Origin: Kaistella carnis
GTDB taxonomy: Bacteria; Bacteroidota; Bacteroidia; Flavobacteriales; Weeksellaceae
NCBI RefSeq assembly: GCF_003860585.1
Contig: NZ_CP034159.1
Span: 1,612,001-1,676,000 of the forward strand
Length of the DNA stretch: 64,000 nucleotides
Direction of reading: 5' to 3'
Shown here: in pieces, positions 1-64,000 of the stretch
Layout: every line of letters begins with the position of its first letter
How positions within the stretch are numbered: position 1 is the stretch's first letter
The notes under the pieces: model-generated
Told to the model about the DNA's origin: nothing
Database searches by the model: none
The model's input: the letters and a program-made list of their open reading frames with translations, nothing else
Translations under genes and position numbers: made by a program

Positions 1-355
1 CGATTTTTTCTGAACCTAATAAATAAACTGCTTGTTTTGGATGTTTAAATTCAGAGACCGGAACGCTTTTTTCGTCTAATTCAATACCGATTAATTTACC
101 TTCAAACGGTAAAGATTTATAGAAATCCTGAAAATTCTCAAAATAAAACAACGGAATATGTCGATGTGCCGCAATAGTATCAGTTTTCATTCTTTTATAA
201 TTTCCGCCGATAATGAAAATAAAATCTGCGCCCATAATTTGAGCAGAACGCCATATTGTTCCAATATTTTGAGTTTGCAAAGCGTTTTCGATGCCGATCC
301 CGAAATAAACTTTTGTCTTCGGAAAATCAGTTGCGTTAGGATAATCTTTTGTCAT
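1..355 (-). CDS. SpoU/TrmH-family RNA 2'-O-methyltransferase, 5' part only (runs off the window)
   Basis: Translating the minus strand from the ATG at 355 gives 118 codons with no stop before base 1, so this is the N-terminal part of a larger protein. The start of the SPOUT fold is visible: an N-x-G-x(3)-R motif (QNIGTIWRSAQIMGADF, about residues 33-49), followed by an IGIELDEKSVP strand and a YLLGSEK segment like SpoU motif 2. These families methylate the 2'-OH of tRNA or rRNA nucleotides using S-adenosylmethionine through a trefoil knot. Which RNA is modified cannot be told. A TATCTTTG box lies 20 bases upstream of the start. The plus-strand reading frame over the same bases is a shadow. 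Confidence 0.8.
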   Translation of the reverse strand, partial: MTKDYPNATDFPKTKVYFGIGIENALQTQNIGTIWRSAQIMGADFIFIIGGNYKRMKTDTIAAHRHIPLFYFENFQDFYKSLPFEGKLIGIELDEKSVPVSEFKHPKQAVYLLGSEKI

Positions 356-374
356 TTTAAGAAGTTTTATTCTT

Positions 375-382
375 CAAAGATA
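375..382 (-). promoter_or_regulatory. -7 promoter box of the SpoU methyltransferase gene
   Basis: TATCTTTG on the minus strand matches the Bacteroidetes TAnnTTTG box and sits 20 bases upstream of the ATG at 355. Confidence 0.55.
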
Positions 383-448
383 AAATTCTTGACAGCCAGA
401 ATAAGTCCATTTAATATCACACTCAATGAATAGTAATTGATGCTCAAA

Positions 449-476
449 TTCCCGATTCATTTATTTGAATCGGGAG
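449..476. terminator. hairpin, possible weak terminator
   Basis: CCCGATTCA (451-459) pairs with TGAATCGGG (466-474) over a 6-base loop. There is no good T tract on either strand, so a terminator role is uncertain. It stands in the 392-base gap (356-747) between the methyltransferase gene and the mobile element; I see no gene in that gap. Confidence 0.3.
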
Positions 477-709
477 TCCTTCTCTTCCTAAATTAAAATC
501 CTTTTCAGAGTTTTATGATAACCCGTCAAAATACTGAAATTATCTGCTATGCTCATCATCTGCAAGTTGTACTATAAAAAAAACGAGTTCCGAAGTTTTT
601 TCACCCTTTTCGAAGAAAAGGCAAGAGAGTCTTTGGTAGTATAAAATGTAAATTTTGTATGCACAAAGACACATCTTGCTAGTACTTTTTTCAGAAGTAA
701 GAAATTTTA

Positions 710-756
710 TTTAGTCTACCTTATTTTAGTCTGGTTACAAGTATATTTTAGTCTAC
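710..756. repeat. three short direct repeats TTTAGTCT
   Basis: TTTAGTCT occurs at 710, 725 and 747, twice followed by AC, just beyond and overlapping the stop codon of the winged-helix gene at the left side of the integrated element. Possible protein-binding or end repeats of the element; function not shown. Confidence 0.35.
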
Positions 757-1386
757 TTTCGGTCTTTTGATATTTGGAATTTTCAGTTCAGATTTGTTTT
801 GCAAAGAACTATGGGATTCAAACATTATCATATTTTTTTCAACAACAGATCTCCAATCTAAGATTGGTTTTCCGATGGCGTTTTTCCAATCCGATTTATC
901 CCATTGATGAAATTTGTGAATCAATACGTCATCTAATTTTTCGGAATAATTTGGTAACGTTTTGGAAAAACTCATAAACTGTTGTAATGTTGGATATCGA
1001 GAAAATGAACTATTTGCAATAATTTTTGGTTCTGGATCTCGATATAATTCTTCAATCGAAATTTCTTTTGTCTCAACTATTTTCGGAATTTCTTTGGGTA
1101 ATTCATTTTCATTCAAAACGAAACGATTCGGGAAACCAGGATTTCTGTGATAATCTAAAATCCCCAATTGTTTTAGTTTATTTTTCGCAGTAATTACCGT
1201 TTGTCTGGAAAGTCCAAGTTCTCTTGCCATCTCGTAATCCGACAGTACAATTTCCTTTTGAAGTTCTTCGCATTTGTAAAGTATAAATGTAAAAACAACA
1301 ATTGTGTTTGAGCCAATTTTGTTCTTAGAATTTAATTCAAAAATTTTTTGAAATAAAGTTGAGGGAAAGAGATTAATATTTTTCAT
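748..1386 (-). CDS. winged-helix DNA-binding protein of the integrated element
   Basis: The 212-residue protein has a likely winged-helix domain in its N-terminal half (about 40-95). The segment EMARELGLSRQTVITAKNKL reads as a helix-turn-helix, followed by a short GILDYHR-x-PGFPNRFVL wing. The C-terminal half is basic and polar with several tryptophans and no motif I know. This architecture resembles replication-initiation or copy-control proteins of plasmids and integrative elements, but no catalytic motif is visible. Its start overlaps the stop of the Toprim gene by 4 bases (ATGA), so the two are translationally coupled. It may bind the iteron array upstream of the Toprim gene; that is an inference. 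Confidence 0.65.
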   Translation of the reverse strand: MKNINLFPSTLFQKIFELNSKNKIGSNTIVVFTFILYKCEELQKEIVLSDYEMARELGLSRQTVITAKNKLKQLGILDYHRNPGFPNRFVLNENELPKEIPKIVETKEISIEELYRDPEPKIIANSSFSRYPTLQQFMSFSKTLPNYSEKLDDVLIHKFHQWDKSDWKNAIGKPILDWRSVVEKNMIMFESHSSLQNKSELKIPNIKRPKVD

Positions 1387-2267
1387 CTTTTAAATGTTGA
1401 TTGATATTGAATTTTAACTTCATTATTTGGGTTTCCATGAATCAACCAATCATTTAAATCCTTAAAATCGGAATACAAAACCCGGCAATCTTCGGCTTCA
1501 ATTTTTTCATTTTTGATGATTTCAACGGCGCGATTTCCTGCTTCGTCATTGTCAAAATAGAGGTCTATTTTTTCATAAGTTTCAAGTGAATTTTTAATCT
1601 TATTTATCATTGAAACTGAATTCAAAATCATGTAATCTGAAGGTTCATTTTCTAACGATTCTTCAATATTTTTAAAGGAGAGAAAATCAAAAAACCCTTC
1701 AAAAACCAGAAGCGATTTTGAGTTATTTTTTATGGTGGTAATGTCTTTTTTACCAAGACAAATTTTAGAATAAGCGTTCCGAATTTCATAACCATCGGAA
1801 TCATTTTTAAAACAGATTCCAAAATATTTTTTATCATTCATTTGATAATGAATTTCCTGAATTAAATGTTTTTGATTTTCCACTCTTCTGCTTTTTAAAT
1901 ATTGAATTAATGCAGGATGCTGAATTTCTTTCACCTCTACTATTTCATATGTTTTGGGAAGGTTGAAAAATTTTTGGTTTTTGGTTTGCTGGTGAAAAGA
2001 AGAAAAATTCTGGTTTTCTGCCCACTTCAAAACTTCAGATATTGAAGCGTTTAAATATTTCTTCATCAAATCAATGTTATTTCCACCAATTCCTTCGGAA
2101 AATAAATACCAATAATTGAGGGTCTTATTAATTTTAAAGGAGGCATTGTTTTCCTTGGAAAAAGGATTTATAAACCATGCTTCTTTTTCATTTTGTTTCG
2201 TGGGAAAATGTCCGAGAGATTGCAGGACTTCTTCCACCAATATTTTATTAAATTGTGTGCAGTTCAT
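1383..2267 (-). CDS. Toprim-domain primase-like protein of the integrated element
   Basis: The 294-residue protein resembles the CHC2/Toprim primase-like proteins of Bacteroidetes mobile elements. Residues 1-90 resemble a primase N-terminal region, but the zinc-binding CHC2 cysteines are missing. Residues about 183-275 form a Toprim domain: the acidic E190-G191 of LLVFEGFFD, and D239-N-D241 of LYFDNDEAG, are the metal-binding residues. Toprim domains of this kind make RNA primers or remodel DNA ends. The gene lies directly downstream of the iteron array and is coupled to the winged-helix gene. A role in priming replication of the excised element is likely but inferred. Confidence 0.75.
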   Translation of the reverse strand: MNCTQFNKILVEEVLQSLGHFPTKQNEKEAWFINPFSKENNASFKINKTLNYWYLFSEGIGGNNIDLMKKYLNASISEVLKWAENQNFSSFHQQTKNQKFFNLPKTYEIVEVKEIQHPALIQYLKSRRVENQKHLIQEIHYQMNDKKYFGICFKNDSDGYEIRNAYSKICLGKKDITTIKNNSKSLLVFEGFFDFLSFKNIEESLENEPSDYMILNSVSMINKIKNSLETYEKIDLYFDNDEAGNRAVEIIKNEKIEAEDCRVLYSDFKDLNDWLIHGNPNNEVKIQYQSTFKR

Positions 2268-2302
2268 TGCAGTAAAGTTTTGGGGTTGAGTTTTGGGGAA
2301 AG

Positions 2303-2457
2303 TTTGATGAATTGATGAGGAAACGCTGTATTTAATTGTATATAACCTAGTTACACACTCATCAAACGCTCATCGTCTCATCAAACTTCAATTTATTTAC
2401 TCATCAAACACTCATCAAAAAACAGTGTTTTCAAATTTGATGAGTACTTTGATGAGT
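2303..2457. repeat. iteron-like array, consensus ACTCATCAAAC
   Basis: Near-identical 9-11 base words crowd this gap between the primase-helicase and Toprim genes. In the ACTCATCAAAC direction: 2357-2367, 2376-2386, 2399-2409 and 2410-2420, plus a degenerate copy at 2368-2375. In the opposite direction (TTTGATGAGT): 2436-2445 and 2448-2457, with weaker copies at 2303-2311 and 2312-2319. Several neighbours start 11-12 bases apart, about one helical turn. The array is typical of a replication origin (iterons) or a multi-site operator. Its place beside replication genes favours an origin; this is an inference. Confidence 0.65.
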
Positions 2458-2488
2458 AGTAATTCATTGATTTTCTTTTCATTATCAA

Positions 2489-3727
2489 TTATCTCATCAT
2501 TTCATCAAATTTTTCAGAAATAAAATTCCTTTTTATGGAAAAATAGCGACCTAATTTATTTTGCTGAAAAAAACTTCCACCATAATCCATGTCATATTTG
2601 ATGTAAGCCAAAGAATTTTGTTGCGGTTCGAGTTTCCAGATTTCTTTTAATAATTTTCGCACATCATTGATGGTCCAGTAACTGCTTTTGAACATTTTGT
2701 TAAGCATATTCAGAATATCTTGTGGAACTGCATTTATTTCTTGATCTTCTACACTTTCAAAAAATTCAAACAGTAATTCAATGATCCGGGATTCAAGTTT
2801 GTTATTATTTTTCCAGACTAATTTTTGCAAGGCAGTCGTTCTAAGTTCCGTGTGAGTAAACCACATTCTTGTTTTCTTCTGGCTGTAAAATGGTCTTTGT
2901 ATCAAGTAGTTTAAGAAGTATGGAATTTCAGCGTTAAGGTCACGCAGAAATTCTGTTCTTTCAGATTTGATTGGCTTGATTTTGATAATCCAGAAGCGTA
3001 CTTCGTTTTCATCGATCTGAATAAAATTATCTTCGTTATTGGAACAAAGAATAAACTTCGCAAAAAAATCAACTTCTTCCCGGTCTTTACCTTTCGCTTC
3101 TTTTTTATCTTTATCTGTGGTGGAAAGATATTTTAAACGTTCAGTAATCTCTTTTTTATCAAAGAAAACTTCATCAATTGCCACAATTAGCATAGAGGTC
3201 CAATCTGCGTTAAACTGACTTCCAAATGAGTCTCCTTTGATGTAGGTCATATTCAATCCAAAAATACATTTGAGCCATTTTATAAATGTTGTTTTTCCAG
3301 TAACTCTTTCTTTGCTGACCAAACAAAGTATAGGAAGAATTTGTGTTGGATATAGCAGCAGAATTTTTAAATAGTCTAATCCCAGTTCTATCTGTTCTCC
3401 GAAAATATGCTCCATGAAATTCAATGAAAACGGAATTTTTTCTCTTAATGATTGAGGGTCTTCTTTTTCACCATTTGGTTGAAAAGGCATTTCATTGTAT
3501 ACGTTGTAGAATCCTTCAATGACTTGTTGATAATCTAAATGGCTTGGAATACAGCAAAAGCCATCAAATTTCGGAACGCTTGAAACGTATGTTTTTCCGT
3601 GGTCGCTTATGATCGTTTCTCGATTCCAGCGAACGAGAATTGAGATTTTATCACCAGAAATCAGTGGCTTTTCAATGGTTTTGTAGTAGGAAGTTCCTAC
3701 TCTTAAATAAGGGATTTCTGTGCTCAT
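2489..3727 (-). CDS. primase-helicase (SF3/D5-like ATPase) of the integrated element
   Basis: The 412-residue protein has a P-loop ATPase core: Walker A with G144-K145-T146 in SKERVTGKTTF, Walker B with D185-E186 in LIVAIDEVFF, and a sensor-like ILCSNNEDNF strand, followed by an R-F-W motif (VRFWIIKI) that may hold the arginine finger. This pattern is that of D5/SF3-type primase-helicases (DUF5906-like) carried by phages, plasmids and integrative elements. Residues 320-412 look like a C-terminal DNA-binding winged helix. It should unwind DNA at the element's own origin. Its start overlaps the stop of the upstream HTH gene by 4 bases, and the iteron-like array begins just after its stop codon. 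Confidence 0.75.
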   Translation of the reverse strand: MSTEIPYLRVGTSYYKTIEKPLISGDKISILVRWNRETIISDHGKTYVSSVPKFDGFCCIPSHLDYQQVIEGFYNVYNEMPFQPNGEKEDPQSLREKIPFSLNFMEHIFGEQIELGLDYLKILLLYPTQILPILCLVSKERVTGKTTFIKWLKCIFGLNMTYIKGDSFGSQFNADWTSMLIVAIDEVFFDKKEITERLKYLSTTDKDKKEAKGKDREEVDFFAKFILCSNNEDNFIQIDENEVRFWIIKIKPIKSERTEFLRDLNAEIPYFLNYLIQRPFYSQKKTRMWFTHTELRTTALQKLVWKNNNKLESRIIELLFEFFESVEDQEINAVPQDILNMLNKMFKSSYWTINDVRKLLKEIWKLEPQQNSLAYIKYDMDYGGSFFQQNKLGRYFSIKRNFISEKFDEMMR

Positions 3728-4101
3728 AATTTAGATTTTAGATTAAATTCTGCTGAAGTTTTTCTAAAATTCTTTTTAAAATCTGCAGTTGCTTCAGATT
3801 CGATTTCCTGCAAAGTTTTCTTTCTTCCTTTGGAAATCCACTCCAATAGTTCCTCCTCGAAAAAATAAAGTTTCTTCCCATTTTTATAGCAGGGGATTAA
3901 TCTTTTGCGCACAAGAGTGTAAACGGTAGGTTTGGCTTTTCCAATAATTTGGCAGGCTTCCGTTATATCTATTGGAATTCTTTTTTGCGGAACTTGCTGT
4001 GGTTGCTTTACTTCTACCAAAAGTTTTATTATCGCAATTTCGCTGACCAGATGCGCCACTGCTTTTGGTAGATTTTCAAATGAGATCTCATTACTCTCCA
4101 T
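3724..4101 (-). CDS. MerR/excisionase-type HTH protein
   Basis: The 125-residue protein carries a single HTH_17-type domain at about residues 45-95 (ITEACQIIGKAKPTVYTLVR, then a basic wing and FFEEELLEWI). It is preceded by a helical segment and followed by a lysine-rich tail. Proteins of this build act as excisionases (directionality factors for the tyrosine recombinase) or as local repressors. It is first in the segment downstream of a strong terminator hairpin (4139-4187) and is coupled to the primase-helicase gene by a 4-base overlap. Confidence 0.7.
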   Translation of the reverse strand: MESNEISFENLPKAVAHLVSEIAIIKLLVEVKQPQQVPQKRIPIDITEACQIIGKAKPTVYTLVRKRLIPCYKNGKKLYFFEEELLEWISKGRKKTLQEIESEATADFKKNFRKTSAEFNLKSKL

Positions 4102-4132
4102 AACTGTTGTTTTTGATTGTTATGGTGCAAAG

Positions 4133-4187
4133 AAAAAAAGTGATTCATCTGTGATGGGCGCAAACACGCAATCACAGAGGAATCACT
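4133..4187 (-). terminator. strong inverted repeat with T tract, terminator inside the element
   Basis: AGTGATTCATCTGTGAT (4139-4155) and ATCACAGAGGAATCACT (4171-4187) pair at 16 of 17 positions over a 15-base loop that itself has GCG/CGC. On the minus strand the stem is followed by a run of seven T. It separates the integration half of the element from the replication half. Confidence 0.65.
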
Positions 4188-4213
4188 TTATAAACACTTC
4201 GTTTTGTGATTTT

Positions 4214-4996
4214 TTATGTCTTTTGGTAGTCTGCCAAATTTTCTAGAATTTTGATAATCCCTTTTTTAGGTTCATCTTTCAGGTGTGATTTGATACTTTC
4301 TAGATCAATATCATCAAGCGAAACGAAAACATTTTTTAGTAGTTTTGAAACTTCCTCCTGTTTTATTGGTCTAAAATGATTCCAGATATTCCAGCCGAAG
4401 TGATAAAGGTCTAGATTTGTTAAGCCATTTGTGTAAATAGAAATATTATTAAGAATATCTTCTTTTATTGAATATAAATTTACCGCGTCGCAAAGTGCAT
4501 CAAGATCTTCATCCTTTAAGTATAAAATAAATTGATTTCGAGTATAATCTAAAGCGAGTTGTAATTTTTCACTTTCAATCTGTTGCTTTTGCTGAAGTTG
4601 GTTTTTTCTTATAGAATCAAGATTTACCTTTTCCGAAGTTTGAACCTTAATATCTTCCTTTGAATCTTGAATTAACTGATTTGTTGTATTGTCATCAATT
4701 TGCCCAATTGTAATATTCTCATGATTTTTAGTTTGAATAAAATCTACAGTAGAATTTGTGGAATTATTCTTTTTGCGAAATATTTTTCTAAATCCAACAA
4801 TTATGACATCAAGAAACAAAATGATGATCGCATAAAATAAAATACTTAATGCTGTAATTGACCAAAATACAATATTTGCGGTATACTCATCACCACCTTT
4901 ACCAATAAAAGAGATTCTTGCTAACGCTCCCACGACTACACATACCACCAGAACCGAAAGGTAAATAACAATATATTCAAAATATTTCAAGTTCAT
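4214..4996 (-). CDS. two-TM membrane protein of unknown function in the integrated element
   Basis: I do not recognise this 260-residue protein. Two hydrophobic segments lie near the N-terminus (about 8-30, and 44-70, FWSITALSILFYAIIILFLD and following), then a basic RKIFRKKN stretch. The remaining 190 residues are hydrophilic and probably cytoplasmic, with a Q/K-rich possible coiled coil at about 125-150. The gene begins 4 bases inside the end of the recombinase gene, so it is coupled to it and probably belongs to the element rather than to the host. Membrane proteins in this position may act in entry exclusion or defence, but nothing in the sequence decides this. Confidence 0.6.
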   Translation of the reverse strand: MNLKYFEYIVIYLSVLVVCVVVGALARISFIGKGGDEYTANIVFWSITALSILFYAIIILFLDVIIVGFRKIFRKKNNSTNSTVDFIQTKNHENITIGQIDDNTTNQLIQDSKEDIKVQTSEKVNLDSIRKNQLQQKQQIESEKLQLALDYTRNQFILYLKDEDLDALCDAVNLYSIKEDILNNISIYTNGLTNLDLYHFGWNIWNHFRPIKQEEVSKLLKNVFVSLDDIDLESIKSHLKDEPKKGIIKILENLADYQKT

Positions 4997-6240
4997 TTTT
5001 GTAAGTTTTTCAATTGAATTGCTTTTGATGCTTCATTTTTCTTTTCATCAACAACTTTTGCATAAACCTGCGTAGTTTTTACGTTCGTATGACCAAGCAT
5101 TTTACTGACTGTATAAATATCTGTTCCGCTAGAAAGTTGCAAAGTAGCGAAAGTGTGTCTGAAATTGTGAAAGGTTATTTTTTTGGTAATTCCTGCACTT
5201 TCAATCCATTTTTTAAGTGGTCGAGAAATCCAAGCTGGGTTCGTTAAATCTTTAAAAACCAAATCAGTTGGACCGCCAGATTCACCGCAAAGTTGTAAAG
5301 CTTGTTTAGACATCGGCATATATTCTACACCTTTGGTCTTTTTTTGAGTGAAATTTATTCTGGCTTGATTGTTTTCAATACTTATTTCATTCCACGTCAA
5401 TTTTTGAATATCGGAATGTCGCAAACCTGTCAATGCAGAAAATAGCGCTGCACGTTTTAGAACATCAAGTTCGCATGGTGTTTCAACTAAAGTATTCAGT
5501 TCTTCCAGTGTTAAATATTCCCTTCTCGATTCTTCATGTGGAATTGATTTTACTTTAGCCGCAATATCAATTGTAAAATAGCCATCGATAAACGCTTCTT
5601 TCAGTGCAGCTTTGAAAACAGAAAAATAGGTTGAAGCTGTATTTTGAGAAATTATCGCATCTTTATTGCTACCACTTTTTGCAGTCAACAAATACGATTT
5701 GAAATTTTCACAGAATTTTGTATTAATCTGTGAAAACATAATTTTTTCACCTCCGAAATCTTTTAGAAATTCTATCGAGCGATACCAATTTACCTGAATA
5801 GATTCGGAATTATTTTTATGCCTTTTATTGACAAGCAAATCAAAATATCTTATAAAATTCTCCTGAGATCTTTCTTTTTCCTCCTGCTGAATTATATCAA
5901 GCTCGTTATAAAGTTCAATGTTATCGTATTCTCTCTGTCTCAATTTTCGCAATGAATCTGCGTAAAACATGGTCTCGCGGTCATTTTCACTTTTGCAAAC
6001 GATAATTCCATTATCATCTCGTTTGGGTTTAAAAGAAACTGAATTTTGTGTTGTCCGTGCCGGTCTTTTCTTATCGAAATCTACAGTTGTTACACTCCGG
6101 TTCAAGTATTCCCGAATTCTTTGAGGATCATTTTTACCTTGAACCATTACTGGATAACTTTCCAAATAAATGAACCATTCTCTTCTGAATTCGGCTTTTC
6201 GCAATCGTACGGTAACTTTGGTTTTTAATAACTCTTTCAT
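4993..6240 (-). CDS. tyrosine recombinase (integrase) of the element
   Basis: The 415-residue protein is a phage-integrase family recombinase of the Bacteroidetes type, with an arm-binding N-terminal region, a SAM-like core-binding domain (about 130-240) and a C-terminal catalytic domain. Catalytic residues are visible: R274 in TGLRHSDIQKL, H358-x-x-R361 in HNFRHTFATL, H384 in LGHTNVKTTQ, and the nucleophile Y393 in QVYAK. All key residues are present, so the enzyme looks active. It cuts and rejoins DNA at att sites for integration and excision. It is coupled by 4-base overlaps to the HTH gene before it and the membrane-protein gene after it. Confidence 0.92.
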   Translation of the reverse strand: MKELLKTKVTVRLRKAEFRREWFIYLESYPVMVQGKNDPQRIREYLNRSVTTVDFDKKRPARTTQNSVSFKPKRDDNGIIVCKSENDRETMFYADSLRKLRQREYDNIELYNELDIIQQEEKERSQENFIRYFDLLVNKRHKNNSESIQVNWYRSIEFLKDFGGEKIMFSQINTKFCENFKSYLLTAKSGSNKDAIISQNTASTYFSVFKAALKEAFIDGYFTIDIAAKVKSIPHEESRREYLTLEELNTLVETPCELDVLKRAALFSALTGLRHSDIQKLTWNEISIENNQARINFTQKKTKGVEYMPMSKQALQLCGESGGPTDLVFKDLTNPAWISRPLKKWIESAGITKKITFHNFRHTFATLQLSSGTDIYTVSKMLGHTNVKTTQVYAKVVDEKKNEASKAIQLKNLQK

Positions 6241-6806
6241 TTTCCGTCAAAAATTTTGTCAATTAAATTTTTAGGTGCGTACACAAAACTTCCCACCTTT
6301 TTAGTTGGGATTTTGTTTCTTTTAATGACACTATTTACCGTTCCCGGATCAGCATGGTATTTTGCACTAATTTCTGAAATTGTATAGCAAGTACCTATTT
6401 CAAAAACTTGTTTTTTCTCAATCTTTTCTTTTTCCGGCGCAATTTTTACCGCAGTAAATATTGATTCCAAATCCGACTTACAAACTCGGGTTAATCTTTC
6501 ACCAAAATTATGTGCTGAAATTCTATTGCTTTTGATTAATCTATAAATTGTATCCTTCGACATTCCAAAAAATACAGCAGCTTCACCTACAGAAAGATAG
6601 GGTCGAGTTTGAATTTCCGCAATTTTATTTATTGATTTTTCCAATAAAACTTGTTTCGCTTCTACTTCCTGAACTAGTCTTTTTTGTCTTTTTACAGATT
6701 TTTCCGAACAAAGTTTGCTACAAAATCTTGTAGTAACTGTTTTTGCTTCAAATGGTTTCTCACAAAATTCACAAAGTTTTGGTATCCTAAGATTACTAAA
6801 GCCCAT
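6237..6806 (-). CDS. zinc-finger and HTH protein, probable excisionase or regulator
   Basis: The 189-residue protein begins with a four-cysteine zinc-ribbon-like knuckle (C13-x-x-C16 and C29-x3-C33). A MerR/excisionase HTH follows at about 70-115 (LSVGEAAVFFGMSKDTIYRL), and a second weaker HTH at about 138-185 (YTISEISAKYHADPGTVNSV). Two DNA-binding modules next to the recombinase suggest an excisionase or a regulator of excision that bridges sites. It is the most upstream gene of the element's operon. The 231-base gap before dnaK holds a short palindrome, AGCAGA-TTG-TCTGCT (6864-6878), and the dnaK terminator. Confidence 0.7.
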   Translation of the reverse strand: MGFSNLRIPKLCEFCEKPFEAKTVTTRFCSKLCSEKSVKRQKRLVQEVEAKQVLLEKSINKIAEIQTRPYLSVGEAAVFFGMSKDTIYRLIKSNRISAHNFGERLTRVCKSDLESIFTAVKIAPEKEKIEKKQVFEIGTCYTISEISAKYHADPGTVNSVIKRNKIPTKKVGSFVYAPKNLIDKIFDGK

Positions 6807-6954
6807 AATTCCACTATTTTAAATAAATAAAAATCAAATTAGCCTAAATAAGACATAATAAGAAGCAGATTGTCTGCTATTAAGACGCGGTACAATTAAG
6901 ATACAATAATACGATAAAAATTGATTAAAATCGACTATTATTGAAAAAAGTTAA

Positions 6955-6995
6955 AAACAAAAAAATCGCTGTAAACATTACGTTTACAGCGATTT
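6955..6995 (-). terminator. dnaK terminator
   Basis: AAATCGCTGTAAAC (6963-6976) pairs perfectly with GTTTACAGCGATTT (6982-6995) over a 5-base loop. On the minus strand a T-rich stretch follows. Confidence 0.8.
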
Positions 6996-7037
6996 ACTAC
7001 TTTATTTCAATCGATGTTAATCGATGATAATTACTAA

Positions 7038-8936
7038 TTACTTGACTTCTTCGAAGTCAGCATCCTGAACATCTTCTGTACCTGCATCACCTCCTGGATT
7101 TCCCTGCGCTTGATCAGCACCTGGTTGTCCTTGGTTTCCTGCGGCGTACATTTCTTCAGAAGCGGCCATCCAAGCTGCGTCTAATGCTTCTGTTTTTGTT
7201 TTTACGCTGTCCATATCTTTTGCTTCAAAAGCTGTTTTCAATTCTGCGTGTGCAGTTTCGATCGCGGCTTTTTTGTCAGCTGATAATTTGTCACCAAACT
7301 CTTTCAATTGTTTTTCTGTTTGGAAAATCAATGCGTCAGCTTTGTTGAAGATTTCAACTTCTTCTTTTTTCTTCGCATCTGAGGCTGCATTTTCTTCAGC
7401 TTCACGTTTCATTTTTGCGATTTCCTCTTCAGAAAGTCCTGAACTCGCCTGAATTTTAATAGACTGCTCTTTTCCTGTTCCTTTGTCTTTTGCAGAAACA
7501 CTCAAGATTCCGTTTGCATCAATATCGAAAGTAACTTCGATTTGAGGAACTCCTCTTTGTGCTGGTGGAATGTCTGTCAGGTCAAATCTTCCGATTTCTT
7601 TGTTATCATTAAACATTGGTCTTTCTCCCTGTCCTACTCTAATAGAAACTGCAGGCTGGTTATCACTTGCGGTAGAGAATACCTCTGATTTTTTAGTTGG
7701 AATGGTTGTGTTCGCCTCAATTAATTTGGTAAACACAGAACCCATTGTTTCAATTCCTAATGAAAGTGGCGTAACATCTAATAAAAGAACGTCTTTTACA
7801 TCACCTGTTAAAACTCCACCTTGAATCGCAGCTCCTAATGCTACAACCTCATCTGGATTTACTCCTTTTGAAGGGGTTTTACCGAAGAATTTTTCTACTT
7901 CTTCCTGAATAATTGGGATTCTTGTAGAACCACCAACCAAGATTACCTCATCAATATCTGAAACTGAAAGACCTGCATCTGAAAGCGCTTTTTTACAAGG
8001 CTCCATTGAACGTCTTACCAAATCAACTGCTAATTGTTCGAATTTCGCTTTAGTTAAAGTTTTAACCAAGTGTTTCGGGCCTGTTGCAGTTGCTGTAATA
8101 TAAGGAAGGTTGATTTCTGTTTGAGAAGAAGAAGACAATTCGATTTTTGCTTTCTCTGCTGCTTCTTTCAATCTTTGTAATGCGATTGGATCTCCTTTTA
8201 AGTCAACACCTTCTTCAGTTTTGAATTCATCTGCCAACCAGTTAATGATTACATCATCAAAATCATCACCACCTAAGTGCGTATCACCATTTGTAGATAA
8301 TACTTCGAATACGCCGTCTCCTAAATCAAGGATTGAAACGTCAAACGTACCACCACCTAAATCGTATACTGCGATTTTTTGATCTTTATGACTTTTATCT
8401 AAACCATAAGCCAAAGCTGCTGCAGTAGGCTCATTGATAATTCTTTCTACTTTCAAACCAGCGATTTCACCCGCTTCTTTAGTTGCCTGTCTTTGGGCAT
8501 CGTTAAAGTAAGCCGGAACTGTAATTACCGCTCTAGTTACTTCCTGACCTAAATAATCTTCAGCAGTTTTCTTCATTTTCTGAAGAATCATTGCAGAAAT
8601 TTCTTGAGGGGTATATTCTCTGTCGTCAATTTTTACTTTAATGGTGTCATTCGGTCCAGAAACTACTTTGTAAGGCACTCTAGAAACCTCTTTTGCATCA
8701 TCTTTAAAGTGAGTCCCAATAAATCTTTTAATAGAGAATACTGTTTTAGTTGGATTGGTTACTGCCTGTCTTTTTGCAGGATCACCCACTTTTCTTTCTC
8801 CATCTTCTGTGAAAGCCACGATAGATGGTGTTGTTCTCTTACCTTCAGCGTTAGGGATAACTACAGGATCTTTACCTTCCATTACCGCAACACATGAATT
8901 GGTTGTACCTAAGTCAATTCCAATTATTTTGCTCAT
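7038..8936 (-). CDS. dnaK: molecular chaperone DnaK (Hsp70)
   Basis: The 632-residue protein is a full-length Hsp70. The N-terminal ATPase domain opens with [15 protein letters not shown] and holds the phosphate-2 loop [14 protein letters not shown] and the adenosine motif [10 protein letters not shown]. The linker [13 protein letters not shown] leads into the substrate-binding beta domain and a charged helical lid, and the end DADFEEVK is close to the usual DnaK C-terminus. It binds exposed hydrophobic peptides in the cytoplasm with DnaJ and GrpE, neither of which is next to it here. A perfect terminator hairpin follows. No CIRCE element is seen upstream; a TTGACA-N7-TGTCAA palindrome is. 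Confidence 0.98.
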
Positions 8937-9012
8937 ATTATTATTTTTTAATTTTTAATTAGTTAAATTTTATATTCCATAATTCTCAATATTTATACCA
9001 AGCAAAAAATTA

Positions 9013-9038
9013 TGACAAATTGACACAATGTCTGTCAA
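9013..9038. promoter_or_regulatory. palindrome upstream of dnaK, possible operator
   Basis: TTGACA (9020-9025) and TGTCAA (9033-9038) form a perfect inverted repeat around 7 bases, with a further TGACA at 9013-9017. It lies about 85 bases before the dnaK start. It is not the CIRCE sequence. Confidence 0.35.
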
Positions 9039-9045
9039 ATCTCCA

Positions 9046-9078
9046 TTAAAAAAGGCATCCTGTATTTCAAGATGCCTT
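9046..9078 (-). terminator. terminator of the cytochrome c lipoprotein gene
   Basis: AAGGCATC (9052-9059) pairs with GATGCCTT (9071-9078). On the minus strand the stem is followed by a T run. Confidence 0.75.
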
Positions 9079-9097
9079 ATTATGATGTTGATGGCTT

Positions 9098-9484
9098 TTA
9101 TTTTTTCAATGTAAGAATATATTCTACCATTTTTTTCGCATTGTCTTTACTCATTCCTGCGTGTGGTGTCATCGGTATTTCTCCCCAATTTCCCTTTCCT
9201 CCTTCAATAATTTTAGTGGCAAGCATTTCAATATCTGCTTCGGTATACTTATCAGCAACCTCCTGATAAGATGGTCCTACCACTCGGGTATCCACTTTAT
9301 GACACGTTAAGCAGTCTCCGCCTTCAATGAGTGCCAGACCTTCATTCTTACCGGCTGCGGCAGAATCAACGACTTTAGCCACCGGTTCTTCCAGCATCAC
9401 ATTAGAATCCATATTAGGATTACTTTCTTTCTTACTACATGAAACAACTGCGATAAGCCCACAGATTACTAAGTATTTTTTCAT
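9098..9484 (-). CDS. lipoprotein cytochrome c (c551/c552-like)
   Basis: The 128-residue protein has a lipoprotein signal ending at VVSC (C16) and one class I cytochrome c domain. The heme motif is C-L-T-C-H (about residues 58-62), and the distal methionine is probably in EIPMTPH. The fold is the small c551/c552 type (about 80 residues after a spacer). It should carry electrons in the periplasm from the quinol chain to a terminal reductase or peroxidase. It diverges from the second cytochrome gene, and both share an intergenic region with a Crp/Fnr-type palindrome, so a role as electron donor to NosZ is likely but not proven. Confidence 0.85.
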   Translation of the reverse strand: MKKYLVICGLIAVVSCSKKESNPNMDSNVMLEEPVAKVVDSAAAGKNEGLALIEGGDCLTCHKVDTRVVGPSYQEVADKYTEADIEMLATKIIEGGKGNWGEIPMTPHAGMSKDNAKKMVEYILTLKK

Positions 9485-9553
9485 TCCCTTATTTTTAAAT
9501 TTCTACTCTAATTTTTAGTGACACAAATTTCACGATAATTATCATATGATGAA

Positions 9554-9599
9554 TATGATTACGGTCATAACAAAAATTGGGCAAATGATGGTAATTTTG
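9554..9599 (+). promoter_or_regulatory. Crp/Fnr-type site plus -7 box before the nos cytochrome gene
   Basis: TATGA-TTACGG-TCATA (9554-9569) is a perfect 5-6-5 palindrome of the Crp family. Its centre (9561.5) is 30.5 bases upstream of the first base of TAATTTTG (9592-9599). If the box is at -7, the site lies near -41.5, a class II activator position. A further palindrome ATCATATGAT lies at 9541-9550. Confidence 0.6.
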
Positions 9600-9621
9600 A
9601 ACATACAAAAAAATAAATATA

Positions 9622-10128
9622 ATGAAATCATTAAGAACAATTGCACTCGCAACACTAGCCTTTACTTTATTCTCTTGTGGAGGTGACGGAAAAACAGATT
9701 CTATCCCATCGGGTTCAACTGAAACTACTGCAGCTTCAACCACAGACGAAAGCACTGCTGAAATGGAAGCTAACGCAGCCAAATACGACCCAAACAGAGG
9801 TATTGGAAAACATGAGAATGTAGATGTTAGTAAATTCGATCCAGCCATGGCAGCTGCAGGTAAAAAAGTAGCAGACGTAAAATGTACTTCTTGCCACAAA
9901 CCTACAGATGAGAAATTAGTGGGACCAGGATGGTTAGGCGTAACCAAAAGACAAACTCCAGAATGGATTATGAACTTTATTTCAAATCCAGATCCAATGA
10001 TCGACGTAGATCCAGAATTGCAGAAACAACTTGAACTTTGTTTGGTGAGAATGCCGAATCAAGGTCTTAGCGATACAGAAGCCAGAGAAGTTCTCGAATA
10101 CATGAGAGAAATCGACGGAGCAAAATAA
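9622..10128 (+). CDS. lipoprotein cytochrome c of the nos cluster
   Basis: The 168-residue protein starts with a lipoprotein signal (lipobox LFSC, C19). A low-complexity S/T/E linker of about 35 residues follows, then a class I cytochrome c domain with heme motif C-T-S-C-H (about 92-96). The methionine of LVRMPNQGLSD is the probable distal ligand. The long tether would let the heme domain reach across the periplasm. It lies directly upstream of nosZ in the same direction and is the best candidate for its electron donor, in the way NosC cytochromes serve clade II NosZ. A hairpin terminator separates the two genes, so their expression may differ. Confidence 0.85.
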   Translation: MKSLRTIALATLAFTLFSCGGDGKTDSIPSGSTETTAASTTDESTAEMEANAAKYDPNRGIGKHENVDVSKFDPAMAAAGKKVADVKCTSCHKPTDEKLVGPGWLGVTKRQTPEWIMNFISNPDPMIDVDPELQKQLELCLVRMPNQGLSDTEAREVLEYMREIDGAK

Positions 10129-10139
10129 TTTTCCTACCC

Positions 10140-10185
10140 GATGAATGGTAGATGCAGTTAACAATCTGCCATTCATCTTTTCTTG
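10140..10185 (+). terminator. terminator or attenuator between the cytochrome and nosZ
   Basis: GATGAATGGTAGAT (10140-10153) pairs with ATCTGCCATTCATC (10164-10177) at 13 of 14 positions over a 10-base loop, and TTTTCTTG follows. It would cut down read-through from the cytochrome gene into nosZ. Confidence 0.65.
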
Positions 10186-10221
10186 TTCCTTTCTATTCCG
10201 AAAAGAATTAATCAATTATAT

Positions 10222-12216
10222 ATGAAAACTTACCAAAAAATTGGACTTGCGGCTCTTGCTGCGGTCAGTATGGTCGCATGTAAACCCAAAGGCACTAAAA
10301 ACGTCGTTTCGGGTGATGCAGCCGAGAAAGTGTATGTAGCTCCAGGAAAACATGATGAAGTTTACAACTTTGTCAGTGGAGGTTTTAATGGCCAAATTAG
10401 TGTGGTGGGATTGCCAAGTGGACGAACTTTAAAAATCGTTCCGGTCTTCTCTGTACACCCGGAAAACGGCTACGGCTTCAGTGAAGAAACAAAGCCGATG
10501 CTTGAAACTTCTCACGGTTTTGTACCTTGGGATGACCAGCATCACCTTGCGCTGTCGCAGACAAAAGGTGAAATTGACGGTCGATATTTATTTGCAAATG
10601 CGAACAATACCCCTCGTGTTGCCAAAATTGACCTCACAACCTTTAGAACCACAGAAATCCTCGAGATCCCAAACTCTGCAGGAAATCACTCCTCCCCTTT
10701 CCTTACAGAAAACACAGAGTATGTAGTTGCTGGAACACGTTTCGCAGTGCCTGCTGATGGCCAGGGAGACGTACCGATCGAATCATTTAAAGAAAACTTT
10801 AAAGGATATCTTTCTTTCATAGGAATTGGTAAAGAAGATGGAAAAATGGATATCACTTTCCAAATTGAGGCGCCAGGTTTTAACTTTGACTTGTCACACG
10901 CAGGTAAAGGTAAATCACACGGTTGGTTCTTCTTCTCTTGCTATAACTCTGAGCAAGCCAACACGCTGCTGGAAGTAAATGCTTCTCAAAATGAGAAAGA
11001 CTTCATCATGGCAGTGAACTGGAAAAAAGCAGAAGAATATCTGAAAGCTGGGAAAGCTAAAAAAATGGCCGTAGAATATGCTCACAATACCTTTGATGAG
11101 TCTACCCAAATGGCGAAATCAGAAATTTTAAAAGAGGTTTCTGTACTATCTGCTAAAGAATTAAAAGACATCTGTTATTTAATTCCATGTCCAAAATCTC
11201 CGCATGGTTGTGATATTGATCCAACAGGAGAATATATTATCGGTTCTGGAAAATTGGCCGCTTTGATTCCTGTTTTCAGTTTTGATAAATTGATGCAAGC
11301 TATTGAAAAGAAAGATTTCTCTGGTGAATTTGATGGAATTCCTATTCTAAAATATGAATCAGTTTTACACGGTGAAGTTCAAAAACCAGGTTTAGGACCA
11401 CTCCACACTGAGTTTGACGGAAAAGGAAATGCATATACTTCCATGTTCGTTTCTTCTGAGATCGTGAAATGGGACATCAAAACTTGTAAAGTTCTAGACA
11501 GACAGCCAACTTTCTATTCTACAGGTCACCTGATGGTTGTAGGAGGAGATACTGCAAAACCTTACGGAAAATATCTTGTTGCTTACAACAAAATCACAAA
11601 AGACAGATATCTGCCAACAGGTCCAGAATTGGCACAATCTGCTCAGCTCTTTGACATTAGTGGTGATAAAATGAAACTGCTTCTTGATTTCCCAACCATT
11701 GGTGAGCCGCATTACGCACAGGCAGGTCCGGCAGAATTGTTTACTAAAAACCAGGTGAAATTCTATAAACTGGAAGATAACAAACACCCATACGTAACCA
11801 AAGGTGAAGCCGAAAGTAAAGTGGTTAGAGAAGGAAATAAAGTTCATGTTTATATGACTTCTATCCGTTCTCACTTTGCTCCAGATAACATCGAAGGTGT
11901 AAAAGTAGGTGACGAAGTTTATTTCCACGTAACTAACCTAGAACAAGACTGGGATGTTCCTCATGGATTCGCAATCAAAGGTGCACAAAATGCCGAACTC
12001 CTGATCATGCCGGGTGAAACCAGTACGCTGAAATGGGTTCCATTGAAAGCAGGAATGTATCCGATGTATTGTACAGATTTCTGTTCTGCTTTACACCAAG
12101 AGATGCAGGGATATGTAAGGGTATCACCAGCAGGCAGCAACACTCCACTTATTTATTCATTGAATAATAAAAAGGACAACGCTCAAAGCCCAGTAAAACA
12201 AGGTGAAACGAAGTAA
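10222..12216 (+). CDS. nosZ: nitrous oxide reductase NosZ, clade II, predicted lipoprotein
   Basis: NosZ reduces N2O to N2 in the periplasm. The 664-residue protein has the beta-propeller that holds CuZ, with ligand histidines in ETSHGFVPWDDQHH (H98, H107, H108), SHGWFFF, CPKSPHGCDIDPTG and GLGPLHTEFDG. A C-terminal cupredoxin domain carries CuA: C617-x3-C621, H625 and M628 in CTDFCSALHQEM. The signal is of Sec type, with no twin arginine, which together with the neighbours places it in clade II. It ends in SMVAC-K (C20), so the protein is probably lipid-anchored. I chose the ATG at 10222 because the frame extension upstream spoils the signal peptide. Electron donors and the maturation genes flank it. 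Confidence 0.97.
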   Translation: MKTYQKIGLAALAAVSMVACKPKGTKNVVSGDAAEKVYVAPGKHDEVYNFVSGGFNGQISVVGLPSGRTLKIVPVFSVHPENGYGFSEETKPMLETSHGFVPWDDQHHLALSQTKGEIDGRYLFANANNTPRVAKIDLTTFRTTEILEIPNSAGNHSSPFLTENTEYVVAGTRFAVPADGQGDVPIESFKENFKGYLSFIGIGKEDGKMDITFQIEAPGFNFDLSHAGKGKSHGWFFFSCYNSEQANTLLEVNASQNEKDFIMAVNWKKAEEYLKAGKAKKMAVEYAHNTFDESTQMAKSEILKEVSVLSAKELKDICYLIPCPKSPHGCDIDPTGEYIIGSGKLAALIPVFSFDKLMQAIEKKDFSGEFDGIPILKYESVLHGEVQKPGLGPLHTEFDGKGNAYTSMFVSSEIVKWDIKTCKVLDRQPTFYSTGHLMVVGGDTAKPYGKYLVAYNKITKDRYLPTGPELAQSAQLFDISGDKMKLLLDFPTIGEPHYAQAGPAELFTKNQVKFYKLEDNKHPYVTKGEAESKVVREGNKVHVYMTSIRSHFAPDNIEGVKVGDEVYFHVTNLEQDWDVPHGFAIKGAQNAELLIMPGETSTLKWVPLKAGMYPMYCTDFCSALHQEMQGYVRVSPAGSNTPLIYSLNNKKDNAQSPVKQGETK

Positions 12217-12228
12217 ATTATTTTAATT

Positions 12229-12256
12229 AAAGGGCAGTTTTCACTGCCCTTTTTCT
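12229..12256 (+). terminator. nosZ terminator
   Basis: AGGGCAGT (12231-12238) and ACTGCCCT (12243-12250) around TTTC, followed by TTTTCTTTTT. Confidence 0.85.
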
Positions 12257-12259
12257 TTT

Positions 12260-12321
12260 TATGATTGATATCATTTTGTAACAAACATTACAAAAGAAAA
12301 CCAGCAAAGTCATTAACTTTA
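12260..12321 (+). promoter_or_regulatory. two Crp-type palindromes and -7-like box before the nos maturation genes
   Basis: TATGA-TTGATA-TCATT (12260-12275) is followed at once by TTTTGTAA-CAAACA-TTACAAAA (12274-12295), a perfect inverted repeat that also fits a 5-6-5 format (TGTAA-N6-TTACA). The second site is centred 29.5 bases before TAACTTTA (12314-12321), close to TAnnTTTG. The first would then sit about one and a half turns further upstream. Confidence 0.5.
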
Positions 12322-12365
12322 CTAGACCAAATATTAAAGAAATAAGCACCTTAAAAAAAATCAAA

Positions 12366-12953
12366 ATGAAAACAAACGCAATACAAAAATGGAGCAAAGT
12401 ACTTCTAATCCTTTTGGGCATCGGATTAATCGTCTCGATTTTTGTTCCCATCTGGTCCATCTTTCTGAATGCTCCGCAATATCCGGAAGGTCTTGCCATG
12501 TACATTCACTCCAATAAAGTATCTGGAGAATACTCGATTATTAATGGCTTGAACCATTATATCGGAATGAAAGAAATACACGCCGATGAATTTTGGGAAT
12601 TTACAATATTGCCTTACGCACTGGGAATTTTCGCGATTTTGTGTTTCCTCGCCGCGTTCCTTAACAGCAGAAAAATTCTTTATACCTTAACAGGTGTTTA
12701 TCTACTCTTCGGTGTAGGATTCGTATTCGATTTCTGGAGATGGCTTTACGACTACGGTCACAACCTTAACCCTCAAGCAGCGATTATCGTACCCGGAATG
12801 TCTTATCAACCGCCGTTACTTGGTTACAAGCAGTTGCTTAATTTTGAAGTATGGTCTTATCCAAATATTGGTGGTGGCATTATGATAGGAGCCGGTGTAA
12901 TTTTGTTTATCTTAGCGATTATGGAATTTAAATTGGCTAAAAAATCAGTTTGA
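12366..12953 (+). CDS. four-TM membrane protein of the nos cluster
   Basis: The 195-residue protein has about four membrane segments (roughly 12-32, 78-98, 104-124, 165-188). The first loop (GLNHYIGMKEIHADEF) and the last loop are probably periplasmic; histidines and methionines in these loops could bind metal or heme, but no known motif is present. Its place right after nosZ and before nosL is that of nosB in clade II clusters, which is also a polytopic membrane protein of unknown role. I do not see enough to call it NosB. It begins a likely operon nosL-nosD-nosF-nosY under a Crp-type promoter, separated from nosZ by a terminator. Confidence 0.75.
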   Translation: MKTNAIQKWSKVLLILLGIGLIVSIFVPIWSIFLNAPQYPEGLAMYIHSNKVSGEYSIINGLNHYIGMKEIHADEFWEFTILPYALGIFAILCFLAAFLNSRKILYTLTGVYLLFGVGFVFDFWRWLYDYGHNLNPQAAIIVPGMSYQPPLLGYKQLLNFEVWSYPNIGGGIMIGAGVILFILAIMEFKLAKKSV

Positions 12954-12999
12954 TCATTTACCTTTATTCCAAAAAAAGAAGTTCAATAAAATTAAAATT

Positions 13000-13413
13000 A
13001 TGAAATTATTTAAAAACGTTTTAGTTGCCGGAAGTGTAATGACTTTAATGGCTTGTGCAGAAAAAGGCCCACAGGAAATCGCAGTCGGGAAAGATCAGTG
13101 TGACAACTGTAAAATGACCATTTCTGATCAAAAATATGCCACCGAACTTTTAACGGAAAAAGGCAGAATATATAAATTTGATGACATCAGCTGTCTGAAG
13201 GACTATGAATCGTCCAACCCCGAAAACGCAAAGAATGCTAAAACGTACGTTGTTGATTTTCCTACGGGTGAATTTATCGAAACAAATACGGCCACTTTAA
13301 TTAAAGGCGGCGAGATCAAAAGTCCAATGGGCGGAAATACCCAGGCTTTTAAAGATAAAGCCACCGCAGAAAAATCAGCGGCAACACTTGGAGCAACTTT
13401 AACCACCCTATAA
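13000..13413 (+). CDS. nosL: NosL copper-binding lipoprotein
   Basis: The 137-residue protein has a lipoprotein signal ending LMAC (C19) and the NosL core. A C-D-N-C-K-M motif at about 38-43 supplies the Cu(I)-binding Cys and Met. The strand TELLTEKGRIYKFDDISCL and the GGEIKSPMGG turn follow. NosL delivers copper for building CuZ of NosZ in the periplasm. The gene lies 46 bases after the membrane-protein gene and 43 bases before nosD, in the usual order. Confidence 0.93.
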   Translation: MKLFKNVLVAGSVMTLMACAEKGPQEIAVGKDQCDNCKMTISDQKYATELLTEKGRIYKFDDISCLKDYESSNPENAKNAKTYVVDFPTGEFIETNTATLIKGGEIKSPMGGNTQAFKDKATAEKSAATLGATLTTL

Positions 13414-13456
13414 ATCTACAAACGCGTAATCCATAGCGATGACCGTAGGTATGAAT

Positions 13457-14701
13457 ATGAAAAACAAAATATTTTACTTCCTCGCTTTACTCCTTCCGAT
13501 TTTTTGCTTTTCAGCTACGATAAAAGTCGGTAAAAGCGGAGATTTTAAAACAATTAAAGAAGCAATCGCCGCAGCAAAAAGCGGCGATACTATTTTCGTT
13601 GAAAAAGGCATTTACCGGGAAGGTACGATCGATATTGAAAAACCGATAAGCCTTATCGGGATCGACCGACCAATTTTAGACGGAAATTTAAACGGAGAGA
13701 TCATCACCTTTCGAGCCGACCGCATTACATTAAAAGGTTTTAAACTCATCAACAGTGGACGCGAAGAAATTCGCAGTGTAGCGGCAGTTCACATTTACAC
13801 GAGCACCGATTCGGTCATCGAAAACAATATTTTCGAAAATAATTATTTCGCCATTTATGTGCAGCGTGGAAACCGTATCCTTATTAATCGTAATAAAATC
13901 ACCACGAACCGCGGGAATTCTCAGGAAAATTCCGGCGATGGTATTCACATTTTGGGCAGCCGTGAAATCTGGATAAAAAACAATTTCATCAGCGGTCACA
14001 AAGATGGCATTTACTTAGAAAAAAATGCAAAATGTTACGTATATCACAACCTGTCCCGAAATAATTTACGCTACGGGCTTCACTTTATGTTCTCAAATGA
14101 CAGCGTGTACACCTCCAATGTTTTTGATAATAATGGAGCCGGTGTGGCCGTAATGTATGCGATGAATGTAAGTATGTTTAACAATAAATTCATTAATAAC
14201 TGGGGCGACAGCGTGTACGGACTTTTATTAAAGGAAATTTCTTACAGTAAAATTAAAGGCAACACTTTTCAAAACAATACGACCGGAGTTTTTGCCGACG
14301 GCGCCACCAAAATCGATTTCTACACGAATCAATTCGAAGATAATGGGTGGGCCATAAAAATAAATGCCAATTGTATGGAAAACCGCGTAATGAGAAATAA
14401 TTTCATTAATAATACTTTCGACATCAGCACAAGCGGTTCTACCGTCATGAATGATTTCCGTTTTAATTACTGGGATAAATATGAAGGCTATGATCTGGAT
14501 AAAGACAAAATAGGCGATGTGCCCTTTCATCCGTTGAGTTTATATTCCGTTTTAGTGGAGCAAAATCCTTCGGTGATGTTGCTTTTCAGAAGTTTTCTGG
14601 TCGATATGCTGGACCGTACAGAAAAAATAATTCCAAGCCTTACGCCCGAAAGTTTTGTAGACGATCAACCTTTAATGAAACCTCTGCAAACGCCAAATTA
14701 A
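13457..14701 (+). CDS. nosD: NosD, periplasmic right-handed beta-helix maturation protein
   Basis: The 414-residue protein has a Sec signal (KNKIFYFLALLLPIFCFSA) and then KVGKSGDFKTIKEAI, the usual opening of carbohydrate-binding/sugar-hydrolysis (CASH) parallel beta-helix proteins. Many short turns of the type NxxxNNxxGI/Y run through to about 340. NosD works with the NosF-NosY ABC complex in supplying or assembling the CuZ site of NosZ. I placed the start at the ATG just before the signal peptide; in-frame ATGs at 13439 and 13451 would add 6 or 2 residues and are possible. It sits in the usual order between nosL and nosF. Confidence 0.93.
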   Translation: MKNKIFYFLALLLPIFCFSATIKVGKSGDFKTIKEAIAAAKSGDTIFVEKGIYREGTIDIEKPISLIGIDRPILDGNLNGEIITFRADRITLKGFKLINSGREEIRSVAAVHIYTSTDSVIENNIFENNYFAIYVQRGNRILINRNKITTNRGNSQENSGDGIHILGSREIWIKNNFISGHKDGIYLEKNAKCYVYHNLSRNNLRYGLHFMFSNDSVYTSNVFDNNGAGVAVMYAMNVSMFNNKFINNWGDSVYGLLLKEISYSKIKGNTFQNNTTGVFADGATKIDFYTNQFEDNGWAIKINANCMENRVMRNNFINNTFDISTSGSTVMNDFRFNYWDKYEGYDLDKDKIGDVPFHPLSLYSVLVEQNPSVMLLFRSFLVDMLDRTEKIIPSLTPESFVDDQPLMKPLQTPN

Positions 14702-14770
14702 GGCGACCAATTTTAAAGTAAAAAAATATTTTCAAATAAAGAAAAGCTGATAATGAAGGCAGCTCATGAT

Positions 14771-15484
14771 ATGATTGAAATTAAGAATTTAAGCAAAAAA
14801 TTTAATAAGTTCACGGCGCTGAATAAGGTGAATTTATCTTTTAACAACGGCCATTCTATCGCACTGATTGGTCCAAACGGATGCGGAAAAACCACCATGA
14901 TCAAATGCATTCTTGGTTTAAATGTAGTAGAAGACGGCGATGTTTTGGTGGATGGGAAAAGCGTAAAAGAAGATTATCGCTATCGTGAAATCATCGGTTA
15001 CATGCCCCAAATTGGCCGATATCCGGAAAATATGACCATTGAGGAAACCATTAAAATGATCAAGGACACCCGGAAAATTAAAGATGTTACTCTTGATACC
15101 GAACTTTTGGAAGCTTTCGAACTGGAAAAGATATATGACAAAAAAATGCGCACCCTTTCCGGCGGAACGACGCAAAAAGTAAGTGCAGTGCTTGCATTTC
15201 TTTTTAATCCGAAAATCATCATTCTGGATGAACCCACGGCGGGACTCGATCCATTGGCAACCGAGATCCTAAAAAATAAGATCATCAAAGAAAAAAACAA
15301 AGGAAAATTAATTCTGATCACCTCTCATTTACTAAGCGAACTGGATGACATCATCACAGAGATCGTTTTTATGAATGAAGGTCAAGTGGTGGTACACCAG
15401 TCGGTAGAAGATCTGAAAAAAGAAACACAAACCGAGAAAATCTCTGACGGAATTATTTCTATCTTAAAAAGCATGAAAAAATGA
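14771..15484 (+). CDS. nosF: NosF, ABC transporter ATPase
   Basis: The 237-residue protein is an ABC ATPase with all motifs: Walker A GPNGCGKTT, Q-loop YMPQIGRYPE, signature LSGGTTQK, Walker B IIILDEPTAGLDP and H-loop ITSHL. With NosY it forms a membrane complex that drives a step in CuZ maturation together with NosD. The start at MIEIKNLSKKF fits the family; an ATG at 14753 would add 6 residues. Its stop overlaps the nosY start by 4 bases. Confidence 0.92.
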   Translation: MIEIKNLSKKFNKFTALNKVNLSFNNGHSIALIGPNGCGKTTMIKCILGLNVVEDGDVLVDGKSVKEDYRYREIIGYMPQIGRYPENMTIEETIKMIKDTRKIKDVTLDTELLEAFELEKIYDKKMRTLSGGTTQKVSAVLAFLFNPKIIILDEPTAGLDPLATEILKNKIIKEKNKGKLILITSHLLSELDDIITEIVFMNEGQVVVHQSVEDLKKETQTEKISDGIISILKSMKK

Positions 15485-16248
15485 ACAAGATTGCACGCTT
15501 CATCCTATTTGATATTTTAAAAAACAAAATCGTTATTATGTATACGATTTTACTTTTCATTATTTCCTGGTCAGTTTTAGGCTTGGATAATAATGAAACC
15601 AAAGCCACCTTAAGTTTACTCAACGTCGTACTGCTCGTTGTGCCTTTGGTGAGTATTATTTTTTCTACGATCTATGTCTATAATAGCAGCCAGTTTATCG
15701 AACTGCTCCTGAGCCAGCCTGTTCCGCGGGGGAAAGTTTGGTTTAATTTATTTCTAGGACTTTCCACGGCTTTGATTCTTGCTTTTCTTCTCGGATGTGG
15801 AATTCCCATTCTACTCTACTCTTCCATTGAGACCGGTCTTTCGGTTTTGATTACAGGAATTTTTCTGTCGATCATTTTTACATCATTGGCGATGTTGGCG
15901 GCCATCTTCAGCCGGGACCGTGCGAAAGGAATTGGGATTTCTATTTTTATCTGGATGTTTTTTGCTATTATTTACGACGGAATTTTATTACTCCTTATGT
16001 TTCAGTTTGCCGATTATCCTATTGAAGGAATTATGGCGACTTTGGCAGCAATTAATCCCATCGGACTTTCGCGAATTTTCGTACTTCTTCAATTAGATGT
16101 TGCAGCGATGTTAGGTCAGGCGGGCGCAATTTTCAAACAGGTATTTGGTGCCGGTGGCGGAATGGTTATTTCGCTTCTCATTCTTACGATCTGGACTTTC
16201 GTACCCTTCTTATGGTCGCTCATTTTATTCAACAAAAAGAACCTTTAA
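15481..16248 (+). CDS. nosY: NosY, ABC-2 type membrane protein
   Basis: The 255-residue protein has six membrane segments (about 15-35, 50-72, 97-120, 126-146, 160-180, 232-250) and the SQPVPRGKVWF loop typical of NosY-type ABC-2 permeases. It partners NosF. Translation is coupled to nosF by an ATGA overlap. It ends the maturation operon; a weak hairpin (AGCTGA-N6-TCAGCT, 16272-16289) follows. Confidence 0.92.
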   Translation: MNKIARFILFDILKNKIVIMYTILLFIISWSVLGLDNNETKATLSLLNVVLLVVPLVSIIFSTIYVYNSSQFIELLLSQPVPRGKVWFNLFLGLSTALILAFLLGCGIPILLYSSIETGLSVLITGIFLSIIFTSLAMLAAIFSRDRAKGIGISIFIWMFFAIIYDGILLLLMFQFADYPIEGIMATLAAINPIGLSRIFVLLQLDVAAMLGQAGAIFKQVFGAGGGMVISLLILTIWTFVPFLWSLILFNKKNL

Positions 16249-16305
16249 TGATTAAAATATGACTTAAAAACAGCTGATAAAACTCAGCTATTTAATGACT
16301 TATCA

Positions 16306-16350
16306 TGTGAATAGAATCATATAAAACAGAGATTTTTATTGTTAATTTTA
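16306..16350 (+). promoter_or_regulatory. Crp/Fnr-type site plus -7-like box before the fasciclin gene
   Basis: TGTGA-ATAGAA-TCATA (16306-16321), centred 29.5 bases upstream of TAATTTTA (16343-16350). Same geometry as the other sites of the nos cluster. Confidence 0.5.
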
Positions 16351-16402
16351 TAGTGAAATTAAAAGACAAAGAATTTAAAACTAACAAATAAAAATAGAAA
16401 CT

Positions 16403-16957
16403 ATGAAAAAATCAATCATGATCCTTGCAGTGGTTGCCCTTGCTTTGTCATCTTGCAACAAGACTGAAGGAACAGCGACAGTTACTGAAACTGCCACCGC
16501 AGAAACCACTCCAGGAGGACAGGAAACCGTAAAAGATGATGACAGTGCACCGGATATTGTAAAATTGGCGGTAAGCAATCCGGATCTTTCAACTTTAGTA
16601 AAAGCGGTACAGGCAGCAGGTTTAGCCACATCACTAAGCAACGCAGGTCCTTTCACCGTTTTCGCTCCTACCAATGAAGCATTTTCAAAATTGCCTGCGG
16701 GAGTTTTAGATGACTTAATGAAGCCTGAAAATGCAGATAAATTGAATGATATTCTGAGCCATCACACCTATGTGGGCGTTATAAAAACAGATCAGTTGAC
16801 AGACGGACAAAACTTAGGAATGGTCGATGGAAAACCCATCAGCATCAAAATGGTTGATGGAAAGCCCGTGGTGAACGGCACTATTAATATTTTGGCTTCC
16901 GTGCCCGCTTCCAACGGAATTGTGCACGTTGTAGATTCTGTAATTTTACCGGATTAA
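16403..16957 (+). CDS. fasciclin (FAS1) domain lipoprotein
   Basis: The 184-residue protein has a lipoprotein signal (lipobox LSSC, C18), a 30-residue T/E-rich linker, and one FAS1 domain from about 48 to the end. Both conserved boxes are present: H1 GPFTVFAPTNEAFSKLP and the C-terminal NGIVHVVDSVILP, with the central HHTYVG before them. FAS1 domains usually mediate adhesion or protein contact. Here the gene lies at the end of the nos cluster behind a promoter with the same Crp-type site, which suggests a role during N2O respiration. What it binds is unknown. Confidence 0.85.
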   Translation: MKKSIMILAVVALALSSCNKTEGTATVTETATAETTPGGQETVKDDDSAPDIVKLAVSNPDLSTLVKAVQAAGLATSLSNAGPFTVFAPTNEAFSKLPAGVLDDLMKPENADKLNDILSHHTYVGVIKTDQLTDGQNLGMVDGKPISIKMVDGKPVVNGTINILASVPASNGIVHVVDSVILPD

Positions 16958-16992
16958 AAAGAAATTCCCTAAATTAAGTTTATTGTCTTGTT

Positions 16993-17025
16993 GCACTTCC
17001 TGAAATTTCGGGAAGTGCTTTTTTT
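16993..17025 (+). terminator. terminator of the fasciclin gene
   Basis: GCACTTCC (16993-17000) and GGAAGTGC (17011-17018), with the inner GAAATTTC able to extend the stem, followed by seven T that run into the stop codon of the convergent gene. Confidence 0.85.
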
Positions 17026-18238
17026 ATAGCGATTTCTTCTTTAAACTGAAGAAAATGAGGAGCAGGGAAAACATCATCAGTAAAGACACCGCGAGCAGTA
17101 TTTCCGCGGAAAAAGGCACCGCAACATATTTGATTGAAAGCACGCCCATGATACCCAAAACCGCTTCATTTAAAAATATTCCGAGAAGTAATAATTTTAG
17201 GCCGGTGATTACGGGTTTGGTCATTTTGAAAACATTGGTCGCTAAAATCTGATTCAGCAGAAACACAGAAACACACATTAACAAAATTAAGTGCAGATAG
17301 GCGATGACCACGTTTCTGAAACCAAATGCAAACTGGCTCAACACCGGAATATTGGAACCCAGTTGTAACATAATTTTTGCAAAAAACGCAAAACCGACAT
17401 ACATTAAAACAAAACGTTGCAAAGCTGAAAAACTCAAGACGACTTTGGTCCAGTTCTGTTTCACAACCATGTATAATTTCACTGCTCCAATGGTTTGCGC
17501 GATGGTTGCCAAAACAATAGCAATGAAAATCCAAAGCGGTAGTTTCATCCAAAGTACAGAAAGGCCATAGCCTATTAGTGTTCCAAAAAACAGAAGCCAG
17601 AATATGAGTTTGGTGTCTTTTTCAGATATTTCTGCGCCGATATTTCGGAGCGACAAAAGCAAAAATCCAATACAGCTAAAGATGAAAAATCCGTTGTACT
17701 GAAAATGTAAATAGTAATAAGTAGACGCCAAATATAAGGTTTGAGTTACGTTATCGGACATCATCATATAACTCAACATGAATACGCCGGCAGAGGAAAT
17801 GACAGCAAAAAACAACCCTCCCAGGAACCAGGATTTTATCAGATTCCGCTTGCCCTTCAGATCCCGAAGTAAGAAAAAGAAGAAAACGAAACTCGTCAAC
17901 AGTGCTGCGGTAGACCCCGCAATTGAAAGCCAGTAATATCCCTTATAAATAAAACTTGGAATCATGATATAGGCCGAAACCGCATTGACAATTAATAAAA
18001 CATTGTATTTCTTCAGTTGTTCTTCTGATAATATCCCTTGTAAATACCGAATAATGAGAACATAAATAATTTGGGTAATCCACCCATAAAAGGCGAAATG
18101 CGAATGCGCCTCCTGTACATGTTTCTGATCGACCATGGGCAGAGAAAATGCAATTTTGTAACGCATCAAAACGCCTAAAACAGAAACCATAAAAAAATTC
18201 AGAACTGAAAAACGGAGCCAAAAAATAATATTCTTCAT
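17024..18238 (-). CDS. polytopic membrane protein, heme-copper-oxidase-like or NnrS-like
   Basis: The 404-residue protein has about 12 membrane segments. Conserved-looking histidines lie within them: QEAHSHFAFYGW (about 42-53), YYYLHFQYNGFF (about 176-187) and IAYLHLILL (about 313-321). The H-x-H-x(3)-YG pattern recalls subunit I of heme-copper oxidases/NO reductases and the heme-copper protein NnrS, which helps cells under NO stress. The full set of subunit I ligands is not evident, so it is probably a relative rather than a true oxidase. It is downstream of the Crp/Fnr gene, with its own Crp-type site. The -7 box lies only 5 bases from the ATG, so its mRNA may be nearly leaderless. Confidence 0.7.
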   Translation of the reverse strand: MKNIIFWLRFSVLNFFMVSVLGVLMRYKIAFSLPMVDQKHVQEAHSHFAFYGWITQIIYVLIIRYLQGILSEEQLKKYNVLLIVNAVSAYIMIPSFIYKGYYWLSIAGSTAALLTSFVFFFFLLRDLKGKRNLIKSWFLGGLFFAVISSAGVFMLSYMMMSDNVTQTLYLASTYYYLHFQYNGFFIFSCIGFLLLSLRNIGAEISEKDTKLIFWLLFFGTLIGYGLSVLWMKLPLWIFIAIVLATIAQTIGAVKLYMVVKQNWTKVVLSFSALQRFVLMYVGFAFFAKIMLQLGSNIPVLSQFAFGFRNVVIAYLHLILLMCVSVFLLNQILATNVFKMTKPVITGLKLLLLGIFLNEAVLGIMGVLSIKYVAVPFSAEILLAVSLLMMFSLLLIFFSLKKKSL

Positions 18239-18242
18239 CTTA

Positions 18243-18288
18243 CAAAATTAAGTCGAAAAATCTGATTAATATTATGATTTAGGTCACT
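18243..18288 (-). promoter_or_regulatory. Crp/Fnr-type site plus -7 box before the HCO-like gene
   Basis: TATGA-TTTAGG-TCACT (18273-18288 on the plus strand) is centred 30.5 bases upstream of TAATTTTG on the minus strand (18250 to 18243), the same spacing as at 9554-9599. Confidence 0.55.
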
Positions 18289-18891
18289 TTAGAAGATAAT
18301 TTTGCCGTTGACAATTTTTAACTTGTCTTCCTTTTCCATTTTTTTTATCGTACGAATGACTGTTTCGATTCGAAGGCCCGTCATTTGAGAAATTTCTTTA
18401 CGTGTGAGTTTGATCAGCACCGATTCGTCCACACAACCATTTTCCCGTTTGTAGTTTTCTAACTGTTGCAGAATTCGGTCTTCGGGATTAAATAAAACAA
18501 TCTGCTTTAAAAGCTGACTTTTCTTCAGGGATTTTTTGGCGACGGAAAGCGTAAACTGAAAGAGTTTTTCGGGATGTAATATTAAATAATCAATAAGACA
18601 TTGGCGCTTAAATTTTATAATATCAACTTTCGCAGAACTTACCTCAACGTTCCCTGGAAAAGGCTCGTTCAGCAAAACGGCAGGTTCCGCAAAAAACTGA
18701 CCGCTTTTAACTTTATGCTGAAGTAGTTCTTTTCCTTTTTCTGTAAAATTAGAAACCGACAACTCTCCTTCTTTTAGATAATGAAAATATTGGGAGCACT
18801 CACCCTCATTTAAAATAATATCACCTTTGTAATATTTTTTAAAATCCGCGTTCGTACTTTCGAGTAGGTCGTCATCCAATAAAAATTTCAT
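18289..18891 (-). CDS. Crp/Fnr family transcription regulator linked to the nos cluster
   Basis: The 200-residue protein has a cyclic-nucleotide-binding-type beta-barrel (about 15-115, with GDIILNEGECSQYFHYLKEG and SGQFFAEPAVLL), a dimer helix, and a C-terminal Crp-type winged helix at about 150-195 (LTRKEISQMTGLRIETVIRT). No N-terminal cysteine cluster of the Fnr iron-sulfur type is present; the three cysteines are scattered. It could therefore sense heme-NO as Dnr-type proteins do, or another ligand. Four nearby promoters carry a TRTGA-N6-TCAYW palindrome at matching distance from the -7 box, which makes this the likely activator of the nos genes. Confidence 0.88.
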   Translation of the reverse strand: MKFLLDDDLLESTNADFKKYYKGDIILNEGECSQYFHYLKEGELSVSNFTEKGKELLQHKVKSGQFFAEPAVLLNEPFPGNVEVSSAKVDIIKFKRQCLIDYLILHPEKLFQFTLSVAKKSLKKSQLLKQIVLFNPEDRILQQLENYKRENGCVDESVLIKLTRKEISQMTGLRIETVIRTIKKMEKEDKLKIVNGKIIF

Positions 18892-18911
18892 CTGGTAGAG
18901 TTGTAGTTTTT

Positions 18912-18919
18912 CAAATATA
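18912..18919 (-). promoter_or_regulatory. -7 box of the Crp/Fnr gene
   Basis: TATATTTG on the minus strand, 21 bases upstream of the start at 18891. No Crp-type palindrome is seen here, so autoregulation is not suggested. Confidence 0.5.
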
Positions 18920-19007
18920 AGAAATTTTTTAAAGGATTGCGAAAATTATATGGGGAGACCGAAGAATATGTTAAATTTGGATTCCTTCTAAATTAAACTA
19001 TAATCTC

Positions 19008-19015
19008 TATTTTTG
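19008..19015 (+). promoter_or_regulatory. -7 box of ppk1
   Basis: TATTTTTG, 20 bases upstream of the ATG at 19035. Confidence 0.5.
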
Positions 19016-19034
19016 ACCAACCAATAAAGATAAA

Positions 19035-21101
19035 ATGTCCAATCACTTTAATCCCCGAGATATCACCTGGCTCGCATTTAATGAGCGTGTTTTACAGGAA
19101 GCCATGGATCAAAAAGTTCCTCTGCATTTAAGAATTCGCTTTCTGGGAATTTTTTCCAATAATCTGGATGAGTTTTTCCGGGTGCGTGTCGCCGGTTTAA
19201 AAAGGGCCATGGATTTTAAAGATAAATTTATCACGGAATCTTTTTATCAACCTCCGACGAAAATTCTGCAGAAAATAAACGAAATCGTGATCAAGCAGCA
19301 GCAAAATTTCGATAAAACCTGGAAGAAGATTCAAGTTGAAATGGCCGATCAAAAAGTCTTCATTAAAACCGCAAAAAATCTTACTAAAGAACAAGAGAAA
19401 TTTGTGGTGGCATATTTTGATGAAATTGTAGAGAGCAATGTAATTCCTATTTTGCTTCATGATAATTCTGCAATGCCCTACTTACGCGACAAATCTTTAT
19501 ATCTGGGGATTGCGATGCGGAAGAAAGAATTTCAATATGAAAGTAAGTTTGCCATTATCGAAATTCCTTCCAGGATTTTAGGGCGATTTGTTTTGCTCCC
19601 TACGGAAGGTCCTGAAAAAAATGTTATTTTACTGGAAGATGTGATCAAATTCAATCTTCCCCACATTTTCTCTTATTTTGGTTATGAAGAATTTGAGGCC
19701 CACTGTTTCAAAGTAACGAAAGATGCAGAATTCGATCTGGATAACGACATAAAAACAACGCTGGCCCAAAAAATTGAAAAAGGAGTTAAATCGCGTAGAA
19801 AAGGCAAACCAACCCGCTTTGTTTTTGATAAAGAGATGGATAAAGCCTTGCTTGAATTCCTGATTCGTAAATTAAATCTAAGCAAAAAAGACAGCATAAT
19901 CCCAGGTGGAAAAATTCATAATTTCCGCCATTTTATGGAATTTCCCGAAGTTTTCGAAAAGTATAAAAAACCGGAAGAAAGAACATCTTTTGATCATCCC
20001 GATCTTGTTGGCAAACGAATTACCGATGTGATTCAAAAAACTGATATTTTACTTTCTTTCCCTTATCATAACTATACGCCGGTCATCGATTTGTTGCGGG
20101 AATCAGCCATGGACCCGGAAGTGAAATCGATTCAAATTACGGCGTACCGATTGGCGAGCAATTCCAAAATAATTAATGCCTTGATCAATGCAGTGAGAAA
20201 TGGCAAAGAGGTCACCGTGATGCTAGAACTGCGCGCGCGTTTCGATGAAGAGAACAATCTAAAATGGAAAGAAATTCTGGAACAGGAAGGTGTAAAAGTT
20301 CTGGTTGGAATTCCTGATAAAAAAGTTCATGCGAAGTTGTGTGTCATTAAAAAAAGAGCGCACAATAAAACCATCCAATACGGTTTTGTAAGTACCGGAA
20401 ACTTTAATGAAAAAACCGCCAAAATTTACGGAGATCATCTTCTGTTGACTTCCGACCGCGTAATTATGGCAGATATCAATAAAGTATTTACGGTACTTCG
20501 GAAACCCAAACATGATGTAGTTTCGGAACTTAAATCTTGTAAAAAACTTGTGCTCTGCCCTGAACTGATGCGCGAAAAAATCATAGCACAAATGGATAAA
20601 GAAATCGAAGAAGCAAAAGCCGGCCGAAAAACGTTGATCATCATAAAAGTTAATTCTTTAAGTGATCGCGATTTGATTCAGAAATTATATGACGCAGCTA
20701 GAGCCGGTGTTGTAATAAAAATGATTGTCCGCGGAATTTATTGTGCGATCAATCAGAAGGATTTTAAAGAAAAAATAGAGGCCATCAGTATTGTTGATGA
20801 ATATCTGGAACATTCCAGAATCATGTACTTTTATAACAAAGGGCATGAAGATATTTACATTTCTTCTGCTGACTGGATGACGCGGAATATGGACTACCGA
20901 ATAGAGGCCGCCGCAAAAATAACTCAGAAAAATCTGAAGAAAGAGATCAAAGACCAGCTTGACATTCAGCTGAGTGACAACGTAAAAGCGCGTATCCTGG
21001 ATAAAAAAATGCGCAACGAATATGTGAGTTCAGGCAAAATACCCATTCGTTCGCAGATCGAAATTTATCATTATCTTAAAAATAAATCTGTCCTGGATTA
21101 A
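19035..21101 (+). CDS. ppk1: polyphosphate kinase 1
   Basis: The 688-residue protein is a full-length PPK1, which makes long-chain polyphosphate from ATP and can run in reverse. The N-terminal domain opens with FNPRDITWLAFNERVLQEA, followed by the head domain and two phospholipase-D-like C-terminal domains. H432 in KKVHAKLCVI is the histidine expected to be phosphorylated in catalysis; H593 in EHSRIMYFYNKG is the second conserved histidine. The arginines of TAYRLASNSKI and ELRARFDEENN line the site. It stands alone between its own promoter and the cobalamin riboswitch; no exopolyphosphatase gene is next to it. Confidence 0.97.
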   Translation: MSNHFNPRDITWLAFNERVLQEAMDQKVPLHLRIRFLGIFSNNLDEFFRVRVAGLKRAMDFKDKFITESFYQPPTKILQKINEIVIKQQQNFDKTWKKIQVEMADQKVFIKTAKNLTKEQEKFVVAYFDEIVESNVIPILLHDNSAMPYLRDKSLYLGIAMRKKEFQYESKFAIIEIPSRILGRFVLLPTEGPEKNVILLEDVIKFNLPHIFSYFGYEEFEAHCFKVTKDAEFDLDNDIKTTLAQKIEKGVKSRRKGKPTRFVFDKEMDKALLEFLIRKLNLSKKDSIIPGGKIHNFRHFMEFPEVFEKYKKPEERTSFDHPDLVGKRITDVIQKTDILLSFPYHNYTPVIDLLRESAMDPEVKSIQITAYRLASNSKIINALINAVRNGKEVTVMLELRARFDEENNLKWKEILEQEGVKVLVGIPDKKVHAKLCVIKKRAHNKTIQYGFVSTGNFNEKTAKIYGDHLLLTSDRVIMADINKVFTVLRKPKHDVVSELKSCKKLVLCPELMREKIIAQMDKEIEEAKAGRKTLIIIKVNSLSDRDLIQKLYDAARAGVVIKMIVRGIYCAINQKDFKEKIEAISIVDEYLEHSRIMYFYNKGHEDIYISSADWMTRNMDYRIEAAAKITQKNLKKEIKDQLDIQLSDNVKARILDKKMRNEYVSSGKIPIRSQIEIYHYLKNKSVLD

Positions 21102-21307
21102 ACTTTAGCCTGATTTTTCTTAACCTCGAATAAGACAAAAGTTTTTTTTGATCTAAATAAGCCAAAAATTTTGCAGAAGCGAAATTCAAGAAAGATTTTC
21201 CATTTTTTTTGAACTTTTGAGATGTTTATTTTTTGATTTGTATTATGTTCTTTTGCGGTTTAAGAAGTAAAGATTTTTATTTTTAGATTGTTATTAAACG
21301 AAATTAC

Positions 21308-21315
21308 TATCTTTG
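21308..21315 (+). promoter_or_regulatory. -7 box of the cobalamin riboswitch transcript
   Basis: TATCTTTG, with ATTG at 21287-21290 as a possible -33 element 17 bases away. It places the transcript start just before the riboswitch. The stretch 21102-21300 holds no gene that I see. Confidence 0.6.
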
Positions 21316-21324
21316 CACTGCTTT

Positions 21325-21495
21325 TAGAAAAGGGAATTGTGTGCAAATCACAAACTGTCCCCGCAACTGTAAATCACTATTTATTAATAAAAAATTTTTG
21401 CAAACAAACCACTGATTAATTTCGGGAAGGTGCAAAAATGTGAAAGTCAGGAGACCTTGCTGAAAGTTTTAACATAAAAAATAACTTTCGGAGGA
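21325..21495 (+). ncRNA. cobalamin (B12) riboswitch
   Basis: The leader of the btuB-type gene has the hallmarks of the adenosylcobalamin aptamer in order: AAAGGGAA near 21329, the core CTGTCCCCGCAACTGTAA (about 21355-21372), CCACTG (21408-21414), CGGGAAGGTGC (about 21423-21433), and the B12 box AGTCAGGAGACC (about 21445-21456). After it, CTGAAAGTT and AACTTTCGG can form a stem that ends right before AGGAAAGG, the ribosome-binding region of the gene. This favours control of translation by B12: high B12 shuts uptake off. Confidence 0.9.
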
Positions 21496-21505
21496 AAGGT
21501 TGAAA

Positions 21506-23332
21506 ATGAATCTAAAACACCACTTTTCGTCGGTTTTATTATGCTGTATTTCTATGAGTTTCGCTCAGGAAGTTGCCATTGATACCGTTTATATCTTCGA
21601 CAGTCAGTTGAAGAATTCTAAAAAATTCCAGAAAATTTCTACTTTAAACGAAGAAGATCTGCTAAAAAATACGGCAAATATTTCCGATGTTTTACGGTTT
21701 CAATCGTCGGTGTACATCAAAGAAAATGGTCGTGGTGCCGTTTCTTCGCCTTCTTTTCGCGGAACCACTGCGCAACAGACTGCGTTCATCTGGAACGGAA
21801 TTAATGTGAATTCCATTTTTTTAGGACAGGGTGATATTAACAATCTCAATCTTTTGGGTTATGACCAACTCGAAGTGAAATCCGGCGGCGGAAGCGTAAT
21901 CTATGGAAGTGGCGCAATTGGGGGAAGTATTCACATGAACAATGAATTGGCTTTTAATAAAGGTTTTAACACCACTTTATTTTCAGAATTCGGCTCTTTT
22001 AACACCTTTAATTCTTTCTTAAAAAGCTCCTACAGCGACGAAAAATTATCCGTAAAAGTGTCTGGAAATTTTGTAAAAAGTGACAATGATTATGATGTTC
22101 CGGAAAAGAACTACACCAATTTGAACGGCGAATACGACAACCGTAATTTCAATTTGGGAGCCGCTTACAGGATCAATTCGAAAAATACCATTTCCTGGCA
22201 AACTCAAATCTATAACGGTGTTCAACACTACCCTATTTTCTCGGAGTCGGTGACGAAAACGAAATATATCGCCGATACTTTCCGAAGTCTGGTCAATTGG
22301 AATTTTCATACAGAAAAAGTGCAGAATATTTTTCGGTTGGCCTATCTGGAAGATGAATTTCAATATTTCAGCAATATCAACAAAGCAAAGAGCAGCGGTG
22401 GAAGTGCGAAAATTTATTTGGCGAAAAATGATTTCAATTATATTCTTAATGAAAAACTGGCATTTAATTTCATAGGCGAATATCAACTGAACAAAGGCCA
22501 AGGTTTTCAGTCCGGAATTACAAATGTGGAAAGAAATGCAGGTTCTATCGCAGGTTTAGTGAGATGGAATCCTTCGCAAAAAGTTAATTTTGAAGCCGGA
22601 CTCAAGAAAGATTTTGTAGAAGCAATTGAAACTCCGGTTCTATATTCGTTTTCAGGAAAAGTCAATGTAAATAATTGGTATTCCCTTATTTTTAATGCTT
22701 CAAAAAATTTCAGATTTCCCTCATTTAATGATCTCTACTGGCAACCGGGCGGAAATTTGGATCTGAAATCAGAAACCTCGCTGCAGGCCGATCTGGGAAA
22801 TCGTTTTCAGTACAAAAATTTTAAATTGAATGTAACGCCATTTTACATCAACATCGAAAACATGATTCGTTGGTTGCCGAATTCTGGCGGGATCTGGTCG
22901 CCAAGCAACATTAATAATGTAGAAAGTTACGGATTGGAATCTCAACTTGATTTTGTAAAAGATTTCGGAAAAAATAATGCAAAATTCTCTCTTGGATACA
23001 TTTATACAAATTCAAAAAATGTAGAAACCAATCGGTTTTTATCATACGTTCCTAAAAATAAGATCTTCGGAAATGCTTCTTATCGTTATGATTTCATCGA
23101 AATTTATGCGCAGGGAATGTTCAATGGTTTAACGTTTACCAGCGAAGATGAAAAATTGGGTTCCGCCCTGAAAAGTTATTTTGTAATGAATGCAGGACTC
23201 CATATAAAAATCTTAAAACACTATCAAATTGGTTTCAAAGCGAATAATTTATTTGATCAAATCTATGAAACTACAGCCTACTTTCCTTTGCCAAAAAGGA
23301 ATTATGCAGCTAATCTCTTAATCAACTTTTAA
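21506..23332 (+). CDS. btuB: BtuB-type TonB-dependent cobalamin receptor
   Basis: The 608-residue protein has a signal peptide (to about 20), a plug domain (about 45-150) with SSPSFRGTTAQQTAFIWNGI and SGGGSVIYGSGAIGGSIHMN, and a 22-strand barrel that ends in an aromatic strand (ANLLINF). It is an outer-membrane receptor driven by TonB. The B12 riboswitch in its leader and the BtuG-like neighbour assign it to cobalamin uptake. I start it at the ATG 21506; a TTG two codons upstream is less likely. It is 11 bases from the next gene. Confidence 0.93.
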   Translation: MNLKHHFSSVLLCCISMSFAQEVAIDTVYIFDSQLKNSKKFQKISTLNEEDLLKNTANISDVLRFQSSVYIKENGRGAVSSPSFRGTTAQQTAFIWNGINVNSIFLGQGDINNLNLLGYDQLEVKSGGGSVIYGSGAIGGSIHMNNELAFNKGFNTTLFSEFGSFNTFNSFLKSSYSDEKLSVKVSGNFVKSDNDYDVPEKNYTNLNGEYDNRNFNLGAAYRINSKNTISWQTQIYNGVQHYPIFSESVTKTKYIADTFRSLVNWNFHTEKVQNIFRLAYLEDEFQYFSNINKAKSSGGSAKIYLAKNDFNYILNEKLAFNFIGEYQLNKGQGFQSGITNVERNAGSIAGLVRWNPSQKVNFEAGLKKDFVEAIETPVLYSFSGKVNVNNWYSLIFNASKNFRFPSFNDLYWQPGGNLDLKSETSLQADLGNRFQYKNFKLNVTPFYINIENMIRWLPNSGGIWSPSNINNVESYGLESQLDFVKDFGKNNAKFSLGYIYTNSKNVETNRFLSYVPKNKIFGNASYRYDFIEIYAQGMFNGLTFTSEDEKLGSALKSYFVMNAGLHIKILKHYQIGFKANNLFDQIYETTAYFPLPKRNYAANLLINF

Positions 23333-23343
23333 AAATAAATAGT

Positions 23344-24384
23344 ATGAAATTTCCTAAAATTCTTTCGTCGGTTCTTGCACTTACTCTGCTGTTCAACATT
23401 TCCTGTAGAACTGAATCTGATGAACCAATTGAACTTCCAAAAGGTGCATATGAAAACGGAATATTCGTTCTTAATGAAGGGAATTTCGGAACTCCAAGTG
23501 CATCAGTTACTTTTCTTTCCAACGATTTAGCAACCATTGAACAGGATGTTTACAAAAAAAATAACGGTACCGATCTGGGTGATGTATTACAAACCCTAAC
23601 TTACAATGGCGATAATGCTTATCTGGTTTTAAATAATTCAAATAAAATCACAGTTGTCAATCGGTATACCTTCAAAAAAACAGGTGAAATCACGGCTCAA
23701 ATCAATCAGCCGCGTTATATTACAATTGCCAATAATTTCATTTACGTAACGAACGATGAATATTTAGGTCCAAAATCTGTGACTATTTACAAATTATCTG
23801 ATCTTTCTTTTGTTAAAAAAATCGCATTCACAGATACGGCAGAACGCATTGTTGAAGCAGGTGGAACTATTTTCGTACAAAATGCAACTTTTGGTTTCGG
23901 AAATACACTGACCAGAATAAATCCTGCTACAAATGAGGTGGCTCCGGTAGTAACTTTGCCAAACGGGAATATTAATAAGACCATTTCCAATAATTCAACC
24001 GTTTATACCATTGCTGCAGGAACTACAGATTCCTATATTTATCAAATCTCGGCGGCAGGAACGATTACAAAAACGACTACACTTACGGGAATTTCCAATG
24101 CGACAAATCTTGATATTGACGGTGGAAAATACTATTTTTCCTCTGGAAACAAAGTTTATTCGATGGATATGAGTGCTACTGTAACACCTACAACACCAAT
24201 TGTAACTGCAACAGGAGGACAGTATTCTGCTCTTTACGGATTTAATGTGATCAACGGAAAAATCTATACTTCGGATGCAAATGGATTTACGGCAGACAGC
24301 AAAGTAACCGTTTATTCCACTACAGGAAGTGTGATCAAAACTTTTGAGGCCGGAAGAGCAACCAACGGTTTTTTCCAGAACTAA
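23344..24384 (+). CDS. BtuG-like beta-propeller surface lipoprotein (DUF5074/YncE type)
   Basis: The 346-residue protein has a lipoprotein signal (lipobox NISC, C20) and six or seven propeller-type repeats, starting with GIFVLNEGNFGTPSASVTFL and with blades of the type NAYLVLNNSNKITVVNRYTF. Proteins of this family lie next to BtuB in Bacteroidetes. In Bacteroides, BtuG is a surface lipoprotein that binds B12 very tightly and passes it to BtuB. The same role is likely here, given the riboswitch and the 11-base gap to btuB. The blade count and the ligand residues cannot be fixed by eye. A strong terminator follows. Confidence 0.8.
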   Translation: MKFPKILSSVLALTLLFNISCRTESDEPIELPKGAYENGIFVLNEGNFGTPSASVTFLSNDLATIEQDVYKKNNGTDLGDVLQTLTYNGDNAYLVLNNSNKITVVNRYTFKKTGEITAQINQPRYITIANNFIYVTNDEYLGPKSVTIYKLSDLSFVKKIAFTDTAERIVEAGGTIFVQNATFGFGNTLTRINPATNEVAPVVTLPNGNINKTISNNSTVYTIAAGTTDSYIYQISAAGTITKTTTLTGISNATNLDIDGGKYYFSSGNKVYSMDMSATVTPTTPIVTATGGQYSALYGFNVINGKIYTSDANGFTADSKVTVYSTTGSVIKTFEAGRATNGFFQN

Positions 24385-24395
24385 AAATTATTTCC

Positions 24396-24429
24396 TCCGC
24401 CTCAATAATTTTTGTTGAGGCGGATTTTT
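24396..24429 (+). terminator. terminator after the BtuG-like gene
   Basis: TCCGCCTCAA (24396-24405) pairs perfectly with TTGAGGCGGA (24415-24424), followed by TTTTTC. Confidence 0.85.
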
Positions 24430-24501
24430 CTTAAACTTTTACACCTTAAAAAAGACCAAAAAGCACAGGTCTTAAAATTCTACATCTAAATTTAAAAAAA
24501 A

Positions 24502-25464
24502 ATGACAAAAAATTATCATTTATTACTGACTTTACTACCATCGATTCTACTCGCTCAATTCGATCCACCTGCAGGCCAAGCCGGATCTAAAGCGATTTTT
24601 AAAAATGATCCACTTTTTAAAAGTTGGGCAACAGAAGCGTCAGTAGTTAGAGGACCGCAAGATATTGCTGCAAGTACAGTGGTTTTAGCTTCGGTGGGAA
24701 CTGCAGTGAATGCTACCGGAATTGCCGATGGAAGCGGTATTGTAAGTTTGGGAGATGGTGGAACAGCGGTTTTAACTTTCGCTAAACCAATTACCAATGG
24801 TTCCGGAGCAGATTTCGCGGTCTTTGAGAACTCTTTTAATGATACTTTTTTGGAACTGGCTTTTGTGGAAGCGAGTTCAGATGGGATTAACTTTTTTAGA
24901 TTCCCTGCAACAAGTCTTACATCTACAGCAACTCAGGTGGGAACTTTTGGCGCTGTAGATGCAACAAAAATCAATAATCTGGCAGGAAAATACAAAGCAA
25001 ATTATGGAACCCCTTTCGACATTTCTGAACTTCCAGACCATTCGTTGCTGAATAAAGATAAGATCACCCATGTGAAAATTATTGATGTGGTGGGGACTAT
25101 TAATCCGCAATATGGAACCTTAGACAGTGTTGGAAATATTGTCAATGATCCCTATCCGACAAATTTTGCTTCCGGAGGTTTTGATCTCGATGCAGTGGGT
25201 GTTATCAATGAATTCACGGAGGTTTTAGGAACCGCAAACTTATCAAAATCTGATTTCCAGATTTATCCAAATCCGACCAGTGATTTTGTTCAAATTAAAT
25301 CAAGAGAAGAAATTAAAAAAATCAATGTTTATTCTATCACAGGACAAAAACTGATCGTTTCTGAAAATGAAAAAATTGACCTGAAAAATCTTCCTGCCGG
25401 AAATTATCTTTTAGAAATAATTACCGCTAAAGGAAAGATCACCCAGAAAATCATTAAAAAATAA
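24502..25464 (+). CDS. T9SS-secreted surface protein next to the B12 locus
   Basis: The 320-residue protein has a Sec signal (to about residue 19), a beta-sandwich-like region (about 20-235) containing GSGADFAVFENSFNDTFLEL and FVEASSDGINFFRFP, and a T9SS type A sorting domain at the end (FQIYPNPTSDFVQI, VYSITGQKL, LPAGNYLLEI). The central domain is a family of cell-surface proteins that I have no function for. It is secreted and attached to the cell surface by the type IX system. It follows the BtuG-like gene but is separated from it by a terminator, so joint expression depends on read-through. A role in capturing corrinoids outside the cell is only an inference from place. Confidence 0.75.
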   Translation: MTKNYHLLLTLLPSILLAQFDPPAGQAGSKAIFKNDPLFKSWATEASVVRGPQDIAASTVVLASVGTAVNATGIADGSGIVSLGDGGTAVLTFAKPITNGSGADFAVFENSFNDTFLELAFVEASSDGINFFRFPATSLTSTATQVGTFGAVDATKINNLAGKYKANYGTPFDISELPDHSLLNKDKITHVKIIDVVGTINPQYGTLDSVGNIVNDPYPTNFASGGFDLDAVGVINEFTEVLGTANLSKSDFQIYPNPTSDFVQIKSREEIKKINVYSITGQKLIVSENEKIDLKNLPAGNYLLEIITAKGKITQKIIKK

Positions 25465-25477
25465 CTTATAATAAACG

Positions 25478-25508
25478 AAAAAACGCTTTGAAAAAGGCGT
25501 TTTTTTTG
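25478..25508. terminator. bidirectional terminator
   Basis: AAAAAACGC with TTT, then AAAGGCGTTTTTTTT; works on both strands for the convergent T9SS and CCA-adding genes. Confidence 0.7.
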
Positions 25509-25532
25509 TTTCTATAAGGTAGGTACACACAA

Positions 25533-26963
25533 TTATACTGAGTCTGCAATTTCCAGTCCGAGTAATTTTGCTTCTTTAATGACAAATTCCCGGGCTTGGT
25601 CTTTGTCATTTCCAATTTCACCTTCCAGAATGGCTTCTTTTACTTTCTCCTTTAAAATCCCGATTTCCCGTCCGGGTTTTAAATTAAAGAGTTCCATGAT
25701 TTCTTCTCCAGAAATCGGCGGCTGAAAATTGCGAACCTGATCCTTTTCTTCTACTTCCTTAATTTTCAAAGCCACATATTCAAAATTCTTTTTGAACTTC
25801 GCTTGTTTTGAAGAATTCTTGGTGGTAATATCTGCCTTGTTTAAAATAAATAAATCTTCCAAATCTTCGCCCGCATCGAACAAAAGTCTTCGCAGTGCGG
25901 AATCAGAAGTCCCATCATCAATTAAGGCAATTGGTCTTGAAGACAATTTTACCAATTTCTGAACATATTTCATATCGGTTCCGAGGGGAAGCTTTAAACG
26001 ATAAAAAAGATTTTTTACCATTTTCGAACCTAAGAATTCATGTCCGTGGAAAGTCCAGCCTGTTCCTTCTACAAATTTTTTGGTTGGTGCTTTTCCTATA
26101 TCGTGGAGTAAGGCTGCCCAACGAAGCCAGAGATTATCGGTGTTTTCACAAATATTATCAACTACTTCTAAAGTATGCCAAAAATTGTCTTTATGGGTTT
26201 GTCCTTCTACTTCTTCAATTCCTTTCAAAGCCGTCAATTCCGGAATAACTAAATGTAAAATTCCCGTTTGTTCCATTAATTTTAAACCGACAGAAGGTTT
26301 TTCGGAAAGCATAATTTTATTGAATTCCACCATAATTCTTTCCATAGAAACGATTTTGATTCGCTCTACTTCTTTCTTGATGGCTTTCAGGGAATTTTCT
26401 TCAATCTTAAAATTTAAAGTTGACGCAAAACGAATCGCCCGCATCATTCGCAGAGGATCATCGGAATACGTCTGGCTCGGTTCTAATGGCGTGCGGAGAA
26501 TTCTTTTTTTGATATCGTGAATTCCATCAAAGGGATCGATTAAATCGCCGAAATTTTCTTTATTTAAAGAAATCGCTAAAGCATTGATGGTAAAATCCCG
26601 ACGTTTTTGGTCGTCTTCTAATGTTCCAATTTCTACGGACGGTTTTCGGGAATCTTCAGCATAACTTTCTTTTCTGGCTCCCACAAATTCTAAATCTAAA
26701 CCATCAAATTTGAACATCGCTGTTCCATAATTTTTGAAAACAGAAACTTTCAGTGTCGGATTAATTTCTTTTGAAACGGCTTTTGCCAAATCGATTCCAT
26801 TGCCTTCCGTTACAAAATCAATATCGGTTGGCGCTTTTCTCTTCATCAATAAATCCCGAACGTAACCTCCAACAATAAAAACCGTTTGATTATTTTTCTC
26901 AGCAACTTCTGAAATAAGTTTAAAGAGTTTTAGATTTTTATTTTGGGCAAGATTGATGTTCAT
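25533..26963 (-). CDS. cca: CCA-adding enzyme / tRNA nucleotidyltransferase with HD domain
   Basis: The 476-residue protein has a class II nucleotidyltransferase head: FIVGGYVRDLL (about 30-40), the catalytic acidic DIDFV (about 48-52), RRDFTINALA, and the RMMRAIRFA motif of the tRNA-binding neck. An HD domain follows (LLHDIGKAP, about 275-283). It adds or repairs the 3' CCA of tRNAs; the tRNA-Met gene in this window lacks an encoded CCA and needs it. A poly(A) polymerase role cannot be excluded. I start it at the ATG 26963, because a -7 box at 26986-26993 lies inside the longer frame that reaches 27008. Confidence 0.92.
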   Translation of the reverse strand: MNINLAQNKNLKLFKLISEVAEKNNQTVFIVGGYVRDLLMKRKAPTDIDFVTEGNGIDLAKAVSKEINPTLKVSVFKNYGTAMFKFDGLDLEFVGARKESYAEDSRKPSVEIGTLEDDQKRRDFTINALAISLNKENFGDLIDPFDGIHDIKKRILRTPLEPSQTYSDDPLRMMRAIRFASTLNFKIEENSLKAIKKEVERIKIVSMERIMVEFNKIMLSEKPSVGLKLMEQTGILHLVIPELTALKGIEEVEGQTHKDNFWHTLEVVDNICENTDNLWLRWAALLHDIGKAPTKKFVEGTGWTFHGHEFLGSKMVKNLFYRLKLPLGTDMKYVQKLVKLSSRPIALIDDGTSDSALRRLLFDAGEDLEDLFILNKADITTKNSSKQAKFKKNFEYVALKIKEVEEKDQVRNFQPPISGEEIMELFNLKPGREIGILKEKVKEAILEGEIGNDKDQAREFVIKEAKLLGLEIADSV

Positions 26964-26985
26964 AACTATTCTTCGACAATTTCTG

Positions 26986-26993
26986 CAAAGATA
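26986..26993 (-). promoter_or_regulatory. -7 box of cca
   Basis: TATCTTTG on the minus strand, 23 bases before the ATG at 26963; it fixes the shorter start. Confidence 0.6.
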
Positions 26994-27050
26994 AAGTTTC
27001 TCACGCAATGATTGGGGAAGAACGGGTCAAAAACACTCCTCAAAGGGCAC

Positions 27051-27081
27051 AAAAAAAAAACATATTGAATATGAGTTTTTT
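27051..27081 (-). terminator. terminator of the small protein gene at 27.2 kb
   Basis: CATA-N5-TATG core flanked by A and T runs (A10 on one side, T6 on the other), directly downstream of the stop at 27092. Confidence 0.5.
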
Positions 27082-27091
27082 GTAAGCATAG

Positions 27092-27340
27092 TTAATCGAC
27101 TTGTGGAGCACCCAACAACCAGTCATCAATTTCCTCCTCCAAATATTCTGTCTGTAATTTAATAGCTTCTAAAAAGTCATCCGGAATTGTGGAAGTATCT
27201 GTATTTTCTAAATCCCATAATTCATTGCTCATCAATTCATATTCTGAGTACACCCGTTTGAACCGGGGACTGCTTTTCTCTAACTTTTCAATTTTATCCT
27301 GCTGAGGTTTGAATTTTCTGTAAGGTCGATTAATACTCAT
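27092..27340 (-). CDS. small acidic protein of unknown function
   Basis: I do not recognise this 82-residue protein. It has a basic start (MSINRPYRKFKPQQDKIEK), then an acidic helical remainder with no cysteines, no signal peptide and no membrane segment (ENTDTSTIPDDFLEAIK, then EYLEEEIDDWLLG). It has its own terminator and no overlapping neighbour, and the codon use looks like that of the surroundings, so it is probably a real cytoplasmic protein. Confidence 0.6.
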   Translation of the reverse strand: MSINRPYRKFKPQQDKIEKLEKSSPRFKRVYSEYELMSNELWDLENTDTSTIPDDFLEAIKLQTEYLEEEIDDWLLGAPQVD

Positions 27341-27535
27341 TTTTATTGTGTTATTAGTTTTTTAACGGATAATATAAATCTGTTCCGGTTTTTAAGATGA
27401 AATTTCACTACAATATCTTCTAAAGTATGAAAAATAATATCTCTTACTTGCTCTGTTTCAAAAATTAAATTTAGACAATTAATTCACACAAAAAAATATT
27501 TTAACAAGTTTTTCTGATTGTTTAACATATAATTT

Positions 27536-27543
27536 TAAATTTG
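27536..27543 (+). promoter_or_regulatory. -7 box of the GtrA-like gene
   Basis: TAAATTTG, 12 bases before the ATG at 27555. Confidence 0.5.
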
Positions 27544-27554
27544 CATGTATAGAG

Positions 27555-28013
27555 ATGAAGGAATTTATATTTAAACAAAAACAGATCTTATTATTCGTAA
27601 TCGCCGGTGCACTAAGCGCCGTAGTCGAAATTGGATCTTTTAAAATGCTCAGCGTTTATTTGCCGACCATTTTGTCGCAGGAAAACAACTTTCACGGGAT
27701 TCATTTCCCACTAAGCAACATATTATCAACAAGTTGTGGAATAATCACCAATTACTTTCTGAGTATTTGGTTTGTTTTTGAGCGTGGCAAACACTCTAAG
27801 CGTCGAGAGTTTGTTTACTTTATGGTCGTCTCCTTTTTCTCTACAATTTTGAGTTTAAGCTTTTTCCAAATATTTTTCAGATTTGTATTTAAAGAACATT
27901 TTGATGTGGGCTTCTTTGTTTTCAGTCAAGAAATGCTAAGTAAAATTGCCGCGATTCTGGTGGTGTCAATTCTTAACTATTCCGTTAAGAAAAAAATTAT
28001 TTTTAATGGATAA
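27555..28013 (+). CDS. GtrA-like membrane protein
   Basis: The 152-residue protein has four membrane segments (about 10-32, 50-75, 83-105, 120-145), with FVIAGALSAVVEIGSF at the start and NYFLSIWFVFERGK after the second segment, the pattern of the GtrA family. GtrA-like proteins are thought to move or flip polyprenyl-linked sugars for surface polysaccharides. No glycosyltransferase is adjacent; the nearest cluster is 20 kb away. It is 46 bases from the acyltransferase gene in the same direction. Confidence 0.8.
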   Translation: MKEFIFKQKQILLFVIAGALSAVVEIGSFKMLSVYLPTILSQENNFHGIHFPLSNILSTSCGIITNYFLSIWFVFERGKHSKRREFVYFMVVSFFSTILSLSFFQIFFRFVFKEHFDVGFFVFSQEMLSKIAAILVVSILNYSVKKKIIFNG

Positions 28014-28058
28014 TTTCTTCAGGATATTATTCGTGATCTTTAAAAAGTAAAAAATCAA

Positions 28059-28784
28059 ATGAAAAAAGTTTTAAATTATATCTGGCGCGGTTGGATGATT
28101 CTATTGGGAGCTGTTTTAACCATTGTTTTTGGAATACCGGTTCTTTTATTTTCAATCAGAAAAAATCATTATCCGATCGCCTATCAATTTATACGCTTTT
28201 GGTGTTTTGGAATGTTTTATGGCATGGGCTTTCGCTATGAGCTTAAAAAACTCACCGAAAAAAAGATCGATAAATCACAGCAATACGTGTTCATTTCAAA
28301 TCATACTTCTATAATGGATGTGATGTTGCCTTGTATCTTAATGCCGCATCACCCGCTGTGTTATGTCGGTAAAAAGGAATTGGTTAAAATCCCTATTTTC
28401 GGCATTATTTATAAAAGGATCTGCGTCATGGTGGACCGCAGTTCGGCAAAGAGTCGGGCTGATGTTTACCGCAGATGTGCAGAAAGAATGGAAGAAGGCC
28501 AGAGTATCGTTATCTTTCCGGAAGGAGGCGTGCCTGATGATACGTCCGTTATTTTAGACGATTTTAAAGATGGTGCTTTTACTTTGGCTTGTAAACACCA
28601 TTCACCGCTCGTTATCTACACATTTGTTGGTTTAAAAGAGATGTTTCCTTTTGATGCCTCGAAAGGTTATCCTGGGAAAGTAAAAGTTTATTTCATCGAT
28701 ATCATGGAGCCCGACTGCAAGGTCGATATCCTGAAAATGGAGGCGCGCGAAAAAATTAAAAATGTTTTGCAAAATCCGGTGTGA
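28059..28784 (+). CDS. PlsC-like 1-acyl-sn-glycerol-3-phosphate acyltransferase
   Basis: The 241-residue protein has an N-terminal membrane anchor (about 10-30) and an acyltransferase domain: block I NHTSIMDVMLP (H-x4-D, about 87-97), the RICVMVDRSSAKSR block II region, and block III VIFPEGGVPDD (about 154-164). It should transfer an acyl chain to lysophosphatidate in phospholipid synthesis; a related lysolipid acceptor is possible. Its end overlaps the long frame of the next gene, but that gene really starts 41 bases later. Confidence 0.88.
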   Translation: MKKVLNYIWRGWMILLGAVLTIVFGIPVLLFSIRKNHYPIAYQFIRFWCFGMFYGMGFRYELKKLTEKKIDKSQQYVFISNHTSIMDVMLPCILMPHHPLCYVGKKELVKIPIFGIIYKRICVMVDRSSAKSRADVYRRCAERMEEGQSIVIFPEGGVPDDTSVILDDFKDGAFTLACKHHSPLVIYTFVGLKEMFPFDASKGYPGKVKVYFIDIMEPDCKVDILKMEAREKIKNVLQNPV

Positions 28785-28798
28785 GCAAATTAAATAGT

Positions 28799-28806
28799 TA
28801 TATTTG
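28799..28806 (+). promoter_or_regulatory. -7 box of the MFS sugar transporter gene
   Basis: TATATTTG, 19 bases before the ATG at 28826; it lies inside the longer reading frame and so fixes the start. Confidence 0.55.
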
Positions 28807-28825
28807 TTTCTATAATAAATTAACT

Positions 28826-30274
28826 ATGTCAACAAATTATTCTAAGCAAACCAATTGGGGACAGTTCGTACCATTGGTTACTGTTTTTTTCTTTTGGGGT
28901 TTCGTTGCAGCAAGTAACGATATTTTGATCCCCGTATTTAAAAAAGCCTTTAATTTAACCCAAGGACAGAGTCAGCTGGTTTCGGTTGCATTTTATGTTG
29001 CCTACACGGTTGGTTCTTTAATTTATATGTTTATTTCGAAAGCGATAAAACAGGATGTTGTCAATAGAATTGGGTATAAGAACGGACTTATAGTAGGACT
29101 TTTAATATCGGCTTCTGGAACTCTTTTATTTTATCCGGCGGCTAATATGGGATCATTTCCTTTAATGATTTCCGGTCTTTTTATTTTAGGTCTGGGTTTT
29201 TCATTACAGCAAATTGTAGCAAATCCATTGGCTATTGAAGTTGGGCCTACCGAAACAGGATCTCAACGACTCACCATGGCGGGCGGAATTAATAATCTGG
29301 GAACTACCATTGGTCCGTTGATCGTCGCGTTTGCCATCTTTGGTTCTGCAACTGCGTCAAACACGGAAGCCAGTATAGAATCTGTGAAAATCCCTTATAT
29401 GGTTTTAGGAGGCGCTTTTATATTAGTTGCTATTTTATTAAAATTCTCCTCACTGCCACAAATTACCCCAACAATTGCAGAAGATACACAAGATTTTGTA
29501 ACAGGAGAACACCGCGATTCTGCGCTGAAATATCCGCAGTTGGTTTTAGGAATGATTGCTATTTTTGTTTACGTTGGTGTTGAAGTATCTACCGCAAGTA
29601 ATTTGCCGGCTTATATGGAAAATTCTCTCGGTTTTTCAACCAAAGATATCGCTCCGTATGTTTCATTATATTGGGCGTCACTAATGATCGGTCGATGGAC
29701 AGGCGCCGTAGAAGCATTCGATATCACGGCAGGTGCAAAAAAAATCTTAAGATTTATAGCTCCTTATTTGGCATTCGGCGTTTTTCTTCTGGTAAATGCA
29801 ATTGCACAACACGATTTATCGCACTTCTACATCTATGGACTTGTAATTTTGGTAATGATCGCCTGTGATATTGCAAGTAAAGGAAATCCGGCCAGAATGT
29901 TACTTATCTTCTCCGTCATGGGAATTTTAGCTTTAGTTATCGGAATGATGACCACAGGAATGCTCTCCGTTTACGCCTTTACCAGTGTAGGGTTATTCTG
30001 TTCTACGCTTTGGCCATGTATCTTTGCACTCGCCATTAATGGTTTAGGAAAACATACCAATCAAGGTTCCGGTTTTTTAATTATGATGATTATGGGAGGC
30101 GGTATCGTTTCCTGGCTTCAAGGGATGCTTGCTGATTACACCAATATTCATATCAGTTACATCGTGGGTGTGATCTGTTTCGCATATCTTGCATTTTATG
30201 CAGTTACTGTGACCAAAATCTTGAAAAATCAGGGAATTAGTTTAGATCAAATTAAAAATGAAGGCGGAAATTAA
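28826..30274 (+). CDS. MFS sugar transporter (FucP/GluP type)
   Basis: The 482-residue protein has 12 membrane segments and the features of the fucose/glucose-galactose:proton symporter branch: FFFWGFVAASNDILIPVF at the first segment, LGFSLQQIVANPLAIEVGP (segment 5) and the GGINNLGTTIGPL segment. It brings a hexose across the inner membrane. The exact sugar cannot be told. I start it at the ATG after the -7 box. Its end overlaps the DUF3810 gene by 17 bases, so the two are probably one transcript. Confidence 0.88.
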   Translation: MSTNYSKQTNWGQFVPLVTVFFFWGFVAASNDILIPVFKKAFNLTQGQSQLVSVAFYVAYTVGSLIYMFISKAIKQDVVNRIGYKNGLIVGLLISASGTLLFYPAANMGSFPLMISGLFILGLGFSLQQIVANPLAIEVGPTETGSQRLTMAGGINNLGTTIGPLIVAFAIFGSATASNTEASIESVKIPYMVLGGAFILVAILLKFSSLPQITPTIAEDTQDFVTGEHRDSALKYPQLVLGMIAIFVYVGVEVSTASNLPAYMENSLGFSTKDIAPYVSLYWASLMIGRWTGAVEAFDITAGAKKILRFIAPYLAFGVFLLVNAIAQHDLSHFYIYGLVILVMIACDIASKGNPARMLLIFSVMGILALVIGMMTTGMLSVYAFTSVGLFCSTLWPCIFALAINGLGKHTNQGSGFLIMMIMGGGIVSWLQGMLADYTNIHISYIVGVICFAYLAFYAVTVTKILKNQGISLDQIKNEGGN

Positions 30275-31334
30275 AAGATATCCGATTTACAGAAAAAAAA
30301 GATTTTGGGCGGGTATATTACTTGCCCAATTTCTTTTATTCTACGTGGCTTCTAGAATCGATTTTGCTATTGCATTTTTTGAAATGTTTTTTGAACTTCA
30401 AAAGAAGTGGCATCAACAATTATTTGCCTCGTTTCCTTTCTCTGTGGGAGATGTATTTTATATTTTAGTGATTAGTTTTCTAATTTACCTGGTCATTCAA
30501 TCGATAAAAAAGAAGGAAAGAAATCGGCAATGGATTAAAAGTTTAATGTTATTAAACATATTATATTTAACCTATCAGGTATTTTGGGGAATGCTCTATT
30601 TTCAGAAGCCTTTGAGGGATCAACTTCCTGAAAAAGAAATTGAAATATCTCAAATGAAAACTCTAACGTTAAAATATCTCAACAGCTGCAAAGAAAGCAG
30701 ACTTTTAGTGAGGGAAGACGTGAACGGAGTTTTCGACATTAATAATCTCGATGCAATAAAGAAAGAGATCTTACAAAAACAAAATAAACTACCCAGTTTC
30801 CTCAATGCTAAAAGAAGTCCGGAAATTAACTGCATGAAGCCAAGCCTTTTTAAAGGAATAATGAGTTACACCGGTATTTTGGGTTATTACAATCCATTCA
30901 CTGCAGAAGCGCAATACAACGCAGATCTGCCGGCTACCTACATTCCCTTTACCTTATCTCATGAAAGTGCACATCAGCTCGGTTATGCACGGGAGCAGGA
31001 AGCAAACTTTATTGGCTATTTGGTAGGTAAAGATTCCAAAAATGCAGATCTTAAATACAGCACGCAGTATTTTGTCTTAAAATCCCTGCTGAGCAGTTTA
31101 TCAGAAACCGACGCCGATTTTGTAAAAGATGTTTTATTAAACTTTTCTGCCGGAATGCAGAGAGACCGAAAGGCCGAAAAAGATTTTGTGAAAAAACACG
31201 AAGGTCTGCTGGAAGTGTTCTTTGGGTACACCAACGATCTTTTTTTGAAAAGCAATCAACAGGAAGGAAGCATCACGTATTCCTACTTTATTGATTTGCT
31301 GTTGAGATACGAATCAACACCTCATTTAAAATAA
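30258..31334 (+). CDS. DUF3810 membrane protein with HExxH-type metallopeptidase motif
   Basis: The 358-residue protein has three membrane segments in the first 120 residues (about 15-33, 62-80, 92-112) and a large extracytoplasmic domain. That domain holds H-E-S-A-H in LSHESAHQLGYAREQEANFI (about 232-251), with the second glutamate of REQEAN as the likely third zinc ligand, the pattern of gluzincin-type peptidases. DUF3810 proteins are common in Bacteroidetes; their substrates are not known to me. It overlaps the sugar transporter by 17 bases. Confidence 0.8.
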   Translation: MKAEIKRYPIYRKKRFWAGILLAQFLLFYVASRIDFAIAFFEMFFELQKKWHQQLFASFPFSVGDVFYILVISFLIYLVIQSIKKKERNRQWIKSLMLLNILYLTYQVFWGMLYFQKPLRDQLPEKEIEISQMKTLTLKYLNSCKESRLLVREDVNGVFDINNLDAIKKEILQKQNKLPSFLNAKRSPEINCMKPSLFKGIMSYTGILGYYNPFTAEAQYNADLPATYIPFTLSHESAHQLGYAREQEANFIGYLVGKDSKNADLKYSTQYFVLKSLLSSLSETDADFVKDVLLNFSAGMQRDRKAEKDFVKKHEGLLEVFFGYTNDLFLKSNQQEGSITYSYFIDLLLRYESTPHLK

Positions 31335-31338
31335 AAAA

Positions 31339-31364
31339 AGAATCGAATCTTACGATACGATTCT
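31339..31364 (+). terminator. hairpin after the DUF3810 gene
   Basis: AGAATCG (31339-31345) pairs with CGATTCT (31358-31364); the T tract is poor. The rest of 31365-31733 holds no gene that I can support; a 10-codon ATG frame at about 31377 was considered and rejected. Confidence 0.4.
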
Positions 31365-31733
31365 AAAAACACAAATGATGAAAAAAAATTTATTGCTTCA
31401 GCAATGACGAATGCCATTATTAAAGCGTTGTAAAAGTAAGCTTAAATTTTTAGATAGCAAACTTTTTATTCTAAATATTTGTTAAAATTATAGGTCTCCC
31501 CACAGATTTACGACTTTATCTATAAAACCTGCTAACCTTTACAATTTTTTTAATATTTGACATTAAATTAATATTATTTATTAAATTTTTACTGTGTGAA
31601 TTTTCCTTAGAAAAAAATTCTCAGTATGGAATAGGCTCATAATCAAATGTTAAGACTTTTTCAATTCCCCAAAAAGTGAATGAACATCGAATATTTTATA
31701 GAACATGAGGAAAACCTTAAAATTTAAGCATAA

Positions 31734-31760
31734 AAAAACCCAACATGATGTCGGGTTTTT
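31734..31760 (-). terminator. terminator of tRNA-Met
   Basis: AAACCCAACAT (31736-31746) and ATGTCGGGTTT form a near-perfect stem; on the minus strand T7 follows. Confidence 0.7.
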
Positions 31761-31762
31761 TG

Positions 31763-31836
31763 TAGCGAAGACGGGAATTGAACCCGTGACCTCAGGGTTA
31801 TGAATCCTGCGCTCTAACCAACTGAGCTACCTCGCC
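31763..31836 (-). tRNA. tRNA-Met (anticodon CAT)
   Basis: Minus-strand 74-base cloverleaf: acceptor GGCGAGG/CTTCGCT with two G-U pairs, TA at 8-9, D arm GCTC/GAGC with loop AGTTGGTTA, anticodon loop TTCATAA, T arm ACGGG-TTCAATT-CCCGT, and discriminator A. No CCA is encoded. The last anticodon-stem pair is A-C (31-39), which is odd but leaves a 4-pair stem. Features of initiator tRNA (three G-C pairs in the anticodon stem, mismatch 1-72) are not seen, so it is the elongator, or a tRNA-Ile2 if C34 is lysidinylated. Confidence 0.93.
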
Positions 31837-31848
31837 GCTAAAGTGGTG

Positions 31849-31856
31849 CAAATATA
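31849..31856 (-). promoter_or_regulatory. -7 box of tRNA-Met
   Basis: TATATTTG on the minus strand, 13 bases before the tRNA 5' end. Confidence 0.5.
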
Positions 31857-31882
31857 AAAATATTTTGTGAGGTAGCAAAAGA

Positions 31883-33166
31883 TTAATTTAATTTTAAGTA
31901 AGAAATTACATCTGCTGCATGATCAGGCTTTGCAATAATTTTATTGTTGCTGTCTAAAACAAAGTATGTGGGAGTAGCACGCACGTTATATGTTTCTGAA
32001 AATGAACTGTACCACCCTTTCAATTCAGTATCATTGATCCACGGTAACATCTTGACTTTGTTGTCATAAGCAGCTTTGTCACTGTCTAAAGAGAAAGCAA
32101 TAACCTCTCCTTTCATTGCTTTAATGGAACTGTATTTCTCTATGATTTTCGGCAAATCGGTTTCACAATGTGAACAGGTTGAAGCCCAGAAAATAATAAT
32201 TTTTTTATCTGCTTTTACGTCATAAATTGATTTTGCCGTGGTATTTGTGGCTTTATTAAATACATAATTTGGAAAAACAGCACCAATTTCGGTATTCAAG
32301 TTGGTCGCAATCGTTTTAGACAAGCGGTCATTAATCGTGCATTTCAAGCTTTTGGCTTCTGCCAGATATTTATCTTTTAATTCCTGCATTCCGTACGTAT
32401 CAAAAATTTCAATCAATTCAGAAAGTATTGTTTGTCCGCGGGGAGTTTCTACATTCACAGCTGCCAATAACTTATCCACATCAGCTGACAAACTCGTACT
32501 TGGACCAACATTAAGATAAGATACCAAAACAGGTCTTAGAAGTGATGAGGTCTCCAGCATGTCCGTCGATTTATTTAAAAAATCGATGATTTCTGTGTGA
32601 GTAATCGCAGGTTTGTCGGCACTCTTTTCGAGAAATTTACTATAATTGGAATTGTAGAATTTAATAAAAGGGAATTTGCTAATATCCCCAATCGGTTTTG
32701 AAAGCCGCGAAATTTCGGTATCCAGAGCGCCGCCAAATCCAGCGGTTCCTTTATAATATTCTTTAATTTGATAAAGTGCGGGTAAAATGACCTCTTTCTT
32801 CTGCTGAATATCCTGAATCTGATTCATTGTAAAATTGGCCTCATCAAGATAATCAATGTTTACGATCTTATTTTTATCTGTATCAAATTTTAACTGAACA
32901 TCTTTGTTTTCTGAGATAAAATTAATTGAGGCATTCACTTCCGGAAAATACAGCTTCAACATTCCAGTATAAGGCTTGGCTACATCAAACTGCCATGAAT
33001 TGCCTTTCTTCATTTCTTTGCTGTTTAAAACATCCTTGGAGCCGTTCAGGGTGTACAGATAAACTTCTTTAGGGGTGAAAGACGCAGGAGCATCGATTTT
33101 AATCTTAAACTGTGCATGATAGGAATTGACTAACAATACCGTTGCAAAAAGGGCTATTTTTTTCAT
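31883..33166 (-). CDS. TlpA-like thioredoxin-fold secreted protein
   Basis: The 427-residue protein has a Sec signal (to about 18), a DUF4369-like beta domain and helical region of unknown role (about 20-300), and a C-terminal thioredoxin fold. The active site is FWASTCSHCETDLP (C-S-H-C, about residue 331), with the cis-proline in NVRATPTYFVLD. It is a periplasmic or surface-side thiol-disulfide protein of the TlpA/ResA/AhpC-TSA type common in Bacteroidetes. Its redox partner is unknown. Confidence 0.85.
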   Translation of the reverse strand: MKKIALFATVLLVNSYHAQFKIKIDAPASFTPKEVYLYTLNGSKDVLNSKEMKKGNSWQFDVAKPYTGMLKLYFPEVNASINFISENKDVQLKFDTDKNKIVNIDYLDEANFTMNQIQDIQQKKEVILPALYQIKEYYKGTAGFGGALDTEISRLSKPIGDISKFPFIKFYNSNYSKFLEKSADKPAITHTEIIDFLNKSTDMLETSSLLRPVLVSYLNVGPSTSLSADVDKLLAAVNVETPRGQTILSELIEIFDTYGMQELKDKYLAEAKSLKCTINDRLSKTIATNLNTEIGAVFPNYVFNKATNTTAKSIYDVKADKKIIIFWASTCSHCETDLPKIIEKYSSIKAMKGEVIAFSLDSDKAAYDNKVKMLPWINDTELKGWYSSFSETYNVRATPTYFVLDSNNKIIAKPDHAADVISYLKLN

Positions 33167-33177
33167 AATGTAAATAT

Positions 33178-33207
33178 AAAAAAACTCACCGAGTTTCGAT
33201 GAGTTTT
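33178..33207 (-). terminator. terminator between the 74-residue protein and the TlpA-like gene
   Basis: AAAACTCA (33181-33188) and TGAGTTTT (33200-33207); T-rich on the minus strand. Confidence 0.75.
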
Positions 33208-33224
33208 GTATTATTAAAAATTTT

Positions 33225-33449
33225 TTATACTATGCTTTTGCGTGTTTTATGATGATAATAAACCATAAATCCCACCGCGACAATTACCAATAAGTAAAGA
33301 TACATATCGATTGGAGAGGCGGGCGCACCGGGTGTTCCAGTATCACCACCATCACCTGGTGGCGCAGGTAAAGGTGGCGGATTTTCTGCAAACATTGCCG
33401 AATAGGATACAAAAAATAAGAATAAAATTACTTTATTGAAGATTTTCAT
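33225..33449 (-). CDS. small secreted protein with proline-rich linker and C-terminal TM
   Basis: The 74-residue protein has a signal peptide (about 1-21, ending AMFA), a proline/glycine linker (ENPPPLPAPPGDGGDTGTPG), one membrane segment (about 48-66, MYLYLLVIVAVGFMVYY) and a basic end. Such short proteins with a P/G linker often lie right after a T9SS-secreted gene in Chryseobacterium-like genomes; their function is unknown. It is 10 bases downstream of the large T9SS gene and so shares its transcript. Despite the signal peptide it has no peptidase motif. Confidence 0.7.
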   Translation of the reverse strand: MKIFNKVILFLFFVSYSAMFAENPPPLPAPPGDGGDTGTPGAPASPIDMYLYLLVIVAVGFMVYYHHKTRKSIV

Positions 33450-33459
33450 AATTTAAGTT

Positions 33460-35442
33460 TTATTTGATAATTTTGCTTTGAACCGTTACCCCTTTTTCAG
33501 AAACAACCTTTACAAAATAAACATTTTTGACATTTTGAACAAGATCTATTTCATAATTCGATGTAGTGTTAATACCTTTTGAAGAAATTACTAATTTTCC
33601 ACTCATATCATACACTTGAACATCAGCTTTTTTCCAATTAGGATCGAATATTACAACATACTTACCGATGTAAGGATCATAGCTAATCATAGTTCTAGAT
33701 GGAACAGTAGATTGATCACTTCCTAAAACTCCAGACGGAAGACCATAGTACACATCATAATCTTGGTTTGAACTTCCAGCAGAAGGTAAAACCATATTTT
33801 GACTTAAAGATTGAACATTTCCATCTGGTCCTTTAAAATAAAATCCTTCATTTGTTGAAAGCAAATGTTGACCATCTGAAACCAAAGATCCGTTTTCTTT
33901 TAGCTGAACTTTGAAAGAAACAATATCATTGCTATACTTTACCATCTTGATATTCTTACCCTTGAAATCATTTTCATTAGCTTCGTTGATATAAAGCCAA
34001 TAGGAGTTGGTGTAATTATTATCATAACCTCCACTAACTGGATTTTCCTCATAGGATCCCAACAAGCTTGTGGAACCTGCTGCAGCTTGACCTTTTACGT
34101 TGACTGAGTTACCCGAAATACCTTCAGGATAGACCACATAATACATTCTTGCCACTTCTCCTCCACTACTATTCAATCCAATTATTGCTAATTCTTTCAC
34201 GGTTCCATTGGCTTGACCACGATTTGCCGTTACTGTATAAGGCGTTGAAGTATCTCTCGAATAATAATTAAATCGTCTAAGCTTCGAAAGATCGAGTGTA
34301 GGAGTTTGAGAGTTATCTAACAATTTGATAACGAACGTACCCATAGGTCTCACTAGAAGATAATCCGTATCACCAGTCCAAACTCCATTTGAATTTGTAA
34401 CATACTTAAATCCTACTATACTTCCGCCAACTCCTGGTTGATATTGTACATTCGTTGGTTCAAGTCTAATTCCATTAATGTTTGGAATGTAATTTACATC
34501 TGTTAACACGTTTAAATTACGTAAATCAAGATTAGTAAGATAAGGATTAGTGAAAAAATACATGTTTTTTCCATAATCCGTTCCATCCCAAATTTTGTTT
34601 CTTGTTCGCGCGAAATTATCACCAAGATACGTGTTATATCTTTCATTATATTGGTTGATAGCAGTTCCATTAGTTCCATAAACGATACCTGCACCTGCTC
34701 CCGATAATGTTCTTGAATTATTGGTAAGGTCAGAAACCGGAACACCGCGTACTGTTCTAGTGACCGATGCCACATCTAGATTCTTTCCACCTAAGATATA
34801 ATAAGAGAAAGGAGCTCGTGTATTAGTTCCCAAAACCTCTGAAATACTAGATAAATTATCAAAAACAATTTTATCGTTGTTCCAAACGAGGATTTCATTT
34901 TGTAACCATCTAGTAGTATTAAAAGTTTTGCCAAGTTCAGCACTTAAAGTTGACGCTGTTTTTCCGAAAAAAGGAACAGAGAACTCCTGATAACCACCAT
35001 GATTTGGGGATCTAAATTCTTGATTTACAATTCCCTTGATGTTATCTTGCGAAATCCCTTGAATATAAAGCTGTCCATAGGTATAAGCTGGAGTTGCTGT
35101 TGAACTATTCGTGTTCCAAGTTGCATAAGCAGTTGGTTCATTGAGTTTATTTACAATAGTACCTCCAACCGTGGAACCTTCAACTTTATCACTTGTTCCG
35201 TTAAGAGTTCTAAGTACATCCTTCGCAGGATCATTAGCGACAATCATAATATTGCCGTGGTTTTCTAAAATCCCGGTGTCTTTCACCTGTAAACCTCCGC
35301 CATTGTATACCAACGCTCCTTTTCCTACGTAAAAAGTAGCATTGTCATCAATATGGCTAAGAACTTTTGGATCCGTGGTCATTTGTGCATTAACTGCAAA
35401 GAAAGCAGTTAATAGACCCACAGTTAATAAATTTCTTTTCAT
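33460..35442 (-). CDS. large T9SS-secreted surface protein
   Basis: The 660-residue protein has a Sec signal (about 1-19, ending VNA), a long beta-rich region with repeated N/G-rich turns and no enzyme motif, and a C-terminal T9SS type A sorting domain (about 585-660): VQVYDMSGKLVISSKG, then VYFVKVVSEKG and a basic end. It is likely an adhesin or surface-layer type protein exported by the type IX system and anchored to the surface. Domain boundaries in the middle cannot be set by eye. It begins a two-gene unit with the 74-residue protein. Confidence 0.82.
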   Translation of the reverse strand: MKRNLLTVGLLTAFFAVNAQMTTDPKVLSHIDDNATFYVGKGALVYNGGGLQVKDTGILENHGNIMIVANDPAKDVLRTLNGTSDKVEGSTVGGTIVNKLNEPTAYATWNTNSSTATPAYTYGQLYIQGISQDNIKGIVNQEFRSPNHGGYQEFSVPFFGKTASTLSAELGKTFNTTRWLQNEILVWNNDKIVFDNLSSISEVLGTNTRAPFSYYILGGKNLDVASVTRTVRGVPVSDLTNNSRTLSGAGAGIVYGTNGTAINQYNERYNTYLGDNFARTRNKIWDGTDYGKNMYFFTNPYLTNLDLRNLNVLTDVNYIPNINGIRLEPTNVQYQPGVGGSIVGFKYVTNSNGVWTGDTDYLLVRPMGTFVIKLLDNSQTPTLDLSKLRRFNYYSRDTSTPYTVTANRGQANGTVKELAIIGLNSSGGEVARMYYVVYPEGISGNSVNVKGQAAAGSTSLLGSYEENPVSGGYDNNYTNSYWLYINEANENDFKGKNIKMVKYSNDIVSFKVQLKENGSLVSDGQHLLSTNEGFYFKGPDGNVQSLSQNMVLPSAGSSNQDYDVYYGLPSGVLGSDQSTVPSRTMISYDPYIGKYVVIFDPNWKKADVQVYDMSGKLVISSKGINTTSNYEIDLVQNVKNVYFVKVVSEKGVTVQSKIIK

Positions 35443-35492
35443 CGATATTGTGTGTTTATGTGTTTCTGAAATTGAACATATCTATTCAAGCA

Positions 35493-35500
35493 CAAATATA
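35493..35500 (-). promoter_or_regulatory. -7 box of the T9SS surface protein gene
   Basis: TATATTTG on the minus strand, 51 bases before the start at 35442. Confidence 0.5.
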
Positions 35501-35541
35501 TTTATTTTTTTTAATTAATCACACTTCCTAATCAAAAATAA

Positions 35542-36723
35542 TTAGAAATTAAGTTGATCTTTACTAATAATAACTTCTTTTTGTTCTGCGATGTTGAACA
35601 TATAATCTTCCAAAACCTTTTCTGTTGTTCCGCGCAGACCTCTGGCTCCTAAACCTTTTTCGATAGTCTCTTCGACAATACGTTCTAAACCGTCCGTAGT
35701 GAATTCAAGCTCCACTCCATCCATTTTAAATAATTCCACAAACTGATTAACAATAGAGTTTTTAGGCTCGGTCATAATCCTGATCATGGTTTCTTTTGTT
35801 AATTTCTCCAAATAGGTAATGATAGGAAAACGCCCTAAAAGCTCAGGAATTAAACCAAATTTACGCAAATCAATGGCATTAAGCTGACTCAAGATGTAAT
35901 CATCCTCTTCAATTTTATTTAATTTTTCTGCGCTGAAGCCAATCGCTTGTTTATTCAGCCTTCTTTCAATGATTTCCTTTATACCGTCAAAGGCACCACC
36001 AGCAATAAAAAGAATATTTTGGGTATTCACCTGAATGTATTTCTGATCCGGATGTTTTCTCCCTCCCTGTGGTGGAACATTTACAATACTTCCTTCTAAT
36101 AATTTTAATAGACCCTGCTGCACTCCCTCACCAGAAACATCTCGGGTGATACTTGGGTTATCTGATTTACGGGCAATTTTATCAATCTCATCAATGAATA
36201 CAATTCCTTTTTCTGCTTTTTCAACATCATAGTCAGCTACCATCAAAAGTCTGGAAAGAATACTCTCCACATCTTCCCCTACATAACCTGCTTCTGTCAA
36301 AATAGTGGCATCAACGATACAAAAGGGAACATTAAGCTCTTTCGCAATTGTTTTTGCCAAAAGCGTTTTACCCGTACCCGTCTCACCAATCATGATTACA
36401 TTTGACTTCTCAATTTCTACCTCCCGATTTTCATCCTTTGCGTGCAGTAATCTTTTGTAATGATTATAAACCGCAACACAAAGTTGTTTTTTAGCCTGAT
36501 CCTGTCCTATGACATAATTATCCAGAAATTCTTTGATCTCCTTTGGCTTCTTTAAATCCTCAATGGTTGTTGCTGCAGAAGTACTACTCTTGGAACTAGT
36601 TTCTTTTACAATGCCATGCGCCTGCTCGATACATTCTTCACAAATAAAACCGTTATTCCCGGAAATTAACATTTGAACCTGATCTCGCTTTCTGCCGCAA
36701 AAAGAACATTGGTTTGAATCCAT
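35542..36723 (-). CDS. clpX: ClpX, ATPase subunit of ClpXP
   Basis: The 393-residue protein has the N-terminal zinc-binding domain (C6, C9, C28, C31), Walker A GETGTGKT (113-120), Walker [13 protein letters not shown], sensor and arginine-finger motifs ([12 protein letters not shown] region), and the AAA+ C-domain ending in a sensor 2 LGARGLRG. The IGF-type loop (KQAIGFSAE, about 260) that docks on ClpP is present. It unfolds substrates in the cytoplasm. clpP is not in this window. Confidence 0.97.
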
Positions 36724-36738
36724 ATAATATAGTTAGTT

Positions 36739-36777
36739 TAAAAAAACATTTGCCAAAGCGCTTGACTCTGACAAATG
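36739..36777 (-). terminator. terminator of the HIT gene
   Basis: CATTTGCC (36747-36754) pairs with GACAAATG (36770-36777) over a GC-rich inner stem; on the minus strand a run of T follows. Confidence 0.75.
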
Positions 36778-36784
36778 ATGATAT

Positions 36785-37174
36785 TTAAGAATTAATAATT
36801 TGTTTTTGAATTTCCAGATATTCACTATCGGAAAATTTTAACCTTTCATTTTTAAAATTCATATCTTCCATTTTATGAATGGGGATCAGATGAATGTGAG
36901 CATGGGCAACCTCCAGACCAACTACCGCAACGGCAATCCTTCGATCCGGATAAGCTTTCTCCATTTTCTTTGCTACCGATTGTGCAAAACTCCACAATTC
37001 TTTAAACTCATCTTGTTCCAAATCAAAAATAAAATCAGTTTCCTGCTTCGGGATTACAAGACAGTGCCCCTTAACCAAAGGCATGGCATCTAAAAAAGCC
37101 AAATGTTTATCATCTTCTGCGATGACATAAGCAGGTATTGCTCCGTCGATAATTTTAGTGAAGATAGAAGCCAT
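36785..37174 (-). CDS. HIT family nucleotide-binding hydrolase
   Basis: The 129-residue protein has the HIT fold: the start SIFTKIIDGAIPAYVIAEDD, the LVIPKQETDF strand, and the catalytic H-x-H-x-H in EVAHAHIHLIPI (about 100-106). These proteins (HinT-like) hydrolyse AMP-linked compounds such as adenosine phosphoramidates. It lies between greA and clpX with its own -7 box and terminator. Confidence 0.92.
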   Translation of the reverse strand: MASIFTKIIDGAIPAYVIAEDDKHLAFLDAMPLVKGHCLVIPKQETDFIFDLEQDEFKELWSFAQSVAKKMEKAYPDRRIAVAVVGLEVAHAHIHLIPIHKMEDMNFKNERLKFSDSEYLEIQKQIINS

Positions 37175-37217
37175 GATGAATGAATTTTAATTAAAAACCC
37201 GCGCTGTTGCGAGGGAA

Positions 37218-37225
37218 CAAAATTA
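37218..37225 (-). promoter_or_regulatory. -7 box of the HIT gene
   Basis: TAATTTTG on the minus strand, 44 bases before the start at 37174. Confidence 0.45.
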
Positions 37226-37318
37226 CAAAATGTAAAGAAAAATCTCTGTTAAAAAACTCGTAATTTTTCAGCAGCCTCTATTTTGGATTTAGTAGACTAC
37301 TGATTATTAAGATCTTTT

Positions 37319-37789
37319 TCACAAAGAAATCTCTAAAATTTCGAAAGAAAGTTTATTACCATTTGGCAATTCTATATCAGCTGTATCGCCGATTACTTTA
37401 CCTAATAAACCTTTGGCAATAGGAGTATTTATTGAAATTTTACCTGCTTTGATGTCGCTTTCGTTATCCGGTACAAGGGTAAACTTTTGTTCTGCTTTCG
37501 TCGCGTTATTTTTAAGACGCACCGTGGTAAGCATGGACACTTTAGAAATATCCAAATTAGATTCATCAATAATTTTAGAATCGAAGATGATATTTTTTAA
37601 TTTAGAAATTCTCATCTCCAGCATTCCTTGTGCTTCTTTCGCCGCATCATATTCCGCGTTTTCAGATAGATCCCCTTTATCACGCGCTTCCGCGATTTGT
37701 TGTGTGATTTTTGGTCTTTCGATCTTTTCAAGCTGTTCCAGTTCAACCTTCATTTTATCCAGACCTTCTTGGGTGACATAAGTTGCCAT
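37319..37789 (-). CDS. greA: transcript cleavage factor GreA
   Basis: The 156-residue protein has the N-terminal coiled coil with its acidic tip (DLSENAEYDAAKEAQG, about 40-55) and the C-terminal FKBP-like domain (ISINTPIAKGLLGK, LPNGNKLSFEIL). It restarts backtracked RNA polymerase by stimulating cleavage of the nascent RNA. The start at MATYVTQEGLDKM is the family start; a longer frame to 37867 overlaps the TATCTTTG promoter box and is not used. Confidence 0.95.
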   Translation of the reverse strand: MATYVTQEGLDKMKVELEQLEKIERPKITQQIAEARDKGDLSENAEYDAAKEAQGMLEMRISKLKNIIFDSKIIDESNLDISKVSMLTTVRLKNNATKAEQKFTLVPDNESDIKAGKISINTPIAKGLLGKVIGDTADIELPNGNKLSFEILEISL

Positions 37790-37866
37790 AGTATATATAT
37801 TTAGCGTTAGTATAAAAAAATAATCCGACATTTGCCGGACAATGATTTTTATGGTGATTCGTTTCA

Positions 37867-37874
37867 CAAAGATA
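37867..37874 (-). promoter_or_regulatory. -7 box of greA
   Basis: TATCTTTG on the minus strand, 78 bases before the greA ATG; a leader of about 70 bases follows. Confidence 0.5.
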
Positions 37875-37888
37875 TAAATTTATTTTAA

Positions 37889-38338
37889 ATGAAAAGAAAG
37901 TTTTCCTTCCGCATTATTGCAATATTATTCATTTTCAGCCTATTAAATGCGAGCTCTTGCTCCGACAGAGCGGAAACGGTTTCCTGCTTTCCGAGTACTC
38001 CCATTAACGTTGTCATAAATCTAAATCTGCCGGCTTATTTTGATTTACAAACCGTAGGAGGCTGGATTTATGTGAACGAACAGCAATCCGGAACGCGAGG
38101 TTTGATCATCGTAAAAACCACCAACGGTTTCAAAGTTTACGACCGAAATGCACCTCATATTTGCCCCGATTCAAATACAACGCTGAATGTTGAGAACGAT
38201 ATCAAAATTGTATGCCCTAAAGATGGTGCAGAATGGATCCTTCTCACCGGTGAGCCATTAAAAACAAGTTCAATTCCTCCAAAAACTTATTCTTACTCTT
38301 TTGACAATTACAGCAATGTGCTTTCCGTCTATTACTAA
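37889..38338 (+). CDS. Rieske-like secreted protein lacking the iron-sulfur ligands
   Basis: The 149-residue protein has a membrane/lipoprotein-type signal (about 1-24, SLLNASSC; C24 could be lipidated). The layout is that of a small Rieske-type domain: NGFKVYDRNAPHICPD, then IKIVCPKDGAEW and LTGEPLKT at the places where C-x-H and C-x-x-H should stand. The cysteines are kept (HICPD, IVCPKD) but the histidines after them are not, so no 2Fe-2S cluster of Rieske type is expected. The cysteines could form a disulfide. Function unknown. Confidence 0.6.
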   Translation: MKRKFSFRIIAILFIFSLLNASSCSDRAETVSCFPSTPINVVINLNLPAYFDLQTVGGWIYVNEQQSGTRGLIIVKTTNGFKVYDRNAPHICPDSNTTLNVENDIKIVCPKDGAEWILLTGEPLKTSSIPPKTYSYSFDNYSNVLSVYY

Positions 38339-38358
38339 ATGCCTTTAAATCATAAAAA

Positions 38359-38808
38359 ATGAAGATTGTTATTCAAAGAGTTTCTGAAGCGAATGTAAAA
38401 GTTGAAGGGACTATTGTCGGAAATATTAGCTACGGACTACTTCTTTTGATTGGTATTGATGAAGAAGACACGCAGTCGGATGCTGACTGGCTTATTCAGA
38501 AAGTCTTAAATCTGAGAATTTTTGGGGATGAAATTGGGAAACTTAATCTTTCTGTGAAAGACGTGGAAGGTGAAATCCTTTGCATCAGCCAATTTACGTT
38601 AATCGCTGATTATAAAAAAGGAAACCGACCCTCTTTCATAAAAGCGGCAAAGCCCGATGTGGCGATTCCTCTTTTTGAATATTTTAAAGAAGAGATGGCA
38701 AAATCAGGTCTCAAGATTGAAAGCGGAATTTTCGGCGCTGATATGAAGGTTTCCCTCCTCAACGATGGTCCCGTAACAATTGTTATGGATTCTAAAACTA
38801 AAATGTAA
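38359..38808 (+). CDS. dtd: D-aminoacyl-tRNA deacylase
   Basis: The 149-residue protein opens with MKIVIQRVSEANVKVEG. It holds the SQFTL strand (ILCISQFTLIADYKKGNRPS) with the family's S-Q-x-x-L motif and the NDGPVTI motif near the end (about 134-140) that carries the cross-subunit G-cis-P. It removes D-amino acids from mischarged tRNAs in the cytoplasm. It lies 20 bases after the Rieske-like gene. Confidence 0.95.
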   Translation: MKIVIQRVSEANVKVEGTIVGNISYGLLLLIGIDEEDTQSDADWLIQKVLNLRIFGDEIGKLNLSVKDVEGEILCISQFTLIADYKKGNRPSFIKAAKPDVAIPLFEYFKEEMAKSGLKIESGIFGADMKVSLLNDGPVTIVMDSKTKM

Positions 38809-38851
38809 GCTCATTCATTCTCAATACTACTTTTGAACTCTAATTTTTAAT

Positions 38852-38859
38852 TAAATTTG
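38852..38859 (+). promoter_or_regulatory. -7 box of the lipoprotein gene at 38.9 kb
   Basis: TAAATTTG with TTTG at 38832-38835 upstream (16 bases between); 19 bases before the ATG. Confidence 0.5.
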
Positions 38860-38877
38860 AGGAAATAATCCTTTAAT

Positions 38878-39384
38878 ATGAAAAGAACAGTTGCCGTACT
38901 TTCTCTGGTTTTACTTTGGTCCTGTACAAAAAAAGAGTCTTCAGACCAAAATACGCTTTCTCCTGAAGCAAAAAAAATTGAATCCATTAATACTGTTCGA
39001 CAAAAAATGAACGACAGCATTGCCATTAAAAATCAACAGAATAAGTTTAAAGATTTAAGTGGTGATCATCAACTAAAATTTAGTTCAGATGAAGCTAATG
39101 CACTTAAAGGAACGCTAACATTTACAAAAACGGGAAGAGATTTATATGATGTTTCCGGTAAAGCATCATCCGAAAATAATACATTATCTGTTAAAGGAAC
39201 TGTGAAAAGAGTATCTGAAAAACACCTCAACTTCGAGGGTGAAATTGTGCAGAATATAAACGGAAATACCTATAAGAGAACGGATAAAACCACTTTTTTT
39301 GATGAAGGCAAAGGTAATTTCTGGCGTTTACAGAATAAAATAAACGGTTCAGGATTTGTAGATTACATCGACATTTACTTTTAA
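38878..39384 (+). CDS. lipoprotein of unknown function
   Basis: The 168-residue protein has a lipoprotein signal ending LLWSC (C16), then an acidic and lysine-rich helical stretch to about 65, then a beta-rich domain (LKFSSDEANALKGTLTFTKT, DLYDVSGKASSENNTLSVKG) that could be a small barrel or lipocalin-like fold. I know no family for it. It lies 13 bases before the alpha/beta hydrolase gene, so the two are probably co-transcribed. Confidence 0.7.
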   Translation: MKRTVAVLSLVLLWSCTKKESSDQNTLSPEAKKIESINTVRQKMNDSIAIKNQQNKFKDLSGDHQLKFSSDEANALKGTLTFTKTGRDLYDVSGKASSENNTLSVKGTVKRVSEKHLNFEGEIVQNINGNTYKRTDKTTFFDEGKGNFWRLQNKINGSGFVDYIDIYF

Positions 39385-39396
39385 AAAACAGCGATT

Positions 39397-40179
39397 ATGT
39401 TACATTACGAGAAATCAGGCCAAGGCAAAGAACATCTTGTTTTACTCCATGGATTTATGGAGAATCTTACCATCTGGGAAGAAATGACACCTCAACTTTC
39501 AGCACATTTTACTTTAATTAAAATAGACTTGCCTGGCCACGGGAAATCGAAAGTCTATAAAGAAGTACATACGATGGAACTGATGGCCGAAGAAGTAAAG
39601 AAAGTGACCGATTCTTTACAACTTAATTCATTTCATTTGCTGGGGCATTCGATGGGTGGATATACCACTTTAGCCTTCGCAGAAAAATTTCCGGAAGTAT
39701 TAAAAAGCATCACTTTGTTTTTTTCTACGTATCTGGAAGATGATGCAGAGAAGAAAGAACAGCGCCAAAAAAGTTTAAGAATTATAAAAGAAGCGTTTCC
39801 CAACTACGTGAATGCAGGTGTTCCAAACCTATTTAATTCCAACGAAAAAGATATTCTGGAAGGAAAAATTGAACTGGCAAAAAAAATTGCGCTTTCAACT
39901 GATAATGACGGCGTTTTGGCTGCGGTAAAAGGAATGATCGAAAGAACAGACAAAATGGAAGTACTAAAGAATTTTGAAGGGAAAATTCTGGTCATTGCGG
40001 GAAAACATGATAACGCTGTAAAAAACGATATTACACTAAAGAACTTACCGGACCGAACCAATATTAAATCTTATCTTATTGACTGCGGACACAATGGGCA
40101 TTGGGAAAAACCAGGCATTTGTGCAGAAATCATCAATACAGAATTACTTCATCATTTACCTAAAAAACTGGTCTTCTAA
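39397..40179 (+). CDS. alpha/beta hydrolase
   Basis: The 260-residue protein has the alpha/beta hydrolase fold: LVLLHGFMENLTIWEE (oxyanion region), the nucleophile elbow GHSMGGYTTLAF (serine at about 84), an acidic residue in IAGKHDNAVKND, and the histidine in DCGHNGHWEKPG (about 236-239). All three triad residues are in place. It has no signal peptide and so acts in the cytoplasm. The substrate is unknown. Confidence 0.88.
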   Translation: MLHYEKSGQGKEHLVLLHGFMENLTIWEEMTPQLSAHFTLIKIDLPGHGKSKVYKEVHTMELMAEEVKKVTDSLQLNSFHLLGHSMGGYTTLAFAEKFPEVLKSITLFFSTYLEDDAEKKEQRQKSLRIIKEAFPNYVNAGVPNLFNSNEKDILEGKIELAKKIALSTDNDGVLAAVKGMIERTDKMEVLKNFEGKILVIAGKHDNAVKNDITLKNLPDRTNIKSYLIDCGHNGHWEKPGICAEIINTELLHHLPKKLVF

Positions 40180-40204
40180 AAAATCTTACTAAGTCAAACA
40201 AATA

Positions 40205-40234
40205 AAAAAAGGCTGTCTTTCGACAACCTTTTTT
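40205..40234. terminator. bidirectional terminator
   Basis: A7 + GGCTGTC, loop TTTC, GACAACC + T6; serves the hydrolase and the convergent T9SS gene. Confidence 0.75.
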
Positions 40235-40255
40235 AGTTTAAAAATACTAAGAATG

Positions 40256-41833
40256 TTATTCTTTGATTACTTTGAATGATTTCTCAGCATCAGACGTTTT
40301 CACTTTTACAATATAAACTCCTTTTGGAAGGGTGCTTACATTGATATTTGAAACATTTTCTTTCACTGTTTTCACCAATTTACCATCCATAGAATAGAAG
40401 GCAACTTCAGTCACTTTTCTATCCGCAGATTCGATGTTCAATAGATCTTTTACTGGATTAGGATAAACCGACATTTGCCCTTTGGTCGTGTTAGAAACTC
40501 CTAAACCTGGTTCTTTTACAGTCACCATATAATCTTCGGCCTGTCCGTATCCGGTAAGCGCTGGAGCTGCAAGTGTTCCTGCAGAAGCACAAGGATTAGG
40601 ATATGCCGCTGTGCCGAAATTTTTCTTTACCCGCATTCTTGTATTGCCTAACATGGCTCCCTCAGGAACTACAATGTTGCCAACCGCAGTTTTTCCATCA
40701 ACGCCTGTAGAACCCATAATGGTTAAGGCAGTAGTACCGAAATACGTTTCGCCGGCATCTAAGAAATCACCATCTTGATTCCAGTCTACAAAAACAATAA
40801 ATCGATTGGTATAATTACCAGCAGTGTTCCCTTGTAATGTGATAGGATAAGTACCTCCCTGTTCAACTGTAGCCACTTTGTCTAAGAATGTTTCATGAGG
40901 AGCTGCTCCTGCAACTGCCGGAGAGGAAGTATTGGTCATTCCACCAAAATCAATTCCGGTCATCGGCTCAACTCCACTGGAGTACGTTAATGGTCCGCAA
41001 TAAGGTGAGAATGGATTTGCTTTTGTTGTAAAGCTGGAAACCAAACAACCCGTTGCATCACTGGCACCATTTTTAGAAACAACTTTCCAGTAATAAGTAG
41101 TTCCTCCTTCTAAACCAGATACTGCCAGTTTAGCATCAACAGTAATTCCTTTTTTAGTGGTTGGATTTGGATTGGTATCTAAATATAATTCATAATGCTC
41201 TACTGGTCCACCAGTTGTTGGTGCGGTCCATGTAAAGTTTACTGTATCGTAGTTTACGCCAGTTGCACCGGCAGCAGGGCCAGTTAAGGCCAAAGGACAA
41301 TCTGGAGCCACTGTTGGCATTGTACCATTAACTACATTATCAAAAAGTAATCTAAACTTATCTGCAGAAGTAGCATGAAAACCAACATAAATCGTTTGTC
41401 CCATGTAAGCCGAAAGATCAACAGAAAAATAAGTCCACTCGCCCGAAGCATTTGCAGTAGGCGTAATTACATCTGTAAACTCTGCAGCAACCGGCGTTGT
41501 TTTAGAAACCTTGACAGCATAGGCTTCCAAATAAGCTGGATCCTGACTTTTTACGAAATAATAAAGTCGGTCGTTCAAACCGGCAGTTACAGTAATTGGA
41601 GGCGTAATCAAATAATCATCATGTGCCGCAGCACTGTAATTAATTTGAGCCGCATTGGGTTGCGTAAGTGATGATCCCGGAGCACCAGGACCGAAAATAA
41701 AACCATTGGTATCACCACCATTTAATACAGTCCAACCTACTGGTTTTACTGTTCCTGCATCAAAATTTTCTGAGAATTGTGCACTTGCTAAGAAAGGCAG
41801 AACAAGTAACAAAGGAAGTAATTTTTTCTTCAT
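40256..41833 (-). CDS. T9SS-secreted protein with choice-of-anchor J, FnIII and GEVED domains
   Basis: The 525-residue protein has a Sec signal (about 1-18). A choice-of-anchor J/MAM-like jelly roll follows (about 20-170: FSENFDAGTVKPVGWTVLNG, YYFVKSQDP), then a fibronectin type III domain (about 180-275: NFTWTAPTTGGPVEHYELYL, GGTTYYWKV), a GEVED domain (about 280-440: FIVFVDWNQDGDFLDAGE), and a T9SS type A sorting domain at the end (VYPNPVKDLLNIES, LPKGVYIVKVKT). It is a surface or extracellular adhesin, or a carrier for an enzyme; no catalytic domain is seen. Confidence 0.88.
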   Translation of the reverse strand: MKKKLLPLLLVLPFLASAQFSENFDAGTVKPVGWTVLNGGDTNGFIFGPGAPGSSLTQPNAAQINYSAAAHDDYLITPPITVTAGLNDRLYYFVKSQDPAYLEAYAVKVSKTTPVAAEFTDVITPTANASGEWTYFSVDLSAYMGQTIYVGFHATSADKFRLLFDNVVNGTMPTVAPDCPLALTGPAAGATGVNYDTVNFTWTAPTTGGPVEHYELYLDTNPNPTTKKGITVDAKLAVSGLEGGTTYYWKVVSKNGASDATGCLVSSFTTKANPFSPYCGPLTYSSGVEPMTGIDFGGMTNTSSPAVAGAAPHETFLDKVATVEQGGTYPITLQGNTAGNYTNRFIVFVDWNQDGDFLDAGETYFGTTALTIMGSTGVDGKTAVGNIVVPEGAMLGNTRMRVKKNFGTAAYPNPCASAGTLAAPALTGYGQAEDYMVTVKEPGLGVSNTTKGQMSVYPNPVKDLLNIESADRKVTEVAFYSMDGKLVKTVKENVSNINVSTLPKGVYIVKVKTSDAEKSFKVIKE

Positions 41834-41865
41834 AATAGGTCGATTTGTTTATTAAAATATTCGAA

Positions 41866-41873
41866 CAAATATA
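41866..41873 (-). promoter_or_regulatory. -7 box of the choice-of-anchor J gene
   Basis: TATATTTG on the minus strand, 33 bases before the start at 41833. The rest of the gap 41874-42199 is AT-rich and holds nothing that I recognise. Confidence 0.5.
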
Positions 41874-42199
41874 GAGCTTATTATGAAATACCAAACATTT
41901 TTTTAAAAAATTTAAGAATAATTTATCTCATCATAGAAATAATTGAAAAAGCCTTAAAAATATCTATGGACAATGAAAACTTAAGACGTAAATGATGAAA
42001 TTCACCAATTTAAATCCTCATGCAATAAAAAAGAATTGATACAACAGTAAATCGATTAATGTACAATTCAAACGTTAAAGTTTAAAAAGTCGCCTTAAAA
42101 AAAATGGTAAGACAATTTCAATGAATCGTTATAAAAGAGATTTAATTAAGTTCCTCTAAAAGTCTACTGATAAACATTGATACTATTAAGCAAGGCCAA

Positions 42200-43207
42200 T
42201 TAAAAATCTTCCTGCTCAATTTTCTCTTTGAAATCTACAATAGTTTCTTCAATGGTTTTCATATACTTTCCACCGGCAGCATTGATGTGTCCCCCACCAT
42301 TAAAATATTTTCGGGAGAACTGATTCACATCAACATCTTCTTTCGAACGGAAAGAAATTTTAACAAAATCATCATAAAGATCCTCCATGAAAAATGCAGA
42401 AACCTGCGTTCCCATGATACTTAAGCCGTAATTTACAAAGCCTTCCGTATCGCCTTTCTGAAATCCAAATTCTTTTAATTCATCACGTTTTAGCCAAAGA
42501 ATAGCGACTTTACCATCTTTCACTACCTCAATACGACCCAGAATTAAAGCCAACAAATGCAGTCTGGAAACCGTATTTGTATCCCACGTATTCGAAGTAA
42601 TCATGGCTGGATCTGCGCCTTTTTCAATTAAGTTCGCCGTAATACGGTGGGTTGTTGCACTCGTAGAACGAAAACGGAAACCACCCGTATCGGTCATAAT
42701 CCCCGTATACAAACATTCTGCAATATCTTTATTCACCAAATGCTCTTCGTTCAATTCCTGTATAAAATGATAAATCATCTGCGAAGTTGCCGGCACAGTC
42801 ACATCTGAATAAATAAAATCAAAATTATCAGGTTGCTGATGGTGGTCGATCAAAATTTTCTTTGCGCGGGCCTTTTCAATCCAGGGTGCTACTAAGTGCC
42901 CACTTCGGTGTGATGCATTAAAATCGAGAATAAAGATAACATCTGCATTATAAATAGCTTCACCGGCTTGTTTTCTTTTATAATCTGCAATGATAATCTG
43001 TTTCGCTTCCGGCATCCATTTTAGAAATTTCGGAAAGTCATTTGGAACAATAACATCCGCTTCTAAACCCTTTGCTTTTAGAAAATGCTTCAGACCCAAA
43101 CTGGATCCAATTGCGTCTCCATCGGGATTATAATGCGTAATAATCACGATATTATGGTTGGGTGTTAAAAGTTTCTGAATTTCTGTAATTTCTGTAGGAG
43201 TAAACAT
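42200..43207 (-). CDS. nrnA: DHH-family nanoRNase / pAp phosphatase
   Basis: The 335-residue protein has the DHH phosphoesterase domain: IVIITHYNPDGDAIGSSLGL (motif I), FILDFNASHRSGH (motif II), ILIDHHQQPDNF (motif III, DHH) and YTGIMTDTGGFRF (motif IV). A DHHA1 domain ends in FNGGGHINAAGG. It degrades oligoribonucleotides of 2-5 bases and can remove the 3' phosphate from pAp. The start is at MFTPTEITEI; the longer frame to 43303 spans a TATCTTTG box and is not used. Confidence 0.92.
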   Translation of the reverse strand: MFTPTEITEIQKLLTPNHNIVIITHYNPDGDAIGSSLGLKHFLKAKGLEADVIVPNDFPKFLKWMPEAKQIIIADYKRKQAGEAIYNADVIFILDFNASHRSGHLVAPWIEKARAKKILIDHHQQPDNFDFIYSDVTVPATSQMIYHFIQELNEEHLVNKDIAECLYTGIMTDTGGFRFRSTSATTHRITANLIEKGADPAMITSNTWDTNTVSRLHLLALILGRIEVVKDGKVAILWLKRDELKEFGFQKGDTEGFVNYGLSIMGTQVSAFFMEDLYDDFVKISFRSKEDVDVNQFSRKYFNGGGHINAAGGKYMKTIEETIVDFKEKIEQEDF

Positions 43208-43233
43208 GAACGGGGATATTTTTTTGAGAGGAG

Positions 43234-43241
43234 CAAAGATA
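43234..43241 (-). promoter_or_regulatory. -7 box of nrnA
   Basis: TATCTTTG on the minus strand, 27 bases before the ATG at 43207. Confidence 0.55.
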
Positions 43242-43498
43242 GGTTTTGTTTTTATTTTAAAGAAAATTGGCAGATAAATTAGAATAGAATTATTATAAAA
43301 CAAACATTCTCTTTTAAAGGACTTAGATCTTTCAATTTTGATGAGAGGAAAAAGATGATTTTCAACCTTTGAATGAAGAAAACTTAACTTTAATAATGAA
43401 TAAAAAAAATATTAACCTATTATTGCAACTCCATAGTAAAGAGAAAGCTTTTTCTTCTGAAAGGCCGATTTGAATTCCCACAAATAATTTGAATTTAA

Positions 43499-43529
43499 TT
43501 TGCAGAAAATAAAAACTTTACTATCTTTG
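43499..43529 (+). promoter_or_regulatory. promoter of rpmH
   Basis: TTTG (43499-43502) and TATCTTTG (43522-43529) are 19 bases apart, the full Bacteroidetes -33/-7 consensus. One of the best promoters in the window, as expected for a ribosomal protein. Confidence 0.75.
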
Positions 43530-43574
43530 CAGTCTGAAAAATAAGATATAGTTTTTTACTTAAAAATATAAGCA

Positions 43575-43733
43575 ATGAGCAAGAGAACATTCCAGCCATC
43601 TGAAAGAAAGAAAAGAAACAAACACGGTTTCCGTGAAAGAATGTCAACACCTAACGGTAGAAGAATTTTGGCTGCTAGAAGAGCAAAAGGCAGAAAAAGT
43701 CTAACGGTAAGTGGGCAAAGAGCTAAGAGATAA
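43575..43733 (+). CDS. rpmH: ribosomal protein L34
   Basis: A 52-codon gene. The ATG at 43575 is followed by [19 protein letters not shown], and the protein ends [17 protein letters not shown], the full L34 with its very basic composition. It is part of the large ribosomal subunit. It has a strong promoter and a following terminator. dnaA is not next to it, so the usual rpmH-dnaA link to the origin is not seen here. Confidence 0.97.
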
Positions 43734-43757
43734 TCTCTTGTACAATCATATACAAAT

Positions 43758-43790
43758 ATGCTTGAAAAGTAACTTTTCAGGCATTTTTTG
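43758..43790 (+). terminator. rpmH terminator
   Basis: ATGCTTGAAAAGT (43758-43770) with ACTTTTCAGGCAT (43772-43784), one G-T pair, followed by T6. Confidence 0.8.
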
Positions 43791-43890
43791 TTGTTAAAAT
43801 TTGCTAAAGTGTAACCCAAAGAGAAAGTTTTTTTTTACTTTTGGGATGCTATTGCAGCAATTCTAATTAATTACTACAATCATACTAAAT

Positions 43891-44601
43891 ATGCCACATA
43901 CTTATCAGGAAGGACAAGATGTAATTCGACTGAAAAATGCGAAAATTGCACAGAAAAATTTCACCGTTCTCAATGAGGTTAATCTGAGTATTAAAAAAGG
44001 AAGATTTTGCTACCTTATCGGTAAAACAGGGTCGGGAAAGAGTTCTTTATTGAAAACTTTGTACGGACATATTCCCCTTGGTTCAGGACAAGGCAATATC
44101 GCGGGATTCGATCTTGAAAAATTACGCCCGTCTGACATCCCGAACTTAAGAAGAAAATTAGGAATCGTATTTCAGGATTTTCAATTGTTGCCGGACAGAA
44201 CCGTAGAGAAAAATCTAAAATTCGTGCTGGAAGCCACAGGATGGACTGATAAAACAAAAATCGATGACCGCATCAATGAGGTTTTGGCAAGTGTTGGGAT
44301 GAAATCTAAAAAGCACAAGATGCCCCATGAACTTTCGGGAGGCGAACAACAGCGTATTGCCATCGCAAGAGCGCTTCTTAACCACCCTGAATTGATCCTG
44401 GCAGATGAGCCCACCGGAAACCTGGATCCTGAGACGTCGAACGAAATTATGACACTCTTAAAGCAGGTTGCATTTGAGAATGGATCAGCAGTTGTGATGG
44501 CAACACATGATTACCACATGATTCAAAACTTCCCTGGAGAAGCCATACGATGCGAAGACGGCAAAGTAACGGTCTTAGATACGAGTGAACTTTTCGAATA
44601 A
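43891..44601 (+). CDS. ftsE: FtsE, cell division ABC ATPase
   Basis: The 236-residue protein is an ABC ATPase of the FtsE type: Walker [11 protein letters not shown]-loop [16 protein letters not shown] (the FtsE-typical LLPDRTV), signature LSGGEQQR, Walker [13 protein letters not shown] and H-loop ATHDY. FtsE with FtsX controls cell-wall hydrolases at the septum. ftsX is not adjacent; a terminator follows, as is often so in Flavobacteria. Confidence 0.9.
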
Positions 44602-44627
44602 CAAAAGATTTCTTTTAAAAATAATTA

Positions 44628-44657
44628 AATCCTGTAATTTTTTACAGGATTTTTTTT
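44628..44657 (+). terminator. ftsE terminator
   Basis: AATCCTGTAA (44628-44637) and TTACAGGATT (44642-44651), followed by T runs. Confidence 0.85.
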
Positions 44658-44720
44658 AATCCTCAGCTTGCAACTTGACTTATATAACTTTTGGCTAAAG
44701 CTATCGAATATTTAAAACTA

Positions 44721-44750
44721 AAAAAACGTGCCGAAAGCCCGTTTTTATTT
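44721..44750 (-). terminator. accA terminator
   Basis: AAAAACGTGC, loop, GCCCGTTTTT around 44722-44746; T7 on the minus strand. Confidence 0.6.
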
Positions 44751-44790
44751 TATTATCAAAATTTATTATCTGGTAATTTAAAGATAAATC

Positions 44791-45747
44791 TTATCCTTTG
44801 AACTGACCCATTGCGATAAACTTATCCTGTCTCTGTGTTTCCAGTTCCTTGCCGGTAAACTTAGAGAATGCTTTAATATTCTGTAAAATTGAAGTTTTTA
44901 AATGATCATAAGCAGTCTGCGGATTGTAATGTGCGCCACCAAGCGGTTCTTCTACAATACCATCAATAAACTTTTCCTGTAAAGCATCCTGAGGTGTCAG
45001 TTTCAAAGCATTGGCTGCATCTTCTTTATGATCCCAGTTTCTCCAAAGGATTGAAGAACAACTTTCTGGTGCAATTACCGTGTACCAGGTGTTTTCTAAC
45101 ATATACACTTTGTTTCCTACACCAATTCCTAAAGCTCCACCACTCGCTCCTTCGCCAATAATGTAAACAAAAATTGGAGTTTTAAGCATGGTCATTTCAA
45201 AAATATTACGGGCGATTGCTTCTCCCTGTCCACGTTCCTCCGCCTCTAATCCCGGATAAGCTCCTGGTGTATCAATTAAGGAAATAACAGGAATTTTAAA
45301 TTTCTCTGCCAGTTTCATTAATCGTAAAGCTTTTCGGTAGCCTTCAGGATTACTCATTCCGAATCTTCGGTGTTGTCTTTCTTTAGTAGTACGGCCTTTT
45401 TGTGTACCGATGATCATTACCCTTTGGCCATCGATTGTTGCCAAACCGCCGATCATCGCAGGATCATCAGCGAAATTCCGGTCACCGTGCAGTTCCAGGA
45501 AACTGTCTTTATCGGTAATTCCTTTAATAAAATCCAAAGTATAAGGACGATCCGGATGACGGGAAAGTTGAACCCGCTGCCAAGGCGTAAGATTGAGGTA
45601 AATTTCTTTTTTCTTTTCTATAATTTTATCTTCGATCTGTGAGCAAGCGAGCTTTACATCTACTCCACTTTCTTCACCCACCAATGAACAGGTTTGGTAC
45701 TGATCCATTAGATCTTTAATCGGAAGTTCAAAACTTAAGTATTCCAT
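44791..45747 (-). CDS. accA: acetyl-CoA carboxylase carboxyltransferase subunit alpha
   Basis: The 318-residue protein is a full Acc[20 protein letters not shown], the [16 protein letters not shown] motif, [20 protein letters not shown] and the [14 protein letters not shown] oxyanion turn. With AccD it moves the carboxyl from biotin on AccB to acetyl-CoA, giving malonyl-CoA for fatty acid synthesis. accB and accC are 8 kb away in the same direction; accD is not in this window. Confidence 0.97.
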
Positions 45748-45769
45748 TTTAGTAATTAAAATTATCTTT

Positions 45770-45777
45770 CAAATTTA
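45770..45777 (-). promoter_or_regulatory. -7 box of accA
   Basis: TAAATTTG on the minus strand, 23 bases before the ATG. Confidence 0.55.
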
Positions 45778-45794
45778 GGGAAAATAATAGGAAA

Positions 45795-47306
45795 TCAGAG
45801 AATATTATTCACCGCATTTTTTATTCTGGCGATAGTTTCTTCTTTTCCAAGGATTTGCATAATATCGGGAACATCTGGTCCTTTTAATTCTCCTACTAAG
45901 CATAAACGAAGGGGCATCATGACTTTTCCCATTCCCAAACCTTTGCTTTCTGCAAAATCGTGAATCAGTTGCTTTAGATCATCAGTTTCAAAATCAGCGC
46001 TTTCAAGTTTTAAAGAAAATGCATTCATTACTTCTGCAGCAGCTTCATTCCACGCTTTCTTAACGGCCTTCTCCTCATATTGCGTCGGCGCTTCAAAGAA
46101 AAATTTGCCTTCATTATAAATATCTTTTGCGAAAGTGGCTCTTTCCTTCATTAATGAAATAATTTTCAATAATTGAGCGTCGCTTGAATTTGCAAGATTA
46201 ATTTCATCTACATTTTTTAGAAGTCCTAGAACTTCTTCATCAGTTCTAGCTCTCAGATATTCGCTGTTAAACCACTCTGCCTTTTCTTTGTTAAATCTGG
46301 CACCGGCTTTATGTACTTTATTCAAATCAAATTCCTGAACCATTTCCTCCAATGTTAAGATCTCTCTGTCATTTGCAGGACTCCAACCCAAAAGAGCGAC
46401 CATATTGATAAAGGCTTCGGGCAGATAACCCGCTTCACGGTATCCTTTTGAAATGTTTCCAGTTTCCGGATCTTTAAAATTTAATGGAAATACAGGAAAT
46501 CCAAATTTATCGCCATCTCTTTTACTCAATTTTCCTTTACCTTCCGGTTTAAGAATTAGAGATAAGTGTGCAAACTGGGGCCGTTCCCAACCCATGGCTT
46601 CATATAATAAATAATGCAGACCTAGAGAAGGCAACCACTCTTCGCCCCGAATGACGTGCGTAATTTCCATTTCATGATCATCAACAATATTGGCAAAGTG
46701 GTAGGTTGGCATTCCGTCATTCTTCACCAAAACTTTGTCATCCAAAGTGTTGGTATTCACAGAAGATTTTCCACGAATAATATCTTCCAGATTCAGTACG
46801 CGGTCCACCGGCATTTTGAAACGAACCACATAAGGAACTTTTTCATCTATTAATCTCTGAACTTCTTCTTTGGAAAGAGTTAAGGAATTTTTAAGTCGGT
46901 TTCTGGTCAGGTAATTATAGGCGAAAACTTCCCCGTTCGCTTCGAATTCATTCCGAACAGCATCGAGCTCCTCCGGCGTATCAAAAGCGATATAGGCGTA
47001 GTCGGTTTTTAGAATTTCTGCTAAGTGTTTCTCGTAAATATCGCGTCTTTCGGACTGACGATAGGGTGCAAATTTACCACCGTGCTTCGGGCTCTCATCT
47101 GGAATAATACCACACCATTCCAAGGCTTCCATAATATATTCCTCGGCACCTTCAACATATCTTGCAGTATCTGTATCTTCAATTCTCAATATAAATTCGC
47201 CGCCATGATTCTTGGCAAAAAGATAATCATATAAAGCAGTTCTCACTCCGCCTAAATGTAACGGTCCGGTTGGACTTGGCGCAAAACGCACTCTTACTTT
47301 GCTCAT
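45795..47306 (-). CDS. gltX: glutamate--tRNA ligase
   Basis: The 503-residue protein is a class I synthetase: the HIGH-type motif PSPTGPLHLGG (about 9-19) and the KMSKS-type motif KGKLSKRDG (about 257-265), with FILRIEDTD and GEEWLPSLG between. It charges tRNA-Glu. The length fits a discriminating GluRS; whether it also charges tRNA-Gln is not shown here. Confidence 0.97.
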   Translation of the reverse strand: MSKVRVRFAPSPTGPLHLGGVRTALYDYLFAKNHGGEFILRIEDTDTARYVEGAEEYIMEALEWCGIIPDESPKHGGKFAPYRQSERRDIYEKHLAEILKTDYAYIAFDTPEELDAVRNEFEANGEVFAYNYLTRNRLKNSLTLSKEEVQRLIDEKVPYVVRFKMPVDRVLNLEDIIRGKSSVNTNTLDDKVLVKNDGMPTYHFANIVDDHEMEITHVIRGEEWLPSLGLHYLLYEAMGWERPQFAHLSLILKPEGKGKLSKRDGDKFGFPVFPLNFKDPETGNISKGYREAGYLPEAFINMVALLGWSPANDREILTLEEMVQEFDLNKVHKAGARFNKEKAEWFNSEYLRARTDEEVLGLLKNVDEINLANSSDAQLLKIISLMKERATFAKDIYNEGKFFFEAPTQYEEKAVKKAWNEAAAEVMNAFSLKLESADFETDDLKQLIHDFAESKGLGMGKVMMPLRLCLVGELKGPDVPDIMQILGKEETIARIKNAVNNIL

Positions 47307-47328
47307 TTTCCGTAAAATTTTTAAAGTA

Positions 47329-47336
47329 CAAATTTA
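47329..47336 (-). promoter_or_regulatory. -7 box of gltX
   Basis: TAAATTTG on the minus strand, 23 bases before the ATG at 47306. Confidence 0.5.
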
Positions 47337-47452
47337 AAGAAAATATCGCGGTTCCTTCTTTTTATTCGTGTTCATTTCGATGGTTTTAGGAACTCTTTAA
47401 GCAATTGTTTGAGTTTAGGAGAAATCTAATGTGGCAGTGACATAAAAATACT

Positions 47453-47460
47453 TATTTTTG
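47453..47460 (+). promoter_or_regulatory. -7 box of the cupin gene
   Basis: TATTTTTG, 20 bases before the ATG at 47480; the upstream ATG at 47471 would be almost leaderless. Confidence 0.5.
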
Positions 47461-47479
47461 CATATAAATTATGTGTGAT

Positions 47480-47824
47480 ATGTTAGAAATTGGGGAAAGA
47501 CCTTGGGGAAAATATTTTGTATTGGCTGATGAGCCTCATTATAAATTGAAGAGAATCGAAGTGAATCCGGGTCATAGATTGTCTTACCAATTTCATCATC
47601 ACCGCCAGGAATATTGGACCATTGTTGAGGGAGAAGCTGTCGTAACTTTAGATGGAGAAGAAATCACTGTAAAATATGGGGAAAGCATTCACATTCCTTT
47701 AGGCGCAAAACACCGTATTGAAAACCGTAGTGATGAACTGCTTGTATTTGTAGAAGTGCAAACAGGAACTTACTTTGGGGAAGATGATATTGTAAGGTTA
47801 CAGGATGATTATGAGCGACAATAA
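47480..47824 (+). CDS. cupin of the phosphomannose isomerase type II family
   Basis: The 114-residue protein is one cupin barrel: RPWGKYFVL at the start, metal-site histidines in LSYQFHHHRQEYWTIVEGE (with glutamate), and IHIPLGAKHRIEN with the final histidine. This is the C-terminal isomerase domain of bifunctional mannose-6-phosphate isomerase/GDP-mannose pyrophosphorylases, standing alone. It probably interconverts mannose-6-phosphate and fructose-6-phosphate or a related sugar. It faces the end of the glycosyltransferase run, which fits sugar-nucleotide supply. I start it at ATG 47480. Confidence 0.85.
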   Translation: MLEIGERPWGKYFVLADEPHYKLKRIEVNPGHRLSYQFHHHRQEYWTIVEGEAVVTLDGEEITVKYGESIHIPLGAKHRIENRSDELLVFVEVQTGTYFGEDDIVRLQDDYERQ

Positions 47825-47893
47825 ATCAAAATTCATCAACTTGCTTAGGTAATTTTAGAAAAAATTCAATGATCTAACCTCGATTTAAAATAT

Positions 47894-49192
47894 TTACTCC
47901 CAGAAATATTTGCGATTTTTACCAGTTATTTTATTTTGTAAATTTTTAAACTTCAATTTTAATCGGACCCCGAAGAGGGTTTTCATCTTATCGATTTTCT
48001 TCTGCAACAATTCATTTTTAAATTTATAAAACTGAATGTCTTGGGAGTTTTCTTTGCTTTTATTTGGAATAATTGTATCATTAATATATCGTAACCTCGC
48101 TTCAATTTTTTCTCCCATTTTGCTCGGACTTAAATTTTTTTGAACATCTAACTGACCCTGAAGCGCTATTTCTTTTGCTATCTCCGGATTCTCCACTACA
48201 ATTTTCATTAAAGTTGATGCATGACTAACATTGGGATCCGCCCAAAAGTCTTTTTCGGTACTGAAATAATATTGATCGCCCGTAGGCACAACATCAAATT
48301 TTACCAAAAAACTGTTATTAACATTCATAAATTCGAGATTTGCAGAATACCCGGTTGCAATGACGGGTTTACCGAGATACATTGCTTCTGCCATGGTCAA
48401 ACCAAAACCTTCCGAGCGGTGAAGAGAAACAAAACTATCACAACAACTCATCAAACTGTATAATTTATCCCGTTCCATAATTTCCTCATAAACAATAATG
48501 CTCTTATTATCTGCAATTCTTTCTAGCAACATTTTTTTTTCTTCAGGAAACTCGATACTTAGGGATGTTTTTATAATTAATAGAACGTCCCTATTATTTT
48601 TACCAAAAGATTTTTCGTAAGCCTCAATCGTTGCCAAAGGATTTTTTCTTGCAACCGAGCTGTAATAATCAAACATGGTCATGAAAATAAATGAATCTTC
48701 CGGCAAATTAAAATCACGCCTTTTCATAGTCGTTTTTTCAATCTCAATGGAGTGCATTATTTTGATGACTGGAACTGGAGAAATTTTTGAAATTGCTTCG
48801 GCACAGAAATTACTTGGAACCCAAATTTCATCAAATAAAGTAAAAAACACTTTAGATTCGTCTGGGAAATTTTCTAACTCCCAAGCCCAAAAAGCAATAT
48901 TATATTTGTCTTTAAAATAGGAGTTATCCGTTTCCTGCAAAACAGAATGAAGACGGTCAATATTAATTTGAACCAGATTTACATCGTACGGATTTTCAGA
49001 TGTTGTTTCGAGTGCGTTTTGTACATCATCTTGAATATGTTTTGAAATAACAATATTAAAATCATTGATAACAAATGGAACCGAAGTAGTTTTTACTGCT
49101 CTGACATTCGAGCGAACTCCTTCTCCCAGACCGAACTGCTTATTAATATAGCCCGAAATATTTAACCCAAAATTTTTATTTTTGTCCTCCAT
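47894..49192 (-). CDS. glycosyltransferase family 4-like
   Basis: The 432-residue protein has the GT-B fold. An N-terminal domain (GYINKQFGLGEGVRSNVRAV; IAFWAWELENFPD; IWVPSNFCAE) leads into a C-terminal GT4 nucleotide-sugar site: HRSEGFGLTMAEAMYLGKPV (about 277-296) with the E-x7-E pair. A basic C-terminal tail (about 395-432) may contact the membrane. It adds a sugar to a surface glycan. It is the last of the rocD-glycosyltransferase run, 7 bases after the gene before it. Confidence 0.88.
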   Translation of the reverse strand: MEDKNKNFGLNISGYINKQFGLGEGVRSNVRAVKTTSVPFVINDFNIVISKHIQDDVQNALETTSENPYDVNLVQINIDRLHSVLQETDNSYFKDKYNIAFWAWELENFPDESKVFFTLFDEIWVPSNFCAEAISKISPVPVIKIMHSIEIEKTTMKRRDFNLPEDSFIFMTMFDYYSSVARKNPLATIEAYEKSFGKNNRDVLLIIKTSLSIEFPEEKKMLLERIADNKSIIVYEEIMERDKLYSLMSCCDSFVSLHRSEGFGLTMAEAMYLGKPVIATGYSANLEFMNVNNSFLVKFDVVPTGDQYYFSTEKDFWADPNVSHASTLMKIVVENPEIAKEIALQGQLDVQKNLSPSKMGEKIEARLRYINDTIIPNKSKENSQDIQFYKFKNELLQKKIDKMKTLFGVRLKLKFKNLQNKITGKNRKYFWE

Positions 49193-49199
49193 AAAATAA

Positions 49200-50135
49200 T
49201 TACTGAAAATAGAAAATTTTATAAAAAAGATACTTCAAATAACTTTTTCTCTTTAAATCATTCTTTAAATTTATTTCAAAATTTTCTATAATCTGCAAGG
49301 CATCATTCAAAACTTTATTGTGACTGTTTGCAGATACGGAGATAATTTTTTTTCTATTTTGGTTCAATGACCTTATTCTTCTTTTAATTTCCCTAAAACT
49401 ATAGCATTTACTATTTACATCAAATCTACGCAGCAGATTTTTTTCCGTATTCTTACTGCTGTCAAAAAAGACACCACCAACCTGCTGTGAACTGTGTACA
49501 CGGTAAAAAGAAGTTTTTTCCTCCATAAAACCAAATTGCTTTTTTGAACTTGCTGACAACGAAATCCACTCATCATGATAGAAGTATTTCTCTGGAAAAG
49601 GCAATGCACTCGAGACAAAAGATTTTCTAAAAGCCATATTTGCGCCCGTAGCTAAATTACCCACAACAGAAAAAATGGTGAAAAAATCGTATTCAATATT
49701 TCTCTTATGCAGAAAACTAACAACGTCCCAAATTGTATTTTTATCAATAACATTTTCACTCTCATCTACAATCCAGGCATTAGAGGCTAAAACTTTTAAC
49801 GAAATATTTTCTTTAAAGTGATTTAAGAAAAAACTTACCTTTTCTGCCTTCCAAATATCATCTTGATCACATAAAAAAATGATTTCATTTTCACAGCAAG
49901 AAACTGCTTTTTCAAAATTTTTTACACATCCAAGGTTATGATCATTAACATGAATTTTAAAAATACTCGGGAATCTTTCTTTATAGAAATTTAAAATAGA
50001 TAACGTAGAATCCGTAGAACAATCATCACAGATTACAATTTCATCAACGGGAATAGTCTGATTAAGAATAGAATCAATCTGTTTTTTTAGAAAACGCTCT
50101 CCATTATACGTACAAATTGCAACCGATGTCTTCAT
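49200..50135 (-). CDS. glycosyltransferase family 2
   Basis: The 311-residue protein has a GT-A domain in its first 220 residues: VAICTYNGERFLKKQIDSIL, VDEIVICDDCSTDST, the DxD-type IIFLCDQDDIW (about 88-98) and FYHDEWIS. It resembles rhamnosyl- or galactosyltransferases of O-antigen assembly. Start and stop overlap or nearly touch the neighbours (4 bases with the previous gene). Confidence 0.9.
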   Translation of the reverse strand: MKTSVAICTYNGERFLKKQIDSILNQTIPVDEIVICDDCSTDSTLSILNFYKERFPSIFKIHVNDHNLGCVKNFEKAVSCCENEIIFLCDQDDIWKAEKVSFFLNHFKENISLKVLASNAWIVDESENVIDKNTIWDVVSFLHKRNIEYDFFTIFSVVGNLATGANMAFRKSFVSSALPFPEKYFYHDEWISLSASSKKQFGFMEEKTSFYRVHSSQQVGGVFFDSSKNTEKNLLRRFDVNSKCYSFREIKRRIRSLNQNRKKIISVSANSHNKVLNDALQIIENFEINLKNDLKRKSYLKYLFYKIFYFQ

Positions 50136-51091
50136 AAATCTAGACTAAAAATCGTTTCAACCCAAGAACTCAAAGTATATTTCTCATAGATCTCTGCAGG
50201 AATCTCTTGATATGAACCATCAAAAAATGACTTTTCTATATTTGAAGCTTCCTCATTTAAAATAAAAACATTTTCCGGATTGTAAAAATCGTAATCCTTA
50301 ATCGTTGGATTGTTGGTGATGATTTTCTTTTTTAAAGCCATCGCCTCAAATATTCTGAAACTTAGGCCCGTTTGATTATCGCGCACCAAATCCAGTACGA
50401 TATTGCCCTGCAAATAGAAATCTGGAATATCTTCGTGCTTTACACGCTGTCGTTTATAAAGAATGGTATTTTGATTCTGAAAACTGATATTTTTCGTCCA
50501 GCTTTTTTTACCAACTACTACGAAATTGTAACTTAAATTCAACTTCTCCATCTGCGCACTAATGGTAGAAAGCAAAGAAATTCGATTATCAAAGGAACCG
50601 AGATAAACTAAATCATATTTCGGCTGGACAGGACTTTTTTGTTCCGGCAAATAATTATAATTGGTGATCAATTTAAAATGATGATCAAGCGCATCTTTTT
50701 TATCAAAAGTGAAAATTTCATCGAACTCACTGAAGAGATGCTGGGCGGGACAGCGGGCCAAACTGTCATATAAATACGCAATGTAACGCTTTGTACACTG
50801 CTTAATTTGATGATGAAACTCCATGTCAATCAATTCGGGATTGATTACCAAAATTTGGTCCTGAGGTCCCAATTTCTTCAGCGTATCCAAAATCATTTCC
50901 TGACGTAATTCATTCTTTAAATTTCGCTGAAGTACGATTTTGGAAATGGTATTTTTAACCCGGGCAGATAAATCTTTATGCTGATATGCTCCAATATTAA
51001 TATGATGCGCGTCTACACCTTTGCGACGAAGCTCTTCAACAATATGAGCATCGTAATTCCAAAAATCAAAACTGATAACGCAAATTTTCAT
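50132..51091 (-). CDS. glycosyltransferase of GT-B type (CgeB/DUF3880-like)
   Basis: The 319-residue protein has a GT-B layout without a GT4 signature: N-terminal Rossmann MKICVISFDFWNYDAHIVEE; LVYLGSFDNRISLL opens the second domain; and the nucleotide-binding turn GLSFRIFEAMALKKKIITNN (about 243-262) is typical of CgeB/glycosyltransferase-1 relatives. It is coupled by 4-base overlaps to the genes on both sides. The sugar is unknown. Confidence 0.8.
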   Translation of the reverse strand: MKICVISFDFWNYDAHIVEELRRKGVDAHHINIGAYQHKDLSARVKNTISKIVLQRNLKNELRQEMILDTLKKLGPQDQILVINPELIDMEFHHQIKQCTKRYIAYLYDSLARCPAQHLFSEFDEIFTFDKKDALDHHFKLITNYNYLPEQKSPVQPKYDLVYLGSFDNRISLLSTISAQMEKLNLSYNFVVVGKKSWTKNISFQNQNTILYKRQRVKHEDIPDFYLQGNIVLDLVRDNQTGLSFRIFEAMALKKKIITNNPTIKDYDFYNPENVFILNEEASNIEKSFFDGSYQEIPAEIYEKYTLSSWVETIFSLDL

Positions 51092-51864
51092 GAACGATTG
51101 ATATTAATTCTGTATTGCTTTTTTAATGATTCATAGGTTTCAAAAACGCTTAAAGTTTGTAAAACTGACAGTTGATAACCTTCTTTACCATCCATAAAAC
51201 CCATTCTTAAAATATAAGTTTTAAAAAATTTAAATGCAGATTTAATATATTGAGTAGTGATACTGTATTTTTTGCCTTTTGTAAAAAGCTCTTGTCCTTT
51301 TAATTGCCCGTAATGAATCATTTTCTTTCGGTAACTTTCATAATCAGCAACGGAAAAATGCAGGAGTTTATTGTTAAAAACTCCAATTTTTCCATTTACT
51401 AATAAGGTTTCATGCACTTTTTTTTCTGAAACATAGCGACATTTGCTTTTTCGAAAGAGTCTGAAATTCTTGTCGGTTTGCGTTCCCGAATAATTAATGG
51501 GCTTCCCCGCGAAATAAAATTTACGATAGAAATAGTAAGCATCTTTTTTTTGGGGCTTACGCAGCTCATCCAGGATTTCCTGACGCAATTCCGGTGTTAT
51601 TCTTTCGTCGCCATCTAGGAAAAGAACCCAGTCATTTTTAGCTGCATCCAATGCTATATTTCGCTGCTTTGTAAAATCTTCGAATGGATTACTGATAATT
51701 TTGACTTTTGGATTTTGCGAGGCGATTGCAACTGTTTTGTCCGTACTAAAAGAATCAACCACGATGATTTCATCACAGAAATTAAAATTTTCAAGAATTT
51801 CCTGAATGTTTTTTTCTTCGTTAAAAGTGATGATCAGTCCGCTGACCTTAGGTTGTACTTCCAA
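51088..51864 (-). CDS. glycosyltransferase family 2 (WaaE-like)
   Basis: The 258-residue protein has a GT-A domain: GLIITFNEEKNIQEIL, DEIIVVDSFSTDKT, and the DxD motif WVLFLDGDERI (about 80-90). The continuing FYRKFYFAGKPINYSG region and tail match the LPS core beta-glycosyltransferases of the WaaE/KdtX type, which add a sugar to the inner core of lipid A. It starts 6 bases after the stop of rocD. Confidence 0.9.
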   Translation of the reverse strand: MEVQPKVSGLIITFNEEKNIQEILENFNFCDEIIVVDSFSTDKTVAIASQNPKVKIISNPFEDFTKQRNIALDAAKNDWVLFLDGDERITPELRQEILDELRKPQKKDAYYFYRKFYFAGKPINYSGTQTDKNFRLFRKSKCRYVSEKKVHETLLVNGKIGVFNNKLLHFSVADYESYRKKMIHYGQLKGQELFTKGKKYSITTQYIKSAFKFFKTYILRMGFMDGKEGYQLSVLQTLSVFETYESLKKQYRININRS

Positions 51865-51870
51865 TCTAAA

Positions 51871-53121
51871 TTACTTCTTATGCTCCAAAATGGTTTTCTC
51901 GATAATCTTCACACAGTCCAAAAGTTGCTCTTCAGTGATGACCAACGGTGGTGCCAAACGGATGATATTTCCGTGTGTTGGTTTTGCCAATAAGCCATTT
52001 TCCTTCAAAGCCAAGCATAGATCCCAAGCGGTTGAACTTTCCGGGGTATCATTAATAAGGATCGCATTCAATAGACCTTTTCCGCGAACTTTGGTAATTA
52101 AGTCTGTTTTTTCAATCACCTTTTCAATTTCCGAACGGAATAATTTTCCCAGTTCTTCTGCTCTTTCGGATAATTTCTCTTCTTCTACAACTTTTAAAGC
52201 GGCCATCGCAACGGCACAGGCAATTGGATTCCCACCAAAAGTAGATCCATGCTGACCCGGATGAATAACATTCATAATCGAATTGTTGGCTAAAACTGCG
52301 GAAACAGGATACATTCCTCCAGAAATAGCTTTTCCTAAAACCAAAATATCGGGTTGTACATCTTCATGATGACATGCAATTAATCTTCCTGTTCGTGCAA
52401 TTCCAGTTTGAACTTCGTCAGCAATAAAAAGAACATTATATTTTTTACAAAGTTCAGATGCCTGTTTTAAATAACCTTCATCCGGTACATAAACACCCGC
52501 TTCACCCTGAATAGGTTCAACTAAAAATGCCGCAATGTTTGGTGCATCATTTTTTAAAACTTCTTCTAAAGCCTGAATATCATTGTAAGGAATTTTGATA
52601 AATCCGGGAGTGAAAGGCCCGTAATTTTTACTGGCATCAGGGTCATTAGAAAAAGAAACGATCGTGGTTGTTCTTCCATGGAAATTATTTTCACACACGA
52701 TTATTTTTGCAGCATTTTCTGCAATTCCTTTTACTTCGTAACTCCATTTTCTGGCAAGTTTAACGGCAGTTTCTACTGCTTCTGCACCAGAATTCATTGG
52801 TAATACTTTATCAAATCCGAATAAAGAAGTGACCTTTTTTTCGTATTCGCCTAAACTTGAATTATAAAAAGCCCGAGAAGTTAAGGCCAATTTCCTTGCC
52901 TGATCGACCAAAGCTTCGACAATTTTAGGATGCGAATGTCCCTGATTCACGGCAGAATAGGCAGATAGAAAATCATAATATTTTTTACCTGCAACATCCC
53001 ATACAAATACTCCTTCTCCCTTTTCTAAAACTACAGGGAGTGGATGATAATTGTGAGCGCCGTGCTCATTTTCCAAATCAATATAATATTGTGAATTTTT
53101 TAAAACTGCTGTATCTGACAT
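51871..53121 (-). CDS. rocD: ornithine--oxo-acid aminotransferase
   Basis: The 416-residue protein is a class III PLP aminotransferase of the ornithine type: [20 protein letters not shown] at the start, [18 protein letters not shown], the [13 protein letters not shown] acid, and the Schiff-base lysine in [16 protein letters not shown] (about 267). It turns ornithine and 2-oxoglutarate into glutamate semialdehyde and glutamate in arginine and proline metabolism. It is first in a tight run with four glycosyltransferase genes, an unusual pairing. Confidence 0.95.
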
Positions 53122-53143
53122 AAATTTTACTTTTTACTTTCTA

Positions 53144-53151
53144 CAAATTTA
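53144..53151 (-). promoter_or_regulatory. -7 box of rocD and the glycosyltransferase run
   Basis: TAAATTTG on the minus strand, 23 bases before the rocD ATG. No other box is seen inside the run. Confidence 0.5.
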
Positions 53152-53181
53152 ATGATAATTATTGTAATCCTACAAAACGAA

Positions 53182-53207
53182 AATTGCCTCGTAAAGAGGC
53201 AATTTTT
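53182..53207 (-). terminator. accB-accC terminator
   Basis: AATTGCCTC (53182-53190) and GAGGCAATT (53196-53204); T-rich on both sides. Confidence 0.75.
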
Positions 53208-53225
53208 TATATAAATAATGAAGAA

Positions 53226-54578
53226 TTAGTTATCAAACTTTTTATCCATTTTAAAATCTTCCATGAATTTTGTGGTGTAATTTCCTGCAAGATAATCTTC
53301 GTTTTCCATCAATTGTCTGTGGAAAGGAATGGTGGTTTTTACACCTTCAATGTAAAATTCTTCCAAAGCGCGCTTCATTTTTGCAATCGCTTCATCACGC
53401 GTTTGTGCAGTGGTAATAAGCTTTGCAATCATAGAATCGTAGTTGGAAGGAATGGTATATCCTGAATAAACATGGGTATCGACGCGAATTCCGTGACCGC
53501 CTGGAATATTCAGTTCGGTGATTTTTCCCGGTGAAGGGCGGAAATCATTAAAAGGATCTTCTGCATTAATTCTACATTCAATTGAATGAAGTTTTGGTAA
53601 ATAATTCTGACCCGAAATCGCACTTCCGGATGCCAAAAGAATTTGCTCACGAACCAAATCATAATCAACAACCTGTTCCGTAATTGGATGCTCCACCTGA
53701 ATTCTTGTATTCATTTCCATGAAATAGAAGTTCCGGTGTTTATCAACCAAAAACTCAATCGTTCCTACTCCTTCGTAACCGATATATTCAGCAGCTTTCA
53801 CTGCAGCCTCACCCATTTTCTGACGAAGTTCGTCGGTCATAAATGGCGACGGAGTTTCTTCAGTTAATTTTTGATTTCTTCTTTGAACGGAACAGTCTCT
53901 TTCAGATAAATGACATGCTTTTCCATATTGGTCACCTGCAATCTGTATTTCGATATGTCTAGGTTCTTCAATAAGTTTTTCCATGTACATCCCACCATTT
54001 CCGAAAGCGGCAACCGCTTCCTGAACTGCAGATTCCCAGTGCTCCTTCATATCTTCTTCTTTCCACACCGCTCTCATTCCTTTTCCACCACCACCGGCAG
54101 TTGCTTTAATCATCACCGGATAACCGATTTCTTTAGCAATTACGATCGCGTGTTCGTAAGAATCAATCAAACCTTCGGAACCGGGAACACAAGGAACACC
54201 GGCTTCTTTCATGGTCGCTTTGGCGTTGGCTTTATCTCCCATTCTATCGATTTGCTCTGGAGTCGCACCGATAAATTTGATTCCGTTTTTCTGACAGATT
54301 CTGGAGAAGTTTGCATTCTCAGACAAAAATCCGTATCCAGGATGAATCGCATCTGCGTTGGTTATTTCCGCTGCAGAAATAATATTGGGAATTTTAAGAT
54401 AAGAATCTTTGCTCATCGCAGGACCAATGCATACTGCTTCATCTGCAAACCTTACATGAAGACTGTCTTTGTCGGCTGTAGAGTATACCGCGACCGTTTT
54501 AATCCCCATTTCTTTGCAGGTACGAAGAATTCGCATTGCAATCTCGCCGCGATTGGCGATTAATATTTTTTTGAACAT
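53226..54578 (-). CDS. accC: biotin carboxylase subunit of acetyl-CoA carboxylase
   Basis: The 450-residue protein opens with [20 protein letters not shown]. It holds the ATP-grasp glycine-rich loop [12 protein letters not shown] (about 159-170), [12 protein letters not shown], and the catalytic [15 protein letters not shown] region (about 288-302). It carboxylates the biotin on AccB using bicarbonate and ATP. It follows accB after an 89-base AT-rich spacer and has a terminator of its own. Confidence 0.97.
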
Positions 54579-54667
54579 CTATTAGAAATTTTAAATTTTA
54601 AATCCTGAATTTTAAATTATTTTAGATACTTTGACCTAAAATTTATAATTTATAATTTAAAATTACT
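54579..54667. repeat. AT-rich low-complexity spacer between accB and accC
   Basis: The 89-base gap consists largely of overlapping AAATTTTAAATT, TTTATAATTTATAATTTA and related words with local tandem and inverted repeats. Unusually long and simple for a gap inside an operon; no gene or clear hairpin. Confidence 0.4.
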
Positions 54668-55150
54668 TTAAGAAGGGTCTACCAAAAACAATGGTTGATC
54701 ATATTCTACAGGCGTAGCGTCATCTACCAAAACTTTTACAATTTTACCTGAAATTTCAGATTCAATTTGGTTGAATAATTTCATTGCTTCGATTACACAC
54801 ACTACTTTTCCTTCAGAAATTTCATCTCCTACGTTTACAAACAAATCTTTGTCTGGAGCTGGTTTTCTGTAAAATGTCCCGATCATAGGGGATTTAATGG
54901 TGACAAACTTGCTGTCGTCTTCTGCTTTTACTTCTGGAGAGGAAGCTGCAGGTGCACTTGCTGCCGGTGCGGGAGCTTGCGCTTGTTGTGGTGCTGTATG
55001 ATAAACTGCAGGTGAAGTCATATAATTTGTTTCACTTCCTGCTAATGGGGTTTTGATTGTAATTTCAAAATCTTTCGTCTTGTATTTTACTTCCGAAACC
55101 TCAGCTTTAGACACAAATTTAATAAGATTCTGTATGTCTTTAATGTCCAT
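54668..55150 (-). CDS. accB: biotin carboxyl carrier protein
   Basis: The 160-residue protein has an N-terminal region (about 1-35), a proline/alanine-rich linker (AQAPAPAASAPAASSPE, about 57-73) and the C-terminal biotinyl domain with the EAMKLFN motif (lysine at about 122 gets the biotin). It carries CO2 between AccC and AccA/AccD. It is followed by accC in the same direction. Confidence 0.97.
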   Translation of the reverse strand: MDIKDIQNLIKFVSKAEVSEVKYKTKDFEITIKTPLAGSETNYMTSPAVYHTAPQQAQAPAPAASAPAASSPEVKAEDDSKFVTIKSPMIGTFYRKPAPDKDLFVNVGDEISEGKVVCVIEAMKLFNQIESEISGKIVKVLVDDATPVEYDQPLFLVDPS

Positions 55151-55174
55151 ATATTTGGTATTTTATTATTATGT

Positions 55175-55182
55175 CAAAGATA
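55175..55182 (-). promoter_or_regulatory. -7 box of accB-accC
   Basis: TATCTTTG on the minus strand, 25 bases before the accB ATG; it starts right after the rpmF terminator. Confidence 0.55.
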
Positions 55183-55194
55183 CTAAAAAACAAT

Positions 55195-55232
55195 AAAAAA
55201 CCACTCAAAATTGAAAAAATTGAGTGGTTTTT
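55195..55232 (-). terminator. rpmF terminator
   Basis: CCACTCAA (55201-55208) and TTGAGTGG (55220-55227) with A and T runs outside the stem. Confidence 0.75.
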
Positions 55233-55265
55233 GTATAAAAACGAAGTTTTTCTAAGATTTAACTC

Positions 55266-55469
55266 TTAGTTTTCTTCTAAAGTTTCTACTTCTTTTTCCA
55301 TGACTACTTTACCTCTGTAATAAAGTTTTCCTTCATGCCAGTGTGCTCTGTGATACAAGTGCATTTCACCTGAAGTTGCATCTTTTGCCAATTGAGGAAC
55401 TACTGCTTTGTAGTGAGTTCTTCTCTTATCTCTTCTTGTTGACGATTGTCTTCTCTTTGGATGTGCCAT
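55266..55469 (-). CDS. rpmF: ribosomal protein L32
   Basis: The 67-residue protein begins [20 protein letters not shown], the usual L32 start, and belongs to the large ribosomal subunit. The C-terminal half ([20 protein letters not shown]) is the Bacteroidetes form without the zinc cysteines found in other phyla. It follows the DUF177 gene by 68 bases, the classic yceD-rpmF pair. Confidence 0.96.
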
Positions 55470-55537
55470 TTTCTATAATTTTTTAATTTGATGAGCGATG
55501 AGTATTTATTTGCACAATGCTCATCATTTTAAACTAT

Positions 55538-56059
55538 TTAATTTTTATCTTTTAATTTCTTTAACGCTTCCCAACGTGGGTCACTCTTCGGTTCTTCTTC
55601 TATCTCTTCTTCCGGGCTGAATCTTTCTAAAACTTTTAAATCTTCATCAGAAATATCAGGAGTCACTTTCTTCATTGGGATACTCAACATGACATCTTCA
55701 TAAATCAACTGTGAAACATTGAAGGCATGATCGGTTCGTGGAATCGTAATCACATCAACATTGCTGTCATCAAATTCTTCCCCGAAATTTACCAAAACTT
55801 CAATTTCATTTTCTATGGGGTGATCAAAATTTTTATTTGTAATATCACAAACCAAATTGACTGTTCCCGTCGTTTTAATCCATAGTTCTAAAAATGTAGT
55901 ATGTTTCTCCATTAAAACATCAGCCACAATTTTAGGATCTGTAAATTCCTGTTCAGTATCGAAAAGTTGAAAGAACTTCTTATCTATCTCAAAACTGAAT
56001 TGATGTTTTCCGTTTTTAAGTCCCGAAAACGCAATTTCGTAGTTTCTAAACTTGTCCAT
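55538..56059 (-). CDS. DUF177 (YceD-like) protein, partner of rpmF
   Basis: The 173-residue protein has the DUF177 layout: RNYEIAFSGLKNGKHQFSFE, then a beta domain with VNLVCDITNKNF where many relatives keep cysteines (one is kept here), then DVITIPRTDHAFNVSQLIYE and an acidic tail. YceD-type proteins lie upstream of rpmF and take part in 23S rRNA accumulation in plants and bacteria. I start it at ATG 56059, since TATTTTTG at 56072-56079 lies across the longer frame. Confidence 0.85.
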   Translation of the reverse strand: MDKFRNYEIAFSGLKNGKHQFSFEIDKKFFQLFDTEQEFTDPKIVADVLMEKHTTFLELWIKTTGTVNLVCDITNKNFDHPIENEIEVLVNFGEEFDDSNVDVITIPRTDHAFNVSQLIYEDVMLSIPMKKVTPDISDEDLKVLERFSPEEEIEEEPKSDPRWEALKKLKDKN

Positions 56060-56071
56060 AAAATGAGTGTG

Positions 56072-56079
56072 CAAAAATA
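56072..56079 (-). promoter_or_regulatory. -7 box of the DUF177-rpmF operon
   Basis: TATTTTTG on the minus strand, 13 bases before the ATG at 56059. Confidence 0.5.
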
Positions 56080-56148
56080 TGCATTTTTTTTAATATTACA
56101 AATTAATTTCAAAACAAATCTGAAGTAAATATTTTTTATGCCAATTTA

Positions 56149-57237
56149 CTAAGCTCTGTCCACGGTTAAATCTTCGGCTGCATTGTTATTAGACGAGTTT
56201 CTGCGGGGTTGCATTCTGTTGGTCATTAAATCATTATACTCCTGTCTGTTCTTGAAGATCTTAATTGCCATAAAAATTGCTTCACTAAAACTTTGTTCAT
56301 CTGCAATATTTTTCCCGGCAATATCATAAGCCACACCGTGATCCGGAGAGGTTCTGATAAACGGCAAACCAGCCGTATAATTTACGCCTTCTTCGTAAGC
56401 AAGAGTTTTAAACGGTGCTAATCCCTGATCATGATACATGGCCAAAACAGCATCGTAGTTCCTATACTTGTTGGGTTGAAAATAGCTGTCTGCCGGATAC
56501 GGTCCAAAAGCTAAAATACCATTGTCAAATAGTTCACGAATCGCTGGCTCAATAATTTCGATCTCTTCCTTACCAATCGCTCCGCCGTCACCCGCATGAG
56601 GATTTAATCCAAGCACGGCAATTTTCGGTCTTTCAATACAGAAATCTTCTACCAAACACTGATTTAATAATTTGATTTGTTTTTTAATTTTCTCTTTAGA
56701 AATGTTCGCTGCCACTTCTGAAACAGGAATATGGTGTGTAGAAACCGCCACTTTTAAATCGTCTGTTACCAAAAACATCAATCCTTTCTTGCCAAATTTC
56801 TCTTCCAGATAACCGGTATGGCCTGCATGCTGAAAACCATATTTTAACATTTCCTCTTTATTAATGGGCGCCGTTACTAAAACATCAATTTCACCATTCA
56901 TCAAGGCCATAGTTGCAGCCTCTAAAGATTCGATCGCCATTTTGGTAGATTCTTCCGTAGGTTTTCCCAGGTCAACATTTACATTGTCTTTCCACAAATT
57001 AACCATGTTGATTTTATCCGGAACAGCTTGCGAAACTTCGGTGATGTAATTGAAATTATGCTGAAGCTTAAATATGTTTTTCTGATATGTAAATAATTTT
57101 CCCGAACCAAAAATGATGGGTGTGAAAAAATCAGTAATAGCTTTATCTTTCAGTGATTTCATGATGATTTCCGGACCGATACCATTATAATCACCGATAG
57201 AAATACCTACTTTTATTTTCTGCTGTTTCGAACTCAT
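56149..57237 (-). CDS. pdxA: 4-hydroxythreonine-4-phosphate dehydrogenase
   Basis: The 362-residue protein is PdxA: KVGISIGDYNGIGPEIIMKS at the start, VLVTAPINKEEMLKYGFQ, the metal-binding histidine in GHTGYLEEKFG, VAVSTHHIPVSEV, GLNPHAGDGGAIG, and AMYHDQGLAPFKTL with a further metal histidine. It oxidises 4-phosphohydroxythreonine in pyridoxal phosphate synthesis. The last 30 residues (polar, ending DLTVDRA) extend beyond the usual end. Confidence 0.96.
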   Translation of the reverse strand: MSSKQQKIKVGISIGDYNGIGPEIIMKSLKDKAITDFFTPIIFGSGKLFTYQKNIFKLQHNFNYITEVSQAVPDKINMVNLWKDNVNVDLGKPTEESTKMAIESLEAATMALMNGEIDVLVTAPINKEEMLKYGFQHAGHTGYLEEKFGKKGLMFLVTDDLKVAVSTHHIPVSEVAANISKEKIKKQIKLLNQCLVEDFCIERPKIAVLGLNPHAGDGGAIGKEEIEIIEPAIRELFDNGILAFGPYPADSYFQPNKYRNYDAVLAMYHDQGLAPFKTLAYEEGVNYTAGLPFIRTSPDHGVAYDIAGKNIADEQSFSEAIFMAIKIFKNRQEYNDLMTNRMQPRRNSSNNNAAEDLTVDRA

Positions 57238-57269
57238 TTTTATTATCTTTGAAAATTATTAGAATTTTA

Positions 57270-57277
57270 CAAATTTA
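57270..57277 (-). promoter_or_regulatory. -7 box of pdxA
   Basis: TAAATTTG on the minus strand, 33 bases before the ATG. Confidence 0.45.
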
Positions 57278-57366
57278 ACAAATTAGGATTAACTAAATTA
57301 TTTTATTTTAATTCAGTACTTGAATTGGATATAATGAATCTTTATTTGTTTAAAAAACCTCACCAT

Positions 57367-57969
57367 ATGTTCACAGGGATCGTAGAAGCCACCGGAATTG
57401 TACAAGAAATTAAGCATAATGAAAGCAACATTGATTTTATCTTAAGTTGCCCTTTCACACAGGAATTAAAAATTGATCAGAGTCTGGCTCATAATGGGTG
57501 TTGCCTTACTGTAGTTGAAATTACAGAGGATTATTATCGGGTAACAGCAATCAACGAAACTTTAGAAAAAACCAATCTTGGCCAATGGAAAGTGGGAACA
57601 GAAGTGAATTTGGAACGCTGTTTGAAGTTTGATGGCAGACTGGATGGACACTTGGTTCAAGGTCATGTGGATAAAATCGGTGTCGTGCAGAATATCGTGG
57701 ATAAAGAAGGTAGTTTATTTATTACAATTTCTTACGGTCAGTCAAATGAATATACAACAGTTCCCCAAGGTTCCATCACCGTGAATGGCATCAGCCTAAC
57801 CGTTGCAGAAAGTAATTCAGATGATTTTTCGGTTGCAATTATTCCCTACACCTGGGACTTTACTAATATGAAGAATTTAAAAATAGGAGATACTGTAAAT
57901 CTGGAATTTGATATTATTGGGAAGTACGTAAATAAACTAATGAAAAATAATGCCGCTTACAAAATATAA
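57367..57969 (+). CDS. ribE: riboflavin synthase alpha subunit
   Basis: The 200-residue protein has the two similar barrels of riboflavin synthase: MFTGIVEATGIVQEI and NGCCLTVVEI in the first (about 1-95), and HLVQGHVDKIG, TVNGISLTVAE and IPYTWDFTNMK in the second. It dismutates two lumazines to riboflavin. The start is the family's MFTGIVE; the frame extension to 57325 is not used. Its last 20 bases overlap the histidine kinase gene. Confidence 0.96.
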   Translation: MFTGIVEATGIVQEIKHNESNIDFILSCPFTQELKIDQSLAHNGCCLTVVEITEDYYRVTAINETLEKTNLGQWKVGTEVNLERCLKFDGRLDGHLVQGHVDKIGVVQNIVDKEGSLFITISYGQSNEYTTVPQGSITVNGISLTVAESNSDDFSVAIIPYTWDFTNMKNLKIGDTVNLEFDIIGKYVNKLMKNNAAYKI

Positions 57970-59431
57970 AGGTTACAGTCTTAGAAATAAAGTTTTTGGA
58001 GGTTTTCTGCTGATATGCTTTCTCAGCATTACAGGATCTTCTGTCCTTTCCTATTTCATTCTGCGAAACAATGCAACGGTACAAAGCAAAACCGATCTTC
58101 AAAAAAAATCAGAATCCCTGCTGTCGTCTTTAGATTACGCAGTAAGCCATACCCAGGCACAAACCGACGATTTACCAAATATATTATCCAATACTATTTT
58201 CGAGATTGCAGACATCAACAATCAAGATATTATTATTTATGATCTGGAAGGAAATTTCGTAATTTCAAATAAAGATCTTAATTTTATTGCCAATAAAAAA
58301 CTCCCTTTAGAAATCGTCAATAAGGTTCTGAAAACAGACAAAAGAATTGATTTTCTGACCTACGATAAAAACATTGATGCGAATGTTACCTCTTCTTATA
58401 TGGTTTTGAAGAACAATATGCTGGAGCCCATCGCAATTGTTTACTTCCCATACTACCATAATGATGCTTCTTACATCAGTGTGTTCAATAAATATTTAAA
58501 CTATATTTTACTCGTTAATCTTATCGTGATCGCCATCGGTATTTGGCTGAGCTGGATTATTTCTAATAACTTAACTAAAGCGGTAACGAAATTCTCTGAA
58601 CTCATTAACAGAATTACCCTTTTTGAGAACGATCCACAACCTATTCGTTACTATCAAAACGATGAGCTTAACCAGCTGGTTAAAGCATATAATAAAATGA
58701 TCCTTCAAATTAAAGAACAAAAGGAAAGACTCAGTTTTAGAGAAAAAGAAGAAGCCTGGCGTGAAATGGCAAAACAAGTAGCACATGAGGTAAAAAATCC
58801 TCTAACTCCAATGAAACTGACCATTCAAAATTTTGAACGAAAATTTGATCCAGCTGATCCGCAAATTACAGAGAAAGTTAAAAAAATGAGTAAGATTATG
58901 GTGGATCAAATCGATTTGGTCGCCACGGTTGCCAATGCATTTTCTCAATTTGCGCAGTTGCCGGAAAAACATAATGAAATCTTCGACGTGAATCAAGAAA
59001 TAAAAAACATCATCCGGATTTTTAGTGATGAAAAGATTTATTTTCACAGCAATAAAGATAAAATTCTAGTCGATATGGATAAAATCTATTTATCCCGAAT
59101 TGTTACCAATATTGTATCCAATGCACGACAGGCAAGAGATGAAAACAGGGAAAACATTATTAATGTTGATGTAGAACAACGTCAAAAACGCATCATCGTA
59201 ACTATTGAGGACAATGGTGTTGGAATTCCTGAAGATCTTTACCAAAGAATATTCGAACCGAATTTCACTTCTAAATCCAGCGGAATGGGTCTGGGACTAA
59301 CGATGGTTCGAAAAATGGTCGAAGATTACAAAGGAGAAATCTCTGTGAAATCAACGGTAGGAAAAGGAACAACGTTTACCATTTCCTTGCCGAGCAATGT
59401 TCCACAGACCACACTCAATGGAGTGAACTGA
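57950..59431 (+). CDS. sensor histidine kinase (HAMP, NtrY-like)
   Basis: The 493-residue protein has a first membrane segment (about 14-37), a periplasmic sensor region (about 38-175, PDC/Cache-like), a second membrane segment (about 178-203), a HAMP domain (about 205-255), and a kinase core. The H-box is VAHEVKNPLTPMKLT with H279. N-box VTNIVSNARQARDE, G1 IEDNGVGIPEDL and G2 GMGLGLTMVRKM are all present. The VKNPLTP H-box is of the NtrY group. No response regulator gene is adjacent, so it is an orphan here. It overlaps ribE by 20 bases. Confidence 0.9.
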   Translation: MPLTKYKGYSLRNKVFGGFLLICFLSITGSSVLSYFILRNNATVQSKTDLQKKSESLLSSLDYAVSHTQAQTDDLPNILSNTIFEIADINNQDIIIYDLEGNFVISNKDLNFIANKKLPLEIVNKVLKTDKRIDFLTYDKNIDANVTSSYMVLKNNMLEPIAIVYFPYYHNDASYISVFNKYLNYILLVNLIVIAIGIWLSWIISNNLTKAVTKFSELINRITLFENDPQPIRYYQNDELNQLVKAYNKMILQIKEQKERLSFREKEEAWREMAKQVAHEVKNPLTPMKLTIQNFERKFDPADPQITEKVKKMSKIMVDQIDLVATVANAFSQFAQLPEKHNEIFDVNQEIKNIIRIFSDEKIYFHSNKDKILVDMDKIYLSRIVTNIVSNARQARDENRENIINVDVEQRQKRIIVTIEDNGVGIPEDLYQRIFEPNFTSKSSGMGLGLTMVRKMVEDYKGEISVKSTVGKGTTFTISLPSNVPQTTLNGVN

Positions 59432-59478
59432 TCGTTGCGAATCCTTCCTTAAAATTCTCCGTGTCTCAATCAAAAAAA

Positions 59479-60174
59479 ATGAAACCATTTCAGTTTAAAG
59501 AATTCAGTATTTTACAGTCGAAAAATGTGTTTCGTGTCGGAACAGACGGCGTTCTTCTTGGTGCATCGGCAAAAGTCGATGGCGCAAAAAATATTCTGGA
59601 AGTGGGTACCGGAAGTGGTTTAATATCGCTGATGTTGGCGCAGCGAAACAGAGAAGCTGAAATTCTAGCCATTGATATTAATAAAGACGCGACCGATCTT
59701 GCGCAAACGAATTTTCAGAATTCTCCTTTTAATGAAAGACTGCGATCGGATCATATCGATTTTAAAGAATTCAAATCAATGGAAAAATTTGATCTGATTG
59801 TGTCCAATCCGCCTTATTTTGAAGAGAACCCGTCCAATAAAGATATATTAGCCAGACAGCAGAAAGAACTGTCTTTTAAAACATTAATTAAAAACTCAGC
59901 AGCTGCACTTTCTGAAAATGGGGTACTCTCGGTGATCATTCCCTTTGATGCCGGCGAAGAGTTTGAAAATATCGCTTCGGAATCAAATCTTTTTCTTCAA
60001 AGAAAAAAAATAATTTATGGCATGATTCATTCAAAAGCCAAACGGGTAATCTCAGAGTTTGGATTTCAAAAAAAAGAGATCACACACTCTGAATTAATCA
60101 TAGAAAAAGCTCCGCGAATTTACACGGAGCAATATCTTGATCTGACAAAAGATTTTCATCACTTTTCTAAATAG
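59479..60174 (+). CDS. trmN6: tRNA1(Val) adenine-37 N6-methyltransferase-like protein
   Basis: The 231-residue protein is a Rossmann methyltransferase with the family pattern: MKPFQFKEFSILQ, then FRVGTDGVLLGA, the SAM loop LEVGTGSGLISLMLAQ and the catalytic SNPPYFEENP (about 114-123) for N6-adenine methylation. The E. coli relative YfiC modifies A37 of tRNA1-Val. The start is given at ATG 59479; GTG at 59461 would add 6 residues. It ends 3 bases from the convergent gene with no terminator between. Confidence 0.88.
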   Translation: MKPFQFKEFSILQSKNVFRVGTDGVLLGASAKVDGAKNILEVGTGSGLISLMLAQRNREAEILAIDINKDATDLAQTNFQNSPFNERLRSDHIDFKEFKSMEKFDLIVSNPPYFEENPSNKDILARQQKELSFKTLIKNSAAALSENGVLSVIIPFDAGEEFENIASESNLFLQRKKIIYGMIHSKAKRVISEFGFQKKEITHSELIIEKAPRIYTEQYLDLTKDFHHFSK

Positions 60175-60177
60175 ATT

Positions 60178-60759
60178 TTATTTCGGCGCATTAAGCGTGA
60201 TCACAATATCTTTCGAAATATTTTTAGTGGAAGAATATTTGGCATCGCAAACGGAAGTTGTCACCGTATAACTGCCTTTATCCAGTAAGATGAAATTTTG
60301 GTTATTTGCCGGAACATCCAGATTATAAAACCGTTTACCACTTATTTTCACAATCAGGTTGCACTTGGAGCGATTCACGATTTGCACATAGGCAGTCCTG
60401 CTGCTGGTATCGGTGTTAAAGAGATGATTTAGCAGGTCCTCGGTTCTTTTGTGTTTAGCATTGGTGCCGTTTTTCGCTACATCTCTATTAATGTCATTCT
60501 TAAGTTTGCTTGTACTAACTGGTTTTACAGTCGGTTTTGCGACACTTGCCTTTTGCGCCGGACTTTTATCATTATTGATCACCGCAAATAGCTTCCTTTT
60601 AAATTCCGGAGTTTTGGGATGGTTCGGATTATATTTAATAAAATTAGCAATCACTTGTGGATCAGCACTTTTCTCCACCTGTGCCGCTGTATATTTGGAC
60701 TGAGCGCAAGACCATATCGAAATAAAAAAAACAAATAAATAGAGGATTTTTTTCATCAA
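60178..60759 (-). CDS. secreted DUF6759-like protein
   Basis: The 193-residue protein has a signal peptide (about 1-20, WSCAQS; C18 could be lipidated), a helical, lysine-rich part to about 110 (YTAAQVEKSADPQVIANFIK, NPNHPKTPEFKRKL), and a C-terminal beta domain (about 115-190: RTAYVQIVNRSKCNLIVKIS, LDKGSYTVTTSVCDAKYSST). The beta part resembles the DUF6759 domain of Chryseobacterium-type proteins. Function unknown. It converges on the methyltransferase gene. Confidence 0.7.
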   Translation of the reverse strand: MMKKILYLFVFFISIWSCAQSKYTAAQVEKSADPQVIANFIKYNPNHPKTPEFKRKLFAVINNDKSPAQKASVAKPTVKPVSTSKLKNDINRDVAKNGTNAKHKRTEDLLNHLFNTDTSSRTAYVQIVNRSKCNLIVKISGKRFYNLDVPANNQNFILLDKGSYTVTTSVCDAKYSSTKNISKDIVITLNAPK

Positions 60760-60831
60760 TGAGTTAATTTTTAGAAATTTTAATATAAATAATAACGAAG
60801 AATTGTTCTTTTTAGTTTGTCCTAAATTTAT

Positions 60832-60839
60832 TATATTTG
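60832..60839 (+). promoter_or_regulatory. -7 box of tsf
   Basis: TATATTTG, 52 bases before the ATG. If rpsB lies elsewhere, this drives tsf alone; rpsB is not upstream here. Confidence 0.5.
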
Positions 60840-60891
60840 CAACGCTTTAAACATAGCGAAATTAATCAAATTTTAATATAAAAAAAAGAAT

Positions 60892-61716
60892 ATGTATACA
60901 CCAGTTGCTGCAGATGTAGCTAAATTAAGAAACATTACAGGCGCAGGAATGATGGACTGCAAAAAAGCATTAGTTGAAGCAGAAGGAGATTTCGACAAAG
61001 CGATTGAGAACCTTAGAAAAAAAGGTCAAAAAGTTGCTGCTAACAGAGCCGACAGAGATTCTGCAGAAGGTGCTGTAATTGCAAAATTAAACGGAGACAA
61101 CACCATGGGTGCAATCATCGCTTTAAATTGTGAAACAGATTTCGTTGCTAAAAATGACAATTTCGTAGAGTTGGCTCACGAACTTGCAGAGCAGGCTGTT
61201 GCTTACGCAAACAAAGAAGAATTTTTGGCGTCTGACTTCCACGGAATGACCGTTGCTGAAAAATTAATCGAGCAAACAGGTGTTATCGGGGAAAAAATCG
61301 AGATCGGTTCTTTCGAAAGAATTGAAGGTCCATTCTTAGGAGCTTACATCCACGCTGGAAACAAAATTGCTGCAATAACTTCACTTTCAGGAAACGCTGA
61401 TGGTGCTGCTGAAGCTGCAAAAGCGGTATCAATGCAGGTGGCTGCAATGAATCCAATTGCTTTAGATGAAACTATGGTTTCTCAAGAAACAATCGATAAA
61501 GAATTAGATATCGAAAGAGAATTGCTTACTAAAGAAGGAAAACCTGCAAATATTATCGATAATATCCTTAAAGGAAAAATGCAGAGATTCTACAAAGACA
61601 ACACTTTGGTACACCAGTCTTTTATTAAAGATTCAAGTGTATCAGTTGGTGACTACGTAAAATCAATCAACAGTGATTTAAAAGTATTAGGATTCGTAAG
61701 AGTAAGTCTTACTTAA
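60892..61716 (+). CDS. tsf: elongation factor Ts
   Basis: The 274-residue protein has the N-terminal UBA-like domain (VAKLRNITGAGMMDCKKALV), the TDFVAKN motif (ALNCETDFVAKNDNFVEL, about 83-100) that binds EF-Tu, and the dimerisation core ending in LGFVRVSL. It exchanges GDP for GTP on EF-Tu. rpsB, the usual partner upstream, is absent; the gene upstream is convergent to another unit, so tsf is separated from rpsB here. Confidence 0.97.
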   Translation: MYTPVAADVAKLRNITGAGMMDCKKALVEAEGDFDKAIENLRKKGQKVAANRADRDSAEGAVIAKLNGDNTMGAIIALNCETDFVAKNDNFVELAHELAEQAVAYANKEEFLASDFHGMTVAEKLIEQTGVIGEKIEIGSFERIEGPFLGAYIHAGNKIAAITSLSGNADGAAEAAKAVSMQVAAMNPIALDETMVSQETIDKELDIERELLTKEGKPANIIDNILKGKMQRFYKDNTLVHQSFIKDSSVSVGDYVKSINSDLKVLGFVRVSLT

Positions 61717-61740
61717 CTTCTAACGTTTAAATAAATTAAG

Positions 61741-61771
61741 AATCTCTTCCTGATCCGGGAAGAGATTTTTT
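61741..61771 (+). terminator. tsf terminator
   Basis: AATCTCTTCC (61741-61750) pairs with GGAAGAGATT (61758-61767), followed by T5. Confidence 0.85.
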
Positions 61772-61787
61772 ATTGGTTTATTAGAAG

Positions 61788-61795
61788 TAATTTTG
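61788..61795 (+). promoter_or_regulatory. -7 box of the last gene
   Basis: TAATTTTG; it covers the first base of an in-frame GTG and so favours the TTG start at 61816. Confidence 0.5.
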
Positions 61796-61815
61796 TGCAC
61801 CATATTTCTACCTCA

Positions 61816-64000
61816 TTGAAAAATTTACTTGCGTTTTTACTTGCGTTCGTTTTTATCGCCGGTTTTTCCCAAAAATATATTACGGTTACCACGAAAACCG
61901 CAGATGAACTGGTGCGGGATGTTTTTATCGGATCTCAAAACGCAAGTTGTATTACGGTTTCAAATATCTCTGTAAATGGATGGCAGGATTACGGAAACAA
62001 TCCTTTCAGTTTCGGTTATTTTGAAAAAGGAACTTTGCCTTTTGATATAGAAAAAGGTGTTATTCTGAGTACAGGAACTGTTCAAAATGCAGCGGGTCCG
62101 AACAACAGATTACTGGATGATGCTGATGTGAACTGGCTTGGCGACGTGGATTTGGCAAACGCTTTAGGGAATTCACCTTCAGAATACCTCAATGCGACAT
62201 CTCTTGAATTTGACTTCATTGCCAATAACACGACCTCCATCAGTTTTCAATATATGTTTCTCTCCGAAGAATATCGACCGAACAACTGTCAGTATTCAGA
62301 CGGTTTTGCTTTCCTGATAAAAAAAGCGGGCACGCAAGATTCATATACTAATATTGCGCTTGTTCCCGGTACAAATGACCCTGTGACTTCCCTAACGATC
62401 AACACATCACCCAACTGCCCCAGAAATACAGAATATTTCGGAGGATTCAACAGCACAGAATCGCCAACTGCTTTTGATGGACAAACTAAATTACTTACGG
62501 CACAAACCGACGTTATCCCCGGAGAAAAATACCATATAAAATTGGTGATCGCTGATCATTTGGCAAGTTCCGACAGAACCGGGCGATATGATTCGGGCGT
62601 ATTTTTAAAGGCGGGTAGTTTTATTGGAAAAAAGGATTTGGGTCCGGATCTCTTAATCTCAACAAACAACTCGATCTGCGAAGGCGAAAGTAAAACCATT
62701 GATGCTACCACTCCTGGAGCCACTTCTTATCAATGGTTTAAAGAAGGAGTTTTACTACCGGGCGAAACAAACGCTCTTTTACAAATTCCCGGTTTACCCG
62801 GCAATAGTGGCAACTATGAAGTGAAAATAAATCTCGGCGGATGTTCCCTAACTGGATCAATTAAAGTCGAAATTTTGGAAAAAGCCCTCATTAATTATGG
62901 AAATTATTCCTTTTGTGATAACCAATTGAGCGGAAGCGTTCCAATCAATTTCACGGACTTAAGCAATGCAGTCATCGATAATTTCAGCACCGCTTATATT
63001 TCAAAATATTATCTAAAGCAGGGTGAAGCAGAAACAGGAGTAGGAACTCCATTGACCAACGGTTGGCTATTAACAGAAAATACAGAAATTTTTATTAGAG
63101 TAGAAAGCGCTGCCGGATGCATTCCTGTAGTGGGTAAAATCACATTGGCGATCGGAAACAAAACGCCTCTTTTAAAGAATACGTTTACAGAGTCTGTCTG
63201 CGATGACAAACGAGTCGGTACGGTACAAGTTGATTTAACACCGTATATCAACGAATTCACGGATGACAATTCTTCTTCTGTTTTATTTTTCGCTTCAGTA
63301 GACGACGCAAAAAATAATGTAAATCCGATTTCTTCATTACAAATCTTAGATGCAGATTCTCAAACTTTCGGCATCCGAGTAAAAAGTACAAATGCATGCC
63401 CAAATGTAGGCGAGATTGTTATCCAAAAGAAAACGCCAAATAATTCCACGGTTTTAGAAGATAAACCCATTTGCGAAAATGCGACAACAACGCTGGATGC
63501 TGGGAATGGATTTGATTATTACAAATGGAGCACCGGAGAAGAGGGACCTTCAGAATCAAGTATTTCAAACATTGGAATTGGAGATTATTGGGTAGACCTA
63601 AGCTCCAATGGATGTAAATACCGCCAATATGTAAAAGTAACGGTAGCAGAACTTCCCCAGATTACCAACGTAGAAGTCAATGGAAATACGGCAACCGTTT
63701 TCGTGACCGGCGGAAATCAACCTTATGAATATTCTCTGGATAATATTACATATAAAGACTCCAATGTATTCAGCAATGTTCCGCGCGGTCTTGGCACCAT
63801 CTACGTGAGAGATGCTCAGAATTGCACAACTATTACAAAAGAATTTTTAGTTCTCAATTTAATAAATGTCATTACACCAAATGCGGATGGAAAAAATGAC
63901 GTGCTGGATTATTCGGATTTAAGCATTAAAAAAGACGTTAAAATTGAAATTTTCGACCGCTACGGAACTTCGGTTTTCAATTCACAAAACCAGCCCTATT
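61816..64000 (+). CDS. T9SS type B surface protein with choice-of-anchor L domain, 3' end outside the window
   Basis: The open frame runs to the last base (728 codons seen). The signal peptide reads KNLLAFLLAFVFIAGFSQ. A choice-of-anchor L domain follows (about 25-270): NNPFSFGYFEKGTLPFD, EKGVILSTGTVQNAAGPN, ISFQYMFLSEEYRPNNC, YSDGFAFLIK. Several Ig-like/PKD-like domains follow, among them SICEGESKTIDATTPGATSY and ICENATTTLDAGNGFDYYKW, and then the start of a T9SS type B (gliding-motility) C-terminal domain: NVITPNADGKNDVLDYSD. It is a large secreted, surface-bound protein. There is no ATG; TTG at 61816 (family-like signal start, after the -7 box) is preferred over GTG at 61795. Confidence 0.88.
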   Translation, partial: MKNLLAFLLAFVFIAGFSQKYITVTTKTADELVRDVFIGSQNASCITVSNISVNGWQDYGNNPFSFGYFEKGTLPFDIEKGVILSTGTVQNAAGPNNRLLDDADVNWLGDVDLANALGNSPSEYLNATSLEFDFIANNTTSISFQYMFLSEEYRPNNCQYSDGFAFLIKKAGTQDSYTNIALVPGTNDPVTSLTINTSPNCPRNTEYFGGFNSTESPTAFDGQTKLLTAQTDVIPGEKYHIKLVIADHLASSDRTGRYDSGVFLKAGSFIGKKDLGPDLLISTNNSICEGESKTIDATTPGATSYQWFKEGVLLPGETNALLQIPGLPGNSGNYEVKINLGGCSLTGSIKVEILEKALINYGNYSFCDNQLSGSVPINFTDLSNAVIDNFSTAYISKYYLKQGEAETGVGTPLTNGWLLTENTEIFIRVESAAGCIPVVGKITLAIGNKTPLLKNTFTESVCDDKRVGTVQVDLTPYINEFTDDNSSSVLFFASVDDAKNNVNPISSLQILDADSQTFGIRVKSTNACPNVGEIVIQKKTPNNSTVLEDKPICENATTTLDAGNGFDYYKWSTGEEGPSESSISNIGIGDYWVDLSSNGCKYRQYVKVTVAELPQITNVEVNGNTATVFVTGGNQPYEYSLDNITYKDSNVFSNVPRGLGTIYVRDAQNCTTITKEFLVLNLINVITPNADGKNDVLDYSDLSIKKDVKIEIFDRYGTSVFNSQNQPY

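Follow-up and report, generated by a model that had tools for sequence, protein, structure and literature searches.

A predicted Crp/Fnr regulon with class II promoter spacing at the nos clusters of Kaistella carnis and other Bacteroidota

Results

The Crp/Fnr-family protein encoded in the nos cluster of Kaistella carnis (18289..18891, minus strand; recognition helix ...GLRIETVIR...) is very probably a dedicated class II activator of a Bacteroidota nitrogen-oxide regulon, which would also include copper import. All coordinates refer to the window, by which we mean the whole 64 kb stretch of DNA that was analysed, unless another location is given. The protein belongs to the Crp/Fnr superfamily by its matches to PF00027 (45.8 bits, cut-off 27.5) and PF13545 (33.1 bits, cut-off 27). 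The cluster contains a Sec-type clade II nosZ (10222..12216, plus strand; TIGR04246, 935.5 bits against a cut-off of 625), preceded by a cytochrome c gene that we take to be nosC (9622..10128, plus strand; PF00034) and by the divergent gene of a cytochrome c lipoprotein, cytL (9098..9484, minus strand; PF00034). It continues with the maturation genes nosB-like, nosL, nosD, nosF-like, and nosY-like (12366..16248, plus strand), assigned by family profiles, except that the nosB-like gene gave no family match and was named by its position. Then come the genes for a fasciclin-domain lipoprotein (16403..16957, plus strand; PF02469) and for a membrane protein with the HCO fold and without the conserved helix-7 histidines (hco; 17024..18238, minus strand), the partner gene of the regulator. 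Both cytochromes, the fasciclin lipoprotein, and the HCO-like protein are predicted targets.

A motif scan of the window recovered the four intergenic TRTGA-N6-TCAYW palindromes of the initial annotation at the correct coordinates. They account for six strand matches, compared with a mean of 1.46 in 100 shuffled windows, only one of which reached six or more. The operator TATGATTACGGTCATA (9554..9569; the palindromes were given no strand) is common to both divergent cytochrome promoters, its centre lying 30.5 bases from the −7 box TAATTTTG of nosC (9592..9599, plus strand) and, in the other direction, 30.5 bases from a degenerate box of cytL with one mismatch (GAAATTTG; 9524..9531, minus strand). 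Before the fasciclin gene, the operator TGTGAATAGAATCATA (16306..16321) has the box TAATTTTA (16343–16350) at 29.5, and between crp and hco the operator TATGATTTAGGTCACT (18273..18288) has the box TAATTTTG (18250–18243, minus strand) at 30.5; recomputation gave the same spacings as had been claimed for nosC, the fasciclin gene, and hco. It also bore out that, at the remaining place, the spacing of 29.5 belongs to the adjoining second palindrome TGTAACAAACATTACA (TGTAA-N6-TTACA; 12277..12292), measured to the box TAACTTTA (12314–12321), and not to the weakly conserved palindrome TATGATTGATATCATT (12260..12275), for which this nearest box, at 12314, is 46.5 away. Because the −7 box of Flavobacterium psychrophilum is placed at −12 to −5 in the accessible text of PMC9723704, spacings of 29.5 and 30.5 would correspond to −41.5 and −42.5. 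The predicted geometry of a class II promoter, with the dimer site near −41.5, is consistent with this spacing in the window and in its relatives. Second conserved elements lie farther upstream, CGATAATTATCA (9533..9544, plus strand) with its centre 23 bp before that of the nosC operator and TGATAAAACTCA (16275..16286, plus strand) with its centre 33 bp before that of the fasciclin operator; this second palindrome, a GATAAA-type element, recurs 23 or 32–34 bp upstream of the main operator.

Conservation was evaluated in the window together with 80 nosZ loci from Bacteroidota, by searching for TGA-N6-TCA within 250 bp upstream of each gene and taking shuffled sequences as the expectation. The palindrome was found upstream of nosC in 68 of 79 cases (5.5 expected), of the fasciclin gene in 49 of 55 (4.2), of hco in 30 of 56 (4.0), and of cytL in all 22, the window included (1.7), while nosD (4/78; 5.8 expected) and dnaK (2/19; 1.6) stayed near expectation. 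The loose palindrome also exceeded the shuffled expectation two- to three-fold at nosZ (17/81), nosF (13/73), and nosY (10/73), with a higher excess at ppk (7/19). When a trained site model was used and an exact box was required at 29.5 or 30.5, good sites were retained at nosC (25/79), the fasciclin gene (32/55), and hco (9/56), and there was none among the 380 regions of nosZ, nosL, nosD, nosF, nosY, dnaK, and ppk taken together. As the model had been trained on the sites of nosC, the fasciclin gene, hco, and cytL, the fair part of this test is the contrast with three off-register spacing windows, in which only zero to two good sites with a box were obtained per gene. At cytL, 15 of 22 regions had a box at 29.5–31.5 that was exact or had a single mismatch. 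The target promoters hold the box at one fixed distance across many genera, and the consensus of 123 sites gave the refined operator TATGAYYNNRRTCATA. For nosC, the fasciclin gene, and hco, this comparison supports an operator of Crp/Fnr type at the distance of class II promoters; it likewise supports control of the divergent cytochrome (9098–9484) by the operator at 9554, through the degenerate box on the other strand.

The nos maturation operon behaved differently from the other targets that had been proposed. Upstream of nosB, TGA-N6-TCA was found in 11 of 80 loci (5.8 expected) and a good, correctly spaced site in one of 80, and the TGTRA-N6-TTACA palindrome at the place of 12277 was restricted to the loci L082–L084 and the window. 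The palindrome at 12260, barely conserved and without support from relatives, was accordingly rejected as an operator of this operon. Of the proposed targets, both cytochromes, the fasciclin gene, and the HCO-like gene kept their operators, whereas control of the maturation operon was not supported.

Motif frequency in the genome of K. carnis itself was dropped as proof, as the loose form is common and the strict form is found once. TRTGA-N6-TCAYW occurs at 48 unique sites, of which naive ORF calling places 13 between genes, and has 62 strand matches compared with 28 for the reversed control pattern; the strict form TATGAYYNNRRTCATA has one, compared with two for its reversed control. The genome scan for the boxed motif, suggested by the initial annotation, was more selective than the loose motif, which is unspecific by itself: only five of the 48 loose sites carry TAnnTTTR at 29.5 or 30.5, namely those of nosC, the fasciclin gene, the HCO-like gene, and a truncated globin encoded elsewhere (a site that slightly overlaps an ORF called naively on the opposite strand), and one inside a gene. 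Since both forms of the motif are unspecific in this genome, the case rests on spacing and on the relatives. Three weak candidates, whose genes were named by eye, were observed at genome positions 265720 (before an outer-membrane protein, box spacing 31.5), 877708 (before a resB/ccsA-like gene), and 2451220 (between ccoI-like and ccoS-like genes). The hsp20 box at 1412242 was rejected as a target, as it reads TTGACTTGAATCAA, is FNR-type, and adjoins a further Crp gene whose helix has the pattern E..SR.

The regulon appears wider than first described and would take in copper uptake, a globin, and, in relatives, NO reductase. The copper operon encodes an OprC-like TonB receptor, a YtkA-like lipoprotein, and a small secreted protein; OprC was the only PDB molecule matching the receptor at 1e-5 (1.1e-10), and the best NCBIfam match, TIGR01778, scored 102.5 bits, below its cut-off of 472.45. 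Site and box precede this operon in 22 of 23 genomes with a nos-type regulator and in none of seven others, a control group in which three genomes have intermediate relatives, one offered 65 bp for examination, and only one (G030, 70% identity) has a close orthologue, the other six being distant homologues (35–46% identical). Among globin loci found by tblastn, 13 of 30 have a site with an exact box, including 10 of 24 with a nos-type regulator and three of five with none (G075, G100, and G140). Although the globin site does not track the regulator, the truncated globin is probably a member. Sites at the copper operon and at the globin gene fit the consensus loosely. Site and exact box were also found at 12 loci of norC-type cytochromes in relatives, among them L192, the locus of discovery; in L212 the next gene is norB. 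No match to the norC-type cytochrome was found in the genome of K. carnis.

Across the 148 genomes of the bacterial family, the operator goes with the regulator family whether or not nosZ is present. With genome counts uncorrected for shared ancestry, the strict operator occurs in 44 of 45 genomes with a nos-type regulator, in 44 of 45 with an intermediate relative, and in 15 of 58 with neither; the exception in the first group is a draft genome (G057). Among genomes lacking nosZ, the operator is present in 38 of 38 with an intermediate relative compared with 13 of 56 with none. In a paralogue-rich genus where nosZ never scored above the cut-off, 54 operators were listed; 19 of them are no more than 700 bp from a listed paralogue, against an expectation of 0.08. 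Co-occurrence and adjacency support the cluster's own regulator as the probable reader of the sites. In an alignment of 35 regulators, residues E176, I179, and R180 of the recognition helix are invariant. At the position corresponding to R180 of E. coli CRP, which has Arg there, the window regulator has Ile, and the second operator base is A in 94 of 123 sites; R180 is tied to G in the operator in the accessible text of PMC1274295, and Ile in its place fits A, not G. Because no alignment column has His or Cys in at least 18 of the 35 regulators, no common haem or Fe-S ligand is evident.

The HCO-like protein had no Pfam match at E 1, and its profile matched nothing in the PDB by sequence at the same threshold; fold comparison alone gave matches, to cbb3 and NOR (Foldseek probability 1.00). 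In an alignment of 38 proteins, only histidines H45, H178, and H316 are invariant, H47 is present in 35, and no column of helix 7 has at least 10 His. The combination of a 12-helix fold with haem and CuB histidines that characterizes HCO subunit I is therefore not seen. Some haem-type histidines are kept, whereas the pair that would bind CuB in helix 7 is lacking. Across the 80 nosZ loci, crp and hco are adjacent, on the same strand, and with crp first in all 51 in which both were found.

Discussion

We infer that the regulator binds and activates its targets directly. Its dimer would bind TATGAYYNNRRTCATA centred at about −41.5/−42.5, just upstream of the TAnnTTTG element, and recruit RNA polymerase as a class II activator. 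A single operator (9554) would serve the two divergent cytochrome promoters, with nosZ reached through nosC, and further targets in the same genome would be the fasciclin lipoprotein, the HCO-like gene, the copper-import operon, and probably the truncated globin; in denitrifying relatives the regulon would also take in NO reductase. For the signal, NO or a related nitrogen oxide is the most likely candidate, at roughly even chances. The adjacency of crp and hco, the regulator without conserved His or Cys, and the HCO fold without helix-7 His suggest a two-part membrane-to-DNA sensor, in which the HCO-fold protein, on binding a gas (NO, N2O, or O2) within the membrane, would control how active its cytoplasmic Crp/Fnr partner is; we consider this reading tentative and rather improbable.

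That the palindromes are chance occurrences in AT-rich intergenic DNA would agree with the abundance of the loose motif in the K. carnis genome and the lack of enrichment of the strict form there. Conservation at the target genes far over shuffles, and the restriction of in-register sites with a box to those genes, make chance extremely unlikely as a general account, and for nosC, the fasciclin gene, and hco these comparisons already refute it, but not for the palindrome at 12260. The argument that a match of position in four places is not chance stands for these three genes, conserved in relatives, and is not supported for the fourth place.

It is unlikely that another Crp/Fnr protein reads the operators or co-reads them. 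The main candidate, encoded beside a ccoI-like gene of the same genome (G000:C1:2453886-2454431), has the same E..IR contact pattern as the nos regulator (in the form ATESAIR), and when such a protein was looked for in four genomes it was found encoded in G075, G100, and G140, which keep the globin site and have no nos regulator. Against this reader, the strict operator is missing from 43 of the 58 genomes with neither a nos-type regulator nor an intermediate relative, the copper-operon site is absent from all seven genomes outside the nos-type class (six with distant homologues), and in genomes lacking nosZ the operators are concentrated near paralogues of the nos regulator. Very unlikely, too, is a repressor released by N2O, NO, or low O2, as might be suggested by the operator abutting the −33 region and by the two Crp/Fnr genes whose expression, in the accessible text of PMC11539149, anticorrelates with that of nosZ in the clade II N2O reducer Nitrosophilus labii. 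The fixed spacing of 29.5 or 30.5 is the distance of a class II activator, with the box kept across many genera. Repressor sites usually vary in position.

We regard the system as a real regulon, a variant of the DNR/NnrR kind. E. coli CRP, whose class II distance is −41.5, is the best PDB sequence match of the regulator (1.8e-11) and shares the TGA-N6-TCA skeleton, whereas CRP residues R82 and S83, which we take to be the cAMP phosphate contacts, align by eye with G and N in the window regulator. The N-terminal Cys cluster of FNR, with its 4Fe-4S, is also not seen, as no column has Cys in at least 18 of the 35 regulators. The proteobacterial, NO-responsive DNR and NnrR are similar in being Crp/Fnr proteins without the FNR cysteines and in having regulons with nos and nor; here nos is represented in the window and in relatives, and norC-type/NorB genes in relatives only. 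The operators differ (CTTGATnnnnATCAAG for DNR, ctTTGcgnnnncgCAAag for NnrR, and TATGAYYNNRRTCATA for the Kaistella regulon), and the Kaistella regulon, unlike the other two, pairs its operator with the Bacteroidota −7 box TAnnTTTG. A copper receptor, nosA, is part of the predicted NnrR regulon of Brucella melitensis (PMC1274295, accessible text). NssA/NssB/NssC of Wolinella succinogenes and the Nitrosophilus regulators are also Crp/Fnr proteins linked to clade II nosZ, but they belong to Campylobacterota and use TTGA-N6-TCAA, and the accessible text of PMC11539149 mentions neither a fasciclin nor an HCO-like partner. HcpR2 of Bacteroides is a Crp/Fnr protein for nitrogen-oxide genes of the same phylum, with a different operator (GTAACnnnnGTTAC) and hcp as its target (accessible text of PMC1274295).

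In a literature search mostly outside subscription journals, no account of a regulator, operator, or regulon came to light for Bacteroidota that carry clade II NosZ. These bacteria are among the N2O removers in soils and wastewater. The analysis yields an operator sequence and a promoter geometry that can be tested, and its target list links N2O respiration with the import of copper and the handling of NO. The regulator is a candidate for what sets the timing of N2O respiration in Bacteroidota and, if the proposal is true, would explain how greenhouse-gas removal is controlled in a group of soil and wastewater bacteria.

Operators upstream of the nos genes

The initial annotation had read four TRTGA-N6-TCAYW palindromes (9554, 12260, 16306, and 18273) as one nos regulon of the Crp/Fnr-family protein encoded at 18289–18891 on the minus strand (gene crp; hereafter the nos regulator). 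When re-located in the window, all four had the coordinates it gave, and its distances from palindrome center to promoter box were also correct. The −7 box TAnnTTTG is reported at −12 to −5 in Flavobacterium psychrophilum (PMC9723704), so that 29.5 or 30.5 bp from the center to the first base of the box corresponds to −41.5 or −42.5, the class II activator position. The operator at 9554–9569 is two-way: TAATTTTG lies 30.5 from its center toward the cytochrome c gene nosC (9622..10128, +), and GAAATTTG lies equally far toward the divergent cytochrome c lipoprotein gene cytL (9098..9484, −). The 250 bp upstream of crp in the window held no such palindrome.

The nos intergenic regions were then compared across relatives. 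GTDB genomes were scanned with the NosZ of the window, and the 80 loci with record titles, which are the best 80 of 121 relatives, came from Kaistella, Chryseobacterium, Cloacibacterium, Planobacterium, Flavobacterium, Terrimonas, Flavihumibacter, Ferruginibacter, Hydrotalea, and Daejeonella, plus many MAGs; neighboring genes were assigned by naive ORF calls and blastp. TGA-N6-TCA was counted within 250 bp upstream, with the window included in n and expectations from a mononucleotide shuffle. The palindromes proved to be kept upstream of nosC (68/79; 5.5 expected), the fasciclin-domain lipoprotein gene fas (16403..16957, +; 49/55, 4.2 expected), cytL (22/22; 1.7), and the HCO-like partner gene hco (17024–18238, −; 30/56, 4.0), as well as crp (32/54; 4.0), where in several lineages the region is common to a divergent nosC. 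The other counts were 11/80 for nosB, named by position (5.8 expected), 17/81 for nosZ (5.7), 4/37 for nosL (2.5), 4/78 for nosD (5.8), 13/73 for nosF (5.5), 10/73 for nosY (5.4), 2/19 for dnaK (1.6), and 7/19 for ppk (1.3), which in the window shares its upstream region with crp. A site model trained on nosC, fas, hco, and cytL cut the excess to 3/81 for nosZ and 2/73 each for nosF and nosY, with ppk still at 4/19; under this model, none of these four genes had a good site with an in-register box. At least one good site preceded cytL, nosC, fas, hco, or crp in 76 of the 80 loci; of the remainder, L090 and L144 lacked a scorable upstream region, and L131 and L160 are real misses. By eye, positions 748–6806 of the window, near dnaK, resemble a mobile element, with a tyrosine recombinase and helix-turn-helix and primase-like proteins.

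Operator consensus and register

The consensus TATGAYYNNRRTCATA was derived from 123 sites for which a box with no more than one mismatch lay at 29.5–31.5: 47 from nosC, 39 from fas, 22 from hco, and 15 from cytL; a palindrome shared by cytL and nosC may enter this set twice. The second base was A in 94, G in 25, T in 2, and C in 2. A model site with an exact box at 29.5/30.5 was found for nosC in 25/79, fas in 32/55, hco in 9/56, crp in 5/54, cytL in 1/22, and nosB in 1/80, and in 0/380 for nosZ, nosL, nosD, nosF, nosY, dnaK, and ppk pooled. Off-register windows (25.5/26.5, 33.5/34.5, and 37.5/38.5) gave 0–2 per gene. Many Chitinophagales-type nosC promoters, among loci L107–L158, carry TATGATTNNACGCATA instead of TATGAYYNNRRTCATA, with a similar regulator recognition helix (GLRVETVIR).

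At hco (18236–18250) and at a truncated globin gene elsewhere in the genome (G000:C1:2307749–2307760), the start codon lies exactly 4 nt past TAATTTTG, an offset from which both mRNAs are predicted to be leaderless. Of the 24 hco sites counted, the window's among them, 5 share it, as do, by eye, 29 of 30 listed globin loci; leaderless mRNAs are put at 5.5% in PMC9723704.

Two or more TGA-N6-TCA palindromes occur in 21 of 55 fasciclin regions (window included), and in all of these except L109 (20/21) the second, usually a TGATAAA or TGACAAA form, is centered ~32–34 bp upstream of the main operator. By eye, nosC regions of the Kaistella/Chryseobacterium/Cloacibacterium group have a GATAAAnRTCA-like element 23 bp upstream of the main operator, about one helical turn away from the fasciclin distance. 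In the window, these conserved palindrome-like elements, with their GATAAA-type core, lie at 9533–9544 (nosC) and 16275–16286 (fasciclin). Either another dimer of the nos regulator or a different Crp/Fnr protein may occupy this element.

The probable reader of the operator

Among the papers listed in the literature search, none dealt with the nos regulator. Motifs of DNR, NnrR, and HcpR are described, with nosA inside a NnrR regulon (PMC1274295), and the Nitrosophilus motif differs, being given as TTGA-N6-TCAA (PMC11539149). In the recognition helix, T163, R164, E176, T177, I179, and R180 are invariant across 35 sequences. The position of CRP R180, linked in a comparative study to G at the matching operator base (PMC1274295), is Ile in the window regulator when aligned to CRP.

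The cNMP-binding domain has 10 matches in this genome. Operator occurrence was compared with regulator class in 148 genomes of the family (nos-type, profile E ≤ 1e-64). TATGAYYNNRRTCATA occurred in 44/45 genomes with the nos-type regulator (mean 2.22; reversed control 0.07), in 44/45 with an intermediate relative (3.60 vs 0.33), and in 15/58 with neither (0.34 vs 0.16); for nos-type versus neither, Fisher p is 5e-15, uncorrected for ancestry. Splitting by the presence of nosZ, which is over the cut-off in 51/148 genomes, separates nosZ from the regulator as the cause. Without nosZ, TATGAYYNNRRTCATA was found in 38/38 intermediate, 2/3 nos-type, and 13/56 genomes with neither; with nosZ, it was found in 42/42 nos-type, 6/7 intermediate, and 2/2 with neither. 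Of the last two, G002 has one partial palindrome and zero boxed sites in the 12 kb around nosZ, and G079 (76% complete) has a single such site, located before nosZ with a box at a distance of 29.5. Genus g21 is rich in paralogues and has no nosZ over the cut-off; there, 19 of 54 listed operators have a listed paralogue within 700 bp, against 0.08 expected.

Loci L173–L189, mostly of g21 in the same family, show large expansions of nos-regulator paralogues, with as many as 21 profile matches in one genome; some adjoin the same operator, and nosZ over the cut-off is absent. In the Kaistella carnis genome, a Crp-family gene for a 188-aa protein is present twice (G000:C1:1426460 and 1461793, ~35 kb apart), each copy followed directly by the palindrome TGTGACCTACATCACA and then by a gene that by eye is DJ-1/PfpI-like, the crp-site-gene order of crp-hco. 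Another Crp/Fnr gene (G000:C1:1411620–1412284) has an FNR-type box TTGACTTGAATCAA after it, with TAACTTTG 29.5 away, ahead of a gene that by eye is Hsp20-like.

Probable targets outside the nos cluster

A copper operon at 2401624 of the same genome has the site TGATGAAAATCA, a looser match than the consensus, with TAATTTTG at 30.5. Its products are a secreted protein of 120 aa, a lipoprotein resembling YtkA (25.4 bits, slightly below the Pfam cut-off of 25.9; matches in 32/148 genomes), and an OprC-like TonB receptor. A site with an exact box was present in 22 of 30 listed copper loci, at 29.5 (8), 30.5 (8), or 31.5 (6), against 0.03 expected. Loci from genomes with the nos-type regulator had it in 22/23, G003 being the exception, and the others in 0/7. 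Among these seven controls, three have intermediate relatives (G029, G059, and G072, the last with only 65 bp examined), and only G030 (70% identical; without regulator or nosZ) is a close orthologue.

The truncated globin (PF01152; 2307784) has its site 30.5 from TAATTTTG. A site with an exact box at 29.5/30.5 occurred in 13 of 30 listed loci (136 genomes match): 10/24 with the nos-type regulator, 0/1 intermediate, and 3/5 with none, so the globin site does not track the regulator.

norC-type cytochromes, with zero matches in the Kaistella carnis genome, are found in 19/148 genomes. An ORF was called in 22 of 24 loci, and 15 had a palindrome (1.3 expected). The box was exact at 29.5/30.5 in 12 (L192–L199 and L212–L215) and in 0/10 others; the L192 site prompted this search, which leaves 11 of the 12 as independent cases. 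At L212, the gene that follows encodes NorB (P. aeruginosa-type NorB 3o0r, 7.9e-107), and at L195 a NorB-like protein (6.1e-22).

The HCO-fold partner and the signal

Of the 80 loci, 53 yielded crp and 55 yielded hco; the 51 that have both all place them side by side on one strand, with crp leading. The hco product, a membrane protein (zero Pfam matches in the window and L082–L161), has an HCO fold (AlphaFold mean pLDDT 90.7), with cbb3 oxidase and NOR as best Foldseek matches (probability 1.00, ~11% identity). H45, H178, and H316 are kept, H47 mostly, and the seventh helix has no conserved His.

By alignment, the nos regulator lacks the FNR cysteines and the cAMP contacts. No alignment column had His or Cys in at least 18 of the 35 regulators, so that a shared heme or Fe-S ligand is not evident. 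From the targets, namely NO reductase, globin, and N2O reductase, we infer that NO would be the signal.
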